From NCBI GenBank assembly GCA_022827685.1, contig JAJEIH010000024.1:1-61176 (forward strand): a stretch of DNA of 61,176 nt. The letters are read 5' to 3'. Below, one piece after another: positions 1 through 61,176 of this stretch; position 1 is the stretch's first letter; each line of letters opens with the position of its first letter. Source of the stretch: Alphaproteobacteria bacterium (GTDB taxonomy: Bacteria; Pseudomonadota; Alphaproteobacteria; Bin95). The notes under the pieces were generated by a model. That model worked only from the letters and a program-made list of their open reading frames with translations, did not search any database and was not told where the DNA came from. The position numbers and the translations under genes were made by a program.

Positions 1-90
1 TTCTGACAATAAGGCTGCGCCAATCCGCTTCCGCCTGAAAATCAGCCGCTGCCCTCGCCCCGAACGCCCGAACACAAGACCAAACCGACC

Positions 91-684
91 TCACCAATGG
101 GCAACCGAGAGCCAAAAAACACCACAGCGCAAATTTCTTTCCACGTTCATGTCGATGGCAATCTCCCGGCCGCCATGGCAGACGATCAACGCGCCACCCT
201 CGCCCGCCGCCGGGAGCGAAATCGTCAGCGTCGCCACCATCCCGGGCGCCTTCTCGCTGTCGCGATGCGAAGAGAAAAAACCGCCGCGCTCGTAAATCAG
301 CAGCTTGTAGAGCTGCGCCTCAAGACGCTCGACCGGGCAGCCCAGCCCCGACGCAGACCGTTCCAGTATACCCGCGAACGTCTCCGGCCAAGCCCCTCCC
401 GACAGAGCGATCCGCTCCGCGCCGATCTGCCAGCAGTCGCGGACCGAGGTATCGATCACCGTTTCCGGTCCCCTGCCGTACGGAGCCTGTCCGGCCGTCT
501 CGATCAGCCTCTGTAGTTGCGCTTCGGGGACCGGAAAGGCCACCATGCCCACGCCGTCCACTTCCAACCTCGGCATCGGCGCGTACAGCCTTCCGTGGAC
601 ACAGAAATCGCCCGGGCGGTCGACCAGGCGCAGCAAATCCTCGATCGCCGCGTCCGACCCGTATTCCAGATCGATCACCCCCAT
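91..684 (-). pseudogene. Truncated 2OG-Fe(II) oxygenase (prolyl-4-hydroxylase-like)
   Basis: The 197-residue reading frame resembles the N-terminal two thirds of bacterial P4H-type 2-oxoglutarate/iron dioxygenases. The proximal iron ligands H140 and D142 are visible in the stretch SSHRDSEK. The family needs a second histidine and a 2-oxoglutarate-binding arginine about 60 residues later. Here the homology is lost after IAIDMNVE near residue 181 and the frame stops after an unrelated tail (LSVAHW). I infer a frameshift or deletion close to the window edge, so the product should be inactive. An intact short variant cannot be excluded. The 250 bases between this gene and nhaA hold nothing recognisable. 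Confidence 0.55.
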
Positions 685-938
685 GAACCGTTCCTCCAGA
701 GTATGTCCGGGACGATACTATTGGACCTTGCCTCCGATGCCACGAGATCGTGTCATTCCGAGGCATGGATGCGTGAGGCGAGAACCCTACCGGGCCTCGC
801 GAAGGGCTCGCGGACTGGCGCGGAAGACCCGCAAGAACCCGTCTCGCCGCCAGCAACCCGGTTCCTGGCCGACCGGGCAGCCGCGGAGCAGGATCTCGAC
901 ATGGCCGCGCACCTGAACGGGCCGTGCCGGCCTTGCGT

Positions 939-2126
939 TCACGCAACGACAGCACCCCTTCTGCCCGCGAACCAGCGCAGCGTCGTATAGCCGACGATCC
1001 CGGACAGCAGCGAGCCCGACAGCACTCCGATCCGGACCGCCGCCTGGTGCGCCGGGTCTTCGAAGGCGAGCGCGCCGATGAACAGGCTCATGGTGAAGCC
1101 GATGCCCGCCAGCGCCGAGGCGCCGTAGACATGCAGCCACGTCACCCCTTCGGGCAGTCGGCAGAACCCGAGCCGCACGCCGGCCCATGTCAGGCCGAAA
1201 ATACCGAGTTGATTGCCGACCAACAGCCCGGCGGCGATACCGAGCGGCACCGGCGACAGGAAATTGCCGGGCGAGAGGCCGCCCAGATGCACGCCGGCAT
1301 TCGCGAAGGCGAAGACCGGCATGACAAACAGCGCGACGAACCCGTGCAGACCGTGCTCCGCCCTCAGCAGGGGCGGCTTCGTCGAGACATCGCTCGTGCG
1401 CAGCGGTATGAAGAACGCGACGACCACGCCGGCAAGGGTCGCATGCACGCCCGATTTGAGCACCGCCACCCACATGACGACGCCTACGAGAATGTAGGGC
1501 AGCAAACGCGTCGCGCCTGCCAGGTTCAGGGCCAGCAGCACAGCGGCGGCAGCGCCCGCGATGGCGAGCGACGTCAATGAAAGATCGGCCGTATAGAAGA
1601 CCGCGATAATGAGGATCGCGCCCAGATCGTCGATCACAGCCACCGCCAGCAGGAACACCTTCAGCCCCGCCGGAACCCGGCTGCCGAGCAGGGCCAGTAT
1701 GCCGACGGCGAAGGCGATGTCCGTCGCGGCCGGGATCGCCCAGCCGCGCAGCGCGACCGGGTCGCCGGCGTTGAGCGCCGTGTAGATCAGCGCCGGCGCC
1801 GCCATGCCCCCGACCGCGCCCATAGCCGGCAGCACGGCCTGGCGCCACGAGGACAGGTTGCCGTCCAGGAGCTCGCGCTTGATTTCCAGTCCGACCAGGA
1901 GGAAGAACAGGGCCATCAATCCGTCGTTGATCCAGAGAAGCAGCGGCTTTCCCAGCGTCAGGGTGCCGACCTGCACGACCACCGGGACCGTAAGCAAGGC
2001 ATCGTAAAGATGGGCTAGCGGCGAGTTGTCGAGAGCCAGCGCCGCCGCCGCAGCCAGCATCAGCAGCACGCCGCCGGCAGCTTCGTGCTTCAGCAGTGCC
2101 GGGAGGCGACCGATCATTATGAACAT
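939..2126 (-). CDS. nhaA: NhaA-type Na+/H+ antiporter
   Basis: The protein (395 residues from this start) is an inner-membrane antiporter that exchanges cytoplasmic sodium for protons in pH and salt homeostasis. It follows E. coli NhaA along its whole length. The signature segments LLWINDGLMALFFLLVGLE and IPAATDIAFAVGILALLGS are present, as are the paired transport aspartates in AVIDDLGAI and the segment KSGVHATLAG. The frame is open for 42 codons further upstream, but those residues do not match the family. The ATG at 2126 gives the usual NhaA N-terminus (KHEAAGG about ten residues in). No strong ribosome binding site was seen, so the start is inferred from homology. It lies directly downstream of a TolC fragment. 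Confidence 0.93.
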   Translation of the reverse strand: MFIMIGRLPALLKHEAAGGVLLMLAAAAALALDNSPLAHLYDALLTVPVVVQVGTLTLGKPLLLWINDGLMALFFLLVGLEIKRELLDGNLSSWRQAVLPAMGAVGGMAAPALIYTALNAGDPVALRGWAIPAATDIAFAVGILALLGSRVPAGLKVFLLAVAVIDDLGAILIIAVFYTADLSLTSLAIAGAAAAVLLALNLAGATRLLPYILVGVVMWVAVLKSGVHATLAGVVVAFFIPLRTSDVSTKPPLLRAEHGLHGFVALFVMPVFAFANAGVHLGGLSPGNFLSPVPLGIAAGLLVGNQLGIFGLTWAGVRLGFCRLPEGVTWLHVYGASALAGIGFTMSLFIGALAFEDPAHQAAVRIGVLSGSLLSGIVGYTTLRWFAGRRGAVVA

Positions 2127-2255
2127 GAATGCCCGTCCGATGCTGCGGAATCGACCGGCGACATGCCATGCCCAGGGGCAGACAAGCCGGCCGGAGCTTT
2201 TCATTATGGAGAGTGCGACGGGGCTGTTGAAGTACAGCGGTTCTGCCGGCAAAGG

Positions 2256-2580
2256 GCCCTAAGGGCGCTTGGGGGTTCCAGTAGCCCTCGTCCACGTCCA
2301 GCGAAAATCTCCTAACCTCCCGGTCGAGCCGGCTGTTGAGAAGCGGAAGGTTGCGCTCCAGCGCCAGCCCGACGGCTTCCTCCATCGTAAGCTCGCAGGC
2401 ATTGCGGTCGCAGGCGGGGCGTTCGTCGCCTTCGCCGGGCGTAGGGGCGGAAAGCAGCGCCCAGAGAACGGGAGGGCGGCGCCGGCGCCGAAAGCTTGCA
2501 AGGCCGGCCCGAGGCCATGAAACGAACGGGGTCGTAAACCGGACTGCCGCCGTCCATGGTCCGGACGGTTCGGGCTGCAT
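2256..2580 (-). pseudogene. N-terminal remnant of a TolC-family outer-membrane efflux protein
   Basis: In this frame, about 60 residues after the first ATG, there is a typical TolC-family start: LTMEEAVGLALERN followed by RFSLDVDEGYWNPQ. In intact proteins this is the first periplasmic helical repeat of a roughly 450-residue outer-membrane channel. Here the similarity ends after about 45 residues and the frame runs out of phase into nhaA. The likely explanation is a deletion that joined the TolC gene to the region upstream of nhaA. The RND pump at 15.8-19.9 kb has no TolC partner beside it, but I cannot show that this fragment belonged to it. Confidence 0.6.
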
Positions 2581-2656
2581 GCCCTGTAACGCTGTTCCTC
2601 GGCTCCGGGCCTCGTTCCACGTGCCCGCCTATGAACGCCATTGCCGCCACCGCCCT

Positions 2657-3853
2657 TCACCGCTGCGCCGCGCCGATCAACAGAAGCCGTCCATAGGCAA
2701 GCACGAACCCGGCAAAGCCGCAGCACCACAGAAGGCCCGCAAGCGTCCATAAGATCGTCGCGTACTCCGGGAGCATGCCGCCGGCGAGCCGCGCGAACAC
2801 CGAGGCGACAACCAGCAGATAGAGCGCCGCCGTTCCCGAACCCGCCGTAACCTTGCAGCCGCTGTGGCCGAGTGTTGCGCGGGTCATCACGGCAAGCGTC
2901 ATGACCCCGATGGCGCCCGCCATCCACAGATGCTGCGCGGACGCCAGTGCCAGGGTGTTGGGCCACAGGATGGCCGCGCCCACCCCCAGCATGCCGAGTG
3001 GGACGAACGCATATCCCACATGCAGGATCCAGAGCAGGGGTTCGCGGCCGGTATCCAGTCCCCGCCAGCGCGAGAGCCGCATGGCCTGCGCCAGGCCCGA
3101 GGCAAGCAGCAGGTATCCCGTCTCCGGCGTATCGGGGATCGCAACCCACGCCGCCATGGCAAGCAGGGTAAGCGCAAGCGCCAGCCCGTCGAGACGCCCG
3201 AACGCCGCCGGGAGAACCCGGCTGCCGCGCGCCGCCAGCCAGTTTCGGGTAAACGCGGGCACGATGCGTCCACCGATCACCGAGATCATCATGATCGCGG
3301 CGGCAAGGCCGATGCGCAGCCCATAGCCGGACGCCGCATACGCACCCTCGGCGGCCTCCCAATGGAACAGCGCGTTACCCGCGACGAATACACCGATCAT
3401 CGCGATCACCACGAGGTTGCGCCAGTTCCTGCCGGCGACGATCTCGCGCAGCACGAAGACGGCCAGGACGACGAGGCAGGAGAGGTCAATCATTGCCACG
3501 ACCAGAGGTGTGAGCCATTCCGACGCCGCGACCGCAATTCGACCGAGAACCCAGAGCGTGAGCAGGCCGGCCAGAGGCCACCCCGCGAGCGGAGGCCGGC
3601 CTGTCCAGCTCGGCACCGCAGTGAGCAGGAACCCCGCAAGCACCGCGCCGAGATAGCCGAACAGCGCTTCGTGGGCATGCCAGGACATCGGGTCGAAGGC
3701 GCTCGACAGTTCGAGCGTCCCGGCGAGCAGCGCGAGCCAGAGCGCCATGGCGAGCAGCGCCCACAGCGCCGCGGACAGGAAGAAGGGCCGGAAGCCAGAG
3801 GACAGGAACGCATGCACCGAGGCCGCAGTCCGGGATTGTTGCGCGTTCGTCAC
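2657..3853 (-). CDS. nnrS: NnrS family membrane protein
   Basis: NnrS proteins are haem- and copper-containing inner-membrane proteins of about 400 residues that protect against nitric oxide in denitrifying and NO-exposed bacteria. This 398-residue product shows about a dozen hydrophobic segments and family blocks such as FRPFFLSAALWALLA, MSWHAHEALFGYLGAVLAGF, NALFHWEA and RIVPAFTRNWL. A GTG start at 3853 is preferred because GGGAG lies nine bases upstream; a TTG at 3856 is the alternative. The gene diverges from an NsrR-containing operon. An NsrR-like palindrome lies in the shared upstream region, which fits control by nitric oxide. Confidence 0.9.
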   Translation of the reverse strand: MTNAQQSRTAASVHAFLSSGFRPFFLSAALWALLAMALWLALLAGTLELSSAFDPMSWHAHEALFGYLGAVLAGFLLTAVPSWTGRPPLAGWPLAGLLTLWVLGRIAVAASEWLTPLVVAMIDLSCLVVLAVFVLREIVAGRNWRNLVVIAMIGVFVAGNALFHWEAAEGAYAASGYGLRIGLAAAIMMISVIGGRIVPAFTRNWLAARGSRVLPAAFGRLDGLALALTLLAMAAWVAIPDTPETGYLLLASGLAQAMRLSRWRGLDTGREPLLWILHVGYAFVPLGMLGVGAAILWPNTLALASAQHLWMAGAIGVMTLAVMTRATLGHSGCKVTAGSGTAALYLLVVASVFARLAGGMLPEYATILWTLAGLLWCCGFAGFVLAYGRLLLIGAAQR

Positions 3854-3952
3854 CAAGCCCGCTCCCGATAGCGATAGAGCCGACAGATCAAAGTCGCGCT
3901 CGATATAAGCGCGACAACCATCGGAGAGCTACCGTTCATGTCGAAACATTTC

Positions 3953-3970
3953 GAAGAATGCATGTTCTTC
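3953..3970. promoter_or_regulatory. Candidate NsrR operator between nnrS and the nsrR operon
   Basis: An 18-bp inverted repeat, GAAGAA-TGCATG-TTCTTC, lies in the 370-bp gap between divergent nnrS and the operon that contains nsrR. The six-base arms match perfectly. Known NsrR sites are dyads with half-sites like AAGATGCAT, which the AAGAATGCAT here resembles. The assignment is inferred from sequence and context. The rest of the gap (3857-4223) holds no gene that I can support. Confidence 0.5.
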
Positions 3971-4223
3971 GGGCGAATGAAGCTTCCCCTCTATGGTTCG
4001 CAGATGCGAAACCTCGACAAGGTGCCCGTTCATGGTGGTGCCTCGTCAGGATTGGAATTGCGCACCGGACTCCGCGCAGTACATGCGTTCGCTTCGCTTG
4101 AGGGACAGCAACCCGGCGCTACCCTGCCACTCCATGACAACCGTGGAGGCTTCCAAACCCGTGATCGCTGTCGGCGGCTGCGCCGACGGCGTAAAGTGCC
4201 GTGACCGCAAGCTTGGAGGTCTC

Positions 4224-4976
4224 ATGAAGAAGCTGGCCGCATCGCTGATCCTCGCTCTGCTGTCGCTTGCGCCCGCGTTCGGCGGGGACACGGTGCCGGA
4301 CAGGCTCCGCATCGGTGTCGATCCCGCCTATCCGCCGTTCAGCGACATCGACGATGCGGACCGGCTCGTCGGATTCGACATCGATATCGCGCTCGCGCTC
4401 TGCGCGCGCATGAAGGCCGAATGCGCGTTCGTCCGCCAGGAATGGGAGGGTCTGATCCCGGCATTGCTGGCCGGCAGGTTCGACGCCATCGTCTCCAGCA
4501 TGTCGATCACCGGGAAACGCCGCCGGCTGGTGGCGTTCACGGATCGCTACTACAGCAGCGGCGTTCGCTTCGTGGCCCGGAAAGGCTCGGACTTCGATCC
4601 CGAAGACCCGGCGGGCCGGATCGTGGGCGCAATGCGCGCGACGATCGCCTCGGACTGGCTGGAAGACAACCGCTCGAAGTTTGCCGACATAAGGCTGTAT
4701 GCCGACCAGGGGGCGCTCGACCGGGCGCTGATCGAAGGCCGCGTGGACGCGGTGTTCGGCGACGCGCTCGGCTTCTGGAAGTGGCTCAAGAGCCCCGAGG
4801 GCGCGGGCTTCGCCTATGCGGGCGATGCTTACCGCCTCGACGAGGGCATCGGCATCGCCGTCCGCAAGGAGGACGACGCATTGCGCCGGCACCTCAACCG
4901 GGCGCTCCGGGCGATTCTCGCCGACGGCACCTACGGGAAGATCAACGCCCGATATTTTCCGTTCGACATCTACTGA
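4224..4976 (+). CDS. Periplasmic solute-binding protein (SBP_bac_3 family), orphan
   Basis: The product (250 residues) has an N-terminal signal peptide ending near AFGGD. It then has the family-3 solute-binding fold: LRIGVDPAYPPFSDID at the start of lobe 1, VGFDIDIALALCARM, EWEGLIPALLAGRFDAIVSSMSI and a C-terminal LADGTYGKINARYF. Such proteins bind amino-acid-like ligands for ABC importers or act as extracytoplasmic sensors. No ABC permease or ATPase is nearby, so a plain importer role is unsupported. A GGAGG sits five bases before the ATG at 4224, which decides the start within a longer open frame. The stop overlaps the ATG of nsrR, indicating translational coupling. Confidence 0.85.
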   Translation: MKKLAASLILALLSLAPAFGGDTVPDRLRIGVDPAYPPFSDIDDADRLVGFDIDIALALCARMKAECAFVRQEWEGLIPALLAGRFDAIVSSMSITGKRRRLVAFTDRYYSSGVRFVARKGSDFDPEDPAGRIVGAMRATIASDWLEDNRSKFADIRLYADQGALDRALIEGRVDAVFGDALGFWKWLKSPEGAGFAYAGDAYRLDEGIGIAVRKEDDALRRHLNRALRAILADGTYGKINARYFPFDIY

Positions 4977-5416
4977 TGCGGCTGACCGACCGCACCGATT
5001 ACGCGTCTCGCGTGCTGATGTATCTCGCCGTGAGCGGCACGGGCCTCGCCACCGTGCGGGAGATCGCGAAGCGTTACGGGGTGTCGAAGAACCACCTGGC
5101 CAAGGTCGCATGGGAACTCGGCCGCGCCGGGTTTATCGAGACGGTCCGCGGCAGGAGCGGCGGGCTGAGGTTGGCCGGGCCAGCGGAGACGATCTCGGTG
5201 GGTGCGGTGGCGCGACACATCGAGCGGACGATTCCGCTCGCCGAGTGCTTCCCGGACGGCGCCGGCGCCTGCCGGATTGTTTCGAGTTGCGTTTACAGGC
5301 ACGTTCTCGTCGAGGCTGAGGAGGCGTTTTTCGCGGTCCTGGACCGCTACAGCGTCCAAGACCTGGTCGAGCACAACCCGGTGCTCCGTGCTGTTCTCCT
5401 GCCGAACTCGCGGTGA
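4976..5416 (+). CDS. nsrR: NsrR, Rrf2-family nitric-oxide-sensing repressor
   Basis: This 146-residue protein begins MRLTDRTDYASRVLMYLA, the usual NsrR start. It has a winged helix with the recognition segment YGVSKNHLAKVAWEL and three cysteines, C91, C99 and C105, that can hold an iron-sulphur cluster. The tail VLDRYSVQDLVEHN is also NsrR-like. Known NsrR repressors release DNA when nitric oxide attacks the cluster. Spacing between the first two cysteines is wider (seven residues) than in E. coli NsrR (four), so cluster geometry may differ. It is coupled to the upstream binding-protein gene and followed 47 bases later by the GPP34/cytochrome b gene, suggesting that it controls its own operon and divergent nnrS. 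Confidence 0.88.
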   Translation: MRLTDRTDYASRVLMYLAVSGTGLATVREIAKRYGVSKNHLAKVAWELGRAGFIETVRGRSGGLRLAGPAETISVGAVARHIERTIPLAECFPDGAGACRIVSSCVYRHVLVEAEEAFFAVLDRYSVQDLVEHNPVLRAVLLPNSR

Positions 5417-5463
5417 CCGGGATCGGGGGCTGCGCAACCGAGCGGCCTTCGCGGAGCGGGCGC

Positions 5464-6645
5464 ATGCTGACCTTCACGGAAGAAGTCCTGCTGCTGCTGG
5501 GCGATGAGGAAGGTGCGCTCCTTCCGGTGGACAAGCATGCCTTCGACTGCGCTCTGGCGGGCGCAGCACTGCTGGACCTGGCGTTCGCGTACAGGATCGA
5601 TACCGACCTGCAGGCTCTCGTGGTAACCGATTCAGCGCCAACCGGGATGCCCTTCCTCGACCGCATCCTCGCCAGGATCGCATCGCGCGCGGACACGGTG
5701 GATGCTGCGACATGGATCCGGGAGCTGTCCACGGACGATGCCGAAACCGTTCGCAAGCAGGCGCTGGCCAACCTCGTGCAGCGGGGAATCCTGGAAAGAA
5801 AGGAAGAGCCTTTCCTGTGGGTTTTCCGTCCCGTCCGCTATCCGACGATCGATAGGGAAGCGGTGCATGGGATCAAGCTACGGATCGAGGAAGTGCTGTC
5901 CGACAATATTCCCGATCCCCGGGACGTCGCCCTGATGAGCCTGGTGGACGCGTGCCAGATCCTCCCCGACCTCTTCCCCGACCGGAAGCTCGGCGAGGCG
6001 GCTGCCCGCATCGCGCTGCTGCGCAAGATGGACCTTATCGGGCGCGAAGTCGCCGGCACCATCGCCAATATCCAGCGCACGATCGTTCTCGCGGCCCGGG
6101 CGGAGGCGGCCCGGTTCAGGAAGCTGCGGCTGATCCTCGCCACCCTCGGCGGCGCCGCGGCCGCCGTCACGCTCCTCGCGCCGAGAGTTCCGCTCCCGGA
6201 CAGTTACGGTCCGGACCTGCTCGAACATCTCTGGTTCGACGGAATCTGGCGGCAATGGAGCGGATATTTAATCCTCGGCCTCGCTGTCGTCGGGTTGGCC
6301 ATCGCAATCGTCATCAAGAAGCGGCTGGTCACGCGGATCGCCCGTTCCCATCGATGGAGGCTCTCGCATTTCGTCCTCGGCGTGGGCTGTGTGCTCGTCC
6401 TGTTCGCCCATACCGGGTTTCGCGTGGGCTCCGACCTCAACGCGGCGCTCATGGGCTGCTTCCTCGCGGTACTGCTCTCGGGCGCACTCGCCGAAATCTG
6501 CACCGGCGCCCCGTCCCGGCTGCGGGCGGTCGGCATCGCCAGGCCCGCCAGGCTGCGCCGGTCCCTGATGTGGCTCCACGTCATGGCCATATGTCCCCTG
6601 CCGGCGCTCCTGATCGTCCATATCCTCACGGCCTACCGTTACTGA
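5464..6645 (+). CDS. GPP34 (GOLPH3-like) domain fused to a di-haem cytochrome b membrane domain
   Basis: Residues 1 to about 205 match the GPP34 fold (LTFTEEVLLLLGDEEG, LAGAALLDLAF, LVQRGILERKEE), known in eukaryotes for binding phosphoinositides at Golgi membranes. Residues 222-393 form about five hydrophobic helices. Two of these each carry a pair of histidines fourteen positions apart, H302/H316 and H372/H386. That spacing is the bis-haem pattern of cytochrome b and ferric-reductase proteins. I infer a quinol- or haem-linked electron carrier with a cytoplasmic GPP34 head. The ATG at 5464 is the start because GPP34 homology begins there. The multihaem cytochrome c gene follows after 12 bases, so the two probably exchange electrons. 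The fusion is unusual and its substrate is unknown. Confidence 0.75.
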   Translation: MLTFTEEVLLLLGDEEGALLPVDKHAFDCALAGAALLDLAFAYRIDTDLQALVVTDSAPTGMPFLDRILARIASRADTVDAATWIRELSTDDAETVRKQALANLVQRGILERKEEPFLWVFRPVRYPTIDREAVHGIKLRIEEVLSDNIPDPRDVALMSLVDACQILPDLFPDRKLGEAAARIALLRKMDLIGREVAGTIANIQRTIVLAARAEAARFRKLRLILATLGGAAAAVTLLAPRVPLPDSYGPDLLEHLWFDGIWRQWSGYLILGLAVVGLAIAIVIKKRLVTRIARSHRWRLSHFVLGVGCVLVLFAHTGFRVGSDLNAALMGCFLAVLLSGALAEICTGAPSRLRAVGIARPARLRRSLMWLHVMAICPLPALLIVHILTAYRY

Positions 6646-6657
6646 GGGAACCGGCCG

Positions 6658-8139
6658 ATGTCCCGGAGAACCGTATGGTGGCTTGTCTCGGGGACGTTGC
6701 TGGCTTCCGCCTTCGTCGTTGCATCGATGTTCGTGAGCGGCGACCGGCGGATATTGCCGGCCGGCGCCATGACCGACGCCCACCACCAGCTGGAGATATC
6801 CTGCGAAACCTGTCACGGAACCCCGGACTTTGCCGATACGGCCGCAGCCGAGAAGGCGCTGAACAGGTCCTGTCTGGGCTGTCACGAGGACGAGCTGAAG
6901 GCCGCTGACGACAGCCATCCGCGCAAGACATTCCGCAACCCGAGAATGGCCGCCTACTGGGACAGGCTCGACGCGCGACTTTGCACCACCTGTCACGTGG
7001 AGCATCGCCCGGAGATCACCAGGGTGGGCGCGGTCACCGTGGCGATGGATTTCTGCATGGCCTGCCACGCCGAGGGCGAACAGGACGTGCGGGTCGAGCG
7101 GCCGAGCCATGCGGGCCTGACCTTCGACAGCTGTGCGTCGAGCGGCTGCCACAACTACCATGACAACCGCGCACTCTATGAGGATTTCCTGGTCAAGCAC
7201 TCCCACGGGGCCTGGCTCGCGCTGACCCCGATGCATGCGCTTGCCGCACGGGCCCGCGCGGCGGGGCAATCCGGGGCAACGCCGCTCGCACCGGGCGACG
7301 CCGTGGCGCCCGCGTCCGCGCTCGCCGATCCCGCCGTCCTCGAAGACTGGGCCCGATCCGGCCATGCGGCGGCGGGGATCAACTGCGGCGCCTGCCATGC
7401 GCCCGCCGCCGGGGACGCCTCTCCAGACGCGGTCGAAGCGCATTGGGCCGACACGCCGGCAATGTCGGTCTGCGAAGACTGCCACAGGACGCAGGCACGG
7501 ACATTCGTTAGGGGCCGGCACGGCATGCGCCGGCATCCGCGGATCGCGAAGCCGCGCGATCCGCACCGCGCCCTGAGGGAGCTGGGGCTCGACGGCGTGC
7601 TCCCGGAAACGGTCATGGTATGGCTCGAGGACCCGGCCGTGCCCGAACGCATGGCCGCCGGGGAGGCGCGGCTTCCCATGCGCGGCGACGCCGCCCACCG
7701 GGCGCTCGATTGCGGCACCTGTCACATGCCTCACGCGGTCGACGTCGTGCGGGCAGCGGTCGAAGCCTGCACCTACTGCCATGACGACGAGCACAGCCGC
7801 GCCTTTTTCGACAGCCCTCACCACGCGCTCTGGCTGGCGGAGCGCAACGGCCTAGCGGAGCCGGGCACCGGCGTCAGTTGCGCCACCTGCCACATGAGCA
7901 AGATCGAGCGCCGCGGAAAGATCGCGACCAATCACAACCAGAACGACAATCTGCGACCGAACGAGAAGATGATCCGGACCGTGTGCCTTGACTGCCACGG
8001 CCTCGCCTTCTCTCTGGACGCGCTCGCGGATACCGACCTGATCCGCCGCAATTTCTCCGGCCGGCCGACGGTCCATGTCGAGAGCATCGATTGGGCGGTG
8101 CGCCGGGCGAAGGCGCAAAGGCAGAAGGGCGGCAATTGA
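6658..8139 (+). CDS. Membrane-anchored 11-haem cytochrome c
   Basis: The 493-residue protein has one N-terminal hydrophobic anchor (residues 7-25) and eleven haem-attachment motifs. Ten are CXXCH, starting at C49, C72, C109, C133, C243, C272, C352, C371, C408 and C443. One is an expanded CX4CH at C159 (CASSGCH). The first motifs look like NapC/cytochrome c3 electron-transfer proteins. The later half (CGTCHMPH, CTYCH, CATCHMSK, CLDCHGLAFSLDAL) resembles the octahaem/hydroxylamine-oxidoreductase group. It should sit in the periplasm tethered to the inner membrane and conduct electrons to or from the adjacent cytochrome b. Whether it has its own catalytic haem, for example on nitric oxide, hydroxylamine or nitrite, cannot be told from sequence. 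It is transcribed after the nsrR and GPP34 genes. Confidence 0.85.
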   Translation: MSRRTVWWLVSGTLLASAFVVASMFVSGDRRILPAGAMTDAHHQLEISCETCHGTPDFADTAAAEKALNRSCLGCHEDELKAADDSHPRKTFRNPRMAAYWDRLDARLCTTCHVEHRPEITRVGAVTVAMDFCMACHAEGEQDVRVERPSHAGLTFDSCASSGCHNYHDNRALYEDFLVKHSHGAWLALTPMHALAARARAAGQSGATPLAPGDAVAPASALADPAVLEDWARSGHAAAGINCGACHAPAAGDASPDAVEAHWADTPAMSVCEDCHRTQARTFVRGRHGMRRHPRIAKPRDPHRALRELGLDGVLPETVMVWLEDPAVPERMAAGEARLPMRGDAAHRALDCGTCHMPHAVDVVRAAVEACTYCHDDEHSRAFFDSPHHALWLAERNGLAEPGTGVSCATCHMSKIERRGKIATNHNQNDNLRPNEKMIRTVCLDCHGLAFSLDALADTDLIRRNFSGRPTVHVESIDWAVRRAKAQRQKGGN

Positions 8140-8203
8140 AAGGCGCTGGAGTGCGAGTGCGTATTCGTCAATCGGAGCCCCGAACACAGGGAGGACAAGC
8201 AGG

Positions 8204-8767
8204 ATGAAACGAAAATCGTTCTGGATCGCCGGGCTTGCGCTTGGCCTTGGAGCGGCGACGGCGGCAGCCGCGGCCGACGGGCTTCCATACCAGCGGGTGG
8301 CCGACATGCTGTATCGGGTGATGTCGGCGGACCGGGAAGTCTATACCCGCATGGTGGTTCAGCGCCTCACGGTCGACGAGAAGGTCATAACCGCGTCGGA
8401 GCATTTCGGCGACGACGCGGCACTACCCCTGCCGGCGCAGATGTTCCGCTTCGGCGCCGAGAAGGTGATGGACGAAACCGAGGCGTTCTCCTACTCGCTG
8501 CTCTCGCTGGATCCGATCAACAGGAAGAACGGCCCGGGCACGCCGTTGGAGAAGGAAGGCCTCGAATTCGTGGCCGACAACCCCGATGAGACCTTCTACG
8601 GCGAGGAGGAGCTCGGAGGCCAGCGGTATTTCACGGCGGTCTATCCCGACCATGCGGTCGTCGAAGCCTGCGTCGTCTGCCACAACAACCACAAGGACTC
8701 CCCCCGCACCGACCTCGAGGTCGGAGACGTGATGGGCGGCGTGGTCATCCGCATCGCGATGGATTGA
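8204..8767 (+). CDS. DUF3365 (Tll0287-like) periplasmic c-type haem protein
   Basis: The 187-residue product has a signal peptide (residues 1-23) and a single haem-binding motif, CVVCHNNH, at residues 156-163. The arrangement EACVVCHNNHKDSPR and the closing MGGVVIRI match the DUF3365/Tll0287-like sensor or redox domain, often found alone or before signalling domains. Here it stands alone as the last gene of the NsrR-linked operon, so a periplasmic redox partner or ligand sensor is likely. GGGAGG nine bases before the ATG fixes the start inside a longer open frame. A weak CTCCG/CGGAG hairpin at 8774-8789 follows the stop but lacks a clear T-tract. Confidence 0.8.
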   Translation: MKRKSFWIAGLALGLGAATAAAAADGLPYQRVADMLYRVMSADREVYTRMVVQRLTVDEKVITASEHFGDDAALPLPAQMFRFGAEKVMDETEAFSYSLLSLDPINRKNGPGTPLEKEGLEFVADNPDETFYGEEELGGQRYFTAVYPDHAVVEACVVCHNNHKDSPRTDLEVGDVMGGVVIRIAMD

Positions 8768-9300
8768 CCGCATCTCCGCTTTTTCGGAGGCAGACAACGC
8801 CGGCGTTCGCCTCCGCCCGGTCTCGGCCGGCATTGGCGATGAAGCGCAGGAACCCGGACAGGGCCATGACGGCGCAGCCCTGACGGGGCTTCAGCGGCAT
8901 GTCCGCATCCGACAGCCTGCCCGGCAGCTTGCCAGGGACACCCGGTATGGCGGCAGGCGGGCGGGACGCCGCCCTGTAAAGCCTTCGACACTGCCGAAGA
9001 AGGCCTTCGCGCCCCGGCCCATCACGGTCCACCAGCGTAACGTCCAATCCCTACTCCTTACAGATAGAGTGCGCAGCCGATGTTGACCCTGCCGGCCCCG
9101 ACCGCCGCGACGGGCAGTTCGCTGTCCCTATTTTCGGCTCCGGTCTCGCGCGGGTGAAGCAAGCGTCGCATATTGCGCTGGCACAACCAACGCGGATTGG
9201 CGGGCGGATGAACGGCGCACTTGATCCAGTACCGGTGTCATGCGCGGACTGCGGTGCCATGCGCAAGGCATCCCGAAAAATCGGCGGCAGGGGCGAGAAG
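8768..9300. other. Intergenic stretch without recognisable genes
   Basis: Open frames here on the minus strand (up to about 100 codons) have no recognisable domain or ribosome binding site. I see no RNA gene and no strong terminator. Confidence 0.5.
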
Positions 9301-11628
9301 ATGACCGATTCGAAGACGCGTTCCATCAGGAGGGTCTGGTCGATCGGTCCGCTGCTTGCCGCCTTCATGATCATGACATTGCAGGCACCTGCGCAGACGG
9401 TCCCGGCTTCGGGAGCCGGCGTTGCTGCAAAGGAAGCCAAATCCGCGACAATGGTGCCGGCGTTGCCGGAATCGCTCACGCGCCGGACCATCCGCGACGT
9501 CCTGTCGGGTCTGAACGACGCCCAGGCCCGGGAACTGCTGATCCGGGAACTCGACCGCAGGGCCGCAATGCAAGAGGAAGCGCGAGCCGCAGGCGACCGG
9601 CCGCTTGTCAGGGTGTTGAATGAATGGGCCGCTGCGCTGAGCCTCAGTTGGGCGTCTGCCGTCGAGGGTACGCCCGCATTGCCTGGAGTCGCCATAGCGG
9701 CCTTCGAAGGATTCCAGGCCCGCCGGGGCGATGCCGGTCTTTGGCGCCTCTCCGGCACGGTCCTGCTCTGCCTTCTGGCCGGTGCAGCGACCGCCCTGGG
9801 TATCCGTCGCCTGATACGCAGATGGGAAAACCGGCTGTATGGCCTGCGCCCGGCCGGCCTTCGCTCGCAGGTCGGCATCATCGCCGCGCGCTTTCTGGTT
9901 CAGGCCCTGCGGCTTATCGCATTCCTGGTGGCAGCCCAGGCTGTCGATGGGATCGTCAACCGTTCCGCGCCCGCGGATAGCACGGTGGCCGGGTTCGTGA
10001 TCGGAACGCTGGGCTGGGCCTGGTTTGCAATAATGGCGGCGCGGTTCGTCCTGTCGCCGGCGCGCGCCCATCTGCGGTTGACCGCGATCGATGACGAGAC
10101 TGCGTGGCTTCTGACCTGGAGCATCGGATTGATCTTCGGGTGGTCCGCTTTTTCTGCCGGGCTGCTGCAACTGGTGAACGAGTTCGGCAGCGTGCCCGGA
10201 GACGGGTCTCTCGGTTTCTGGCTTTCCGCAATCTACCACGGCCTCATCGCGCTGACGCTGTGGCGGGCCCGGACGGGTATCGTCCGGATGGTTCTCGGCC
10301 GTGGAGACAGCGGTCTTGCCTGGCGGCGATTCGCTTCGGCCTGGCCGATGATCGCGATTGCGCTGATCCTGCTTCAGTGGTTGATCGTGGAGCTGTTTGC
10401 GGCCACCGGCAACCTCGATGAGCTTTCGGTAACGGCGCTGAACGTTTCGACGGCAATCCTTCTGGCGCTGCCGCTGATCGAGTTGGCCATTGGCCGGCTC
10501 GTAGAGGCGGTCTGGCCCGAAGATACGGAACAGGAACCGTCGCTGCGCGCCGCCCACAAGGAGACGCAGAGCGGCCTCGTGCGCTGCGCGCGGATTGTCG
10601 TGGTCGTTGCGGCGCTGCTTTTCCTCACCCGCCTGTGGGGGCTCGATCTGCGCGATCTGGCCTCACAGGGAGTCGGGGCGCAGTTCGCCGGTGCCATGAT
10701 CGAAGTGCTCGTAATCGGGCTGATCGCTTACGGTCTTTGGGAACTGCTTGAAATCATGGCCGACCGCCAGGTCGCGATAGAGCGCGCGACTTTGGGAATC
10801 GGAGACGAGGCCGAGGAACCGATGGAGGGCGAGGGCGGCCGGGGCGGCACCCGCCTCGGCACAGTCATGCCGCTTCTCCGCCGCACCGGCCAGGCGATCA
10901 TAGCGGGGCTGGCGTTGCTTGCCATACTCGGACAGGTCGGCGTCAACGTGACCCCCCTGCTGGCCGGCGCCGGTGTCATTGGCCTGGCGGTCGGCTTCGG
11001 TGCCCAGGCTCTCGTCAGGGATATTCTCTCGGGCGTGTTTTTCCTCATCGACGATGCCTTTCGCCAAGGCGAGTATATCGACATCGGCTCGGTCAAGGGC
11101 ACGGTAGAGAAGATATCAATCCGTTCGATGCAGCTACGCCACCAGAACGGCCCGCTGAATACCATTCCCTTCGGCGAAATCAGGCATCTGACCAACTACT
11201 CGCGCGACTGGGTGCTGATGAAGCTGCCGTTGCGTGTGACCTACGACACCGATGTGGAGAAGGTGCGCAAGTCGATCAAGAAGCTGGGCCAGGAGCTCAT
11301 GCAGGATCCGGAACTCGGTCCGAAGTTTCTGCAACCGCTGAAGTCCCAGGGCGTTATCCAGATGGAAGATTCCGCCATGATTATCCGGGTCAAGTTCATG
11401 ACCCGGCCGGGAGACCAGTGGATCTTACGAAACAGGGTTTTCGCGCGCATCCGCGAATTGTTCGAGCTTGAGGGCATCAAATTTGCCCATCGCGAAGTCA
11501 CGGTGCGTATTGCCGATCCGGGTACCGCTCCATCATTGAGCGGTGCCGGGAATGAGGCGGCAGCGGCGGCGGCAGCGGCGCGTGTCGCTGTTGAATCCGA
11601 TGAAGCCGGCACGGAGCACAGGCGTTGA
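9301..11628 (+). CDS. Large MscS-family mechanosensitive channel
   Basis: The product (775 residues) is a membrane channel that probably opens under hypo-osmotic tension. It starts with a signal-like segment (residues 13-31), followed by a roughly 100-residue periplasmic part and about ten membrane helices. The conserved MscS core begins around residue 540. The pore helix region is LLAGAGVIGLAVGFGAQALV, followed by SGVFFLIDDAFRQGEYIDIG and the beta domain with NTIPFGEIRHLTNYSRDW. It is longer than classic MscS (about 286 residues), like the MscK/YbiO-type channels. The frame is open from 9154, but the ATG at 9301, after a purine-rich stretch, gives a normal signal peptide. The C-terminus is alanine-rich. 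It stands as a single gene. Confidence 0.88.
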   Translation: MTDSKTRSIRRVWSIGPLLAAFMIMTLQAPAQTVPASGAGVAAKEAKSATMVPALPESLTRRTIRDVLSGLNDAQARELLIRELDRRAAMQEEARAAGDRPLVRVLNEWAAALSLSWASAVEGTPALPGVAIAAFEGFQARRGDAGLWRLSGTVLLCLLAGAATALGIRRLIRRWENRLYGLRPAGLRSQVGIIAARFLVQALRLIAFLVAAQAVDGIVNRSAPADSTVAGFVIGTLGWAWFAIMAARFVLSPARAHLRLTAIDDETAWLLTWSIGLIFGWSAFSAGLLQLVNEFGSVPGDGSLGFWLSAIYHGLIALTLWRARTGIVRMVLGRGDSGLAWRRFASAWPMIAIALILLQWLIVELFAATGNLDELSVTALNVSTAILLALPLIELAIGRLVEAVWPEDTEQEPSLRAAHKETQSGLVRCARIVVVVAALLFLTRLWGLDLRDLASQGVGAQFAGAMIEVLVIGLIAYGLWELLEIMADRQVAIERATLGIGDEAEEPMEGEGGRGGTRLGTVMPLLRRTGQAIIAGLALLAILGQVGVNVTPLLAGAGVIGLAVGFGAQALVRDILSGVFFLIDDAFRQGEYIDIGSVKGTVEKISIRSMQLRHQNGPLNTIPFGEIRHLTNYSRDWVLMKLPLRVTYDTDVEKVRKSIKKLGQELMQDPELGPKFLQPLKSQGVIQMEDSAMIIRVKFMTRPGDQWILRNRVFARIRELFELEGIKFAHREVTVRIADPGTAPSLSGAGNEAAAAAAAARVAVESDEAGTEHRR

Positions 11629-11960
11629 CGGTCGTTTCCCGACCGCACCCGCGGAAGCGCGCCCAGCCGTGCATATCAGCGCATACGCATGGACGAGGCG
11701 CGAAGACCGGAACTGCCGGCCACCTGCGGGATTCACCGACATAGCCCTTCGTACCCCGCCAGGTGTAGTCGTAGCCGTCTGGATGAGCTGGCATGCGGCT
11801 TCCCGAATGCTCCGGCTGATGAATACAGCAAGCGGAGGTTCGGGATTCCCTCGGGCTGCAAATGACAATGGGGCCAGCAAGGCCCGGCCATTCCTGACCC
11901 TACGACCTCAGAGACACAGACCGCATTTCGGAGCAGAGCGGCATGGCCGCGTCTCTGCGG
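11629..11960. other. Intergenic stretch without recognisable genes
   Basis: This 330-base gap lies between convergent genes (channel and TRAP operon). I found no supported gene, RNA or clear terminator in it. Confidence 0.45.
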
Positions 11961-13508
11961 CTACTTCCCGTACACATATTCCGGCAGCCACAACACGATC
12001 TGGGGGAAAGTCATGATCAAGGCAAGACCGGCCAACTGGATCACCATGAACTGCATCATGCCGATATAGATGTCCTTCAGGTCCCATTCGGGCACCACGC
12101 CCTTGAGGAAATAGGCCGACAGGGCGACAGGCGGCGATAGCCAGGCTGTCTGGAGGTTCACCGCCACCAGGATGCCGAACCAGGTCAGATTGATTTCCAT
12201 CTTGTCCAGCAGCGGAATCAGGATTGGGACAATGATCAGAACGATTGGTACCCATTCCAGCGGCCAGCCGAGGATAAAGATCAGCGCCATGATGACGATC
12301 AGCACCTCGATCTGGGACAGCTCGAGCGCCAGCAGGGCATTGGTCAACATGGTGGGTGTGCCAAGCCGGGAAAAGACAGCGCCGAAGAAGTTGGATGCCG
12401 CCACCAGAAAGAGGATCAGCACCGAGATTTCCAAGGTCTTGACCAGGGCCTCCTGGAACCGCGCCAGGTTCATTCTCCGATAGGCAATGGTCATCAACAG
12501 CGCCCCGAAGGCGCCGCAGGCTGCGCCCTCCGTCGGGGTCGCCCAGCCGAGCAGGATCGAGCCGAGAGCGAACGCCACCAGCAAGGCCGGGGGCACCAGG
12601 CCCAGATAGAACTCGGTCCACACTTCGCTGACATAAAAGCCGAGCGGCCGGTTGGTCAGCAGCCATCGGTGCGCCCGCTTCAGGGCGAAGAACACGGCCC
12701 CGTATGCCAGGAGATAGAGCACCAGCACCAGCAGCCTGAGCAGCAGTCCCTGTACGGCCAACGCCGTCGAGACGCCGTGAACGACGACTGTGACGACGGC
12801 GAACAGGACCGCCGGGACGACGATGGCGGCTATGAACTCCAGCCACATACGGCCTGAGGTCTGCGGGCGTTCGTCCTCCGGCAGCGGCGGTCCGAGCGCC
12901 GGATTCACCCAGCACCGGATCAAGGAATAGGCGGTGTACAGGCAGGCAAGCATAACTCCGGGAACGATCGCAGCGGCGAACAGGTCGGTGACCGGCACCT
13001 CAAGCACCGGCCCCATGACCACCAGCATGATCGACGGTGGAATCAGGATTCCCAATGTGCCGCCGGCAGTGATGGTGCCGGCCGCAAGTTTCACATCGTA
13101 GTTGGACCGGTTCATGGTCTTGGCCGCCATGATGCCGAGAATAGTCACCGACGCCCCGACGATGCCGGTAGCGGCCGCGAAGATTGTGGAGACGAACAAC
13201 ACCGCAATGTAAAGGGAGCCGCGGGTGCGCGAGAGCATGAGCTGCACTGCACGGAACAGGCGTTCCATGAGCCCGGCCTGCTCCATGAGGATGCCCATGA
13301 AAACGAACAACGGCACCGCCGCCAGCGTCTGCTCCAGCATCACATTGTTGAATTGCAACGTCATGAGATAGACGACGAGCTTGGGTCCGAACCCCCAGGA
13401 TCCGAACGCCAGCCCCAGGAAGATGAGGGTAAAGGAGATCGGGAAGCCGACGAAGATCGCCAGCAGCATCACGGCGATCATGATGAATCCGATGACCTCC
13501 GGGCTCAT
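11961..13508 (-). CDS. dctM: TRAP transporter large permease subunit (DctM family)
   Basis: This 515-residue membrane protein is the transport subunit of a tripartite ATP-independent periplasmic transporter, which imports organic acids using an ion gradient. The N-terminal FPISFTLIFLGLAFGSWGFG, the segment LAAVPLFVFMGILMEQAG and the block GTLGILIPPSIMLVVMG are typical of DctM. So is the C-terminal LTWFGILVAVNLQTAWLSPP. A long internal loop with extra helices (about residues 210-300) makes it larger than the usual 425 residues. Such enlarged permeases are known in the family. It starts one base after the small-subunit stop codon, so the two are co-translated. Confidence 0.93.
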   Translation of the reverse strand: MSPEVIGFIMIAVMLLAIFVGFPISFTLIFLGLAFGSWGFGPKLVVYLMTLQFNNVMLEQTLAAVPLFVFMGILMEQAGLMERLFRAVQLMLSRTRGSLYIAVLFVSTIFAAATGIVGASVTILGIMAAKTMNRSNYDVKLAAGTITAGGTLGILIPPSIMLVVMGPVLEVPVTDLFAAAIVPGVMLACLYTAYSLIRCWVNPALGPPLPEDERPQTSGRMWLEFIAAIVVPAVLFAVVTVVVHGVSTALAVQGLLLRLLVLVLYLLAYGAVFFALKRAHRWLLTNRPLGFYVSEVWTEFYLGLVPPALLVAFALGSILLGWATPTEGAACGAFGALLMTIAYRRMNLARFQEALVKTLEISVLILFLVAASNFFGAVFSRLGTPTMLTNALLALELSQIEVLIVIMALIFILGWPLEWVPIVLIIVPILIPLLDKMEINLTWFGILVAVNLQTAWLSPPVALSAYFLKGVVPEWDLKDIYIGMMQFMVIQLAGLALIMTFPQIVLWLPEYVYGK

Positions 13509-13509
13509 G

Positions 13510-14115
13510 CTACGGCCACCGGTTGTTCTTCATCGTGTAGATGCACTTCAGCAATTCCGAGATCCCCTGGACGATCAGCAGCGCGGCACCGACGGGCATG
13601 GCGGCGCGAACCGGCGCCACCGGCGCCATGAATGCGGTGTCCATGACAAGTTCCCAGCGAATCCAGGCCTTCTCGGCGTAGCCAAAAGAGATGAACAGGA
13701 AGAAGATCATCGCGGGAAAGAACAGGGCCACATAAAGCATCGCGTCGACCGCTGCCTGCCGGCGCGGCGCCCAGTTCCGGTAGAGGAAGTCCGCCCGGAT
13801 GTGGACGCCGCGCATCAGGGCGTAGCCGGCGCCGATCATGAACAGCGCCCCGTTCAGCATCCGGCTTATGTCGTACGCCCACATCGTGGGCGCAACGAAG
13901 AGCTTGCGGGCCACCACCTCCCACACCATGGCCAGCATGAGCGGGACCAGCAGCCAGCAGAAGACGCGCCCGCTCCAGAGGCTGAACATGTCGAGCCAGG
14001 TAACAGCTGCACGCATCCAGCCGGCCATATCGTCCGGCAAGTCCCCCGGCGCGCGGTTTCGCCGCTCGGCGATCAACTCGTCGGTGATGTCCAGCTCTTC
14101 GGGTGCGTCGGACAC
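13510..14115 (-). CDS. dctQ: TRAP transporter small permease subunit (DctQ family)
   Basis: The protein (201 residues, GTG start) has four hydrophobic helices beginning near residue 48. It carries the DctQ signature around VVARKLFVAPTMWAYDISRM, where the small subunit meets the large one. It assists DctM in moving substrate released by the periplasmic binding protein. A hydrophilic N-terminal extension of about 45 residues precedes the first helix. Order and spacing place it in one operon with the binding-protein gene upstream (193-bp gap) and dctM immediately downstream. Confidence 0.9.
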   Translation of the reverse strand: MSDAPEELDITDELIAERRNRAPGDLPDDMAGWMRAAVTWLDMFSLWSGRVFCWLLVPLMLAMVWEVVARKLFVAPTMWAYDISRMLNGALFMIGAGYALMRGVHIRADFLYRNWAPRRQAAVDAMLYVALFFPAMIFFLFISFGYAEKAWIRWELVMDTAFMAPVAPVRAAMPVGAALLIVQGISELLKCIYTMKNNRWP

Positions 14116-14308
14116 CGCTGGCGTTCTCCCTCGCTGGCGATCAAAAAGGCTTTCCGCGTCCGCATTAACGCAGCCGAAGGTTCAAACCGCCCGCTCTTCC
14201 TGCGCCGGGCCTGCCAGCCCCCGGACGCCTGGCGAGAGTGCCGGTTGTGCGGCGAAGACGGCGCTCCGCCGCACAACCGAGTGCTCTGTAACCAAGCCCG
14301 TACGCGCG

Positions 14309-15415
14309 CTACTGAAGCGACTTGGCGAACGCCTGCCCCAGGTTCGCATTCGAGGTCTGGGCGCCGGCCCAGAAGGGCACCGCAATCTCTGCAAACGCCC
14401 GCTGGGAATCCCAGACGGTCTTGAAAAAGGCGTTCTCCGCCGCGTTCTTCTCCAGCGACGCCTTGGCGGCGTTCATGTACTCGCTGAAATAGTCCGTGGG
14501 CGTGTCGTGGAGTTGAACGCCGTGATTCTCGGTCAGATCCTTGAGCGCCTTGCCGTTCTCATAGATGCGATACGCCAGGGCCTTGGTGAGCGAAGCGTTC
14601 GCCGCGACCTCAATGGCCTTCTTCTGGTGATCGGTAAGCGAGTTGTAGACATCGCCGTTTATGTAGAGGTCCGCGTTGACGACCACTTGGTGAAGGCCCT
14701 GCAGGTAGTAGTGCTTCAGCACCTTCTGGAACCCGAACACGCTATCCGGCTTCGGGCAGCACCACTCGGCCGCGTCGATGGTGCCTTTCTCGAGCGCCGG
14801 GAGAATGTCGCCACCGCCCATCGCTACAGCCGCGACCCCGATGTCATTGTAGGTCTGCCCGGGAATTCCGGGTGGGGTACGGAACCGGTACTTGCGGAAA
14901 TCGTCCATTGACTCGATCGGCTCCTTGAACCAGCCGAGAGCCTCCGGTCCGACCGGCTGGAGCATGAAGCCCTTGACGTTGACGCCCATCTCATTCCAGA
15001 GTTGGTCGTAGAGTTCCTTGCCGCCGCCGTAAAGGAACCACGACATGAAGGCGATGTTGTCGATGCCGACGCCGGCGCCTGCCACCGGCGACCCGAACAG
15101 CATCGCTGCGGGATGTTTGCCCGACCAGTAATGGGTCCATGCGAACCCGCCCTCGACGAGTCCGGCATCGACCGCGTCCAGCGTCTCCTTTACGCCCACA
15201 ACCGCACCGGCCGGCAATATCTCGATGACGACCTCGCCATTGGTCAGATCGCTCACATCCTGAGCGAACTCCTTGAGCATGTGTACTTCGTCCGCCTTGG
15301 AAGGGATCACAGACTGGACACGGATTTTCGTCTCGGCGAATGCCGCCGAGGAGGCGATTACCGCCGCGGCCGTCAGCCCTGCAATTCCTGTCGACCTTAG
15401 GGTTGGCTTGCGCAT
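14309..15415 (-). CDS. dctP: TRAP transporter periplasmic substrate-binding protein (DctP family)
   Basis: The 368-residue product has a signal peptide ending at AFAETK and the DctP fold. Visible blocks include EFAQDVSDLTNGEVVIEILP early on, YRFRTPPGIPGQTYNDIGVAAVAMGGGDILPALEKGTIDAAEW centrally (split here for reading: the arginine-containing YRFRTPPG contacts the carboxylate) and WCCPKPDSVFGFQ. It captures an organic acid in the periplasm and delivers it to DctQM. The EWCC variant matches the subgroup usually assigned to 2-oxo-acid or related monocarboxylates, but the ligand cannot be fixed from sequence. Confidence 0.9.
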   Translation of the reverse strand: MRKPTLRSTGIAGLTAAAVIASSAAFAETKIRVQSVIPSKADEVHMLKEFAQDVSDLTNGEVVIEILPAGAVVGVKETLDAVDAGLVEGGFAWTHYWSGKHPAAMLFGSPVAGAGVGIDNIAFMSWFLYGGGKELYDQLWNEMGVNVKGFMLQPVGPEALGWFKEPIESMDDFRKYRFRTPPGIPGQTYNDIGVAAVAMGGGDILPALEKGTIDAAEWCCPKPDSVFGFQKVLKHYYLQGLHQVVVNADLYINGDVYNSLTDHQKKAIEVAANASLTKALAYRIYENGKALKDLTENHGVQLHDTPTDYFSEYMNAAKASLEKNAAENAFFKTVWDSQRAFAEIAVPFWAGAQTSNANLGQAFAKSLQ

Positions 15416-15757
15416 TGTCTCAACTCCCGCTGTGGTTGGAACAATCCAGGGACATACGAAGCGACCATGGACAGCTGCAAAGTTTGCTCTGGATACGACC
15501 GGACGGAGTTGCAGCGCCGATTTTCCATGAAACGTCCCGTTATTCCGTTCCCCGCATGCTCGTCTTCCGGCCCAGAGGCGCGGAAACGACAGGGAGTTTG
15601 GATGCAGGGGGAGTTCGGCGCAAGCAGGAATCGAACCCCCGGATCGGCGATCTGTGAGGTGGGTGGAAGGTCGTGAGGGTCATAACCTGCAATGATCTGG
15701 CTAAAGGGCGGCGGTGTCGATGACTGGAATGCGTCCGGACGGTTCGCCCGGACCGGC
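15416..15757. other. Intergenic stretch with a tRNA-like fragment only
   Basis: This gap separates the TRAP operon from the RND operon. A segment near 15617-15640 resembles a tRNA T-arm on the minus strand (GGTTCGATTCC), but no acceptor or anticodon arm can be folded around it. No coding gene is supported. Confidence 0.4.
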
Positions 15758-18700
15758 TCAGGCCGCCGGGGGCCCGGTCGCGACACGTTGCCGTTCATCC
15801 CGCGCAAACAACACAAAATAGAGCACAGGGGCCGCCACCAGCGTAAGGAGGGACGCGAAGGCAAGGCCGCTCATGATCGTCACCGCCATCGACACGAAGA
15901 AAGCGTCGGTCAGCAGCGGCACCATGCCGAGGATCGTGGTCGCCGTCGCCAGGACCACGGGGCGCAGCCGCGATGTGCATGCCGTCTCGATCGCCTCGTT
16001 CAGTGCTTTGCCCTCACGGCGGACAAGGTCGATTTCCTCGACCAGAACAATGCCGTTCTTGATCAGCATCCCGGAGAGGCTGAGCAACCCGAGCAGAGCA
16101 GTGAAGGTAAAGGGCAGGCCGGTTCCGAGAAGCCCGATGACAACGCCGTTGACCGCCATCGGAACCAGCAGCCAGATGATGAGCGGCTGGCGCAGGGCAT
16201 TGAACAGGAGGATCGAGATCAGCACCATGACGATGAAGCTCACGGGCAACTGCCCCGCAAGACTGGATCTCGCATTGCCCGAGGCTTCGAACTCCCCGCC
16301 CCATGCCATCCGGTAGCCCGGGGGCAACGGTATGTCCTCGACCGGTTTACGGATCGCGGCGTGAACTTCGGTGGCGGTCCTGCCGCGCGGGATGTCGGCC
16401 GACACCGTCAGGGTCGGCAGACGGTCGCGGCGGTGAACCAGTGTATCCTGCGCCTTCCAGGCAAAGCCGCCGATCGCCTGTTCGATCGGGATGAAGGCCC
16501 CAACCGTGGCCGAATAGACCATTTGGTCGCTCAGCCCGAGCCCGGAATCCCGGGGCAAACGCACCGTGATCGGGATCAGCCGCTCGCCTTCCCGATACAC
16601 CCCGGCGCGGATGCCGTCGGTTGCGAACTTCAATGTCGAGGCAATGTCCTCGCGCGCAACTCCGGCGGCCTGCGCCCGGTCGGCGGCATAGACGGGCGAG
16701 ATGACCAGTTCCCGTTCGCGCCAGTTCGTCCGCAGGGTCTTCACGTCCGCCGAAGCGGCCGCCATCCGCGACATCGCCTCCTGCCCGAGCTTGCGAAGCA
16801 TCTTGGGATCGCTGCCGGAGAAGCGGACTTCGATCGGGTCGCCGCCTCCCGGACCGAAGACCAGACGACGGGTGCGGAGCTCGCCGTCGGGAAGGCTGTT
16901 GCGGGCGAAAGCTTCCAGGTCCGCCTGCAACGCCGGAATCCGGTCGAGGCTGCGGGTCCGGACGATCAGATGGCCGTAGCTCGGATTCGGCTTCCGGGCC
17001 GAATAGGTCAGGACAAAACGCGCGGCGCCCCGACCGACGAAGGTCGCAACGGACTCGACCTCCTCCCGCCCAGCCAGCCACGCCTCGACCCTTGCAAGGT
17101 CTTCGGACACGCGGGCGATGGCGGTTCCCTGCGGCAGCTTGTAATGAACGAAGAAGACCGGCGTGTTCGAGTCCGGGAAAAACTGCTGCCTGAGTTGGGT
17201 AAATCCGAACATGGAGACCGCTGTCAGCGCGACCAGGACAGCGATTGCCGGCCAGCGCATTTTCAGCGCGCCGCGCAGGAGCGCGCCATAGGCCCGGAAC
17301 GGAAGGCTGCCGTAGGCGGCTTTCTCCGGTCCGCTGCCCCGCCTGAAAAAATAGTGCCCCAGCAACGGCGTGACGGTTACCGCAAGCACCCAGGAAAGCA
17401 GGAGGGAGATGCCGATCACGGCGAACAGGGAAAACAGGAACTCGCCGGTCGAGTCCGGACTGAGGCCGATCCCCGCGAACGCCATGATGCCGATGACGGT
17501 GGCGCCGAGGAGCGGGATCTGCGTTCTGGAAGCCGCCTCGTCGGCGGCGTCGCGCGAAGACCTGCCCCGCAGCATGGCGATCTGCATCCCCTCCGCGACC
17601 ACGATGGCGTTATCCACCAGCATCCCCATCGCGATAATCAGGCCGCCCAGAGAAATACGCTCCATCTCGATGGAGAAGACCATCATGAACAGAAGCGTGC
17701 CGGCGACCGTCAGCAGCAGCGTCGATCCGACGACCGCGCCCGCGCGCCATCCCATGAACAGGGCGAGCACGATCGTCACGATCCCGACGGACATCGCCAG
17801 ATTGACGAGAAAGCCGTTCGACGCTTCCTCGACAACCCGGTGCTGGCGGTAGATCGGATGCAATTCGACGCCTACCGGTATGTCCCGCTCAAGTCGTACA
17901 AGATGCCGCTCCACCCGCTTGCCGACGGCCACGATATTCTCGGTTGCGAGGCCGGCGACGCCGATCGTGAAGGCTTCGACGCCGTCGAAGCGCACGATCA
18001 GGCCGGGGTCGGATCGCCGGCCCCTGCTGACCTCGGCGAGATCGGCCAGGTTGATCGTTTCGCCGCCGACGCCGACGGCAAGGCCCGCGATCTCGGAGAC
18101 CGTGTCGGATCCCGCAGGCGCCGCGATCCGCGTGCTGTCGGTCGCCCCGGCATCGACCACGGAATTGGCGTTGGCTATCGCCCGGGCGATGACTTGCGGC
18201 GGGACGTTCAGATTGACGGCAAGGGCGAGCTTCGGTTCCACGAAAATCGCCTCTTCCGGAAGGCCCCCGATGCCGACATCGGCAACGCCCTCGACCGCAA
18301 GCAGTTCGCGCCGCAGAAAACTGGCCAGCCGGTGTTTCTCCGCATCGGTAAAGCCCTCGGCCGTGACCGCATAGAAGATGCCGAACACGTCGCCGAAGCG
18401 GTCATTGACCAGAGGGGCCCCGACCCCGGGCGGCAATCGCCGCGCGGCGTCGCCGAGCCTTGCCCGGAGCTTCGTCCAGATCGCCGGAAGTTCGGAGCCG
18501 TCGAACTCCGACTTGATATGCACCTCGATCAGCGAGACCCCGGGCCGGTTGACCGACGCAATCCGGTCGACCTCGCCCATCTTCTGAATGGCCGACTCCA
18601 GCGGTTCGGAGACTTCATCGGCCACCTGTTGCGCCGACGCCCCGGGATAACGGGTCTCCACAACCGCCTGCTTGATCGTGAAGGCCGGGTCCTCCAGCCG

Positions 18701-18799
18701 TCCGAGGGAAAGGAAGGCCCAGATGCCGCCGGCCAGGCAGACCAGAATGACAATCCAGGTCGGAAGCGGCCTTTCGATACTGCCGCGCGCGATCTTCAT
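15758..18799 (-). CDS. RND-family efflux pump, inner-membrane subunit
   Basis: The 1013-residue protein is an inner-membrane drug/proton antiporter of the AcrB/HAE-1 type. It has twelve expected helices and two large periplasmic loops. Visible marks are the N-terminal PTWIVILVCLAGGIWAF, RYPGASAQQVADEVSEPLE, the proton-relay aspartate in MGMLVDNAIVVAEG on helix 4 and the partner lysine in LSGMLIKNGIVLVEEID on helix 10. The final helix cluster TTILGMVPLLTDAFFVSMA is also present. Only one aspartate occupies the usual DD pair, as in many non-AcrB members. It lies ten bases after the periplasmic adaptor gene. No outer-membrane channel gene is adjacent. Confidence 0.93.
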   Translation of the reverse strand: MKIARGSIERPLPTWIVILVCLAGGIWAFLSLGRLEDPAFTIKQAVVETRYPGASAQQVADEVSEPLESAIQKMGEVDRIASVNRPGVSLIEVHIKSEFDGSELPAIWTKLRARLGDAARRLPPGVGAPLVNDRFGDVFGIFYAVTAEGFTDAEKHRLASFLRRELLAVEGVADVGIGGLPEEAIFVEPKLALAVNLNVPPQVIARAIANANSVVDAGATDSTRIAAPAGSDTVSEIAGLAVGVGGETINLADLAEVSRGRRSDPGLIVRFDGVEAFTIGVAGLATENIVAVGKRVERHLVRLERDIPVGVELHPIYRQHRVVEEASNGFLVNLAMSVGIVTIVLALFMGWRAGAVVGSTLLLTVAGTLLFMMVFSIEMERISLGGLIIAMGMLVDNAIVVAEGMQIAMLRGRSSRDAADEAASRTQIPLLGATVIGIMAFAGIGLSPDSTGEFLFSLFAVIGISLLLSWVLAVTVTPLLGHYFFRRGSGPEKAAYGSLPFRAYGALLRGALKMRWPAIAVLVALTAVSMFGFTQLRQQFFPDSNTPVFFVHYKLPQGTAIARVSEDLARVEAWLAGREEVESVATFVGRGAARFVLTYSARKPNPSYGHLIVRTRSLDRIPALQADLEAFARNSLPDGELRTRRLVFGPGGGDPIEVRFSGSDPKMLRKLGQEAMSRMAAASADVKTLRTNWRERELVISPVYAADRAQAAGVAREDIASTLKFATDGIRAGVYREGERLIPITVRLPRDSGLGLSDQMVYSATVGAFIPIEQAIGGFAWKAQDTLVHRRDRLPTLTVSADIPRGRTATEVHAAIRKPVEDIPLPPGYRMAWGGEFEASGNARSSLAGQLPVSFIVMVLISILLFNALRQPLIIWLLVPMAVNGVVIGLLGTGLPFTFTALLGLLSLSGMLIKNGIVLVEEIDLVRREGKALNEAIETACTSRLRPVVLATATTILGMVPLLTDAFFVSMAVTIMSGLAFASLLTLVAAPVLYFVLFARDERQRVATGPPAA

Positions 18800-18809
18800 G
18801 GCAAGGAAG

Positions 18810-19850
18810 TCAGTTCGCCAGCCCGCGGAACCGGCGCACCCTGGCGCCGTCCTTCAGGGCGTTGACGCCGGCCGCCACGATTTCCTCGCCGGAAACCAGG
18901 CCGTCGATCATCTGAAGGCTACCGTCGCTTCCGACCGAGAGCCTGACCCGGCGTAACGACAAAACGCCTTCGTCCTCCTGAACCTCGCGAAAAACCAACA
19001 CCGAGGCAGTGCCATCGCTGTCAACCGTCACGGCGGATGCCGGGAGGACCATCCCTGAACGAGGGAGGCGCACACTTGCCAGAATGGTAACGGATGAGCC
19101 GGGGAGAATGTTCAGCCCTTCGGGCGGGGGCATGCCGAGTGTCACGCGGAAGGTCTGGCCGATCCGGGACGTCTCGGCATTGAACTCGCGCAGCTCGACC
19201 GGAAACAACTCGTCGCTGGCGGGAAATCGTGCGGCCAGCGCGATATTCGGATCCCGGCCCGCGCGCTGAAACAGGACCTCGGGAACGTCGATCTCGATCC
19301 GGATTTCCGACATGTCATGGAGCCGGACGACCGGCGTCCCCGCATTGACCGTCGTATATCTTGCAACGCTGCGGCGCGCCACCAGCGCATCGAACGGCGC
19401 ATGGAGCGTGGCGTGCTTCAGCGCGTATTCGGCATTGCGCAGGTTGATTTCGGCAAGACCGGCTTCCGTCTCCGCGTCCTCGACACTCGCTCGTTTGACC
19501 GCACTCCCCCGAAGCTTCCTGAGACGCTCCGCTCGCCTGCGGGCCCGATCCCTTTGCAGGCGCCTCTGCTCCAGAGACAGCTCGAACGGCTCTAGATCGA
19601 GCTGCGCGATCATCCCGCCCGCAGGAACGATCTGCCCTTCCACCGCCGGAAACCTCACAATCTGGCCCGCAGTCTGGAAGGCGAGATCGACGGTCTGCCT
19701 TGCAACGACCTTGCCGAAAAACTGCCGCGTCACGGAGGTGGAGGACGCCTCGACCGCGATCAGCTTTACCGGGCGGGGGACGTCCTGCGCCATGACCGGA
19801 GCGGCGCATGCCGCCAGCCCGGCGGCGAGCAGGGACAGGAGACGTTTCAT
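18810..19850 (-). CDS. RND efflux periplasmic adaptor (membrane fusion protein)
   Basis: This 346-residue adaptor bridges the RND pump and an outer-membrane channel. A signal peptide (ATG at 19850, LLSLLAAGLAACAAPVMAQ) is followed by a lipoyl/hairpin region: GKVVARQTVDLAFQTAGQI, VEGQIVPAGGMIAQLD and coiled-coil residues about 85-150. The second lipoyl half, ATLHAPFDALVARRSV, then gives way to beta-barrel and membrane-proximal domains. The frame is open 15 codons upstream, but only the chosen start gives a signal peptide. The stop is ten bases from the pump gene, so they form an operon. Confidence 0.9.
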   Translation of the reverse strand: MKRLLSLLAAGLAACAAPVMAQDVPRPVKLIAVEASSTSVTRQFFGKVVARQTVDLAFQTAGQIVRFPAVEGQIVPAGGMIAQLDLEPFELSLEQRRLQRDRARRRAERLRKLRGSAVKRASVEDAETEAGLAEINLRNAEYALKHATLHAPFDALVARRSVARYTTVNAGTPVVRLHDMSEIRIEIDVPEVLFQRAGRDPNIALAARFPASDELFPVELREFNAETSRIGQTFRVTLGMPPPEGLNILPGSSVTILASVRLPRSGMVLPASAVTVDSDGTASVLVFREVQEDEGVLSLRRVRLSVGSDGSLQMIDGLVSGEEIVAAGVNALKDGARVRRFRGLAN

Positions 19851-20056
19851 TCCATCTGTATCCGGATCGACTTCCCGACATTCGCAACTTTCCACCCTTT
19901 ACAGAAGGCAAGCAGCGGCTTCAAACATTGTCCTGCACCCGGCCGCTGGCGCGCCTCTCGATCGAAACGTCATCAAGACCTGGACACAAACGAAGATCTA
20001 AGCGATGCCAGCCTGCGGATTCGGCGGAGAGTTGCGCGGCACGCCGACGCGCTCGT

Positions 20057-21898
20057 TCAGGGGACGAGTTTGAAAACGTCGATTTCTCCGATCCGGCCCT
20101 TGACGGCGTGGCTTCCGGCCGGTGTCGGAACGAATCCGGGTCCCAGAGCTTCCGCCGTCGTTCCGCTGATAAGAATGGCCGTTTCGCTGCCTTCGGGAAA
20201 CAGCGTCCTGCAGAGTTGTTCGAGACGCTGGCCGACATTCACGGCGTCGCCGATGATCGTATAGTTGACCCGGCCCGGCGAGCCGATATTGCCGACCGTG
20301 GCGGTGCCGGTATGGATGCCGATACGGATACGGAGCGGCGCTTCGTCCCCAGCTTGTCGCCGGATATTTTCTTCCCGGATTCCATCGGCGACCGCGAGCG
20401 CGGCACGGCAGGCGCGTTCGGCGGCATCGGGCTGTGTTTCCGGCGCTCCCCAGAAAGCCATCACCGAATCGCCGATGAACTTGTCGACCGTGCCGTCCTC
20501 GGCCTCGATGCAACCGGCAACGATCTCGAAATGACGATTGACGAGGGCGGCGACATCCGGGGCCGACAGATTTTCGGCCAACGACGAAAATCCGGCGATA
20601 TCGGTGAACATGACCGTAATTTCGCGAGCCGACGAACCCGTCTCTTCGATACCGCCCTGTCTGACTAACCGTTCGACTATCTTCCTGGGAATATAGAGTT
20701 CGAACCATCGCAGGGCGCGCAGCATGGCGTTGAATGCCCTCGCCTGTCGGTCAAGTTCCCGGAAGACGCTGCCTGGAAGTTCGCCTATGTCCGCGATATC
20801 CAGGTTCCGGACCTGATCCGCTGCCGCCGAGAAACGCACGATCGGCCGGGCTATCCGGCGGCCGAGGATCACGGCAGCGACGATCGACACCACAAGGGCG
20901 CCGAGCCCGACCAGAAACGCGACGACCATCCGCCGAAGTTCGGTACTGATGTCTCCGGTGTGGAAATAGATGCCGACCGTGAGCGGCTGCGACCCAAAGC
21001 CGTCCAGGCGGCGAAATATGAAGATATAGTCTTCTCCACCGATCCGGACCGAATGTCCGTTCGTGTCCGCTGCAAGCGAAACAACCAGGTCGGATCGGTT
21101 CTCCTTCTGCCATATCCCTGCCAGGACAGGGTCCTGAAATTCCGCCAGTGGAGGCAGCGGACTGTCGATAGAAAGACCGGGATAGCCGCGCGCCATGAGC
21201 GGATGGGCCAATACGCGGTCCGGCCCGTAAAGGACGAACCTCGTGCCGTGGTCGATCTCGCCAACCTTGCGAACATGGGCCGAGAGTTCCCGGATCGACA
21301 CCGTCGCAACCGTGGCCCCGAAAAATCTGCCGCCCTGCCAGAGCGGATGCGACCGGCTGAAGAAGGTCCTTTCATGCCGCTCGAACCAGAACGGTATCGT
21401 CCAATGCGGCTCTTCCGGCATATTCGCCAGATAGTTGCGGAACCTCGGATCGTCCGAGTGATCCAACTCGCCCAACTCGAGGCGGCGGCCTTCACGACGC
21501 GCGGCATAGAAGGATTTCAGGTCGGTATCGAAGAAGGATATCGATTCGATCTGCGGCACGCCGGCGAGAGCGCCCGTAAGCAGGCGGCCGAATGTCTGGC
21601 GGTCGCCGGGATCGATCTCGCCCTTCTCGATCCGCTCGGCGACGAAACGGGACTGGTCTTCGGCCGGCAGCAGATGCTGTTCGATCCGGTCGGCCGTGTA
21701 TGCGATGCTCCGATTGGCGTTGGCGCTCATCAACGCCAGGGTGTTCTTGCCGGCGAGCCAGATGCCGACGCCAAGCACGCTGCCGACCGATACGAGAACG
21801 AGAAGGGAGATTGCCGTTGCGAGCGTGACCGTGATCGAAAGCCGCCCGTTCCACCGGGCCGGGGAAAGGCAGTTCAGCTTGCCGGATTTGGTTGACAT
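20057..21898 (-). CDS. Membrane-bound class III adenylate/guanylate cyclase with CACHE and HAMP domains
   Basis: The protein (613 residues) should sense a periplasmic signal and make a cyclic nucleotide. An N-terminal helix (about 22-48) leads to a dCACHE-like periplasmic domain. A second helix (about 331-355) follows, then a HAMP linker (RRIARPIVRFSAAADQVRNL) and a C-terminal class III catalytic domain. Both metal-binding aspartates are present, in ITVMFTDIAGFSSLAE and KFIGDSVMAFWGAPE. The ribose/transition-state region reads NYTIIGDAVNVGQRLE. The frame is open to 22117, but that would overlap the divergent relaxase start. The ATG at 21898 starts a short cytoplasmic tail before the first helix. 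Its gene marks the last chromosomal-looking gene before the mobile region. Confidence 0.9.
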   Translation of the reverse strand: MSTKSGKLNCLSPARWNGRLSITVTLATAISLLVLVSVGSVLGVGIWLAGKNTLALMSANANRSIAYTADRIEQHLLPAEDQSRFVAERIEKGEIDPGDRQTFGRLLTGALAGVPQIESISFFDTDLKSFYAARREGRRLELGELDHSDDPRFRNYLANMPEEPHWTIPFWFERHERTFFSRSHPLWQGGRFFGATVATVSIRELSAHVRKVGEIDHGTRFVLYGPDRVLAHPLMARGYPGLSIDSPLPPLAEFQDPVLAGIWQKENRSDLVVSLAADTNGHSVRIGGEDYIFIFRRLDGFGSQPLTVGIYFHTGDISTELRRMVVAFLVGLGALVVSIVAAVILGRRIARPIVRFSAAADQVRNLDIADIGELPGSVFRELDRQARAFNAMLRALRWFELYIPRKIVERLVRQGGIEETGSSAREITVMFTDIAGFSSLAENLSAPDVAALVNRHFEIVAGCIEAEDGTVDKFIGDSVMAFWGAPETQPDAAERACRAALAVADGIREENIRRQAGDEAPLRIRIGIHTGTATVGNIGSPGRVNYTIIGDAVNVGQRLEQLCRTLFPEGSETAILISGTTAEALGPGFVPTPAGSHAVKGRIGEIDVFKLVP

Positions 21899-22091
21899 GG
21901 CGGATACAGCCGTCCAGTCCGTGTCGCAAGCAAGGGGAAGCGCTGGTCTGGATAGCACAGGCTCGGGACTGGCGCAGTCCCGGTCTTCCGTCTGGTCGCG
22001 GGCAGCGCCGGAGTCCGTAGAAAAGGACGACGAACCTCGTAAGCGTGGGATGGCATGCGCACCGCCGCACGCGATGGGATAAGCTTCGCCC

Positions 22092-25000
22092 ATGGTCGCG
22101 ACGGTTATCAATCTCACCTCGGCTTCCTCGACGGTGCATTATTTCCGCCGCGAGGGGCACGGGCTGGGCGCGCCGGCAAACGATGATGACGGCGACGACT
22201 ACTACGCCCGCAGCGATGACGAGCACCGCAAGGCGAGCCGGTGGCGCGGCAGCGGGGCGGCGGCGCTGGGCCTGAAGGGCCATGTGGAGCCCGGAGAGTT
22301 CCGGCGGGTGCTTCAGGGATACGTTCCCGGCACGGACATTCGTCTCGGGCGGCTGCGCGATGGCGCGCACGAGCACCGGCCCGGTATCGACATCACGCTT
22401 TCGGCGCCGAAATCCGTCTCGCTGGAGGCGCTGCTGGGCGGTGCGGGCGCGGCGCGGGCAATGCGGGCGCACGATGCAGCGGTGCGGGCGACGCTGGACT
22501 ACATCGAGGCGCGGCTTTTGCGGACCCGGCGCTGGAGCCGGGAGGAGCGGCGCTCGGTGCAGGTGAACGCGCCCATGCTTGTGGCGGCGACGTTCCGGCA
22601 TATCACCAGCCGCAACAACGACCCGCAGCTTCACACGCACTGCGTGGTCGCGAACATGACGCGCGACGGCGGGCAGTGGCGGAGCGCCGAGATCGGCCTG
22701 CTGCACCGCTCGGAGAAGCTGATCGGGGCCTTCTACCGCAACGAACTGGCGCACGGGCTAAGGAAGGCGGGCTTTGCGCTCAGGCCGTCGATGATCGGGC
22801 GCGTGCCGGGTTTCGAGATATCCGGCTGGCCACGGGCGGCGCTGGAGGCGTTTTCGAGCCGCCGGCGGCAGATCCTGGACTATATCCGCGAGAAGGGCTG
22901 GTGCTATGACGCGCGCACGGCGCAGGCGGCGACGCTCGCGACGCGGGCGCGCAAGAACGAGCCGCGCCGGGCGGAGCTTGAGGCGCTGTGGCGGGATTTC
23001 GCCGAGGAGCACGGGCTTGCCAAGCGGACGCTCCGGAAGATCGGGGTGCGCCGCCCGGAGCCGCCGACGGCGCTTGAGATCGCCTGGCGGGCGCTGGAGC
23101 AACTGGAGGAGCGGGCGAGCGTGTTCCCGGCGCGCGACGCTCTGGCGCTGGCGCTGGCTCATACGCCCGGCCTCTACCGGCTTGAGGAGATCGAGGGGGC
23201 GTTTGCCGAGCTTCAGCGCGACAAGCACCTGCTTCCGGCGATCCGTCGCGGGGTAAGCGAGGCGTGGACGACGGCGCGGGCGGCGGGCGCCGAGCGCGAG
23301 GTGCTGATGCGCATGAGGGCGGGCATGGGCGCGGTCGGGCCGCTCGCCCGGGGCCCCGTCCCCCAAGAGGTGCTGTCGGGTCTGAGCGAAGGCCAGCGCG
23401 AGGCGGTGCGTCTGGTGATGGAGAGCCGCGACCGTGCGGTGGGCGTGCAGGGCCATGCCGGCAGCGGCAAGACGGTCATGCTGCGATGCGCGGCCTCGCT
23501 GGTGGCGGGGCGGCGTGTGCTCGGGCTGGCGCCGTCGGCCTCGGCGGCGCGGACGCTCTCGCGCGAGACGGGGCTGGCCTGCCGGACGCTGCAATGGTTC
23601 CTCGCGCGCTGCCGGGAGGTAGCGGACGGGGTGGCGGACAGGGAGACGCTGGCCGCGCTGAAGGAACGCTATTCCGGCGCGGTGGTGGTGGTTGACGAGA
23701 TGTCGCTTGCGGGCACGGCGCAGGCGCGCTCGTTGCTGAGGATTGCGGAGCGCCTCGATATCGCCCGCCTCGTGCTGGTGGGCGACAGGCGGCAGTTGCG
23801 GGGCGTGGAGGCGGGCCAGCCCTTCCGGCAGATGCAGCAGGCGGGCATGGCCGTGGTCGAGATGGACGAGTTGCGCCGGCAGCGCGACCCGGACCTGAGG
23901 GCGGCGGTCGCGGAGATGATCGAGGGGGAGCCGGGCGCGGCGCTGGAGCGGCTCGGGAGCAATCTCCGGGAAGTGCCGGCGGAGGAGATCGCGGAGATGG
24001 CGGCCGGTCTCTGGCTCAGGCTGTCGGCCGACGCGCGGGCGGGGACGGCGCTGCTTGTGCCGACGCGCGCGCTCAGGGCGGAGGTCGAGGCGGCGGTGCG
24101 CGAGGGGCTGGAGGCCGAGGGCGCGCTCGGCGGACGCGCCATGGAGATCGAAACCCTGGTGCCGCTCAATCTCACCCGCGCCGAGACGGGCGACGTGCGC
24201 AACTGGCGCGAGGGCGACATCGCGCTCTTCAACCGCGACATGAAGCATTACCGCATCGCCAGGGACGACGCCTGCACGGTGGTGGAGGTGGAGGAGGACC
24301 GGGTGAGGCTCGCCCACCCCGACGCCAGGCCCCGCCACCTGAAGCCCGGCAGCGACCTGCGCTACCGGCTCGACCTGTTCGAGGCGAGGACGCTCACCGT
24401 CCGCGAGGGCGAACGGCTGCGCTGGACGCGCAACGACAAGGAGCGCGGGTTCGCCAACGGGGACCGGGTGCAGGTCCTGGAGACAGGCGCCAAGACGCTC
24501 CGCCTGCGGCTTGCCGACGGGCGGGAGACGGTCTTCGCGCGGGACGACCCGCAGCTTCGCCATCTTGCATATGCCTATGCGTCCACCGTGCATGCGGCGC
24601 AGGGGCAGACGCACGACCGGGTGATCGCGGTGCTGGACACGGGAGCCGGGCCGCTGGTGAACCGGCAGACGCTCTATGTGCAGCTCAGCCGGGCGCGGGA
24701 GCAGGCGCTGGTGCTGACCGACAACCGCGAGCAGCTGGTGGAGACGCTGGAGGCGAACACGGGCGAGCGGCTGACGGCGCTGGAGGCCATCGGCGAGGCG
24801 GAAACGGCGGTTCCGGCGAAACCCGCCATCCGTGCGGAGAGCGCCGTGGCGTTCCTGGACGGCCTGCGGGCGGAACGGGAGCGCCGGGCCGGGGCGGAGG
24901 CGGCGCTGGCGGAGGCGGAGACGGCGCTTGCGGCGGCGCGGGCCCTTGCGGAGGAGGCCGGACGCGCGTTTGCGGCGCTGCCGGCGGGCGGGCTGGCGGA

Positions 25001-26825
25001 CAGGCAGGCGCTGCGGGAGCGGATTGCGGCGGCCGAACGGCTGGGGGACGCGGAGGCCGGCGTCGCCGCCGCCGCCGGGGCGTTCGCGGAAGCGGCTGCT
25101 GCTGCCGGCCGCGCGCCCGGCGGGGACGGTATCGGGACGGCGGCGACGGGCCGGTCCGCCATGCAGGTGCGGCTCCGGGCCTGGCGTTCCCTTGACGCGG
25201 CGCTGGCGGCGGCGGATGCGGCCTGGGAGCAGCTGGCACCGGCCGGGGCGCTGTCCGACAGGGAGATCGACACGGCCTCGATAAAGCGCCACGGCGCGGC
25301 CGCCCGGGAGGCGGCGACGGCCTTCAGCGCTCTGGCCGGCAGGGCTCTCGTGGCGGGCGAGGCGGCGCTGGGGCGTGACGCCCGGGCGCGGCAGCGGGCG
25401 CTCGATCTGCAGACGCAATACTGGATCTACAGGCTGACCGGGCGCCGGATCTCCGAGGAGGTTCGGGCAGAGCGGGAGATGGCGCCGCCGCTGACCGTAG
25501 CGGACGCGCAGGCATGGCGGCGGCTGCGGGCGCAGCGAACGTCGGCGCATGGCGGCGCGTCCGCGATCGCCGAAACGATCGCGGACACCCTGGAAGCCAG
25601 ATATCCCGAAGCAGCAGCCGCATGGCGCGACCGGTCGGAGCGGCACCGGGATCGGGCCATGACGACAGGAGGCGCGCAGACGGCGTTCGACCGTCTGGAG
25701 GCGCGCATCCTGACCGCGGCGGCCGCGCCGGAGGATGCGGCGGCATGGGGTGCGGCGGCGGACGCGGCGGAGGCGCTCATGGAGGGCGCGGGCCATGCGC
25801 TCCGGGAGGAGGCGGAGGCGGCCGCCGGCAGGGCGGCGCGCCGGGAGGAGGCCGAGGCGGCCCGGGGCTGCCAGAGCATCCGCGACGCCTTCGACGAGGC
25901 CGACGCCGCCGCCGGCGGGGGCGCCCTCATCTACCGGCCCGGCATCGAGCCGCTGGGCGCCGAGGCCGCGCGGCTGCTCTCGGCGCCCCGGCTCTCCGAC
26001 GACGACCGCCGCTACCTCGAGCAGTTCCAGGCGGTGATCGAAAGCGAAATCCGTGTCCGCGACATGATGCGGGACGCGATCGGGCGGGCCCGGGCCCATC
26101 TCCAGGCATACCCCGCCATTCTCGACCGCGCCCTTGCCCCGGAACCGCCGCCGCCCGCCCCGGAGGAGCCGGCCTCCCGTCCGGGGCTCGTCGGCCGCGC
26201 CCGCCGGCTGTTCGGGGCCGAAGAGGACAGTCCCGCCCGCCCGGCGCCCGAACCCGCGCCCCGCGCCCTCAACCAGGTCGATCCGGAATACCGCAGGTGG
26301 GACGTCCGGGCGGAGCAGTTCGTCAATACCTTCCGCAACTGGCGCGCCATCGACGACCCCGCCCACCGCGACCATCTCGACCGCCGCTGGATCGACATGG
26401 CCGACCTCACGGCCGAGATCGAGGCGATCCGCCGCGCCGCCCGCGATCCGAAGGCGCAGCCCCACCGGATCGAACTCTCCGACGCCGGCGCGTTCGCCGC
26501 CGCCGACCAGCGCCACGATCCCGACCGCCTCGACATGCTGATGCGCGCCGTCGCAAGGCCCGAAGACGAGCGCGACCGCGATGCGCTGGTCGAACTCGCC
26601 CGCAGGAACCGCGCCTGGCCCGATGAGACCCGCGCCGCCTTCCGCCGCCATGTCCGCGAGGCGGTCGATCCCGACGACAGGCTCTCCCTGTTCCGGCTGG
26701 CGCAGGGCCTGCCCGCCGATCTCGCCCGGAGCTTCGAGAACCTCTCCAGGGAATGCTGGCGGCACATGGGCGAGGCCCTCGGGCGGCGCCAGCAGCTCAC
26801 AAGGGGGCACGGCCTCTCATACTGA
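22092..26825 (+). CDS. traA: MobF-family conjugative relaxase-helicase (TrwC/TraA type)
   Basis: This 1577-residue protein should nick the transfer origin, bind the 5' end and unwind the strand for mobilization. The TrwC relaxase domain (1 to about 300) has candidate nucleophile tyrosines Y17 and Y37/Y38, LSAPKSVSLEALLGG and the three-histidine metal site in DPQLHTHCVVANM. The helicase has Walker A GHAGSGKTV (about residue 455), Walker B VVVVDEMSL (about 530) and a UvrD-like end STVHAAQGQTHDRV / YVQLSRAREQALVL (about 830-880). From about residue 900 the protein is a 650-residue alanine/arginine-rich coil with no domain that I recognise. No coupling protein or secretion genes lie nearby. Codon use is very GC-rich. 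Confidence 0.93.
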   Translation: MVATVINLTSASSTVHYFRREGHGLGAPANDDDGDDYYARSDDEHRKASRWRGSGAAALGLKGHVEPGEFRRVLQGYVPGTDIRLGRLRDGAHEHRPGIDITLSAPKSVSLEALLGGAGAARAMRAHDAAVRATLDYIEARLLRTRRWSREERRSVQVNAPMLVAATFRHITSRNNDPQLHTHCVVANMTRDGGQWRSAEIGLLHRSEKLIGAFYRNELAHGLRKAGFALRPSMIGRVPGFEISGWPRAALEAFSSRRRQILDYIREKGWCYDARTAQAATLATRARKNEPRRAELEALWRDFAEEHGLAKRTLRKIGVRRPEPPTALEIAWRALEQLEERASVFPARDALALALAHTPGLYRLEEIEGAFAELQRDKHLLPAIRRGVSEAWTTARAAGAEREVLMRMRAGMGAVGPLARGPVPQEVLSGLSEGQREAVRLVMESRDRAVGVQGHAGSGKTVMLRCAASLVAGRRVLGLAPSASAARTLSRETGLACRTLQWFLARCREVADGVADRETLAALKERYSGAVVVVDEMSLAGTAQARSLLRIAERLDIARLVLVGDRRQLRGVEAGQPFRQMQQAGMAVVEMDELRRQRDPDLRAAVAEMIEGEPGAALERLGSNLREVPAEEIAEMAAGLWLRLSADARAGTALLVPTRALRAEVEAAVREGLEAEGALGGRAMEIETLVPLNLTRAETGDVRNWREGDIALFNRDMKHYRIARDDACTVVEVEEDRVRLAHPDARPRHLKPGSDLRYRLDLFEARTLTVREGERLRWTRNDKERGFANGDRVQVLETGAKTLRLRLADGRETVFARDDPQLRHLAYAYASTVHAAQGQTHDRVIAVLDTGAGPLVNRQTLYVQLSRAREQALVLTDNREQLVETLEANTGERLTALEAIGEAETAVPAKPAIRAESAVAFLDGLRAERERRAGAEAALAEAETALAAARALAEEAGRAFAALPAGGLADRQALRERIAAAERLGDAEAGVAAAAGAFAEAAAAAGRAPGGDGIGTAATGRSAMQVRLRAWRSLDAALAAADAAWEQLAPAGALSDREIDTASIKRHGAAAREAATAFSALAGRALVAGEAALGRDARARQRALDLQTQYWIYRLTGRRISEEVRAEREMAPPLTVADAQAWRRLRAQRTSAHGGASAIAETIADTLEARYPEAAAAWRDRSERHRDRAMTTGGAQTAFDRLEARILTAAAAPEDAAAWGAAADAAEALMEGAGHALREEAEAAAGRAARREEAEAARGCQSIRDAFDEADAAAGGGALIYRPGIEPLGAEAARLLSAPRLSDDDRRYLEQFQAVIESEIRVRDMMRDAIGRARAHLQAYPAILDRALAPEPPPPAPEEPASRPGLVGRARRLFGAEEDSPARPAPEPAPRALNQVDPEYRRWDVRAEQFVNTFRNWRAIDDPAHRDHLDRRWIDMADLTAEIEAIRRAARDPKAQPHRIELSDAGAFAAADQRHDPDRLDMLMRAVARPEDERDRDALVELARRNRAWPDETRAAFRRHVREAVDPDDRLSLFRLAQGLPADLARSFENLSRECWRHMGEALGRRQQLTRGHGLSY

Positions 26826-26958
26826 TGTGCAAGCGCGCTGCGCCCCCTCGCGCGCAGGCTGAAGGCGGCCTTCGGGACCGACGCCGAACAGGGCGCCTCC
26901 GCCAAAGACACGGTTCATCGTCAGCGCTATCGAGACACCCTGGACCCCGCGGCGTGCC

Positions 26959-27849
26959 TCACTTCAGCGAGAGCAGCGGCGTGGCGCCGTCGTCGAGCAC
27001 GGTCGTCGGCAATACGCCGTTCCAGCGCTTGGCGCGGGTCAGCTCTATATAGCGCGGCGAGCGGGCCAGCTGCCCGGTCACCAGCCGGATCGCCTCGGCC
27101 TCGGCGGCTGCCTCCGTGGTGACCCGGAACGCCTCCGCTTCCGCCTCGATGCGCTTGGCACGCGCATTCGCCTCGGCGCTGTTGACCGCTTGCAGCGCGA
27201 TCAGCCGCTGGCGCTCCAGCGCATGCTTCTCACGCTCGGCGTTCTCGCGCGAACGCTCCTTCTCCAGCACCGCCTCGGCATATTGCGGCGGCAGTTCGAT
27301 ATTCTCGATCTGCGGCGAGTTGATGGTGACCGGGAAAATCTCGAGTTCGGCCGTCATGTTGCTCATGATGGCGGCGACGGCGTCCTGGCGGTTGCGGATC
27401 AGGCGGTCTGCGGGAAATTTCGACAGCGCCGCCTTGGCGGCCGAGCGCAGCTTGGGATCGAGGATACGGGCCTCGAACTGGTCGAGCCCGCCATAGGCGA
27501 TAAAGAGGTCCATGGCGGATTCGCGGTTGACGGTCCAGTTGATGGAGACGCTGGCGGTGATCGGGAGCTGGTTCTCGGTGGCGGCGCGCAGTTCCTCGAC
27601 ATTCTTGCGCTGCCGGACCTCGATCTTCTCGATGCTGTCGGCGACCGGGACGATGAAGTGGAAGCCGGGGTCGAGTTGGGCAACGGCCTTGCCCCAGCGC
27701 TTGACGATGCCGACATGGCCCTCGTCGATGATGGTGACGCCGAAGGCGACGAGGAACAGCAGTACGACGGCGCCTGTGGAGACGGGAATGAACAGGCCGC
27801 GCCGTTTCCTTTTCCGGGCGTTCGGGTCTGTCTGCGGGTCGGTTGTCAT
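26959..27849 (-). CDS. SPFH/prohibitin-domain membrane protein
   Basis: The 296-residue product has one membrane helix (about 16-38) and an SPFH (band 7) domain: VTIIDEGHVGIVKRWGKAVA, LDPGFHFIVPVADSIEKIEV and the later EKERSRENAEREKHALERQR coiled region rich in A and E. Such proteins form ring or cage assemblies at the inner membrane and modulate proteases or membrane microdomains. The ATG at 27849 follows AAGGAGAT at seven bases. The frame is open 35 codons further, but through the promoter. It points away from the recombinase gene, and its promoter contains a perfect palindrome. Its role in a mobile element is unknown. Confidence 0.85.
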   Translation of the reverse strand: MTTDPQTDPNARKRKRRGLFIPVSTGAVVLLFLVAFGVTIIDEGHVGIVKRWGKAVAQLDPGFHFIVPVADSIEKIEVRQRKNVEELRAATENQLPITASVSINWTVNRESAMDLFIAYGGLDQFEARILDPKLRSAAKAALSKFPADRLIRNRQDAVAAIMSNMTAELEIFPVTINSPQIENIELPPQYAEAVLEKERSRENAEREKHALERQRLIALQAVNSAEANARAKRIEAEAEAFRVTTEAAAEAEAIRLVTGQLARSPRYIELTRAKRWNGVLPTTVLDDGATPLLSLK

Positions 27850-27929
27850 GCGGTCGATCTCCTTTTCCGTGTTCGGGGTCCATGCGGCGGCGATCCGGTT
27901 CGTCATCGGTTGCGTTGCCCGGTAAGATA

Positions 27930-27954
27930 CGATAACGTCGTTATCGCTTGTCAA
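27930..27954 (-). promoter_or_regulatory. Palindromic operator inside the SPFH-gene promoter
   Basis: A perfect 17-bp palindrome, CGATAACG-T-CGTTATCG, spans 27930-27946. On the minus strand it lies directly after a consensus -35 box (TTGACA, 27954-27949) and just before a TATCTT-like -10. A repressor bound here would block the SPFH promoter and might also affect the recombinase gene that starts 35 bp away in the other direction. The regulator is not identified; no TetR- or LacI-type gene lies nearby. Confidence 0.6.
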
Positions 27955-27980
27955 GACAACCCGCCGCCGCAGGAACCGCC

Positions 27981-28985
27981 ATGCCCGAGGAAATGACCGC
28001 GAACCGCCTGGCGCCCGTGCCGCCCCTGACGGAGTGGTTCGCCGGGATCGAGAGCGGCCACAACCGCAGGGGCTATCTGCGCGATGTCGGGGAGTTCATG
28101 CGCCATGCCGGCCTCCGCGAACCGGAGGAGCTGCGGGACGCGGCGGCGGAGCAGGTGGAGGCCTGGCGCGACGAGCTGCTTGCGCGCCCGCTCAGGCCGG
28201 CGACCGTGCGCCGCAAGCTCTCGGCGCTCTCGTCTCTGTTCGACGAGCTGCTCGCCCGGGGCGCGGCGGCGGCCAACCCGGTCCGGGGCGTGGAGAGGCC
28301 GGCGGACGAGGAAGGCAGGCATGCAGCGCCGGTGCTGACCGGCGAGCAGGCGCGCCGGCTCCTCGACGCGCCGCCCGGGAACACTATCAAGGGCCTGCGC
28401 GACCGCGCTATCCTCGCCGTCATGCTCTGCCAGGGGCTGACCCGCGAGGAACTTTGCGGGCTGAGCGTGGGCGACCTGGTGCTCATGGACGGCCAGCCCC
28501 GCCTGAATGTCGCGGGCAACCGGGGCCGGATGCGCATTGCCGCGCTGCATCCCGAGGCGGAGCAGCGGATCGGAGACTATCTCGGCCGGGCGGGCCACGG
28601 ACGGGACCCCTCCGCTCCGCTCTTCCGCCCGGTAGCCAACAATCGCGGCGGCGGCAGGCTCGACCGCGCGCTCGATCCGGGCTCGGTCTACAGCAATGTG
28701 GTGCGCTACCACGCGGACCGCGCCGGTCTCACGCGCGAGGTCGAGGGGCTGTGCGCGCATTCGCTGAGGGCGACGGCGGCGGCGACCGCGCTTCGCGAGG
28801 GCGCGCGGCCCGAGGCGGTCAGGGACTGGCTCGGCCACACCGACCTCGCCGCCACCCTGCGCTACTACCGGTCTCCGGCGAGCGAGTGCATCGCCCCGGC
28901 CTTGCGCATCTCCTATCCCGGGCCTGCGCCGGACCATGAAGAGCCGCCGCCCTCGGCCGCCGCAGCACGGGCGCCCGCTGCATGA
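27981..28985 (+). CDS. Tyrosine recombinase (XerC/D-like integrase)
   Basis: The protein (334 residues) has an N-terminal SAM-like core-binding domain (about 10-100) and a C-terminal catalytic domain. Catalytic residues visible are the first arginine in QGLTREELCGL, the H-x-x-R pair in HSLRATAAAT (about residues 260-263), and LGHTDLAATLRYYR with the third histidine and the nucleophilic tyrosine near residue 296. The beta-hairpin lysine appears replaced by arginine (AGNRGRMRI). AGGAA precedes the ATG at 27981. It could integrate or resolve the element, but it is not at an obvious end and no att repeats were found. Confidence 0.88.
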   Translation: MPEEMTANRLAPVPPLTEWFAGIESGHNRRGYLRDVGEFMRHAGLREPEELRDAAAEQVEAWRDELLARPLRPATVRRKLSALSSLFDELLARGAAAANPVRGVERPADEEGRHAAPVLTGEQARRLLDAPPGNTIKGLRDRAILAVMLCQGLTREELCGLSVGDLVLMDGQPRLNVAGNRGRMRIAALHPEAEQRIGDYLGRAGHGRDPSAPLFRPVANNRGGGRLDRALDPGSVYSNVVRYHADRAGLTREVEGLCAHSLRATAAATALREGARPEAVRDWLGHTDLAATLRYYRSPASECIAPALRISYPGPAPDHEEPPPSAAAARAPAA

Positions 28986-29022
28986 GCGCGGGCAATGAAG
29001 CATCCGCCGCGGAGACCCCCGC

Positions 29023-29328
29023 ATGAACGCCGTAACGGACTGGCGAAGCCGCGAAGTCGAACGGCTCCGCGCCGAGGTCGAGGGCCTTCGCGAGGAGAAC
29101 GCCGGGCTGCGGAAAGAGCTTGTCGAGGCCCGCAGGATACCGATTCTGGACGTGCCGACCGTGGTGGGTGCCGGCCTGCTCTTCGTGCTGGCGGCGCTGC
29201 AGACCTGCGAATGGAAATGGAAAAGCGCATCGCCGGACAGTCCCGGGGAACGAGGCGCCGTTTCCGCTCCGGAGAAGCCCGGGACGGGCCCAGCCGCCGG
29301 CATGTCCGGCCCGCAGGGCCCGGCATGA
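29023..29328 (+). CDS. Small coiled-coil, single-helix membrane protein (first of a chain)
   Basis: The 101-residue product starts with a heptad-like coiled coil (REVERLRAEVEGLREENAGL). One membrane helix follows (VPTVVGAGLLFVLAALQT), then a proline/glycine-rich tail ending MSGPQGPA. It matches no family I know. Its stop overlaps the ATG of the next gene (ATGA), and the next genes share the coiled-coil start and the tail, so the chain arose by local duplication. A role in the cell envelope linked to the element is inferred only from topology. Confidence 0.6.
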   Translation: MNAVTDWRSREVERLRAEVEGLREENAGLRKELVEARRIPILDVPTVVGAGLLFVLAALQTCEWKWKSASPDSPGERGAVSAPEKPGTGPAAGMSGPQGPA

Positions 29329-29552
29329 ACGGCAGGCCCGAAAGCGAAGACGGCGGGATCGAGCGGCTGCGCGCCGAGGTGGAGGTCCTGCGCGGCACGC
29401 TCCGCCGGCTCGAATGCGCCGGGCCGCCCTGCGGGTACCGCTGCCCGTACTGCTCGTATGAACCGCCGTTCTTCAACCCGCTGTCCACGGGCCTGCTCGG
29501 CCTGTCGCTTTCAATATTCGCGTTCTTCGCGATACTCGCGCTGTTCGGATGA
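29325..29552 (+). CDS. Small coiled-coil membrane protein with CxxxCxxC motif
   Basis: This 75-residue protein begins NGRPESEDGGIERLRAEVE, a coiled coil closely related to that of the gene at 29680. A cysteine cluster CGYRCPYCSY follows, which could bind metal, then a C-terminal membrane helix (LGLSLSIFAFFAILALFG). It starts within the stop of the preceding gene and its own stop overlaps the next ATG, indicating translational coupling. The function is unknown. Confidence 0.6.
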   Translation: MNGRPESEDGGIERLRAEVEVLRGTLRRLECAGPPCGYRCPYCSYEPPFFNPLSTGLLGLSLSIFAFFAILALFG

Positions 29553-29683
29553 GAGGCCCGCCGCCGGACAGTCGCGGGAAACCGGGCGCCGTGTCCGCCC
29601 CGGCGCGAGACCGGGATCGGGCGCCGCAAGAGCATGGAACGGGCCCGACCGGCGGCATGTCCGGCCCGGAGAGCCCGGCATGA
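29549..29683 (+). CDS. 44-residue proline/glycine-rich ORF linking two coupled genes
   Basis: This short frame begins at an ATG overlapping the preceding stop and ends with a TGA overlapping the next start, so all four genes of the chain are joined by ATGA overlaps. Its sequence (PDSRGKPGAVSAPAR ... MSGPESPA) matches the tail of the 29023 gene (PDSPGERGAVSAPEK ... MSGPQGPA). It is either a small gene or the residue of a duplicated gene whose front half was lost. Coding status rests on the overlaps and the protein-level similarity. Confidence 0.4.
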   Translation: MRGPPPDSRGKPGAVSAPARDRDRAPQEHGTGPTGGMSGPESPA

Positions 29684-29928
29684 ACGACAGGCCCGAAAGC
29701 GAAGACGCCGAAATCGAACGGCTGCGCGCCGAGGCCGCCGACCTTCGCGGCAGGATCGACCGCCTCGAAGGCGACCGGTGCGGATGCCCGGACTGCCGCC
29801 ACCCCCCGGTCCGGTCGCATTGGTCGACCTGGCCGGAGTCGCCGTGGTTCATACATCCGCTGGCAGCATCCCTGATCAACTTCGTGTCCATCGCGACGAT
29901 CATATTCGCGATCGTGGCGTTCCTGTGA
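29680..29928 (+). CDS. Small coiled-coil membrane protein with two cysteine pairs
   Basis: The 82-residue protein (NDRPESEDAEIERLRAEAAD) is a paralogue of the 29325 gene. A CGCPDC motif replaces the cysteine cluster, and a C-terminal helix follows (LINFVSIATIIFAIVAFL). It is the last member of the coupled chain. Similar DNA after its stop (GGATGGGAGGCCC, 29955) hints at a further decayed repeat. The function is unknown. Confidence 0.6.
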   Translation: MNDRPESEDAEIERLRAEAADLRGRIDRLEGDRCGCPDCRHPPVRSHWSTWPESPWFIHPLAASLINFVSIATIIFAIVAFL

Positions 29929-30001
29929 CGGCATCGGCGTCCGGATGGGAGGCCCGGCCCGACAGCGCCGCGCAGACCATGATACTGGTGAGAAATGCGA
30001 G

Positions 30002-30334
30002 TTGACCGAGCATCCCCCGGACGGCGGGCTGCCCGTTCGGTGCTACCCGTCAGGCGCGCAGCTCAGGCGGGTCTATGAGGTGATCTGGAACTCCTCGCTC
30101 GACCCCGGCAACTTCCAGCGCCATGTGCGCGAGAGCGGGGCCTTCGAGCAACGCGCCCCGCAGCCCCCGCCGAAGGCCGGGCAAGGCGCGCGGCCGGAGC
30201 GCGGCCGGCCCGCATCGCTGTGGGCGGCGCGGCGGACGGAAGCCGGGCGCCCGGCGACGGCGACCCGAACGCTCGCCAGGCCGGGACGTTCGTCGCAGGC
30301 CGATGCATCGCTTCCGGCCGGAAACCGACGATAA
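30002..30334 (+). CDS. Solo NrtR-like winged-helix protein
   Basis: From a TTG start the frame encodes about 110 residues. The segment QLRRVYEVIWNSSLDPGNFQ followed by RHVRESGAFEQ and GRPASLWAARR matches the C-terminal winged helix of NrtR-type NUDIX regulators. In that family, VYEAILGRxLDxxNFRRKLL and GRPARLYR are hallmark blocks. The NUDIX domain is missing. The protein may be a DNA-binding regulator of the following cassette or a gene fragment. The start is uncertain because no strong ribosome binding site was seen. The 257 bases after it hold no supported gene. Confidence 0.45.
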   Translation: MTEHPPDGGLPVRCYPSGAQLRRVYEVIWNSSLDPGNFQRHVRESGAFEQRAPQPPPKAGQGARPERGRPASLWAARRTEAGRPATATRTLARPGRSSQADASLPAGNRR

Positions 30335-30591
30335 GGGCCTCCTTGTCCGGCGACAGGCGTGGCGCTCCAGCAGTCGGCGCCGCAGCCGCCGGAGCCCGGT
30401 CCAGTGTGGCGAGTGGCCAACGCATGTGCAGCGCAAGCTCACGGCAGGTCGAATCGGACACGGAGGACAGGTGATGCCGGGCGGCAAGGCCGGTCGCCTG
30501 TTCCCCACGTTCGAGAACCGTGCCTTGACGCAACTCTGAACAGCTTCCATCGTGACCCGGACAGGGGGGCCTTTCAGGAGCATGTGAACCC

Positions 30592-31386
30592 GTGACCGGA
30601 TTCGAGCAGGCATTCGACGACGCGGAACAGGCTGCCGAGGCGGCGCGAAGGGCAGCGGCACGCCTGGTTTCCACCGCAAATGCGGTGAAAAAAGCAGCTC
30701 AGACGGGCAATATTGCGGCGATGCGGCGAGAGCAGGGCAAGCTTGGCGAAGCGCTGGACGCGTTGCGGGAAGAGGTCGGACGCGCCGCCGCCTGCTGGCC
30801 CTTTTCGGAGGCGGAAGAGGCGGGCTATCTGAAGGAAGGATATGGCCCGGAATTGCTGGAGGCGGCCGCCGGGAAGGGCCTGAGCATTTACGAGCGCGAC
30901 GGACAGCTCATATCCCCGCCGTCCATCCTTCGGATCCTGCCGGACAGCCGCTCCGTCCAGCTGGACAGGAAACGTATCCCTACCATCCGTCCAAGCTGGC
31001 TTGCGGATTTGCTGCTGCGCAACCGGGGCAAATCCAGCGGGTTCACTCCGCAACGGTTTCTGGAGGCGCTCTACTCCGTGTACGCGGACATAACCGGCCC
31101 GTCGGCACTGCTGTCCAAACAGGGCGACGGCGTCGTGCCCCTCGCCCGCATATACCGGCTCATGACCGCCTTGCCAGGCGTCGGCCGCGACTACGACCGG
31201 ATGGATTTCGGCAGGGACCTCTACATGCTGGATTCAGGAGGGCCGCGCAGAACAAGGAAGGGCGCGGAAGTGTCCTTTTCATCATCCGGAGGTAAGTATC
31301 GCCCGCGCGACCTGTTCTATTTCGTCGACCCGGCCGGCGTCAGCATCGACTATTACGGGATCCGCTTCAGGGACGTCGGCGAATGA
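30592..31386 (+). CDS. Defence-cassette protein of unknown fold (gene A)
   Basis: This 264-residue protein (GTG start, AGGAG eleven bases upstream) has an N-terminal alpha-helical coil (about 1-70, alanine-rich). A mixed domain follows, containing GLSIYERDGQLISPPSILRI, RKRIPTIRPSWLADLLL and TPQRFLEALYSVYADITGP. The C-terminus reads YFVDPAGVSIDYYGIRFRDV. I recognise no named domain. It is the first gene of a tight operon with two BrxC/BrxD-like genes and an SNF2 helicase, and its stop overlaps the next start (ATGA). By position it could be a target-recognition or scaffold subunit; that is inference. Confidence 0.7.
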   Translation: MTGFEQAFDDAEQAAEAARRAAARLVSTANAVKKAAQTGNIAAMRREQGKLGEALDALREEVGRAAACWPFSEAEEAGYLKEGYGPELLEAAAGKGLSIYERDGQLISPPSILRILPDSRSVQLDRKRIPTIRPSWLADLLLRNRGKSSGFTPQRFLEALYSVYADITGPSALLSKQGDGVVPLARIYRLMTALPGVGRDYDRMDFGRDLYMLDSGGPRRTRKGAEVSFSSSGGKYRPRDLFYFVDPAGVSIDYYGIRFRDVGE

Positions 31387-32348
31387 ACAACAGGATTCCG
31401 CTTGAAGACTGGCTTGCTGTCATCGACCGGGAATATCTGTCCACCTTCATCGGCAACGGTGGCGCGGCCGTCAAGTTCGCTGTTGCGGACGATGACCGCA
31501 GGGCGGGGCTGCGCGAAGCATTGAAGTCGCATGGCGAATCGCACGGATACCTGTTCGTGGGCCTGGATGCGGCGACAAGCCGGGCTTATATGCCGCAAGA
31601 CCTGTTTTTCGGCGTTGCACGCCAGGTTGATTGGCGGTTGCTGGCCCGCCGCGTGATCCTGGGCTATCTGGCCGAAGAAGGCTTCGCCATCGAGGGCATC
31701 GAAGCGCAGGACCCGGACGCGGTGGAGACGGCTATCGCCAGGAATGCCTCCGGGCGGGATTATGCGGGCGGTGTGCTGAGGCCGTACCTTGAAAACCGGA
31801 TTTTCAGGAACGCCGACCTCGCCAAAGCTTTTCGCATCGCCATGCTGCATCTCTGCCGTTTCGAGCTCCAGCAAGCAGCCGGGACCGACGGGTACGCCGG
31901 CCAGGCGCTGCTGGATTGGCTGACCGGAGAGGACAGCAGGATCGGACAATTGCGCGACTTCCAGATCCGGACCCGGATCGACCGCACGACAGCGCGGTAT
32001 TTTCTGGAGTCCGCCTGTCACTGGATGAGGCAGGCCGGTCATGCCGGCACGATCGTCTATCTGGACAATGACCGGGTGACCGTGGGACGAAATCCGCGGG
32101 ACGGACTGAGATACTATACCAGGGCGATGACGCTGGACCATTACGAGGTTCTGCGGGAGTTCATAGACGGCACGGACCGGTTGGCCGGCGTGTTGCTGGT
32201 AGTAGCAACCGGTTACGAGTTCCTGAACGACGATCCCGTCAGAGGCCGGGGCTGGGGCATCTACTCCGCCCTGCGCACGAGGATCATGGACGATGTCCGT
32301 GACAGGAATGTGGTCAATCCCGTTTCGTCTCTGGTCAGAATATCCTGA
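31383..32348 (+). CDS. BrxC/BrxD-like protein without a clear Walker A motif (gene B)
   Basis: The 321-residue sequence resembles the DUF2791 (BREX BrxC/BrxD) ATP-binding family. Matching blocks are FIGNGGAAVKFAVADDD, YMPQDLFFGVARQVDWRLLA, DRTTARYFLESACHWMRQAG, TIVYLDNDRVTVGRNPRDG and LREFIDGTDRLAGVLLVVAT. A normal GxxxxGKS loop is absent and only GNGGAAVKF stands in its place. It is therefore probably a degenerate ATPase pairing with the intact one encoded next. The start overlaps the stop of gene A, and gene C begins 21 bases downstream. Confidence 0.72.
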   Translation: MNNRIPLEDWLAVIDREYLSTFIGNGGAAVKFAVADDDRRAGLREALKSHGESHGYLFVGLDAATSRAYMPQDLFFGVARQVDWRLLARRVILGYLAEEGFAIEGIEAQDPDAVETAIARNASGRDYAGGVLRPYLENRIFRNADLAKAFRIAMLHLCRFELQQAAGTDGYAGQALLDWLTGEDSRIGQLRDFQIRTRIDRTTARYFLESACHWMRQAGHAGTIVYLDNDRVTVGRNPRDGLRYYTRAMTLDHYEVLREFIDGTDRLAGVLLVVATGYEFLNDDPVRGRGWGIYSALRTRIMDDVRDRNVVNPVSSLVRIS

Positions 32349-32368
32349 ACGAGGAGCCAGCCTCTGCC

Positions 32369-33646
32369 ATGACCGTGCCATCGGACAAGGCGGCAAACGT
32401 CGCTGCCAGACGCGCGATAGAGGCGCTCCGGAGCGGCGTGCCCAACCGGGATGCGGTGCGGGAGCTCGGGAGCAGCCAGCCGGATGCCGAACAGCAATTT
32501 TCCCGAATGCTGGAGGGAGCCGCCGACTTCGCGCGGCCCTTGCCCGTTGCCCGCGGAATGCTGATTTCAGGAGACTTCGGCGCCGGAAAATCTCATCTTC
32601 TGGCTCACTTGGAGCAGATGGCGCTTTCGAAGAACTTCGTTACGAGCCGGGTGGTGATAAGCAAGGAAACGCCGCTCTACGACTTGGGAAAGGTCTACTC
32701 TTCCGCTGTTGACAGCGCCAGGATTCCGGACCGGAACGGGCGCTTCATCGAAGAACTGTCGCTCGCCCTGAAGCCCGGGACTGAAAATTACGACCTGTTT
32801 TCCGGAGCCATTGCCAGCGCCGCGCTGGACGGCCAGTTGAGCATGATGTTTCCTGCAACCCGTATCGTGCACGAGCGGTCGCACGATCAGGAAATCCTGA
32901 ATGAAATCGAGTCGTTCTGGGCCGGAGACAGAATCGCGGTTGCAACCGTAAGGAGAGGCTTGCGATCGATCGGCGAGGCGCACAACTACCGCTTTTCAGC
33001 GCCGCGGGCTGCGGAACTCCCGCTGCAGCGGCTGCGGTTCGCCGCCGAACTCATCCGGGGGACAGGATACAAGGGATGGGTCGTGTTCATGGACGAGATC
33101 GAGCTGATCGGCAACTACTCGATATTGCAGCGGGCCAGGTCCTATGCCGAACTCGCGCGCTGGACGGGATGCGCCTCGGGGGACGGCTATCCCGGCCTGA
33201 TTGCCGTCGGGGCGGTCACGGACGATTATTCGTCGACGGTTATCGGAGCGGACGGGAAGCAGGACAGGGACAGGATCGGCCCCCGGTTGCAGCAAAGCGC
33301 GCGCTACGGGGGTCTGGTCGAAGCCGCCGAGGCCGGCATGACTACACTGGAGCGGGATGTAATCGAACTGAAGCCGGTCAGGGACGCTGACGTGGCTGCG
33401 GTGCTGGAGAAATTGCGCGGCGTTTACGAAAGGGCCTACGACTGGCAACCGTCCCCGGCCTCAAGGACTTCAGAAAGCGCGGGACACCGAAACCAGATTC
33501 GTTACAAGGTCCGGGCGGCGATCAACGAATGGGATTTGCTGAGGCTGCGTCCCGGCTATCGACCGGACATCGAGACCGAGGAGTTCCGGCACAGCTACGA
33601 AGAGGATGCGCAGCTCGAAAGGCCGGCCGCGGACGATGCGGAATAG
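32369..33646 (+). CDS. BrxC/BrxD-like P-loop ATPase (gene C)
   Basis: This 425-residue ATPase has Walker A GDFGAGKSHLL near residue 68 and Walker B GWVVFMDEIEL near residue 235. The family blocks ARRAIEALRSGVPNRDAV, SRVVISKETPLYDLGKVY and RARSYAELARW are present, matching the DUF2791 BREX ATPases that act in phage exclusion. It likely works with gene B as a hetero-oligomer on DNA or membranes. No PglZ, PglX methylase or BrxL gene accompanies it, so this is not a standard BREX locus. The SNF2 helicase follows 30 bases later. Confidence 0.82.
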   Translation: MTVPSDKAANVAARRAIEALRSGVPNRDAVRELGSSQPDAEQQFSRMLEGAADFARPLPVARGMLISGDFGAGKSHLLAHLEQMALSKNFVTSRVVISKETPLYDLGKVYSSAVDSARIPDRNGRFIEELSLALKPGTENYDLFSGAIASAALDGQLSMMFPATRIVHERSHDQEILNEIESFWAGDRIAVATVRRGLRSIGEAHNYRFSAPRAAELPLQRLRFAAELIRGTGYKGWVVFMDEIELIGNYSILQRARSYAELARWTGCASGDGYPGLIAVGAVTDDYSSTVIGADGKQDRDRIGPRLQQSARYGGLVEAAEAGMTTLERDVIELKPVRDADVAAVLEKLRGVYERAYDWQPSPASRTSESAGHRNQIRYKVRAAINEWDLLRLRPGYRPDIETEEFRHSYEEDAQLERPAADDAE

Positions 33647-33676
33647 AGGCTGACAGTAACCGGGCGGGACTCCGGA

Positions 33677-35641
33677 ATGGCAGGTGGGTCGAATGCGGCC
33701 TGTGCCCGGGCGGACGTCGTGGCCTGGCTGCGGATCGTGAAGAGAAGCAGTTCCAAAGGGGATCGCCTGGCGCTGCTGGAGACCTCACCGGAAGGAAAGC
33801 CTCTCGGCTTCGGATTTGCACGCGCCCGGCGGGCGGCAGTCGCAAGAGTAGCCGGGGCGCTGCTCGAGGCGGCCGGACATACGCCGTCCCTGGTCGTGGC
33901 ATTGGCCGGCGAGTTGGCGCCTTACGAACTGGAAGATGCCCCGCAACTGTCTGTGCCGCTCTGCCTTGTAGGCCCGGAGGGCGGGAAGTCCGGTTACAGT
34001 TTGCGCTGGACGGGGGAACCGCCCGAACCTGATTCTCCTGCCGGCCGGGCCTTGTCGGTGCTGATAGCCCAGCACAGGCCGTTCGAGCCTCTGGAGCGGG
34101 CGGCCACGGGACTGAACGTGGCCTTCGCCGATGCGCGGGTGCGGCAGGCGGCGTGCATTGCCGGGCTCGACCTGTTGCTTTCCTTGCCGGTGGAAGCCTC
34201 CGGGCCGGCAGACGACGCCGGGACGGCCCTGGACGAGCGACTGCGCTCCGTGCTGGCCGTGCCGCGCGAGCCTGCAGTCGCCAAGCCGGACCTCAAATTG
34301 AAGTGGGCGGGCGAACTGATGCCCTTCCAGCAGGATGGTGTGCGGGCGCTGTTGGAGATGGACCGGCTTCTGCTGGCGGACGACATGGGGCTTGGCAAGA
34401 CCGTACAGACCGTCGCCGCGTTGCGGATCCTGGCGGCGCGGGGCGAAGCGGGCCCCAGCCTCGTGGTTGCGCCGGCAAGCCTGCTCGACCAATGGCGGCG
34501 GGAACTGGCCAAGTGGGCGCCGGAGCTTTCCGCCATCGTGGTGCGCGGACCAGCGGACGACCGGACATGGCAATGGCAGGCCGACAAGGATGTCGTTCTG
34601 TCGAGCTACGAGACACTGCGCGCCGACGCCGGCCGTCTGTCAGCGTTGCGACCTCCGGGAGAGCACTGGAGCTCCGTCGTGGCCGACGAGGCGCAACGGA
34701 TCAAGAACCGCAACGATACCAGTCGGGCTATCAAGCGTCTTGCGAGAATGCGGTCCTGGGCGCTCACCGGAACGCCGATCGAGAACCGCGAGGACGAACT
34801 GGCCTCCATCATGGAATTCGTGGACCATGATGGCGGGGAGCGACCCCTCCAATACCGTCCCGGTCCCGCATTGCTCCGGCGCCACCGGGAATTGCAGCTT
34901 CGCCGCCGCAAGGGCGATGTGCTGGCCGACCTGCCGCCGAAGCTCGAGTCCCGCCTGACATTGGCGCTCCGCCCCGAACAACAGAGGAGTTACGACCGGG
35001 CGGAACAGGAAGGCATCGTTTATCTCAGGTCGCTGGGCGCCAGCGTCACCGTTCGCCATATCCTCGAATTGATCACCCGCCTGAAGCAGATATGCAACTT
35101 CGACCCGCAGACGGGCGTGTCCGCCAAAATGGACGACATCGAGGAGAAACTGCGGGAAGTCTCGTCTCGCGGGCACAAGGCGCTGATTTTCTCGCAATAC
35201 GCCAACGAAATATCGGGAGTGAAAGCGGCAGCGCTCCGGTTGAAGGAGTTCGATCCGCTCGTGCTGACAGGCGAAGTGCCGGTCGAGGCGCGTCCTCGCC
35301 TTGTGGAACGGTTCAGGACCTCGGATCGGCACAGGGTCATGGTCGTGTCGCTTCGCGCGGGCGGGGTCGGCCTCAATCTTCAGGAGGCCTCTTATGTGTT
35401 CCATCTGGATCGCTGGTGGAACCCCGCGGTCGAACGGCAGGCAGAGGACCGAGCACACCGTATCGGCCAGACGGTCAAGCTCAATGTCGTCAAGTACATC
35501 TGCGCCGACACCATCGAGGAGCGCATAGATGGGATCCTCATCGGCAAGCAAGAGTTGTTCGACCGCATCGTGGACGATGTCTCGCTTGACCTGTCGAAGC
35601 AGCTGACGCGCCGCCAACTTCTCGCCCTGTTCGGACTGTAG
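33677..35641 (+). CDS. SNF2-family DNA helicase/translocase (gene D)
   Basis: The 654-residue protein has a roughly 205-residue N-terminal domain that I do not recognise. A complete SWI2/SNF2 motor follows: motif I ADDMGLGKTVQT, motif II VVADEAQRIKN (DEAQ box), motif III ALTGTPIENRED, motif V LRAGGVGLNLQEASYVFHLD and motif VI RWWNPAVERQAEDRAHRIGQ. Such motors translocate on double-stranded DNA and remodel protein-DNA complexes; related helicases occur in DISARM and BREX-like defence. It ends the four-gene operon. No nuclease domain is visible in it or its neighbours. Confidence 0.9.
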   Translation: MAGGSNAACARADVVAWLRIVKRSSSKGDRLALLETSPEGKPLGFGFARARRAAVARVAGALLEAAGHTPSLVVALAGELAPYELEDAPQLSVPLCLVGPEGGKSGYSLRWTGEPPEPDSPAGRALSVLIAQHRPFEPLERAATGLNVAFADARVRQAACIAGLDLLLSLPVEASGPADDAGTALDERLRSVLAVPREPAVAKPDLKLKWAGELMPFQQDGVRALLEMDRLLLADDMGLGKTVQTVAALRILAARGEAGPSLVVAPASLLDQWRRELAKWAPELSAIVVRGPADDRTWQWQADKDVVLSSYETLRADAGRLSALRPPGEHWSSVVADEAQRIKNRNDTSRAIKRLARMRSWALTGTPIENREDELASIMEFVDHDGGERPLQYRPGPALLRRHRELQLRRRKGDVLADLPPKLESRLTLALRPEQQRSYDRAEQEGIVYLRSLGASVTVRHILELITRLKQICNFDPQTGVSAKMDDIEEKLREVSSRGHKALIFSQYANEISGVKAAALRLKEFDPLVLTGEVPVEARPRLVERFRTSDRHRVMVVSLRAGGVGLNLQEASYVFHLDRWWNPAVERQAEDRAHRIGQTVKLNVVKYICADTIEERIDGILIGKQELFDRIVDDVSLDLSKQLTRRQLLALFGL

Positions 35642-35678
35642 GACGAAACCGGATCCCGATCAGGGCAAATGTTGTCGC

Positions 35679-35858
35679 TCACCGGAGGCCACCGTAACCG
35701 CCTGTTCTGTAGAATACCTTCAGGTACTTGTAGAAGAAGGCGAGTTCGCGCTTGATGGCGTTGCGCGCGGCGCGGTTTCTGCCTGACTTGTCGCGGAGGT
35801 AGCAGCGCCCGTATGACCCTGGCGCTGCCGTGCGGGTCGGCCGGGGGTTCGGGCTCAT
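35679..35858 (-). CDS. 59-residue basic hypothetical ORF
   Basis: This frame, too short for usual gene calling, encodes a basic peptide with a protein-like end: CYLRDKSGRNRAARNAIKRE then LAFFYKYLKVFYRTGGYGG. The mix of aromatic and charged residues is unlike shadow frames nearby. It lies between the defence cassette and the RHH genes, convergent with the helicase gene. It may be a small gene or the end of a lost one. I recognise no family. The remaining 240 bases up to 36097 hold nothing supported. Confidence 0.35.
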   Translation of the reverse strand: MSPNPRPTRTAAPGSYGRCYLRDKSGRNRAARNAIKRELAFFYKYLKVFYRTGGYGGLR

Positions 35859-36097
35859 CGCCCGGACGACAGCGGGCGGAACCTATTCGTCCATGAACCG
35901 CGCCCTGTCGTGCGTCGGCTTGGAGACCGCCGACGCCGTAGGCGGCGTCAGGTTCCGAGTGGAGGAAGAGACGCCGCCCCAGAGCCAGGGAGGCCGGGCT
36001 GCTCCGACGCCGTCGGCGGTCGGCGCGGTTGCGTGGTATGGATCGGGAAAGCGGGGCCCGCGGCGGCGCGGGACCGGATGAGCCGCCGGTGCCCGCT

Positions 36098-36541
36098 TCA
36101 GAGCAGCTCGCCCTGCGGGGCGGGCTCCGGGCCGCCATTGCCGTTCCCGGCCTTCTCCGGTTCCGCCAGGGCCGTGGCGACCCGCTTCGCCGTCCCTTCG
36201 CCCATTGCGGGCGCGAGAACCGCGCACAGCTCCGCCGTCCGGCCCGAAGCGGCAAGCTCGACCGCCCAGGCCGCGAACAGCACCGCAAGCCGTTCCCGCA
36301 TCCCGGACCGCGACAGGCCGCCGCCGCTTCCTCCCGACAGCAGCGGCCGCAGACGGCGCACCGCCTCCAGCAGGCCCCGCTCGCCCTCGATCGCCCGGCC
36401 CTCCGCCAGCGCCGCATCCACGAGATAGCGCGAGACTGACTGCTCCTGCTTCCGCGCCCGCTCCGCGACCTGCGCCCATTCCTCGTCCGTCGCCGAAATC
36501 GAAAGCCGCGCAAGCGCCGAACCGGGCGGCGGGCCGCTCAT
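36098..36541 (-). CDS. Ribbon-helix-helix (MobC/CopG-like) DNA-binding protein 1
   Basis: This 147-residue protein opens with a beta strand and two helices typical of RHH or MobC accessory proteins: RLSISATDEEWAQVAERARKQEQ then SVSRYLVDAAL. A helical C-terminal part ends in a Gly/Pro-rich tail. MobC-type proteins assist relaxases at the transfer origin or act as repressors. Its start overlaps the stop of the upstream RHH gene (ATGA), so both come from one transcript. That transcript begins near the palindrome array at 36.9-37.2 kb, the natural candidate for their binding site. Confidence 0.65.
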   Translation of the reverse strand: MSGPPPGSALARLSISATDEEWAQVAERARKQEQSVSRYLVDAALAEGRAIEGERGLLEAVRRLRPLLSGGSGGGLSRSGMRERLAVLFAAWAVELAASGRTAELCAVLAPAMGEGTAKRVATALAEPEKAGNGNGGPEPAPQGELL

Positions 36542-36822
36542 GGTCCTTCCTCCCCGGCCGCCCTCTCTTCACTGGCGCCGTCGTCGGCCGCCGCATCACG
36601 AACAAGGCCGGCGAGACCGATCAGCCGGCGGACGCCTGCATGCAGTTCCGCCCGTTCCGCCGCCGTCAAGCCGGCAGCCGTTCCCCCGGCCACGCCATCC
36701 GCCAGCCCCCGCTCCAGCACGAAGGAGGAAACCGTCATCCCGGCCGCCGCCGCCCGCGCCCCGATCGCGTCGCGCTCCTCCGGGCTGCAGTACACGCTGC
36801 GCGGGCGCTTGTTGCCCGTCAT
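36538..36822 (-). CDS. Ribbon-helix-helix (MobC-like) DNA-binding protein 2
   Basis: From the ATG at 36822 the product has 94 residues. KRPRSVYCSPEERDAIGARA gives the DNA-binding strand and first helix, and AGMTVSSFVLERGL gives the second. The arrangement is that of MobC/RHH plasmid proteins. A third paralogue (KRPRSVMATDSEWRLV) is encoded at 42573-42890. The array of seven palindromes begins about 80 bases upstream of this start, so autoregulation or a relaxosome/partition role is plausible. Up to twelve further codons are open upstream. Confidence 0.65.
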   Translation of the reverse strand: MTGNKRPRSVYCSPEERDAIGARAAAAGMTVSSFVLERGLADGVAGGTAAGLTAAERAELHAGVRRLIGLAGLVRDAAADDGASEERAAGEEGP

Positions 36823-36903
36823 GGCCGCCCTCCCCCGACGCCCGGCATGCCGCAATCCGCCGGGTCCGCAGGCAGGTCAGGACCGGCGCATCCCTGCGGC
36901 GCC

Positions 36904-37157
36904 CTTGTGGCGCAATGACACAAGGCGGTCATCGCCTGCCGCCCTGAAGCACGGCAAATTCTTGTAGCGCAGCGCCACAAGGCGGCAATCTTATGGCGCA
37001 ACAACACAAGCCGTAGGTCTTATGGTGGAACGCCATAAGGCCGGCATCGCCTGCCGCCCCGCAACACGGCGAATCCTTGTGGTGCGGCACCATAAGCGCA
37101 GCGTCCTTGTGGCATGGCAACATAAGGCTGGCGTTCCTTGTGGTGCGGCAACACAAG
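36904..37157. repeat. Array of seven 21-nt imperfect palindromes (iteron-like)
   Basis: Seven units of exactly 21 nt begin at 36904, 36961, 36990, 37019, 37076, 37106 and 37137. Each starts CTTGTGG, CTTGTAG or CTTATGG and ends ACACAAG, CCACAAG, CCATAAG or ACATAAG, so arms of about seven bases pair around a variable GC-rich centre. Spacing is 29-31 bp or 57 bp. The two 57-bp gaps hold related filler (CATCGCCTGCCGCCC), which reveals an older repeat of about 115 bp. The array sits between divergent RHH genes and the zinc-ribbon gene. Iterons, a centromere, a transfer-origin region or an operator array are the options. Confidence 0.85.
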
Positions 37158-37466
37158 CATGGCCGCTCCCGTCCGGTCAACCGCCCTGCCTGACCCGGTC
37201 GGGCACGGTGCCAGCGACAGGCGCGGCGCGGTCCGTGCCGGTGCTGGCGGCCGGCAGCGCCCGCTCACCCGGCGACGGTCGGAAACGGCGCCAGCCTGCT
37301 GAAGTCCGGCCCCGGGGTGCTCTTCGCTTTCTCCGGTAACGCCGTCGAGGGCGTCCGGGGATAGCCGAAATATCACCGGCTCGATTTCCGGCCGCCCGAT
37401 TTGCCCCCGATCAGGGACCGCCGCGATCCCCGCCTGCATGCCCGGCCGGCCAGACGCCGCCGCCGA

Positions 37467-37594
37467 CCGTTCCCGGCGAACGGCGGAGCCTGCCTGTCCG
37501 GCCGAAAGGTCGGGAAAGGGTTGTCGGGGCGATGTCCGCGGGGCGCCCGTCCGACCGGCTCCCGCGCCCGTTCCGCCAGCAGGAGACGTCGCCC
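37467..37594 (+). promoter_or_regulatory. Shared hairpin leader, copy A (before zinc-ribbon gene)
   Basis: The segment AAAGGTCGGGAAAGGGTTGT (37505-37524), followed by TCGGGGCGAT and an AGGAGAC ribosome site, recurs before the genes at 41241 and 41763. The 3' arm CGGGAAAGG (37511-37519) can pair with CCGTTCCCG (37467-37475) with one mismatch. Copies A and B are alike for nearly 95 bases, up to the start codon. Confidence 0.6.
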
Positions 37595-38890
37595 ATGCCG
37601 GCTTCCGCCCCCCGTCCTACGCATCTGCCTGCCGAAGAGGCGGGCTGCCGTTGCTGCGGCGCCGGCGCTTCCACGGAGGCGGCGCCCGCCCGGCGGTCCA
37701 ACGCCTCGCGCGCCCGGGACCGGCTTGCCGCGCTCGGACTCTGTCTGAACTGCGGCCGCGTTCAACCGCCCGACGGGGCGAAATACTGCCCGGAATGCAA
37801 GGAGCGCCGCCGCGCCAGCGATCGGAAGGCGGCCCGCAAACGCCGCCTGCTGCGAAGCAACCGGGGCCTCTGCCAGGAATGCGGCGCCACCCCCGAAAAG
37901 CCCCGCCGGCGGCTCTGCGAGGCCTGCAACGAAAAACATCTCGCGCTCAGCCGCCGGCGCCTGCAAGAGCGCAAGGAAGAACGGCAAAAGGCCGGCCTCT
38001 GCGTACAGTGCGGGAACAGGGCGCCGGCCGAAGGCAATGCGTGCTGCGACGACTGCCTCGCCGCGCGCCGGCGGACCTACCGCGCCCGGATCGACCGCCG
38101 CCGCCGGCAGGCCGACCGCTCGCTCTGCATCGAGTGCGGCAGGGCCCCTCCTGCACCCGACAGCCGGCGCTGTCCGGCTTGCCAGCCGCTTCCCGCCAAA
38201 CGGGACAAGGAGGCCGCCAGACGCCGCCGGGACGCCCGCAAGGCCGTCGGTCTGTGCATCGTCTGCGGACGGCATGCCGCCGCGCGCGGCCGCCTGGCCT
38301 GCAAAACCTGTCTGGCCGCCGAGCTGGACCGGTACAATCAGAGGGCCCTCGCCCGGGTCTCCCAAGGGCTTTGCATCCGCTGCGGCAAGACCGCCCCCGC
38401 CGAGGGGTCGACCGCATGTGCGCCCTGTCGGGACGAGCGCCGCGTTGCCGAACGCGCGAGATGGCATCGCAGGGTCGCCGACGCCCAAGCGCGGGGCGTT
38501 TGTGTCCACTGCACAAAACGGCCTCCCGACCCCGGGTCCGTTTCCTGCGCGGACTGCCGCGAGGCGCGCCTCGCCACTCATCGCCGCCGCTACCATACGG
38601 TGACCCGCGAGCGCCAGTCTGCCGGTCTTTGTCCGCGCTGTGGCATCCGCCCCCCGGAGCCGTTCATGCGGGAATGCGGCCCCTGCCGCGACCGGCAGCG
38701 CTCCTACAGCTATCGCGGCATGCCCGACCTGCCGACGCAATACACCGTGATCGAAATCGCCGACGGCACCGATCACGGTACCTGGCAGACGCCAATGGAG
38801 GTCGCCGCCGCGCTCGCCTTTGCCAGGCTCTCGCTCGACGATGTCGAAATCCTGACCGACGCCGGCCCGGCCGTATTCGCCGGCCGCTGA
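37595..38890 (+). CDS. Protein with eight tandem zinc-ribbon repeats
   Basis: This 431-residue protein contains eight near-identical modules, each GLCxxCG followed by about ten residues and CxxC. First cysteines lie at C50, C93, C136, C178, C221, C260, C303 and C346. The period is 43 residues except for single steps of 42 and 39. Between modules run strongly basic helices (for example RRRASDRKAARKRRLLR). A degenerate CRCC lies at 18-21 and a small acidic C-terminal domain at about 375-431. Four-cysteine modules joined by basic helices suggest nucleic-acid binding. AGGAGA nine bases before the ATG at 37595 sets the start. I know no named family with this layout. The gene shares its leader with ssb. 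A group II intron abuts its stop codon. Confidence 0.75.
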   Translation: MPASAPRPTHLPAEEAGCRCCGAGASTEAAPARRSNASRARDRLAALGLCLNCGRVQPPDGAKYCPECKERRRASDRKAARKRRLLRSNRGLCQECGATPEKPRRRLCEACNEKHLALSRRRLQERKEERQKAGLCVQCGNRAPAEGNACCDDCLAARRRTYRARIDRRRRQADRSLCIECGRAPPAPDSRRCPACQPLPAKRDKEAARRRRDARKAVGLCIVCGRHAAARGRLACKTCLAAELDRYNQRALARVSQGLCIRCGKTAPAEGSTACAPCRDERRVAERARWHRRVADAQARGVCVHCTKRPPDPGSVSCADCREARLATHRRRYHTVTRERQSAGLCPRCGIRPPEPFMRECGPCRDRQRSYSYRGMPDLPTQYTVIEIADGTDHGTWQTPMEVAAALAFARLSLDDVEILTDAGPAVFAGR

Positions 38891-40990
38891 GTAGGGTCGG
38901 GCCGGAGCGCCTTGGCGGCCTTGCGGCCGCCGGGTTTCTCCGGCCCGCCCTCCGAACCGGACATGCACCTTTCGTTATGCATCCGGCTCTCCAAAGGCTT
39001 TGGCGAAGTCAGGAGCCTTCATCCATTTGAGCTCAAAACGCTGGACCTGAACATAGGCCATGCGGTGTTGCTCAGCGCTGCCCTCGGCCCAGACCCGGGT
39101 GCCGGGGTGAACCCGGCTGGTCCGACGCCATATTGCGGTCAGCTTCCTCTTGGGGACACGCTTGTGCTTGCTCCGCAACCACAACCAGAGCCGGTAGTCC
39201 ACATACCAGTCCAGTGCGGACAGGATACGTTTGGCCCCGATACAGTAGCGGAAGTAGCCAGCCCATCCCCGGAGGATTGGATTGATTTCCCGGAGCATGC
39301 TTTCGAGCGACCGGACTTGCGTCTGCCGCCTGAGCATCTTCTTGATCCGCCGGCGGAAATCGTTGACCACCTCCTTCGGGATCTCGACCCGACACCCATA
39401 GCCAAACCGGTCATCCCATTTGAGACGAACCCGGCAGCCCAGGAACCGGACGCCTTCCGTCAGTCTGGTGATCCGCGTCTTCTGTTCCGACAGCGTCAGC
39501 CCCATCTCCTCGCGCAGCCACTCGGCGAGTGCTTGCCTCTCGGCAAACGCATCGCCGTATGCGCCCGACACGAATATCAGGAAGTCGTCGGCATACCGGA
39601 CCGGGTAGAAGACCGGTCGCCCGGCCCTCCTGTCCCGCGTGCGCCGGGCCTCGCCCCTTCTCGCTCCGTCTGTTCGGAGCTTGGGATCATGCGGGTGCCT
39701 GACCCATTGCCAATACCGTTCCTCGATCGCGCTCAGCGCGATGTTGGCCAGTAGCGGCGACAGGACGCCCCCTTGAGGCGTGCCGGTGGCCGTCGGACTG
39801 TAGATGAAGTCCTCCAGCACCCCGGCCTTGAGGAACCGCACAATCAGCCGGTTCACCTTCCGGTCCGCGCAGGATTTCCGCACGCGGTCCATCAAATGAT
39901 GGTGGCCGATGTTGTCAAAGCAGCCCTCGATGTCGCCCTCGATCACCCATTGATAGGGAGGATCGCGAAGCATTCCATCCGCCCCGCGTCTGCTGGGGCG
40001 AATGGTCCGCCGGATATGTTCGAGTGCGCCGTGGCAGCCCCGTCCGGGCCGGAACCCGTATGAGACCTGCCAGAAACGCGCCTCGAAGATCGGCTCCAGG
40101 ATATTCTTGACCGCGCATTGAACGACGCGATCAGCGACGGTGGGGATACCGAGGGGTCGGAACTTCCCCGGTCTGCCCGGTTTCGGAATCCACTTTCGCC
40201 TCGCGGGCGACGGGCGGTAGCTGCTGTTTCGCAGCGCCTCCCGCAGCCCGTCCAGGAAGAGCGATACGCCTCCGTCACCGGCGGCGATTTTCGCCACCGT
40301 CAACCCGTCGATGCCCGGCGTCCGTCTGCCCTTGTTATGGGCAATCGTATGCCATGCGCAGCGAAGGTTTCGTGGGTCGGTGACCCAATTCCACACATCG
40401 CCATAGGCGCCTTCGGGCGTCTCCTTACTCCACTGGTACAACTTCCGCTGCACGCCGAGGAGCCAAGCCCTGTCGGCCTGATTGTCCGAGTCCACGGACA
40501 GTTCCTCCGTCATGGAAGCCGTTCCACCTTCTGCCCCCCTTCGCCCTGTATGCGGCTTTCCCGCACTCCGACTACTACGAGGGCTCCGCCCCCATGCGGC
40601 CCGTCTCCGTTCTCCGCGGCTAGCCCGGCTCCGTACCGGGCGGACAGCATGGGTTCCCGTGTTCCGATGACAAACCTCAGACCCTTAGGCGGCATGCTTT
40701 ACCCCTTGCGGCTCGGGGGCACGGGTTAGAAGGGTTGACCCGTGCCCGAGAGCGCTAGGCGCTCTCGCCAGTCGGTAGAAGGGAAACCGACCGGATCGGT
40801 CCGCAGTCCCCTCCGCCCCGTCGGGCCATAGAGGGTTGGGGAATAAATGAAGAGGCTTCTGACGCATGCTTCGTACGTCCTCGCCATAGGTCCTGTGGTA
40901 GCCCGGCCCGCGAGCGACGGCTCGCGCCCGGTACAGTTCAGATCGCAGCTTTCTCGCCCCGCCGCCGGAAAACGGCAGAACTTCGCGACC
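38891..40990 (-). mobile_element. Group II intron with its maturase gene
   Basis: On the minus strand the intron ends just after the maturase gene. A domain V-like hairpin (GAGCCGGATGCAT ... TGCATGTCCGGTTC) is followed by a domain VI-like stem (GGGCCGGAG ... CTCCGGCCC) and an end GACCCTAC. That puts the 3' boundary at about 38891, directly next to the stop codon of the zinc-ribbon gene on the other strand. The 5' boundary is not certain; it lies near 40990, just inside a perfect 9-bp hairpin at 40996-41020 that may have been the insertion target. The intron is about 2.1 kb. Confidence 0.75.
38975..40513 (-). CDS. ltrA: Group II intron reverse transcriptase/maturase
   Basis: The 512-residue protein copies intron RNA into DNA and helps it fold. 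The reverse-transcriptase blocks run in order: KWIPKPGRPGKFRPLGIPTV, WVIEGDIEGCFDNIGHHHL, TPQGGVLSPLLANI and the catalytic VRYADDFLIFV. These are followed by the maturase (X) domain (NPILRGWAGYFRYC). No HNH endonuclease motif is visible at the C-terminus, so insertion probably uses replication-fork primers. The ORF is full length for the family and appears intact. The upstream bases (domain IV) carry the usual GGTGGAACG leader. Confidence 0.93.
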   Translation of the reverse strand: MTEELSVDSDNQADRAWLLGVQRKLYQWSKETPEGAYGDVWNWVTDPRNLRCAWHTIAHNKGRRTPGIDGLTVAKIAAGDGGVSLFLDGLREALRNSSYRPSPARRKWIPKPGRPGKFRPLGIPTVADRVVQCAVKNILEPIFEARFWQVSYGFRPGRGCHGALEHIRRTIRPSRRGADGMLRDPPYQWVIEGDIEGCFDNIGHHHLMDRVRKSCADRKVNRLIVRFLKAGVLEDFIYSPTATGTPQGGVLSPLLANIALSAIEERYWQWVRHPHDPKLRTDGARRGEARRTRDRRAGRPVFYPVRYADDFLIFVSGAYGDAFAERQALAEWLREEMGLTLSEQKTRITRLTEGVRFLGCRVRLKWDDRFGYGCRVEIPKEVVNDFRRRIKKMLRRQTQVRSLESMLREINPILRGWAGYFRYCIGAKRILSALDWYVDYRLWLWLRSKHKRVPKRKLTAIWRRTSRVHPGTRVWAEGSAEQHRMAYVQVQRFELKWMKAPDFAKAFGEPDA

Positions 40991-40995
40991 CCCTT

Positions 40996-41020
40996 CCTCC
41001 CGGCACCCTTCGCCGGGAGG
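40996..41020. terminator. Perfect 9-bp hairpin next to the intron 5' end
   Basis: CCTCCCGGC and GCCGGGAGG pair perfectly around a 7-base loop. There is no T-tract, so termination is uncertain. Some bacterial group II introns insert after terminator-type hairpins, and the intron begins just beside this one. Confidence 0.45.
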
Positions 41021-41118
41021 GGCGGCATTTCAGCCGCCGGTCGATCATCGGCGCGACCAAGTGTCTGGATTACTTCACGTTTTCCTCCTCTTGGTCTTCA
41101 CGGCGCACCCCTTCGTTT

Positions 41119-41240
41119 CCCTTTCCCGGCCTTGGCGGTCTCGACGCCGGAAAGGTGGGGAAAGGGTTGTCGGTGCGATCCCTGCGGGTGGCCGGTCCTC
41201 CGGCTCCCGCTTCCCTTCCTCCAACAGGAGACATCGCACC
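41119..41240 (+). promoter_or_regulatory. Shared hairpin leader, copy B (before the 102-aa gene)
   Basis: Arms CCCTTTCCC (41119-41127) and GGGAAAGGG (41158-41166) pair perfectly. An inner stem (GGCG/CGCC) is followed by the shared AAAGGT and then GGGTTGTCGG. The rest, through ACAGGAGACATCGC before the ATG, aligns with copy A. The same stem in copy C has a compensated base change. Confidence 0.65.
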
Positions 41241-41549
41241 ATGTCCGCCACCACGGCTTCCCTTCGCCCCGATGCGAACGCCTTCCTCACCTACGTCTTC
41301 GGCCGCGGCCTCCAGGACGAGCACTATGTCGTCGAGCGCTACCGCAGCACGATAGACGGTATCCGCCGGCTGCCGGGCGGCAAGGGCCATCCGCTGACCC
41401 TGTCGCTGGAGACCGTACGCGAACTCCGCCCCGCGCGCAACGAGATCCTGATCTGCAAGGGCCAGAAGACCGAAGACTCGGGAGTGCAATATTGGGGCAG
41501 CTCCGCCGTCTTCGGGCATATGCTGGAGCGGAGCCGGTTCCCCCGCTGA
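41241..41549 (+). CDS. 102-residue element protein of unknown function
   Basis: The product (SATTASLRPDANAFLTYVFG then RGLQDEHYVVERYRSTIDGI) is a small soluble alpha/beta-looking protein ending FGHMLERSRFPR. I recognise no family. ACAGGAGAC sits eight bases before the ATG, which is preferred to an open frame beginning at 41061. It is the middle one of three genes under the shared hairpin leader, with ssb next. In plasmids, genes in this setting are often early-expressed establishment or anti-defence proteins. Such a role here is inference from context. Confidence 0.6.
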   Translation: MSATTASLRPDANAFLTYVFGRGLQDEHYVVERYRSTIDGIRRLPGGKGHPLTLSLETVRELRPARNEILICKGQKTEDSGVQYWGSSAVFGHMLERSRFPR

Positions 41550-41657
41550 CGGCAAGGGCGGGCAACCGGGTGCGGGCGGCATCGCTCCGTCCGCGCCCCC
41601 TTCGCCCCGCCCGCGATCCGCCGGAGCGCCTTTCGTCCGGCATCACGATCATCGCTT

Positions 41658-41762
41658 CCCCTTCCCGGCCTGCGCTGGCATCCACGCCGCAAAGGTCGGG
41701 AAGGGGTTGTTCGGGGTGAGTTGTAACGGCTCGCAAACAAACTCTCGCAAGGAGAAATCATC
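41658..41762 (+). promoter_or_regulatory. Shared hairpin leader, copy C (before ssb)
   Basis: Arms CCCCTTCCC (41658-41666) and GGGAAGGGG (41698-41706) pair perfectly around a 31-base loop that again ends AAAGGTC. Compared with copy B, one base pair has changed on both sides, which is compensatory covariation. After GGGTTGT the sequence diverges from copies A and B, and AAGGAG precedes the ssb ATG. Confidence 0.65.
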
Positions 41763-42176
41763 ATGATCGGCCTCAATCGCGTCGACCTGATCGGCAATCT
41801 GGGCGCGGACCCCGAGTTCCGCAGCCTCCCCGGCGGCGGCGAAGTCGCCAATTTCAGCATCGCCACCAATGACGGCTACCGCGACCGGCAGTCCGGCGAA
41901 TACAGGCAGCAGACGGAGTGGCACCGGGTCACCGTCTTCCAGGACGGCCTGGTGGCCATGCTGCGCAAGCACGCCGCCAGGGGCCGCCAGGCGCACGTCA
42001 CCGGCAAGCTGCGCACCCGCAAGTGGAAGGACCGCGACGGCAACGACCGCTATACCACCGAGATCGTGGTCGGCCCGCGCGGCGCCATCAACTTCTTCGA
42101 TGCCAGGCCGGAGCGGGCGGACAACCGGCCGCCGGCGCCGCCCCCGGAAGCATACGAGATGGACCTCGCCGCCTGA
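41763..42176 (+). CDS. ssb: Single-stranded DNA-binding protein
   Basis: The 137-residue protein has the OB-fold of bacterial SSB: NRVDLIGNLGADPEFRSLPG, VANFSIATND, QTEWHRVTVFQ, GRQAHVTGKLRTRKWKDRDG and RYTTEIVV. SSB coats single strands during replication, repair and conjugative entry. The linker is short, and the canonical acidic C-terminal tip that recruits partner enzymes is absent. The chain ends PPEAYEMDLAA. AAGGAG precedes the ATG at 41763. A strong terminator follows within 25 bases. It is probably the element's own SSB rather than the chromosomal one. Confidence 0.92.
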   Translation: MIGLNRVDLIGNLGADPEFRSLPGGGEVANFSIATNDGYRDRQSGEYRQQTEWHRVTVFQDGLVAMLRKHAARGRQAHVTGKLRTRKWKDRDGNDRYTTEIVVGPRGAINFFDARPERADNRPPAPPPEAYEMDLAA

Positions 42177-42196
42177 GCCATCGACATCGTCCCTCC

Positions 42197-42230
42197 GCCC
42201 CGGAGCCCCGTCGGGTTCCGGGGCCTTTTC
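42197..42230 (+). terminator. Rho-independent terminator after ssb
   Basis: GCCCCGGA (42197-42204) pairs with TCCGGGGC (42217-42224), followed by CTTTTC. It should end the ssb transcript. Confidence 0.85.
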
Positions 42231-42263
42231 AATTTCTCCTCGCACATCGCCCGAACTGTTGCC

Positions 42264-42293
42264 GCCCCGAGGCTCTGGCTTCGGGGCGTTTTT
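42264..42293 (+). terminator. Second rho-independent terminator
   Basis: GCCCCGA (42264-42270) pairs with TCGGGGC (42281-42287), followed by GTTTTT. It backs up the first terminator. The 280 bases up to the RHH gene at 42573 hold no supported gene. Confidence 0.8.
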
Positions 42294-42572
42294 CATTCCG
42301 CCATCCCGCGACTGTCTTCATTGCGGGAAATCCGCGCGGGCGCCACCGTGGCGCTAGCGCCCCGGCATGGCGCCCAGGGGCTCCGGACACGCGGGCGCTG
42401 GCGCCCACGGGCGCGCTCCGCGGAACCCACGGCCGCGTCCCACGGATTCCACGGACCCTCCAGGGAGCGCGTCCAGCATCACGCGCGCGCTCCACGAAAT
42501 CCATGGACGCCGGGGCGCGCTGCAACCGGTATTTGCAGACAACCGGCGCAGTATCGCCAGCCCGCGTCCATC

Positions 42573-42890
42573 TCATCCCTCCCTCTCGTCCTCCGCCACA
42601 GAGGCTTCCGCTTCCTCCACCAGACGCCGCCAGACGCCTTCCCGGCCCTCCTGCGCCAGCCGCAGGCGCTCCGCCAGCGAAAGAAGGCGCAGATCGACCG
42701 CAAGGCGCCGCTGCGCCGCCGCCGGCAGCCCGCCGTCCCCGGCCGCCGCCTCCGCAGGCGCAAGCCCGCGCGACAGCAGGAACTCCGAGGCCGACATCCC
42801 CGCCCTTTCCGCCCGGCCGCGCACCAGGCGCCACTCGCTGTCGGTCGCCATCACCGAGCGCGGCCTCTTCCTGCCGTCATCCCCAGCCAA
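42573..42890 (-). CDS. Ribbon-helix-helix (MobC-like) DNA-binding protein 3
   Basis: From a TTG start at 42890, with GGAGGGAGAGG four to five bases upstream, the product has 105 residues. It resembles the 36538 gene: KRPRSVMATDSEWRLVRGRA then AGMSASEFLLSRGL, with a helical C-terminus. The position beside a repeat-rich non-coding tail makes it a candidate accessory protein for an origin of transfer or replication there. Longer starts upstream would run through the repeats and are less likely. Confidence 0.55.
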   Translation of the reverse strand: MAGDDGRKRPRSVMATDSEWRLVRGRAERAGMSASEFLLSRGLAPAEAAAGDGGLPAAAQRRLAVDLRLLSLAERLRLAQEGREGVWRRLVEEAEASVAEDEREG

Positions 42891-43816
42891 ACCGCCTCTC
42901 CCTCCGTGGACCGCGGGCAACGCAACATGCGTTTCCCCGCAAACATCCGGAGCACCGCATCCATGGTATATCCATGCCGGCAAGGCGCCCCCCGGGGATG
43001 TCTCCTTTCCCGGCCAGTCCCAGAACGGGACTCCCCGGCGAACTCTCCGGGAGCACCATAAAATCCACAATCTTCGATTTCAAAGCGAAATCCCCGCAAA
43101 CCGGGCAATGACGCGGAGCGCGCGCCAGCGCCGCCAATCCGCCGTAACAATGGATCCTGTCGGCACGGCCGCGCTTCACCCTCCCGCGTGACGCATGGCC
43201 GGCAGCCCGGTTTCGTCCGGCCCAATCGCCGGCGGCCACGCACGAACACGCCGCCGCATGAGCGCATCGGCAGCGCGCGCCGTGCGTTTTCCGGCGTACC
43301 CCGCGCGCGCCGCATCAATGCTGTATCAATGTGTTGGCCGCGCGCGCGCCGCGCGCCGGGAATCCGCTGTTCCCGCTCCCCGGAAACACCGCAACATGCC
43401 CAATCCGCGAACCCGGGGCGGAATCCCCGCAAGTGCCCGCAAACGACGCGGCGACACAGGCCGTGCGCCGCTGCCGTCAGCCCCCTGTATTCCTCAGGAA
43501 TCGACAGTCTGCCATCGTCCCGGCGAGCACGGACGACCATGCGTGTTCCCGCCCGGTTTCGGAGCACCCCATCCATGCCGTATCCGGACATCCGCGGCGC
43601 GGCCGGGGAGCGCTCTGCGGATCCACGGCCGCGCTTCGACGAACCCCGAAAATCCCCAATTTGCAGATGCAAACCGGCTCTCCCGGCAAACAAAGTGATG
43701 CACCCGGTCTTGCATCGTCTCCAGAAAGTCCCTATGAAGCAGTCACTTGCGAGGAAAGCAGCGCTCTTGCCCCCGGTGCCACTTACGGTCCTAAATTCGA
43801 CCCAAAGTGGCACACC
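42891..43816. repeat. Repeat-rich non-coding tail of the mobile element
   Basis: Two diverged direct repeats of roughly 130-150 bp lie here, about 42925-43090 and 43537-43680. Shared blocks include CATGCGT, CGGAGCACC and CATCCATG followed by TATCC. CGCAACATGC occurs at 42921-42930 and again at 43391-43400. There is a 13-bp palindrome ATTCCTCAGGAAT at 43489-43501 and a purely alternating CG run near 43338. No gene is supported. Origin of transfer, replication origin or element end are possible roles. Confidence 0.5.
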
Positions 43817-44452
43817 ATGTCTCTGCGTCTTGGCGACGATGCCCCGGACTTCACCGCGGCAACCACCGACGGCGAAGTCTCCTTCCACGACTATCTCGGC
43901 GACGGCTGGGGCGTCCTCTTCTCCCATCCCGCCGACTTCACCCCGGTCTGCACGACCGAACTCGCTGCCGCCGCGCGCCTCAAGGGCGATTTCGAGAAGC
44001 GGAACTGCCGCATTATCGGCCTTTCCGTCGATCCGCTGGGCAGCCACAGGGAATGGGCCAGCGACATCGAGGAGACCCAGGGCCAGGCGGTCAACTTCCC
44101 GATCATCGCCGACCATGACCGCAACGTGTCCACGCTCTACGACATGATCCACCCCAATGCCGCCGAGACGGTGACGGTGCGCTCGGTGTTCTTCATCGGG
44201 CCCGACAAGAAGGTGAAGGCGACCATCACCTACCCGCCTTCCACCGGGCGCAATTTCGACGAGATCCTGCGCACGCTAGATTCGCTCCAGCTGACCGCCA
44301 GCCACAAGGTGGCAACGCCGGTGAACTGGCAGCAGGGCGACGATGTCATCATCCTCCCGGCGCTTACCAACGAGCAGGCGAAGGAGCTGTTCCCCGACGG
44401 CTGGGACGAGCAGAAGCCCTATCTGCGCGTGGTCCCGCAGCCGGGCCGCTGA
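43817..44452 (+). CDS. 1-Cys peroxiredoxin (Prx6 type)
   Basis: The 211-residue enzyme reduces hydrogen peroxide and organic hydroperoxides in the cytoplasm. The catalytic cysteine C45 sits in SHPADFTPVCTTELA. The Prx6 blocks CRIIGLSVDPLGSHREW, FPIIADHDRNVSTLYDM, SVFFIGPDKKVKATITYP and the C-terminal extension EQAKELFPDGWDEQKPYLR are present. A long open frame runs upstream to 43331, but homology begins at the ATG at 43817. Its last 34 bases overlap the end of the convergent selD fusion gene. Confidence 0.92.
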   Translation: MSLRLGDDAPDFTAATTDGEVSFHDYLGDGWGVLFSHPADFTPVCTTELAAAARLKGDFEKRNCRIIGLSVDPLGSHREWASDIEETQGQAVNFPIIADHDRNVSTLYDMIHPNAAETVTVRSVFFIGPDKKVKATITYPPSTGRNFDEILRTLDSLQLTASHKVATPVNWQQGDDVIILPALTNEQAKELFPDGWDEQKPYLRVVPQPGR

Positions 44453-46635
44453 ACGGCGGCATCCGCCCATAGGGTGAGGTCCCCGGGCGGTCCCGGCAGC
44501 ACCTCGCCGACGACCGCCGCCTGCGCATAGCCGGCGGCGGCGAGCGCAGCGAGGCAGTCGGCCGCCCGGTCTCCCGGAACGCCCGCCAGCAGCCCGCCCG
44601 CCGTCTGCGGGTCGAACAGCACCGGGCAGTCTTCCGGGTCGAAGGCCTCCGCCGCCGCCTCATTGGCGGGGTGCAGCGTGCTGCGGATGCCGCGCGCGAT
44701 GAGGTCGCGGGCGCCCGGCAGGACAGGCAAGGCGTCGGGCCACAGAACGGCCGCGCGGCCCGAGGCCCGGAGCATTTCGCCGAGATGGCCCGCAAGGCCG
44801 AAGCCGGTGACGTCGGTGACGGCGACCGCGCCATGCGCGCGGAACGCCTCGCCCGCCTCGCGGTTCGACTGCTGCATGGCGGCAAGCGCCGCCCCCAGCC
44901 ACGCGCCCCGGCAGCGCCCGGCCATATGCGCGGCGAGGATCGCGCCGGTCCCGAGCGGCTTGGCGAGCACCAGCCGGTCCCCCGCTTGCAGCCCGTCCTT
45001 GCCCGTCAGCCGGTCCTCGCGGCCGTGGCCGTCCAGGGCGAAGCCGAGCGCCAGTTCCGCCCCCTCCGCGGTGTGGCCGCCGACCAGCGCGCAGCCGGCG
45101 TCGTTCAACACCTCCAGCGCGCCGCGCAACAGCGCTTCCAGGTCCCGTTCGAGCTTGTCGTCGGGCGCATGCGGCAAGGTCGCAAGCGCAAGCCCGGTCT
45201 GGGGCTCGGCGCCCATGGCGTAGATGTCGCCGAGCGCGTGGTTCGCGGCGATGCGCCCGAAGAGCCAGGGGTCGTCGATGAAGGCGCGGAACTGGTCCGC
45301 CGTGCGCACGGCGACCCGGCCGGGCGGCGGGCGCACGACCGCGGCGTCGTCGCCGAGGCCGAGCGCCACGTCCTCGCGCGGCGCAACCTCCAGCCGGGCC
45401 AGCACGCGCGCCAGCGGGTCCGCCGGCAGCTTCGCGCCGCAGCCCCCGCAGCGCATGTCTTCGGCCCCCGGCATCGCCGGCAGGTCGCGGTAGCGGTCCA
45501 TCCAGCGCCGGTCGATGCGGTCCTTCCAGCGCCATGCCCAGCCGCCGGCGGCGGCAAAAGGCCCCCAGGAGGCGACCGCCTGCCCGCTCTCGGTCGAAAT
45601 CAGCGCGAGCGTCCGTTTCTGCGGCTTGTAGCGGCGCAGCGAGCCGGAGCCGGTCGCCAGCCGGCGCAGGTTCTCCGCCAGAACCGGGCCCTGCCGGACA
45701 GCGAAGACGCCCGATTTCGGCAAGGCGCGCGCGCCGAACGCCGCGATATCCCCCGCCGCGAAGACCTGCGGGTGGCTCAGGGAGCGGAGGTCCCGCCCCA
45801 CCTCGACGAAACCCCGCCCGTCCACCGCAAGCCCGGAGGCCGCAACCCAGCCGGCCGGGGCCGCCGGCGTCGCCAGGATCACCGCGTCCGCCGGCAGCAT
45901 CTCGCCGGTCTCCGTCACGGCGCCGCCGGGCTTGACCGCCGCCACCCGAACACCCGCCCGCGGTTCGATCCCGCAGCGGCGCAGCGCCGCCCCGATCCTC
46001 AGGCGCGCCGCCCGGCCGTAAGCCGGCAGGACCTCGCGCATGTCCGAGACGACCGTGAAATGCGGCCCTTCCGTGGAAAGGCCCCCTTCCGCCAGACGCG
46101 CGGCCAGCCTGCGTTTCAGCGCAAGCGTGAGCTCGACGCCGCCTGCGCCCGCGCCCACGGTGACGAGGCGGAACCGCCCGCCGGCCTCCACCGCCCGGCC
46201 CTCGACCTCCTCCCAGCGTTCGAGGAACCGGTCCACCGGCTTGACCGGCAGGGCATGCTCCGCCCCCTCGATACCGGCCGGGGACGGCGCGGAACCGATG
46301 TCGAGCGAGACAAGGTCGAAGGCGAGCGGCGGGCGGCCGTCGATCAGCGCCTCGTTGCGGTCGAGGTCGAGGCCCGTCACCGCCCCATGCACGAGCCGTG
46401 CGCCGGCAAAGGAGGCCAGCGGCGCCAGATCGACATGCGCCTCGGCATGGCTGTAGGCGCCCGCGACCAGCCCGGGCAGCATCCCGGAATAGGGCGTGGC
46501 CAGGTCGCGCGTCGCCAGCGTCAGCCGCACGCCCGGGACCGGGGCCATGGCGAAGCGGCGCAGCACCTCCACATGGGCGTGGCCGCCGCCGATCAGCAGG
46601 ATGTCGGTGCGGACCGGCGCCGGCGCGGGCATCAT
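44419..46635 (-). CDS. selD: Selenide, water dikinase fused to an NDH-2-like flavoprotein
   Basis: Two enzymes are joined in 738 residues. The first about 375 form a pyridine-nucleotide disulphide-reductase-like domain: DILLIGGGHAHVEVLRRF for FAD, LVTVGAGAGGVELTLAL and VFAAGDIAAF. From about residue 393 comes SelD, which makes selenophosphate from selenide and ATP: the active-site region MRCGGCGAKLPADPL, ALGDIYAMGAEP, ALVGGHTAEGAELALGF and TDVTGFGLAGHLGEM. The active site carries cysteine, not selenocysteine. This fusion is known in other bacteria; the flavoprotein may deliver reduced selenium. No selA, selB or tRNA-Sec gene is in view. Confidence 0.92.
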   Translation of the reverse strand: MMPAPAPVRTDILLIGGGHAHVEVLRRFAMAPVPGVRLTLATRDLATPYSGMLPGLVAGAYSHAEAHVDLAPLASFAGARLVHGAVTGLDLDRNEALIDGRPPLAFDLVSLDIGSAPSPAGIEGAEHALPVKPVDRFLERWEEVEGRAVEAGGRFRLVTVGAGAGGVELTLALKRRLAARLAEGGLSTEGPHFTVVSDMREVLPAYGRAARLRIGAALRRCGIEPRAGVRVAAVKPGGAVTETGEMLPADAVILATPAAPAGWVAASGLAVDGRGFVEVGRDLRSLSHPQVFAAGDIAAFGARALPKSGVFAVRQGPVLAENLRRLATGSGSLRRYKPQKRTLALISTESGQAVASWGPFAAAGGWAWRWKDRIDRRWMDRYRDLPAMPGAEDMRCGGCGAKLPADPLARVLARLEVAPREDVALGLGDDAAVVRPPPGRVAVRTADQFRAFIDDPWLFGRIAANHALGDIYAMGAEPQTGLALATLPHAPDDKLERDLEALLRGALEVLNDAGCALVGGHTAEGAELALGFALDGHGREDRLTGKDGLQAGDRLVLAKPLGTGAILAAHMAGRCRGAWLGAALAAMQQSNREAGEAFRAHGAVAVTDVTGFGLAGHLGEMLRASGRAAVLWPDALPVLPGARDLIARGIRSTLHPANEAAAEAFDPEDCPVLFDPQTAGGLLAGVPGDRAADCLAALAAAGYAQAAVVGEVLPGPPGDLTLWADAAVQRPGCGTTRR

Positions 46636-46654
46636 GGCGCGGAACGCGGCAGCG

Positions 46655-47800
46655 TCAGCGCTGCTTCACGGCCCCGACGGCGTTCAGGCGCGCGATCTCG
46701 GCGGCCGCGAAACCCCACTCGCCGAGCGCCTCGTCGGTGTGTTCGCCGGCATGGGCCGGGGCCCCGGAAACGCCGCTCGGCGTGCCCGCGAACACCGGGG
46801 CGGGGCCCGGCTGGCGCACGCCGTCCACCTCGACGAAGCTGCCGCGGGCGACATTGTGGTGGTGCTCCATCGCCTCGGACATGGAGAGCACCGGACCGAA
46901 GCAGATGTCGGTCTGCTCCATGATCGCCGTCCACTCGTCGCGGGTCTTCGTCTTGAAGATTTCGCGCAGGCGCTCGCGCGTATCGGGCCAGCGGGGCCGG
47001 TCGAGCTGGTCCGGCAGGTCGGTGTCTTCGAGCCCGGTGTGCTTGAGCAGCAGCGCATAGAATTGCGGCTCGATGGAGCCGACCGAGACATGCTTGCCGT
47101 CGGCGGTCTCATAGACATTGTAGTAGTGCGCGCCCTTGTCGAGGCGGTTCTTGCCCCGCTCCTCGATCCAGGCTCCGGAGGCCAGCGCGCCGTACATCGG
47201 CGTCATCAGCGAGGCCGAGCCCTCGACCATCGAGCAGTCCACCACCTGGCCCTTGCCGGTCGTGCGCGCGCTGACGATGCCGGCCAGCATGCCGACGGCC
47301 ATGTAGAGCGCGCCGCCGCCGAAATCGCCGACGAGGTTGAGCGGCGGCACCGGCGGGCCGTCCTCCTCGCCGATGGAGTAAAGCGCGCCGGAAAGCGAGA
47401 TGTAGTTGATGTCGTGCCCGGCCGTGTGCGCGATGGGCCCCGTCTGGCCCCAGCCGGTCATGCGCCCGATCACGAGTTTCGGATTGCGTTCGAGCAGCGT
47501 GTCGGGCGCGAGGCCGAGGCGCTCCATGACGCCCGGCCGGAAGCCTTCCACGATGGCGTCCGCGCCGTCGCAGAGCCGGAGCGCCGTTTCGCGCCCGTCC
47601 GGGTGCTTGAGGTCGATGGCGATGTTCTTGCGGCTTCGCAGCAGGGTGTTGAACTTCGGGTGCTCGGCCTCCCTGCCGACATTCGCCGCCCGGTCCACGC
47701 GCAGCACGTCCGCGCCCATGTCCGCAAGCAGCATGCTGCAAAACGGCCCCGGCCCGATGCCGGCGAATTCCACGATCCTGACCCCGTCCAGCGCGCCCAT
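46655..47800 (-). CDS. Alpha-methylacyl-CoA racemase (class III CoA-transferase family)
   Basis: This 381-residue enzyme should epimerize 2-methylacyl-CoA esters during branched-chain fatty acid or sterol side-chain breakdown. The racemase catalytic pair is recognisable: H129 in TAGHDINYISLSGAL and D159 in NLVGDFGGGALYMAVGML. Family blocks near the N-terminus include VRIVEFAGIGPGPFCSMLLA and GFRPGVMERLGLAPD. The start lies 20 bases downstream of nothing coding; selD begins 20 bases after its stop, so the two genes may share a transcript. Confidence 0.88.
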   Translation of the reverse strand: MGALDGVRIVEFAGIGPGPFCSMLLADMGADVLRVDRAANVGREAEHPKFNTLLRSRKNIAIDLKHPDGRETALRLCDGADAIVEGFRPGVMERLGLAPDTLLERNPKLVIGRMTGWGQTGPIAHTAGHDINYISLSGALYSIGEEDGPPVPPLNLVGDFGGGALYMAVGMLAGIVSARTTGKGQVVDCSMVEGSASLMTPMYGALASGAWIEERGKNRLDKGAHYYNVYETADGKHVSVGSIEPQFYALLLKHTGLEDTDLPDQLDRPRWPDTRERLREIFKTKTRDEWTAIMEQTDICFGPVLSMSEAMEHHHNVARGSFVEVDGVRQPGPAPVFAGTPSGVSGAPAHAGEHTDEALGEWGFAAAEIARLNAVGAVKQR

Positions 47801-47830
47801 GGCCTCAATGCCCCCTTTCGGCGTTATGGT

Positions 47831-47910
47831 GGCGCGAGCATAGCGCGCGAAGAAGGACCCGCAACATGACCGGGCCGTTTTCCGGTATCCGCCTTCCGGA
47901 CTTCGCCGGC
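47831..47910 (+). repeat. Orphan copy of a CoA-transferase gene start (pairs with 48605-48685)
   Basis: About 75-80 bp here, including AAGGACCCGCAACATGACC and GGCCGTTTTCCGG, match the upstream region and first codons of the CoA-transferase gene at 48640. After about 15 codons (TGPFSGIRLPDFAG) the frame leaves homology. The higBA module lies between the two copies. Confidence 0.7.
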
Positions 47911-47941
47911 CTCACTCGTCTGGAAAGACTTTCTGGACACT

Positions 47942-47958
47942 GTAACATAATGTGTTAC
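47942..47958. promoter_or_regulatory. Candidate HigA operator upstream of higB
   Basis: A perfect inverted repeat GTAACA-TAATG-TGTTAC ends eight bases before the higB ATG. HigA antitoxins usually repress their own promoter at such palindromes. Confidence 0.6.
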
Positions 47959-47966
47959 GGTCAGGC

Positions 47967-48242
47967 ATGATCCGGAGCTTCCGGCACAAGGGTCTAGCCG
48001 AATTGTTCGAACGAGGCCGCAGCCGTCATGTTCAACCGAGTCTCCATGCGCGCTGCCTGCGCCGGCTGGAAGTTCTCGACCAGGCCGAATCGCCGGCAGA
48101 CCTCCGCGTCCCGGGATTCGATTTCCACAGCCTCCGCGGAGCGCCGCAACGCTTCACCATCCATGTCAACGGTCCCTGGTGCATTACGTTCGAATGGCGG
48201 GACGGCGAGGCGCTGCGCGTCGATCTCGAACAGTATCATTGA
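47967..48242 (+). CDS. higB: HigB-type toxin (RelE superfamily)
   Basis: The 91-residue protein begins IRSFRHKGLAELFERGRSR, the classic HigB start, and has RCLRRLEVLDQAESPADL, FHSLRGAPQRFTIHVNG and WCITFEWRDGEALRVDLEQYH. HigB toxins cleave mRNA on the ribosome. All typical blocks are present, so it looks intact. The toxin gene precedes the antitoxin gene by 12 bases, as is usual for higBA. Confidence 0.9.
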   Translation: MIRSFRHKGLAELFERGRSRHVQPSLHARCLRRLEVLDQAESPADLRVPGFDFHSLRGAPQRFTIHVNGPWCITFEWRDGEALRVDLEQYH

Positions 48243-48254
48243 GGAGAGGACGAA

Positions 48255-48599
48255 ATGACGGAATATCGCATGGAGCGCCCGCTCCAGCGTCCTGCGGTTC
48301 ATCCGGGGGAGGTTCTGCGCGAGGACGTCCTGCCGGCCCTGGGCCTGTCAGCCAGCGCGGCGGCGGCCCGGCTCGGTGTTTCGCGCCAGCACCTTCACCG
48401 GGTCCTGGCCTGCACGCATCCCGTTTCCGTTGAAATGGCGCTGCGGATCGGCAGGCTTGTCGGCAACGGTCCGGGCCTCTGGCTCAGGATGCAGCAGAAC
48501 CACGACCTGCGGCATGCGGAACGAAGGCTGAAAGACGAGCTTGAGAAGATAACCCCCGCCGAAACGCCCCCGCCCGCGCCGGCGGCCCCTGCGGCGTGA
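48255..48599 (+). CDS. higA: HigA-type antitoxin
   Basis: This 114-residue protein has the HigA helix-turn-helix: HPGEVLREDVLPALGLSAS, AAARLGVSRQHLHRVLA and VSVEMALRIGRLVGNGPGLW, then LRMQQNHDLRHAER. It neutralizes HigB and binds the operator upstream. GAGGAG precedes the start. The tail is proline/alanine-rich (about 15 residues). Confidence 0.9.
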   Translation: MTEYRMERPLQRPAVHPGEVLREDVLPALGLSASAAAARLGVSRQHLHRVLACTHPVSVEMALRIGRLVGNGPGLWLRMQQNHDLRHAERRLKDELEKITPAETPPPAPAAPAA

Positions 48600-48639
48600 A
48601 TGGCGGCCGGAGCATGACGCGCGAGGAAGGACCCGCAAC

Positions 48640-49854
48640 ATGACCAGGCCGTTTTCCGGCATCCGCGTCCTGGACTTCACCCAGGTCTTCGCCGGGCCGT
48701 TCGGCAGCTACCAGCTCGCGCTGCTCGGCGCGGATGTCGTGAAGATCGAGCGGCCGGGCGGCGAGGACATGCGCTTCTCCCCGCCCTCGAAGCTGTGGGC
48801 GGAGCGCGCGATGGCGCCGATGTGGGCGTCCGCCAACGCCAACAAGCGCAATCTCGCGCTCGACCTGAAGGACCCGGACGCCGTGGCCGCGCTCCGCCAC
48901 ATGGCGGAGAGCACCGACGTGGTGATGGAGAACTTCCGCCCGGGCGTGATGGACCGGCTCGGCCTCGGCTATGAGGCGCTCTCGGAGATCAATCCGCGCC
49001 TCATCTACTGCGCCGTCTCCGGCTTCGGCCAGAACGGGCCCGACCGGGAGACGGCGGCCTATGACGGGCGCATCCAGGCCACGTCCGGCATCATGTCCGT
49101 CACCGGCCATGCCGAGACCGGGCCGGTCCGGGCGGGCTTCGCGGTCTGCGACGCCATCGGCGGCATGACGGCGGCCTTCGCCGTGGCGAGCGCGCTCTTC
49201 CAGCGCAGCCACACCGGCAGGGGCCAGATGGTCGATGTGGCGATGCTCGACGCCGCACTCTCCTTCATGTCGCCGGCGGTGGTGGAATATCTCGTCGCCG
49301 GCCACCTGCAGGGCCAGTACGGCAACCAGGCGGTGAGCCGGAAGCCGACCGCCAACCTGTTCAGGGCGGGCGACGGCCACCTCCTCCTCGCCGTCAACAA
49401 CGAGAAGCAGTTCCGGGCGCTCTGCGCGGCGCTCGGGCGCGAGGACCTGCCGGAGGACCCGCGTTTCGCCGACTGGGACGCCCGGACCGCCCATGCCGAC
49501 GAGTTGCGCGACATCGTCGAGGCGGCCTTTGCGGACGGCGGCGCGGAAGTCTGGGAAGACCGGCTGGAGGAGGCCGGCGCGCCGTCCGCGCGCATCCGCA
49601 GCATCGCGGACGCGGTCGGCCACCGGCAGATCGCCCACCGCGATGTCCTTCAGGAAGTCGAGGGACCCTGGGGGCCGATGCGGCTGGTCGGGTCCGGCTT
49701 CCGGCTGGCGCACGGCTCGGGCGCCATAGACCGGCCGCCGCCCCTGCCGGGGCAGCACAGCGAGGAGGTGCTGCGCGAAGCGGGCGTGGACGAGGCCCTG
49801 ATCGAGCGCCTGCTTGACCGGGCCGGAACCGACACAAGCGGAGAGACGCCATGA
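48640..49854 (+). CDS. Class III (CaiB/formyl-CoA-transferase family) CoA-transferase
   Basis: The 404-residue protein moves CoA between carboxylic acids. It shows IRVLDFTQVFAGPFGSYQLA at the start, NKRNLALDLKDPDAV, ENFRPGVMDRLGLGYE and RLIYCAVSGFGQNGP. The likely catalytic aspartate is D171 in RAGFAVCDAIGGM. HTGRGQMVDVAMLDAALS follows. Its acyl donor and acceptor cannot be told. The stop overlaps the ATG of the MetE-like gene (ATGA), suggesting a joint pathway. The first codons are duplicated upstream of higB. Confidence 0.9.
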   Translation: MTRPFSGIRVLDFTQVFAGPFGSYQLALLGADVVKIERPGGEDMRFSPPSKLWAERAMAPMWASANANKRNLALDLKDPDAVAALRHMAESTDVVMENFRPGVMDRLGLGYEALSEINPRLIYCAVSGFGQNGPDRETAAYDGRIQATSGIMSVTGHAETGPVRAGFAVCDAIGGMTAAFAVASALFQRSHTGRGQMVDVAMLDAALSFMSPAVVEYLVAGHLQGQYGNQAVSRKPTANLFRAGDGHLLLAVNNEKQFRALCAALGREDLPEDPRFADWDARTAHADELRDIVEAAFADGGAEVWEDRLEEAGAPSARIRSIADAVGHRQIAHRDVLQEVEGPWGPMRLVGSGFRLAHGSGAIDRPPPLPGQHSEEVLREAGVDEALIERLLDRAGTDTSGETP

Positions 49855-50966
49855 GCAACCGGCAACCGCCCTTCCGCGCCGACCATGTCGGCAGCCTGCT
49901 GCGCCCGGCCAAGGTCGTCGAGGCGCGCCGCAAGTGCCTCGACGAGAAGACGATGCCGGCCGAGGAGCTGCGCGCGATCGAGGACGAGGCGATCACGCAA
50001 GCCATCCGCATGCAGGAGGATATCGGGCTCAAGGCGGTGACCGACGGCGAATACCGCCGCCTGTTCTGGCATTACGACTTCATGGGGATGCTGACCGGGT
50101 TCGAGTTCGAGACGCGCGAGCTGGGCGTGCAGTTCGCCGGCGTGCGCCTGCCGCCGCTTTACCCGACGATCACGGCCCGGCTCGATTTCCCCGACGACCA
50201 CCCGATGCTCGACCACTTCAGGTTTGTGGCCGCCAACGCGACGGCGGCGCCCAAGATCTCGATTCCCGGTCCGAGCTGCTGTCATTTCCGGCTCGGGCCG
50301 GACGACATTCACGTGCCGGAATACGCGGACGCCGACCTCTTGTTCGCCGACATCGCGGCCACTTACCGGAAGGCCGTCCAGGCCTTCTACGACGCCGGCT
50401 GCCGCTATATCCAGCTCGACGACATCTTCTTCGCCTATCTCTGCGACCCGAAGCACCGCGCGGAGAAGCAGCAGCAGGGCTGGGACCCTGACCGGCTGAT
50501 CGACCGCTACGCCTGGATGATGAACGAGGCGATCAGGGACCGCCCGGACGACATGACGGTCGCGATGCATCTCTGCCGCGGCAATTTCCGGTCCGCCCAC
50601 GCGGCGGAAGGCGCCTACGACCCCGCCGCCGATGCGGTGTTCAACAGGACCGGGGTCGATATCTTCTTCATGGAATACGACACCGAGCGCGCCGGCGGGC
50701 TGGAGCCGCTCGGCCTGCTCGCCAGGGGACGCCAGCGCGTGCTGCCGGGCTTCATCACCACCAAGACGCCCGAGCTCGAGAGCCTCGACGGCCTCAAGCG
50801 GAAATTCGACGAGGCGTCCCGTTATGTCGATCTCGACCAGCTCGGCATCGCGCCGCAATGCGGCTTCGCCTCGACCGAACACGGCAACAGGATCAGCCAT
50901 GACGACCAGCGGCGGAAGCTCGAACTGGTGGTGACGCTCGCCGAGGAAATCTGGGGCGAGGTGTAA
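49851..50966 (+). CDS. MetE C-terminal-like methyltransferase (cobalamin-independent methionine synthase family)
   Basis: This 371-residue protein equals the catalytic (C-terminal) barrel of MetE without the N-terminal barrel: RADHVGSLLRPAKVVEARRK, AVTDGEYRRLFWHYDF, GCRYIQLDDIFFAYL. The zinc-ligand regions are AMHLCRGNF and APQCGFAST. Stand-alone members methylate thiols from folate or other donors and are often annotated as methionine synthase paralogues. Coupled expression with a CoA-transferase hints at catabolism of a methylated compound rather than methionine supply; this is inference. Confidence 0.85.
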   Translation: MSNRQPPFRADHVGSLLRPAKVVEARRKCLDEKTMPAEELRAIEDEAITQAIRMQEDIGLKAVTDGEYRRLFWHYDFMGMLTGFEFETRELGVQFAGVRLPPLYPTITARLDFPDDHPMLDHFRFVAANATAAPKISIPGPSCCHFRLGPDDIHVPEYADADLLFADIAATYRKAVQAFYDAGCRYIQLDDIFFAYLCDPKHRAEKQQQGWDPDRLIDRYAWMMNEAIRDRPDDMTVAMHLCRGNFRSAHAAEGAYDPAADAVFNRTGVDIFFMEYDTERAGGLEPLGLLARGRQRVLPGFITTKTPELESLDGLKRKFDEASRYVDLDQLGIAPQCGFASTEHGNRISHDDQRRKLELVVTLAEEIWGEV

Positions 50967-51124
50967 GCCCGCCTGACACGGCATCCGGTCCTGTTGGATC
51001 GCGACGAAGGACGTGCAGGGATTGTCGTCCCGGCCCCGAGCGGGAACAGACGGCGTCCGGGGCGACGGGAAAGCCGTGGAGCCCGGCGCCCCGGCCCTCT
51101 TCCCGTCATGCCCGTCCCCATATC

Positions 51125-51474
51125 GTCATGCCCGGACTTGTTCCATTGCTGTCCGGTTCAGATTTTGCGGACAGGGCGCATGGCCTGGCTTCAACAGGGT
51201 TTCAAAGGGCCCGGTGGAATCGAGACTCGGATCGGCGCCCGGCGTCCCTCATCCTGAGCAGCGCCGGCCGCAAATCCCCTCTCCCCGCTTGCGGGGAGAG
51301 GCCGGGAGAAGGGGCCGGCCACGGCCGGCGGGCGAAGCCCGGCAACCGTCCGCGCGCGCCGCGAGGCCCTCCCCCGACCCCTCTCGCCGAGCGGGAGGGG
51401 GAAACCCGGCCGACCCCCAATCGGCTTCGCCCAATGGCTGAACCGGACAGCAATGGACTTGTTCCGGGCATGAC
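51125..51474. mobile_element. MITE-like repeat, copy 1
   Basis: A 350-bp non-coding element with 37-nt terminal inverted repeats starts GTCATGCCCGGACTTGTTCC and continues ATTGCTGTCCGGTTCAG. The right end is its inverted copy except that the inner ACTTGTTCC reads AACAAGTCC. The interior shares long identical stretches with copy 2 at 60633. No transposase is encoded. The rest of the 670-base gap (50967-51637) has no gene; a partial GTCATGCCCG also occurs at 51106. Confidence 0.8.
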
Positions 51475-51637
51475 GGAAGAGCCTGTCCTGAACCTGTCGG
51501 AGGGGACGTTCGGGCGTGGCTGACAAGGAGCGGATGGCGCACGCGGCGCGCGCCCGAGCGAGGGAAGAATCATGGGGGCGCAGGGCGGTTGTATCGAAGG
51601 GCGGCCGCCCTTCCCATCGGACCGGCCGGATTCCGCT

Positions 51638-52687
51638 CTAGCGGACGTAGAGGCGGACCTCCTCCACATTCAGGTCGCTGTCCGCCCTCGTCGCGATCCT
51701 GAGCCGGGATGCCGCGACGCCCATGCGGCGCAGGCTCCTGTGGACCTTGTCAGCATAGTCCGCGGCCGCGGCCATGCTGCCGCCGGGCGACACGCCGACG
51801 ACCTCGAATGTCGTGCCGGGCCGGCGGTCGAGCACCTGCTGGACGGCGGCCGACAGGGCTTGCTCGAAGGCGACATTCGGATCGTCGAAGCGGACCACCG
51901 CCAGCGGCCGCTCCTCCGCGGCCCGCGCGGCATAGGGGCCGCTCGCCACGCCGTCCTCGAGGCTGCCGGCATCGATCGCCTCCGCCAGCAGCGCGAGCTC
52001 GCGCCGTTCGGCCGTCACCAGCCGGCTCTGCCGCTCCGACGCGGCCGAGACCTCGTCCAGAAGGCGGGTCACCGTGACCGTCATATGCGCCGCCCTGTCG
52101 CCGATGGCGTGCAGCGCCTCGTGGTCTTCCTCCACCGCGCCGGACAGCTCGAAGGCGTTCAGCACCGAGTCGTTGAGGAATGCGGCCCTGGAATCGGCCT
52201 CGGCGGCGCGGGTCCGCAGCACGTCCCACGCGCCGACATCGCGGTCCAGCCCGGCCAGCATCGACTGCGCGACATTCCACTCGGCCCTCAGCCTCGGATT
52301 GGCGCGGGTGGTGCCGATCTTGAGGCGCGCCTCGATGGCGCCGACGCGCTGATGATAGGTTGCGGCGCGCTGGCGGGCGCCGTCCCGGAGGCCCGCATGC
52401 GCCTTCTCCAGCCCGTCGACCACCTTGGCGAGCGCATCCGCCTCGCCGGCAAGCTGGCGGACCTTGCTGACGACGAAGCTCTCCCCGCCCCGCTGCGGCG
52501 CGGGCGCTGCGGCCACCTGTTGAGTTGCCGGAATCGGAGCCGGCGCCGGCGCCTCGCGGACGGCGGGCGCCGCCGGAGCGGCGACACGGGTCGAGCCCGG
52601 CGGCAGGCCGGCATCCGGGTTAACGCATCCTGCAATGCCCAGAAGCCCGCCTAAAAGGAGGGCGCTCGCGCTTGTCCGTTTACGCAT
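51638..52687 (-). CDS. Lipoprotein with coiled-coil and OmpA-like C-terminal fold
   Basis: The 349-residue product has a lipoprotein signal (LLLGGLLGIAGC, cysteine 21) and an alanine/proline-rich linker. A long helical region (about 70-225) follows. The C-terminal roughly 90 residues (LAVVRFDDPNVAFEQAL, TFEVVGVSPGG, ADKVHRSLRRMGVAASRLRI) resemble an OmpA peptidoglycan-binding fold, although the diagnostic residues are not all clear. It should be anchored in the outer membrane and stabilize the envelope. It is a single gene. Confidence 0.7.
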   Translation of the reverse strand: MRKRTSASALLLGGLLGIAGCVNPDAGLPPGSTRVAAPAAPAVREAPAPAPIPATQQVAAAPAPQRGGESFVVSKVRQLAGEADALAKVVDGLEKAHAGLRDGARQRAATYHQRVGAIEARLKIGTTRANPRLRAEWNVAQSMLAGLDRDVGAWDVLRTRAAEADSRAAFLNDSVLNAFELSGAVEEDHEALHAIGDRAAHMTVTVTRLLDEVSAASERQSRLVTAERRELALLAEAIDAGSLEDGVASGPYAARAAEERPLAVVRFDDPNVAFEQALSAAVQQVLDRRPGTTFEVVGVSPGGSMAAAADYADKVHRSLRRMGVAASRLRIATRADSDLNVEEVRLYVR

Positions 52688-52843
52688 AATGTTCCGCCTG
52701 AAACGCCACCGGTTTTCCGCCCTTTGCCAGACAGTAGCGCGTTATTGCAGCTTCTGCCAATGACTTATCCAAAGGCGGGGAACGGTTCGCGGCAATGCTT
52801 GCGCGGACGCCGGGCCGGGGCTAAATTCGCCTCCTCGTGAACA

Positions 52844-52920
<77 letters not shown>

Positions 52921-53002
52921 GATTTCCATTTCATGCGAGGACACCGCCCGCGGCGCGCCAGGAGGCGGCCGCCACGGGGGCGGACCGGCCGAGCGAGGCG
53001 GG

Positions 53003-54622
53003 ATGAGCGGAACAGATCTTGATGTCGCGATCGTCGGCGCGGGAGTAGGCGGCCTTTATGCGATCCACCGGCTGCGGAAATCCGGCTTCCGGGCGCGCGC
53101 CTTCGAGGCCGGCGACGGCATCGGCGGCACCTGGTACTGGAACCGCTATCCCGGCTGCCGCTGCGACGTCGAGAGCATGGAATACTCCTATTCCTTTTCC
53201 GAAGACCTGCAGCAGGACTGGCGCTGGCCCGAGCGTTACGGGACCCAGCCGGCGATCCTCTCCTATGTGAACCATGTCGCCGACCGGTTCGACCTCCGCC
53301 GCGATGTCGAGCTGAACACGCGCATCCGCTCGGCCCGTTTCGACAGCGAGGCCGGCCTCTGGACGCTGGAGGCGGAGAACCTGGAGACCGGCGCCGTCCG
53401 GTCCGTGCAGGCGCCCCACTGCATCATGGCGACGGGCAACCTCTCGACGCCGCGCACGCCCGGCTATCCGGGGCTGGAGCGCTTCCGGGGCCGCTGGTAC
53501 CACACCGGCCTCTGGCCGCATGACGGCGTGGATTTCACCGGGCTCAGGGTCGGCGTTATCGGCACGGGCTCGTCCGGCGTGCAGTCGATCCCCCATATCG
53601 CGCGCGAGGCGAAGCATCTGCACGTCTTCCAGCGCACCGCCAATTTCAGCCTGCCGGCCCGCAACGAGCCGATGCCGGAGGAGAAGGAAAACCGCCACAA
53701 GGCCGAATATGCCGAACGCCGCCGCGCCGCCTATACGACGCCCTTCGGCATCGCCGGCTACCCGCCGCCCGACAGGTCGGCGCTCGACGTCCCCGAGGAC
53801 GAGCGCAACCGCATCTACGAGGCCAAGTGGCAGGAGGGCGGCAGCATCAGCTTCCTCTATTCCTTCAACGACCTGCTGGTGAACCGGGACGCGAACGAGA
53901 CCGCCTGCGAGTTCGTGCGCCGGAAGATCCGCGAGACGGTGAAGGACCCGAAGACGGCCGAGCTGCTCTGCCCCAACGACCACCCGATCGGCACCAAGCG
54001 GCTGATCCTCGACACGAATTATTACGAGACCTACAACCGCGACAACGTGACGCTCGTGGATGTCCGCAGCGCGCCGATCCGGGAAATCCTGCCGGACGGG
54101 CTCAGGACGGACGAGGCCCGCTACGAGCTTGACGCCCTTGTCTTCGCCACCGGCTTCGACGCGATGACCGGGGCGATGAAGGAGATCGACATCCGCACCG
54201 ACCGGGGGGCGGTCATCGGCGAGAAATGGGCGGACGGGCCGCAGACCTATCTCGGCATCATGATGGCGGGCTTTCCCAACCTCTTCATGGTCACGGGCCC
54301 GCAAAGCCCCGGCGTGAAGAGCCAGATGATCCTCTCCTGCGAGCAGCATGTGGACTGGATCGCCAACTGCCTGGAGCATCTGCGCGCCGAGGGGCTCGGC
54401 CGCATCGAGCCGGAGGAGGCCGCCGAGCAGGCCTGGGTGCGGCACAACAACCAGGTTGCGGACTCGACGCTCTATCCGCTCGCCAACTCCTGGTATGTCG
54501 GCGCCAACATCCCCGGCAAGCCGCGCATCTTCATGCCCTATGTCGGCGGGGTGGACCGCTACAAGCAGCGTTGCGACAGGGTGGCCGCGAACGGCTATGA
54601 GGGCTTCCGCACCGCCGGTTAG
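53003..54622 (+). CDS. Baeyer-Villiger-type flavin monooxygenase
   Basis: The 539-residue enzyme inserts oxygen into ketones using FAD and NADPH. It has the FAD fingerprint AIVGAGVGGLYAIHRL, GIGGTWYWNRYPGCRCDVES, the Baeyer-Villiger fingerprint FRGRWYHTGLWP and the NADPH fold VGVIGTGSSGVQSIP. The late ALVFATGFDAMTGAM and GPQSPGVKSQM complete the cyclohexanone-monooxygenase layout. The substrate is unknown. It lies just after tRNA-Arg and convergent with an SDR gene. Confidence 0.92.
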   Translation: MSGTDLDVAIVGAGVGGLYAIHRLRKSGFRARAFEAGDGIGGTWYWNRYPGCRCDVESMEYSYSFSEDLQQDWRWPERYGTQPAILSYVNHVADRFDLRRDVELNTRIRSARFDSEAGLWTLEAENLETGAVRSVQAPHCIMATGNLSTPRTPGYPGLERFRGRWYHTGLWPHDGVDFTGLRVGVIGTGSSGVQSIPHIAREAKHLHVFQRTANFSLPARNEPMPEEKENRHKAEYAERRRAAYTTPFGIAGYPPPDRSALDVPEDERNRIYEAKWQEGGSISFLYSFNDLLVNRDANETACEFVRRKIRETVKDPKTAELLCPNDHPIGTKRLILDTNYYETYNRDNVTLVDVRSAPIREILPDGLRTDEARYELDALVFATGFDAMTGAMKEIDIRTDRGAVIGEKWADGPQTYLGIMMAGFPNLFMVTGPQSPGVKSQMILSCEQHVDWIANCLEHLRAEGLGRIEPEEAAEQAWVRHNNQVADSTLYPLANSWYVGANIPGKPRIFMPYVGGVDRYKQRCDRVAANGYEGFRTAG

Positions 54623-54631
54623 GCCGCGGCC

Positions 54632-55342
54632 CTACCAGGTCTCGCCGAAGGGGCGCAGCTCGACGCGGAAGGACCAGGCTGAACGGTCCTGGTGCGCCAC
54701 GCGGTAGATTTCCTCCGCGATCGCCGGGGGCCGCGCGAAGAAGTCGTCCGGCTTCCCGGGCGCCAGCACCTCGCGGGTGCGCGGCGTGTCGATGGCGGCG
54801 TCGATGATGAAATAGGCGACGTGGATGCCCTCAGGCCCGAATTCACGCGCGATGGACTCCGCCAGTATGCGCTGCGCCGCCTTGGTCGAGGCGAAGAAGC
54901 CGAAATTCTTGCCCCCGCGCGTGGCCGAGGTGTTGCCGGTCACCATGATCGCGCCCTCGCCCGCCTCCAGCATCGCCGGGATCGTCTCGCGGGCGAGGTA
55001 GAGCAGCGCCGTGGTGTTGACGCGGAAGTTCTTTTCCAGGTCGTCCGGATCGAGCTCCAGGATGCCGCCCCGCACCGAGCGGAGCGCGTTGTGGACCACG
55101 GTCCGGGGCGCGCCCATCTCCGCCTTCACGCGCGAGACCGTCTCGACCAGGGCCTCGAGGTCGGCCACGTCGCAGCCATAGGCGCGCGTGCCCTCGTACT
55201 TGCCGGCGAGCGCGGCCAGATTGTCCGCATTGCGGGCCAGCATGGCGACCCGGTAGCCGCCCTCGGCGAAGCGCCTCGCGGTCTCCGCGCCGGTGCCGCC
55301 CTCGGGGCCGACGCCGGTGACGAGGCAGACCGGCTTGCCCAT
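54632..55342 (-). CDS. Short-chain dehydrogenase/reductase-like protein lacking the catalytic tyrosine
   Basis: This 236-residue protein has the Rossmann start VCLVTGVGPEGGTGAETARR, the NALR region near residue 85 and the active-site serine region MVTGNTSATRGG. Where SDR enzymes have YxxxK, it reads FFASTKAAQR, so the catalytic tyrosine is phenylalanine (F150) while the lysine (K154) remains. It may bind nucleotide without normal oxidoreductase chemistry. The start is set at 55342, where homology begins inside a longer frame. It lies ten bases from the GST gene on the same strand. Confidence 0.82.
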   Translation of the reverse strand: MGKPVCLVTGVGPEGGTGAETARRFAEGGYRVAMLARNADNLAALAGKYEGTRAYGCDVADLEALVETVSRVKAEMGAPRTVVHNALRSVRGGILELDPDDLEKNFRVNTTALLYLARETIPAMLEAGEGAIMVTGNTSATRGGKNFGFFASTKAAQRILAESIAREFGPEGIHVAYFIIDAAIDTPRTREVLAPGKPDDFFARPPAIAEEIYRVAHQDRSAWSFRVELRPFGETW

Positions 55343-55352
55343 GCCGCCCGCC

Positions 55353-55985
55353 CTAAAGCTGGAAGGCCGGACGCGCCGACACTTTCTGGAACCAGGCGTG
55401 GGTGGCGGGCCAGGACGCGCCGATGTCCATTTCCAGCGCATAGGCCATGCGGAGCGTGAAGAAGCCGGTGATGTCGGCCACGCTGAAGTCCGGCCCGGCG
55501 ACGAATTCGTTCTTCGCCATATGCGGCTCGGCGCGGTCGAAGAGCACGCCGGCCATCTCCTTGCCCCGGCCGACCATGGCCTCCGACTGCGGCAGGTCCG
55601 TGCGGGTGCCGGGCACGACCTTGCCGGCGAAGTTCGGCAGATGGTTGCGCAGCGCGTGCAGCAGCGGGATGAAGGCGTCCAGTTCGAAGCGCCGCATCCA
55701 CATGTCGACAACGGCGCGCTCGGCCGGCGTGCGTCCGAACAGCGGCGGCTCCGGGTGCAGCTCTTCCAGATAGCTGCAGATCGACATGGATTCGGCGATC
55801 ACCGTGCCGTCGTCCAGCGCCAGGAACGGCACGCAGTGGAAGGGGTTCATCGAGGTGAAGGGCTCGGCGAACTGCTCGTCCTCGCGCACGTTCAACTGCT
55901 CGGTCGGGAGCTCCAGGCCCTTCTCGGCCAGATAGACGCGGACGCGCTGGGAACTCGGCGCCGGCGTGAAATCGTAGAACTTCAT
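55353..55985 (-). CDS. Glutathione S-transferase family protein
   Basis: The 210-residue protein has an N-terminal thioredoxin-like domain: KFYDFTPAPSSQRVRVYLAE with the catalytic-serine region, NPFHCVPFLALDDGTVIAES and ICSYLEELHP. An all-helical C-terminal domain follows (VAGPDFSVADITGFFTLRMA). GSTs conjugate glutathione to electrophiles. Its stop lies ten bases before the SDR start, so the two are probably co-transcribed. Confidence 0.88.
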   Translation of the reverse strand: MKFYDFTPAPSSQRVRVYLAEKGLELPTEQLNVREDEQFAEPFTSMNPFHCVPFLALDDGTVIAESMSICSYLEELHPEPPLFGRTPAERAVVDMWMRRFELDAFIPLLHALRNHLPNFAGKVVPGTRTDLPQSEAMVGRGKEMAGVLFDRAEPHMAKNEFVAGPDFSVADITGFFTLRMAYALEMDIGASWPATHAWFQKVSARPAFQL

Positions 55986-56068
55986 GGGTGGTTTCCTCTT
56001 GCCCCGGCGGCGAGACCATAGAAGAGCCGGGTCCCGCCTCCAAGCCGCGCCCCGCCTCCGAAGCGCCC

Positions 56069-56455
56069 TCAGGGCTCCTCCACCCTGACAGGCGCATCCC
56101 CTGCCGCCTCGATGAAGCGCCGGTCGAAAGTCAGCATGGCCTCGCAGTCCCCTGCGGCGCCGAGATGCAGCGCATCCGCGAAGTCCATGCCCCCTTCCGT
56201 CCGCACGAGGGCCTCGGCAAGCAGTGAGGGATTTTCCACCGAGACCCCGGGCAATCCCGCAAAGCCCCGGAGGGCCGCCGCCACCTCCTTTCCGGTAAAG
56301 CCGTACACGCTGCGCAGCACCCATTCGCTTTCGAGCAGGATAGTTGTGCTCGCGAAAATACCCCCTGCATCGACCGCCGCCCGCGCCCTTGCGGCCTGCT
56401 CCGGCTCGTCGCCGGTCAGGTAGCGGACCAGAACATTGGTATCAATCGCCCGCAT
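56069..56455 (-). CDS. vapC: VapC-type PIN-domain toxin
   Basis: The 128-residue ribonuclease has the PIN acidic set D5 (AIDTNVLVRYL), E42 (ILLESEWVLRSVYG), D94 (MDFADALHLGAA) and D111 (TFDRRF), all intact. VapC toxins cut specific RNAs such as initiator tRNA. The start lies within the last codons of the antitoxin gene (14-base overlap), so the pair is translationally coupled. Confidence 0.9.
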   Translation of the reverse strand: MRAIDTNVLVRYLTGDEPEQAARARAAVDAGGIFASTTILLESEWVLRSVYGFTGKEVAAALRGFAGLPGVSVENPSLLAEALVRTEGGMDFADALHLGAAGDCEAMLTFDRRFIEAAGDAPVRVEEP

Positions 56456-56717
56456 GACGCCGCTTCGCTTCCGCGAGCACCCCGGCTTCCATCTCCTCCA
56501 GAGACCTCGGCGGCCCGCTTGCGGCGAGACAACCGAACACGTCCTCCGGCCGGGCTTCGGCGAAGGCCGGCGCGGGTTTCAGCATCACGCCGCCGGGCGT
56601 GTCCTCCACGACCAGCCGCGTGCCGGCTTCCCACCCCAGTTTCCTGCGAATCGCGCTCGGCAGAACCACCTGGCCCTTCGTCGAGACGGTGGCGGTAAGC
56701 CGTTCCTGCACCGGCAT
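56442..56717 (-). CDS. vapB: AbrB/SpoVT-fold antitoxin (VapB type)
   Basis: The 91-residue protein has the swapped-hairpin DNA-binding fold: RLTATVSTKGQVVLPSAIRR, then KLGWEAGTRLVVEDTPGGVM. The C-terminal tail (SLEEMEAGVLAEAKRRHAG) wraps the toxin. The second of two nearby ATGs (56717) is chosen because AAGGAGG lies six bases ahead, while the first ATG directly abuts it. It should repress its own promoter. Confidence 0.88.
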   Translation of the reverse strand: MPVQERLTATVSTKGQVVLPSAIRRKLGWEAGTRLVVEDTPGGVMLKPAPAFAEARPEDVFGCLAASGPPRSLEEMEAGVLAEAKRRHAGD

Positions 56718-56843
56718 CGCCATCCTCCTTTGGCAGCTGCGGGTAAGCCAAAGGTAAGATAACTGCACTGGAGCCCAATGCCAAGGGCGAAGCCCGAATC
56801 GTCACCATGATTTCGGCGAAAGGCCGGCACGAAGGCCCCGCCG

Positions 56844-57791
56844 TTACTCCGCCGCCAGGTCCTTCTGGTCGTCGGCGTTGTAGTTGGCGTCGTACCACCA
56901 GGCGAGGTGGTCCTCGTAGATGACGGGCGGCCAGCGGGGCGGGTTGTCCGGGCCGGTGCAGGTGGGCGCGCAGCGGATTTCCGCGTCGAGGTTCGGGCCG
57001 AAGAAATAGGGGATGGCGTAGCGGTGCCGGTCCGCCGGCGGCTGGGCGCGGTGCGGGGTGGACTTGTAGCGCCCGTTGGTCCAGCGGTGGAGCATGTCGC
57101 CCGTGTTGACGACGAAACTGTCCTCGACGAAGGGCACGTCCTCCCAGCCGCCGCCCTCGCGCCGGATCTGCAGGCCCGGCACGCCCGACTGCGCGAGGAA
57201 GGTCAGGAAATTGGTGTCGGTGTGGGGCGCGATACCGTAGCGGCCCGGCTCGCGCGCGGCGGGCGGGTAGTGCGAGAGCCGGAAGGAGAACTGGCTGCGG
57301 GTGAAATGCGGGTCGAACCAGTCCTCCGGCAGGCCGAGGGAGAGCGAGAGCGCCGGCAGCACGCCGAGCGCCAGCCGGTCGATCGTCTCGCAATAGTCGA
57401 GCACCGTCTCGCGGAAGCCCGGCAGGCCCTCCGGCCAGCGGTTCGGCCCGGCGAAGCGCCGCCCGGCGAGCGGGTCGTCGGCCCCGCGCTCGCGCTTGAT
57501 GAAGAAGGCCTCGTTCATGTCCGGCTTGGCCTCGGCTTCGCTCACGCGCGAGGTGCGCACATTGTAGCGGGCCATCGCCATGTAGCCGTTATTGTGCTCG
57601 TTCATCAGCACGGCGTGCTTGTCGGCTTCGGGCTGGGCGTGGAAACGCTCGGCCTCCGCGAACATGGCCCGGATCTTCTCCTGCGGCACGCCGTGGTTCA
57701 CGACGATGAAGAAGCCGACATGCTCCAGCGTGGCGGCGAGCGCGTCGGCCACCTCCTCCCGGCTTCGGGACAGGTCGATCAACGGGATCAT
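56844..57791 (-). CDS. Isopenicillin-N-synthase-like 2OG-Fe(II) oxygenase
   Basis: The 315-residue protein shows the DIOX_N start PLIDLSRSREEVADAL and GFFIVVNHGVP. The iron ligands are H190 and D192 (IAPHTDTNFLTFLAQSGVPG) and H247 (RYKSTPHRA), with the 2-oxoglutarate arginine R257 in HRYAIPYFFGP. It hydroxylates or desaturates a small molecule. It lies 30 bases downstream of an amidase on the same strand, so the two may act in one catabolic route. Confidence 0.9.
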   Translation of the reverse strand: MIPLIDLSRSREEVADALAATLEHVGFFIVVNHGVPQEKIRAMFAEAERFHAQPEADKHAVLMNEHNNGYMAMARYNVRTSRVSEAEAKPDMNEAFFIKRERGADDPLAGRRFAGPNRWPEGLPGFRETVLDYCETIDRLALGVLPALSLSLGLPEDWFDPHFTRSQFSFRLSHYPPAAREPGRYGIAPHTDTNFLTFLAQSGVPGLQIRREGGGWEDVPFVEDSFVVNTGDMLHRWTNGRYKSTPHRAQPPADRHRYAIPYFFGPNLDAEIRCAPTCTGPDNPPRWPPVIYEDHLAWWYDANYNADDQKDLAAE

Positions 57792-57821
57792 GGCGCCGTC
57801 TCCCTCCGTTGCCCGGTCATT

Positions 57822-59213
57822 CTAGCCGATAACGACCGGCTCCACCGCCTCCAGCATCCAGCGAGCGAAGCCGGCCATGCGCGAGTCCGTCCCCTGCCCG
57901 CCCATGACCTGCACGCCGACCGGCAGGCCGCCGACGGCCATGAGCGGCATCGAGACGGCCGGCGCGAACAGGATCGAGGCGGGCGTGTTGAACACGGCGT
58001 CGCCCGTGGGCCTCGCCAGCGGCGGCCCGCCCGGCCTGTCGCCCGCCCAGAGGTGCGCGGGGCCGGGGCAGCTCAGCATCAGCGCGCCGTCCACCGCTTC
58101 CAGCGCACGGGCCCAGGCCGCCTGCGCCGCCTCGCGCCCGTCGAGCGCGGCATGGTAGTCCGACACCGTCATCGCCTCGGCGGCTTCGAGCGACTGGCGG
58201 GCGCGGAAGCTGATCGCGTCGGGGCCCATATCCGCGAGCGCCCGGTGCAGCCAGCGGTTCTCCCAGCCGATGATCGCATAGCAGACCGCCGAGGCCCCCG
58301 TGAGCGCCGCGTCGAGGGCCGCCAGCACCGGGTCGTCCGCCGGGCGCAGCACCGTCACGCCCGCCGTCTCAACCGAGTCCAGCAGACGGCCGAACGCCTC
58401 TTTGGCCGCATCGTCGAGCATGGGCCAGCCCGCGCCCTCGATGGCGAGGAGGCGGCGCGGTTTTTCGGGCGGCGGCGGGTCGGACGGGCCGGCGAGGCCG
58501 CGATGGCCGGGGTCGCCGCCCGCGCGCTTCGCGATCTCGGCCGCCACCCGCCACATGTCCTCGATGGAATTGGCGTGGACGCCGTTGACGCTCTGGCTGC
58601 TCGCCTGGCGCTCGCCGCGGTTGATCGCGCCCTTGCTCGGCTTCAGCGCGACATTGCCGCAATAGCCCGCCGGGCGGACGATCGAGCCGCCCACCTGGCT
58701 GCCGATGGCGGCCGGCAGCATCCGCGCCGCCACGGCGGCCGCCGAGCCGGATGAGGAGCCGCCCGGCGTGCGCGCCGGGTCGAAGGGGTTGGTCGTCGGC
58801 CCCGGATGCGCGCCGCCGAGCTCGGAGGTCACGGTCTTGGCGAGCACGACCGCGCCGGCCTCGCGCAGGGCCGCGACCGCCGCATTGTCCCGCTTCGGGA
58901 AATTGCCCCGATAGGCCCGGCAGCCCATCTCCGTCGGCATGGTGCGCGTTTCCAGCAGGTCCTTGATGCCGACCGGCATGCCGTCCACGGGCGAGAGCAC
59001 CCGGCCCGCCCGCCAGCGCTCCGCGCTCGCATCCGCAGCCGCCCGCGCGCCCTCGATGTCCGTTGCAACGAGCGCCTGCAGCACCGGCTCCCTCGCCTCG
59101 ATCACCTCGAGGCAGCGCTCCAGATAGGCGCGCGGCGTATCGCTGCCCCCGCGGAAGGCCGGGAGCGCGTCGTGGAAGGTCAGCCCCCGGAAGGTCTTCG
59201 GATCGTATCGCAT
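57822..59213 (-). CDS. Amidase signature family hydrolase
   Basis: The 463-residue hydrolase has the Ser-cisSer-Lys triad: K84 in MPVGIKDLLET, the cis-serine in RTPGGSSSGSAAAVAA (about S153-S155) and the nucleophile S177 in GSQVGGSIVRPAGYCG. It splits amide bonds in small molecules. Family length is normal. The substrate is unknown; the oxygenase gene follows. Confidence 0.92.
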   Translation of the reverse strand: MRYDPKTFRGLTFHDALPAFRGGSDTPRAYLERCLEVIEAREPVLQALVATDIEGARAAADASAERWRAGRVLSPVDGMPVGIKDLLETRTMPTEMGCRAYRGNFPKRDNAAVAALREAGAVVLAKTVTSELGGAHPGPTTNPFDPARTPGGSSSGSAAAVAARMLPAAIGSQVGGSIVRPAGYCGNVALKPSKGAINRGERQASSQSVNGVHANSIEDMWRVAAEIAKRAGGDPGHRGLAGPSDPPPPEKPRRLLAIEGAGWPMLDDAAKEAFGRLLDSVETAGVTVLRPADDPVLAALDAALTGASAVCYAIIGWENRWLHRALADMGPDAISFRARQSLEAAEAMTVSDYHAALDGREAAQAAWARALEAVDGALMLSCPGPAHLWAGDRPGGPPLARPTGDAVFNTPASILFAPAVSMPLMAVGGLPVGVQVMGGQGTDSRMAGFARWMLEAVEPVVIG

Positions 59214-59352
59214 GGCGCGAGCCTAGCCCGGATGTCTCCCCGCTGTCATGGCGCGTCCACAAGGCATGCCGGCGCCTTGTATCGGGGAAGCCGATGCCGC
59301 TAGGGTTTCGGCTCGCCCGGTGCGCCGGACCCTTCCCGACGGAGGACACGCC

Positions 59353-60519
59353 ATGCCGCGTCTCTGGACGGCCTGCCTTGCGCTCCTTCTGGTCCCGCCC
59401 GCTGCGGCCGGCGGGAAGGAGCTGAAGCCGAAACTCGGCGATATCGGCGGGGCCTCCTATGCGGAGGTGTCGCAGAGCCGCGAGATCTGCCGGAAGGCCG
59501 TCGAGGGCAGGATCGCGCTGTGCCGCCTGAACACGGGCTTCGAGAGCGATGCCGAAAACCGGCAACATGCCCGCTGCCTGCCGGTCTTCGAATGGCAGGC
59601 CGAGAGCTGCGCCGCGCATTTCCAGCGCCAGGCCGGCAAGTGCGACGGCAAGGGTCCGGCGCATATTGACGGCTTCGCCCGCTTCGGCTGCACGGTGGCG
59701 GCGGACGCTGCGGATGAAAGCGGCGGGCCCGCCGTCACCCCGGCCGACCGGGTGATGCAGGCGCGGGCGCGGGCCGCCATCCGCAGCGGACCCGGAACCG
59801 GCCACGCCAGGACCGGGGCGCTGGAGGCGGGCCGGGAGGTGCGGGTGACGGGCGAGGCCGGGGCGTGGCTCAGGATCGAGGCGCCTGACGGCGGCGCGGC
59901 CTTCGTTCACGGCTCGCGGCTGATACCGCCCGCGCCCCGGGACCCCGCCGCCGATCTCGCGCCGATATGCGTGGGCATGAGCCCGGGCGCCGCATGCTGG
60001 CGGGAACTCACGGACCCGCCGGGCTGCCGGTTCTGGAACGACTACTACGATCAGAGGATAAGCTGGGCCTGGTCCGGCGAATGCCGGGCCGGCGTTGCCG
60101 AAGGGCCGGGCGTGCTGGCGGCGGCGTCCGCCGGCTGGTCGGCCGAGCTTATCGGCGCGTTCGGCGGCGGCAGGATGCAGGGCCTGTGGGTCGTCCGCTA
60201 CGCCGACGGCAGAATCGACCAGGGTCCTTATGTGGACGGCAGGAAGCACGGCCGATGGGTGGACCGCTATGCCGATGGCAGGGTCGATGAGGGCCCCTAT
60301 GTGAACGGCAGGAAGCACGGCCGGTGGGTGGACCGCTACGCCAGCGGCAACAGTTTCGAATACGAGTATCGCGACGGCTCGGTGGACGGGCAGCCGGGGG
60401 TCTATGTCACCAGCAGCGGCGACCGCCATCCGGGGCGGTGGTCCGGCGATTGCTTCCTCGACGGCGAGGGCCGCCTGCTGGTCTGGCGCGGCGACAGGGA
60501 GGCATGCCCGCCGGGATAG
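59353..60519 (+). CDS. Secreted SH3-like and MORN-repeat protein
   Basis: The 388-residue protein has a signal peptide (RLWTACLALLLVPPAAAGG) and a cysteine-rich domain (about 35-110). A bacterial SH3-like domain follows (about 132-195, RAAIRSGPGTGHARTGALEA). Then come MORN-type repeats, including the tandem VDGRKHGRWVDRYADGRVDE and VNGRKHGRWVDRYASGN. GGAGGAC lies before the ATG at 59353. It is probably an envelope protein; its role is unknown. Confidence 0.75.
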   Translation: MPRLWTACLALLLVPPAAAGGKELKPKLGDIGGASYAEVSQSREICRKAVEGRIALCRLNTGFESDAENRQHARCLPVFEWQAESCAAHFQRQAGKCDGKGPAHIDGFARFGCTVAADAADESGGPAVTPADRVMQARARAAIRSGPGTGHARTGALEAGREVRVTGEAGAWLRIEAPDGGAAFVHGSRLIPPAPRDPAADLAPICVGMSPGAACWRELTDPPGCRFWNDYYDQRISWAWSGECRAGVAEGPGVLAAASAGWSAELIGAFGGGRMQGLWVVRYADGRIDQGPYVDGRKHGRWVDRYADGRVDEGPYVNGRKHGRWVDRYASGNSFEYEYRDGSVDGQPGVYVTSSGDRHPGRWSGDCFLDGEGRLLVWRGDREACPPG

Positions 60520-60632
60520 TGGAGGAGCGCGAGCCTCCTCGCCCGGTCCGCCGCGCGCGCCTGTAATACCAGCGGTCGTCGATCGGAACCGATGGCGGAT
60601 TCGACGCCCGCCGCCCCGATCGCCCCCCTTCC

Positions 60633-60926
60633 GTCATGCCCGGACTTGTTCCACTGCTGTCCGGTTCAGGTTTTGTGGACAAGGCGCATGGTCTGGATTC
60701 AACCGGGTTTCGAAGGGTCCGGTGGAATGGAGACTCGGATCGGCGCCCGGCGTCCCTCATCCTGAGCAGCGCCGGCCGCAAATCCCCTCTCCCCGCTCGC
60801 GGGGAGAGGATGGGTGAGGGGGCCGGCCGCCTGAGCAACCGGATAGAGGGGGGAAACCCGGCCGACCCCCAATCGGCTTCGCCCAATGGCTGAACCGGAC
60901 GGCAATGGAACAAGTCCGGGCATGAC
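60633..60926. mobile_element. MITE-like repeat, copy 2
   Basis: A 294-bp non-coding copy starts GTCATGCCCGGACTTGTTCC and ends with the inverted form (GGAACAAGTCCGGGCATGAC). It shares most of its interior with copy 1 (51125), including CTCATCCTGAGCAGCGCCGG and CAATCGGCTTCGCCCAATGG. Flanking CTTCC/GGAAG extend the inverted repeat. Confidence 0.8.
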
Positions 60927-61036
60927 GGGAAGAAGAGATGAACCCAAATCGGGGCCGCCGGTATGAGATTATCCCGACTGTTCAACAGGTTGTAAGAAAA
61001 CTGCCCGATATTTCCATCTTTTGTTCCTTCATGGAC

Positions 61037-61099
61037 TTGACTTTCAGCGAAATGGTGTAGAATAGGCGTCAGAGAAAGGCGGCTCCCGGGGCCGCCTTT
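61037..61099 (+). promoter_or_regulatory. Promoter-like boxes closely followed by a terminator hairpin
   Basis: TTGACT (61037-61042) and TAGAAT (61058-61063, 15-bp spacer) precede a perfect hairpin AAAGGCGGC (61075-61083)/GCCGCCTTT (61091-61099), followed by CGGCTTTTC. A transcript would be only about 40 nt, so this may be an attenuator or a small RNA. The downstream gene lies outside the window. Confidence 0.45.
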
Positions 61100-61176
61100 C
61101 GGCTTTTCTGCAGAAAGCATGGCTGGGGGCCGCAAACCCCTGGCGAGAGCGGACGGGGAAGGTGCGCCCTGCGTCT

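What the first reader, a model, noticed from the sequence alone, without database searches (positions are those of the whole stretch)
30592..35641. Four-gene BrxC/BrxD-like plus SNF2 cassette: candidate new defence system
Seen: a tight operon (two ATGA-type or short junctions) of an unknown 264-aa protein, a BrxC/BrxD-like protein lacking a clear Walker A, an intact BrxC/BrxD-like ATPase (GDFGAGKS) and a complete SNF2 motor. Known: DUF2791 ATPases belong to BREX loci and SNF2 helicases to DISARM and similar systems. Related TerB-linked ATPase/helicase operons have been proposed as DNA-processing systems. Inferred: without PglZ, PglX, BrxL or a methylase this is a distinct minimal module carried on a mobile element, perhaps against phages or rival plasmids. 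A paired active/inactive ATPase is a notable design.
Basis: partly seen in the sequence, partly recalled or inferred. Interest (0 to 1): 0.88.

Follow-up and report, generated by a model that had tools for sequence, protein, structure and literature searches.

The report
Mobile ATPase–pseudoATPase–SNF2 operon, probable defence
Symbiotic bacteria of marine sponges carry a movable set of four genes that pairs a working DNA-handling ATPase with a dead copy of itself and a DNA-pulling motor; it sits where other species keep antiviral genes and is probably an undescribed variant of known virus-defence machines.

Summary
The same four genes, same order, occur in at least three further divergent loci in related Alphaproteobacteria (MAGs; sponge-derived where traceable), with unrelated flanks, a shared upstream leader and purifying selection on every gene. 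B is therefore a maintained pseudo-ATPase, and A was never seen outside the cassette. One locus is a mosaic: A's tail, B, C and D's N-terminal domain were exchanged as a block, while A and the motor stayed put. Two loci lie downstream of dut, a variable site that holds a PARIS-like pair in the window's own genome. The genome has no PglZ and no TerB_N, so this is neither BREX nor Shango. Plasmids of Aulosira and Desulfomonile carry the same layout, but with two live ATPases and a Ski2/Lhr-type helicase; common descent is suggestive only. Best reading: a new variant of the BrxD-type-ATPase-plus-helicase defence operon, in which an ATPase/pseudo-ATPase pair loads or gates a nuclease-free SNF2 translocase on invader DNA. 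Antiviral function is inferred, untested.

The parts
30525..30553 (+). Candidate promoter TTGACG-17 nt-CATCGT in an upstream leader related to that of the other cassettes (TTGACg/c-17-CATGyT)
   Evidence: position; alignment of four leaders. The generic sigma-70 scan did not call it.
30592..31386 (+). Gene A, 264 aa, no Pfam/NCBIfam match; N-terminal long helices predicted at low confidence; C-terminal part possibly winged-helix-like (inference)
   Evidence: (pLDDT 45)
31383..32348 (+). Gene B, 321 aa, BrxC/BrxD-like pseudo-ATPase without the C-terminal helical bundle
31482..31508 (+). Degenerate Walker A position in B (VADDDRRAG), degenerate in all homologues
32046..32069 (+). Degenerate Walker B of B (GTIVYLDN; E replaced by N in all homologues)
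32280..32282 (+). R300 of B, invariant, aligned with the arginine of SngB/BrxD 'ALQSRL': candidate trans arginine finger (inference)
32369..33646 (+). Gene C, 425 aa, BrxC/BrxD-like (ORC/Cdc6-type) ATPase
32570..32593 (+). Walker A of C, GDFGAGKS
33077..33097 (+). Walker B of C, WVVFMDE
33677..35641 (+). Gene D, 654 aa, SNF2-family DNA translocase without a nuclease domain
33677..34276 (+). N-terminal domain of D (about residues 1-200): fastest evolving part of the cassette, exchanged together with B and C in L014
34313..35581 (+). SNF2 core of D (DDMGLGKT, DEAQ, LTGTP, QAEDRAHRIGQ all intact)

Best explanation
A self-contained mobile anti-invader operon. C is an ORC/Cdc6-type AAA+ ATPase of the BrxC/BrxD family; B is a maintained catalytically dead paralogue that most likely forms a mixed ring or dimer with C, lending an arginine finger or a fixed docking face while C alone hydrolyses ATP. 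The pair, with A as DNA-binding or sensing adaptor, loads or gates the SNF2 motor D on invading DNA (phage, plasmid or conjugating element). D then translocates on the DNA to block or strip the machinery working on it; with no nuclease or methylase in the operon, destruction, if any, is left to host nucleases. Shown: gene content, intact and dead motifs, conservation as a unit, mobility, purifying selection, block exchange of B-C-D(NTD), defence-type surroundings at the dut site. Inferred: complex formation, helicase loading, target, antiviral outcome.
For: Four-gene unit in at least four independent locations, identical order, unrelated flanks; L012/L013 homology is limited to 7894-13042. A found only in the cassette. 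dN/dS 0.07-0.24 for all four genes, B included. B dead at Walker A and B in all homologues yet keeping R300; C intact. L014/L012 mosaic: dS 0.30 in A1-240, 1.4 to saturated from A241 to D200, 0.28-0.34 in D201-end, so B, C and D's NTD travel as a co-adapted set. Two cassettes downstream of dut, where the window's own genome has an AAA_15 + AriB-like (PARIS-like) pair and another species a DNA methylase. Same layout next to BREX-2 genes in Aulosira and near AbiE genes on a Desulfomonile plasmid. Published: BrxD and BrxHI are a tightly linked dyad and BrxD is proposed to load or activate the helicase (PMC12839542). Sponge symbionts are enriched in defence genes (PMC5649159).
Against: No phage or plasmid challenge exists. 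SNF2 proteins also serve repair and transcription. The window copy lies among mobility genes, so it could serve the element. AlphaFold models of A and B were poor (pLDDT 45 and 48) and show no fold. Homology of A to the first genes of the Aulosira/Desulfomonile cassettes is only suggestive (hhalign P about 0.01). The dut-site genes are known from few MAG contigs.
Confidence: 0.5

Rival explanations
1. A housekeeping or fitness module of mobile elements: the ATPase pair and SNF2 motor help replication, transfer or maintenance of the carrier element.
For: The window copy lies between a TrwC-type relaxase/tyrosine recombinase and NikA-like genes, and a near-identical copy sits on the same element in another species.
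Against: L012, L013 and L014 copies have no relaxase or integrase recognised in the flanks looked at; two follow coaBC-dut.
Confidence: 0.17
2. A DNA-repair or transcription-conflict remodeler, RapA- or Rad54-like, with ATPases as loaders, not aimed at invaders.
For: D's best solved-structure relative is an SNF2/Rad54-family helicase (1z63); no nuclease in the operon.
Against: Patchy presence within one small order (4 of 14 genomes), mobility, block exchange between alleles and defence-type neighbours are unusual for housekeeping repair.
Confidence: 0.15
3. A degenerate or derived Shango or BREX type 2 locus (orphan BrxD plus helicase).
For: B and C match PF10923, BrxD and (C) SngB profiles.
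Against: Helicase is SNF2, not Lhr/Ski2-like; two ATPases; no TerB_N and no PglZ in the genome; B and C fall outside the SngB clade (100%) and outside BrxD in the tree, though deep order is unresolved.
Confidence: 0.08
4. Anti-plasmid or anti-conjugation exclusion rather than phage defence.
For: Carriage of one copy on an element with relaxase genes; the motor could act on incoming DNA (inference).
Against: No direct evidence; chromosomal copies at a site with phage-defence-like genes.
Confidence: 0.1

Closest known systems
Shango (SngABC: TerB-like, ATPase, helicase)
   Same: Compact operon: accessory protein, BrxC/BrxD-family ATPase, helicase; validated against phages (PMC10250203).
   Different: Shango has TerB, one active ATPase and a Lhr-like DEAD helicase. 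Here no TerB, two ATPase paralogues (one dead) and a SNF2 motor.
BrxD-BrxHI dyad of BREX type 2
   Same: ORC/Cdc6-type ATPase next to a helicase; loader hypothesis (PMC12839542).
   Different: No PglZ in the genome, no PglX or PglW in the operon; helicase from a different SF2 family; ATPase duplicated and one copy dead.
Unnamed four-gene layout on Aulosira laxa AP018310 (18893-24287) and Desulfomonile tiedjei pDESTI.01 (10215-15641)
   Same: About 279-aa unknown, PF10923 ATPase, PF10923 ATPase, helicase, same order; the B profile scores better on their ATPase1 (1.5e-10 and 1.2e-7) than on the SngB/BrxD proteins tested.
   Different: Both ATPases intact; helicase is DEAD (BrxHI/SngC-like), not SNF2; homology of the first gene unproven.
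Zorya ZorD, Dpd DpdE, DISARM DrmD SNF2 proteins
   Same: The SNF2 core of D matches these profiles.
   Different: D is 654 aa without their long extra domains; none of the partner genes is present in the operon.

Membership tests
Shango | TerB-domain protein (SngA) | tested here: not met
   A matches no Pfam family; no TerB_N in the whole genome.
Shango | SngB-type ATPase | tested here: not met
   C matches the SngB profile only in part (6e-10); B and C lie outside the fully supported SngB clade.
Shango | DEAD/DEAH Lhr-like helicase (SngC) | tested here: not met
   D is SNF2 and SngC is not among the 25 listed PADLOC matches.
BREX type 2 | PglZ | tested here: not met
   PF08665 absent from the genome.
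BREX type 2 | BrxD equivalog | tested here: not met
   NF033438 31 and 51 bits against a cutoff of 350.
BREX type 2 | PglX methylase and PglW beside the ATPase/helicase | tested here: not met
   The operon has only A-D and no methylase; neighbours examined were mobility genes and an intron. Not searched genome-wide.
BrxC/BrxD (PF10923) ATPase superfamily | Pfam match above gathering score | tested here: met
   B 39.5 and C 73.4 bits, cutoff 22.2.
BrxC/BrxD (PF10923) ATPase superfamily | Intact Walker A and Walker B | tested here: inconclusive
   Met for C; not met for B in any homologue.
SNF2 family | SNF2_N plus Helicase_C with intact motifs | tested here: met
Zorya / DISARM / Dpd | Partner genes (ZorABC, DrmAB, Dpd set) | tested here: not met
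   A-C match none of them; equivalog cutoffs for ZorD, DrmD and DpdE not reached by D.
Anti-phage defence system | Protection in a challenge assay | not testable with these tools
   -

The most novel reading that the evidence does not exclude
A distinct kind of defence complex in which an obligate ATPase/pseudo-ATPase pair of ORC/Cdc6 type loads a nuclease-free SNF2 translocase on invader DNA, and in which the set B-C-D(N-terminal domain) is a swappable recognition or partner module exchanged between alleles, with a wider family across Cyanobacteriota, Thermodesulfobacteriota and Alphaproteobacteria using Lhr-type helicases instead.
Probability: 0.3. Interest if true: 0.78.

Novelty: new variant of a known kind. 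Interest (0 to 1): 0.62.

Why it matters
BrxD-type ATPases occur in BREX and Shango but their job is unknown; loading of the partner helicase is only proposed. A natural version that splits active and dead copies into two genes, next to a motor of another family, makes the loader hypothesis directly testable (does dead B supply an arginine finger to C; does B-C recruit D through its variable N-terminal domain). No description of this four-gene combination was found in the papers searched.

Tried and rejected
AlphaFold of A and B: pLDDT 45 and 48, Foldseek hits all E>0.2, disregarded. tblastn of A, B, C in plasmids and of B in phages: nothing. IMG/VR scans with A, B, C and with Aulosira/Desulfomonile profiles: nothing. 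A in 385 class and 398 phylum genomes: nothing convincing outside the genus. B as pseudogene: rejected (open and conserved in all full copies, dN/dS 0.10-0.20). High divergence in L014 as positive selection: rejected, because dS jumps with it, so it is an exchange. tRNA-Arg (52844) as attachment site of the window element: no matching repeat. Homology of A to the 306-aa protein of L037: not supported. Tree of PF10923 proteins: B and C outside SngB and BrxD, deeper placement unresolved, long branches.

Full report
Observation. Four + strand ORFs at 30592-31386, 31383-32348, 32369-33646 and 33677-35641 form one operon. A has no Pfam or NCBIfam match; B and C belong to PF10923 (BrxC_BrxD); D is an SNF2 protein with all motor motifs. 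No nuclease, methylase, PglZ or TerB is in the operon. PglZ (PF08665) and TerB_N (PF13208) are absent from the whole genome, which is estimated 99% complete (completeness).

A real unit. Homologues of A were found only in members of one GTDB genus of Alphaproteobacteria and in one MAG of unstated kinship (L013). Where the source could be traced the MAGs come from sponges: MPMT is bin52 of Aplysina aerophoba (PMC5649159), and the string jk18 occurs in an Ircinia symbiont paper (PMC9531527). Every complete copy lies in the same A-B-C-D order. L012 and L013 share 5.15 kb at 87% DNA identity (7894-13042) and nothing in their flanks; window and L012 share 30593 to about 35597. All four genes are under purifying selection (dN/dS 0.07-0.24). 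A leader with TTGACg-17-CATnnT is shared by all four copies. In one order of 14 genomes, 4 have the cassette: patchy, mobile-type distribution.

The dead/live pair. In an alignment with SngB, BrxD and others C has GDFGAGKS and WVVFMDE. B has VADDD-RRAGL in place of the P-loop and LDN in place of LDE, in all homologues, but keeps an invariant arginine (R300) at the position of the arginine in 'ALQSRL' of SngB/BrxD; the literature places the arginine finger of BrxD at the base of strand 5 (PMC12839542), and equating the two is my inference. The corresponding arginine of C is lost in L014 (PRL to PWL). B stops shortly after this point and lacks the helical bundle. This complementarity suggests a hetero-oligomer in which B completes C's site; that step is inference.

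Block exchange. L014 against L012: A residues 1-240 are 85-100% identical, D from residue 201 is 82-100%, but the tail of A, all of B, all of C and D 1-200 are 30-72%. Synonymous divergence moves with it: dS 0.30, then 1.4 to saturated, then 0.28-0.34. So a contiguous block was replaced by recombination. D's first 200 residues also diverge fastest between all other pairs (dN/dS mostly 0.24-0.72 against 0.04-0.17 in the motor). B, C and D's N-terminal domain look like one co-adapted set.

Surroundings. The window copy lies between a TrwC relaxase gene (22092-26825) with a tyrosine recombinase (27948-28985), and two NikA-like genes on the - strand (36098-36855); a 97%-identical element segment is in another species, G004. 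L012 and L014 copies instead lie downstream of coaBC-dut (gene names from sequence, my assignment), preceded by partial copies of the dut 3' end (L012 7894; L014 3004 and 3095), as does L013 at 7893 although no dut was seen there; five shuffles of the 61-kb window gave no match at that threshold. At the same dut site the window's own genome carries an AAA_15 ATPase plus a protein matching AriAB (PARIS-like), G004 an N6/N4 DNA methylase, G007 a DUF2806 gene. That is a variable site of defence type.

Distant relatives. Searching outwards through an alphaproteobacterial locus with two adjacent PF10923 genes (L037) led to Aulosira laxa plasmid AP018310 and Desulfomonile tiedjei pDESTI.01: a 279-aa unknown, ATPase1, ATPase2, DEAD helicase, in this order, 38-49% identical to each other for the first three proteins. 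In Aulosira it directly follows PglX-PglZ-BrxD-BrxHI genes. The window B profile scores better on Aulosira and Desulfomonile ATPase1 (1.5e-10, 1.2e-7) than on the SngB or BrxD proteins tested (3e-6 to 5e-3). The first genes may be related (same-position 64-column match, P 0.01, ranked above all unrelated proteins in the 80-protein background set; the reverse comparison is weaker, second best): suggestive only. The Shango loci sampled have TerB_N, one ATPase and a Lhr-like helicase.

Mechanism. BrxD is regarded as an ORC/Cdc6-type ATPase that may load or activate its helicase partner (PMC12839542). By analogy B-C load or gate D on invading DNA, A acting as sensor or adaptor. With no nuclease, translocation itself or host nucleases would do the damage. 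I give 0.5 to the overall reading; that it is an anti-invader system of some kind about 0.6.

Verdict. Neither Shango nor BREX by test, but it works on the same plan: a new variant of a known kind.

Noticed in passing
L102:2219-5567 (contig C71 of the window's genome), L104, L105, L012:6638-7926, L014:1983-3127: The 3' end of dut looks like an integration hotspot in this genus: partial dut-tail copies follow it and the DNA beyond differs by species (PARIS-like pair, DNA methylase with transposase-like gene, DUF2806, this cassette).
   Followed up: partly
window 38892-41109: A group II intron with reverse transcriptase/maturase (38975-40513, - strand) is missing from the otherwise collinear element in species G004 (L006), so it is a recent insertion or loss.
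   Followed up: partly
L037:8601-14699: Another alphaproteobacterial operon: UvrD-like helicase, 306-aa unknown, two adjacent intact PF10923 ATPases (the second with a weak N-terminal tudor-like stretch) and a short, apparently broken DEAD helicase.
   Followed up: partly
L076:10215-15641 and L071:1894-7288: Unnamed four-gene cassette (unknown, ATPase, ATPase, BrxHI/SngC-like helicase) on a Desulfomonile and an Aulosira plasmid; candidate defence system in its own right.
   Followed up: partly
L064:5614-10407 and 11827-15095: Deinococcus psychrotolerans plasmid: two BrxD-type ATPase/Lhr-like helicase pairs in series, each after a different unknown protein, the two helicases sharing one protein accession.
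   Followed up: no
window 37532-38890: 452-aa + strand ORF with many repeated cysteine-pair (zinc-ribbon-like) units, no convincing family match.
   Followed up: no
window 51124-51400 and 60632-60850: Two stretches about 9.5 kb apart share exact repeats of 22 bases or more.
   Followed up: no
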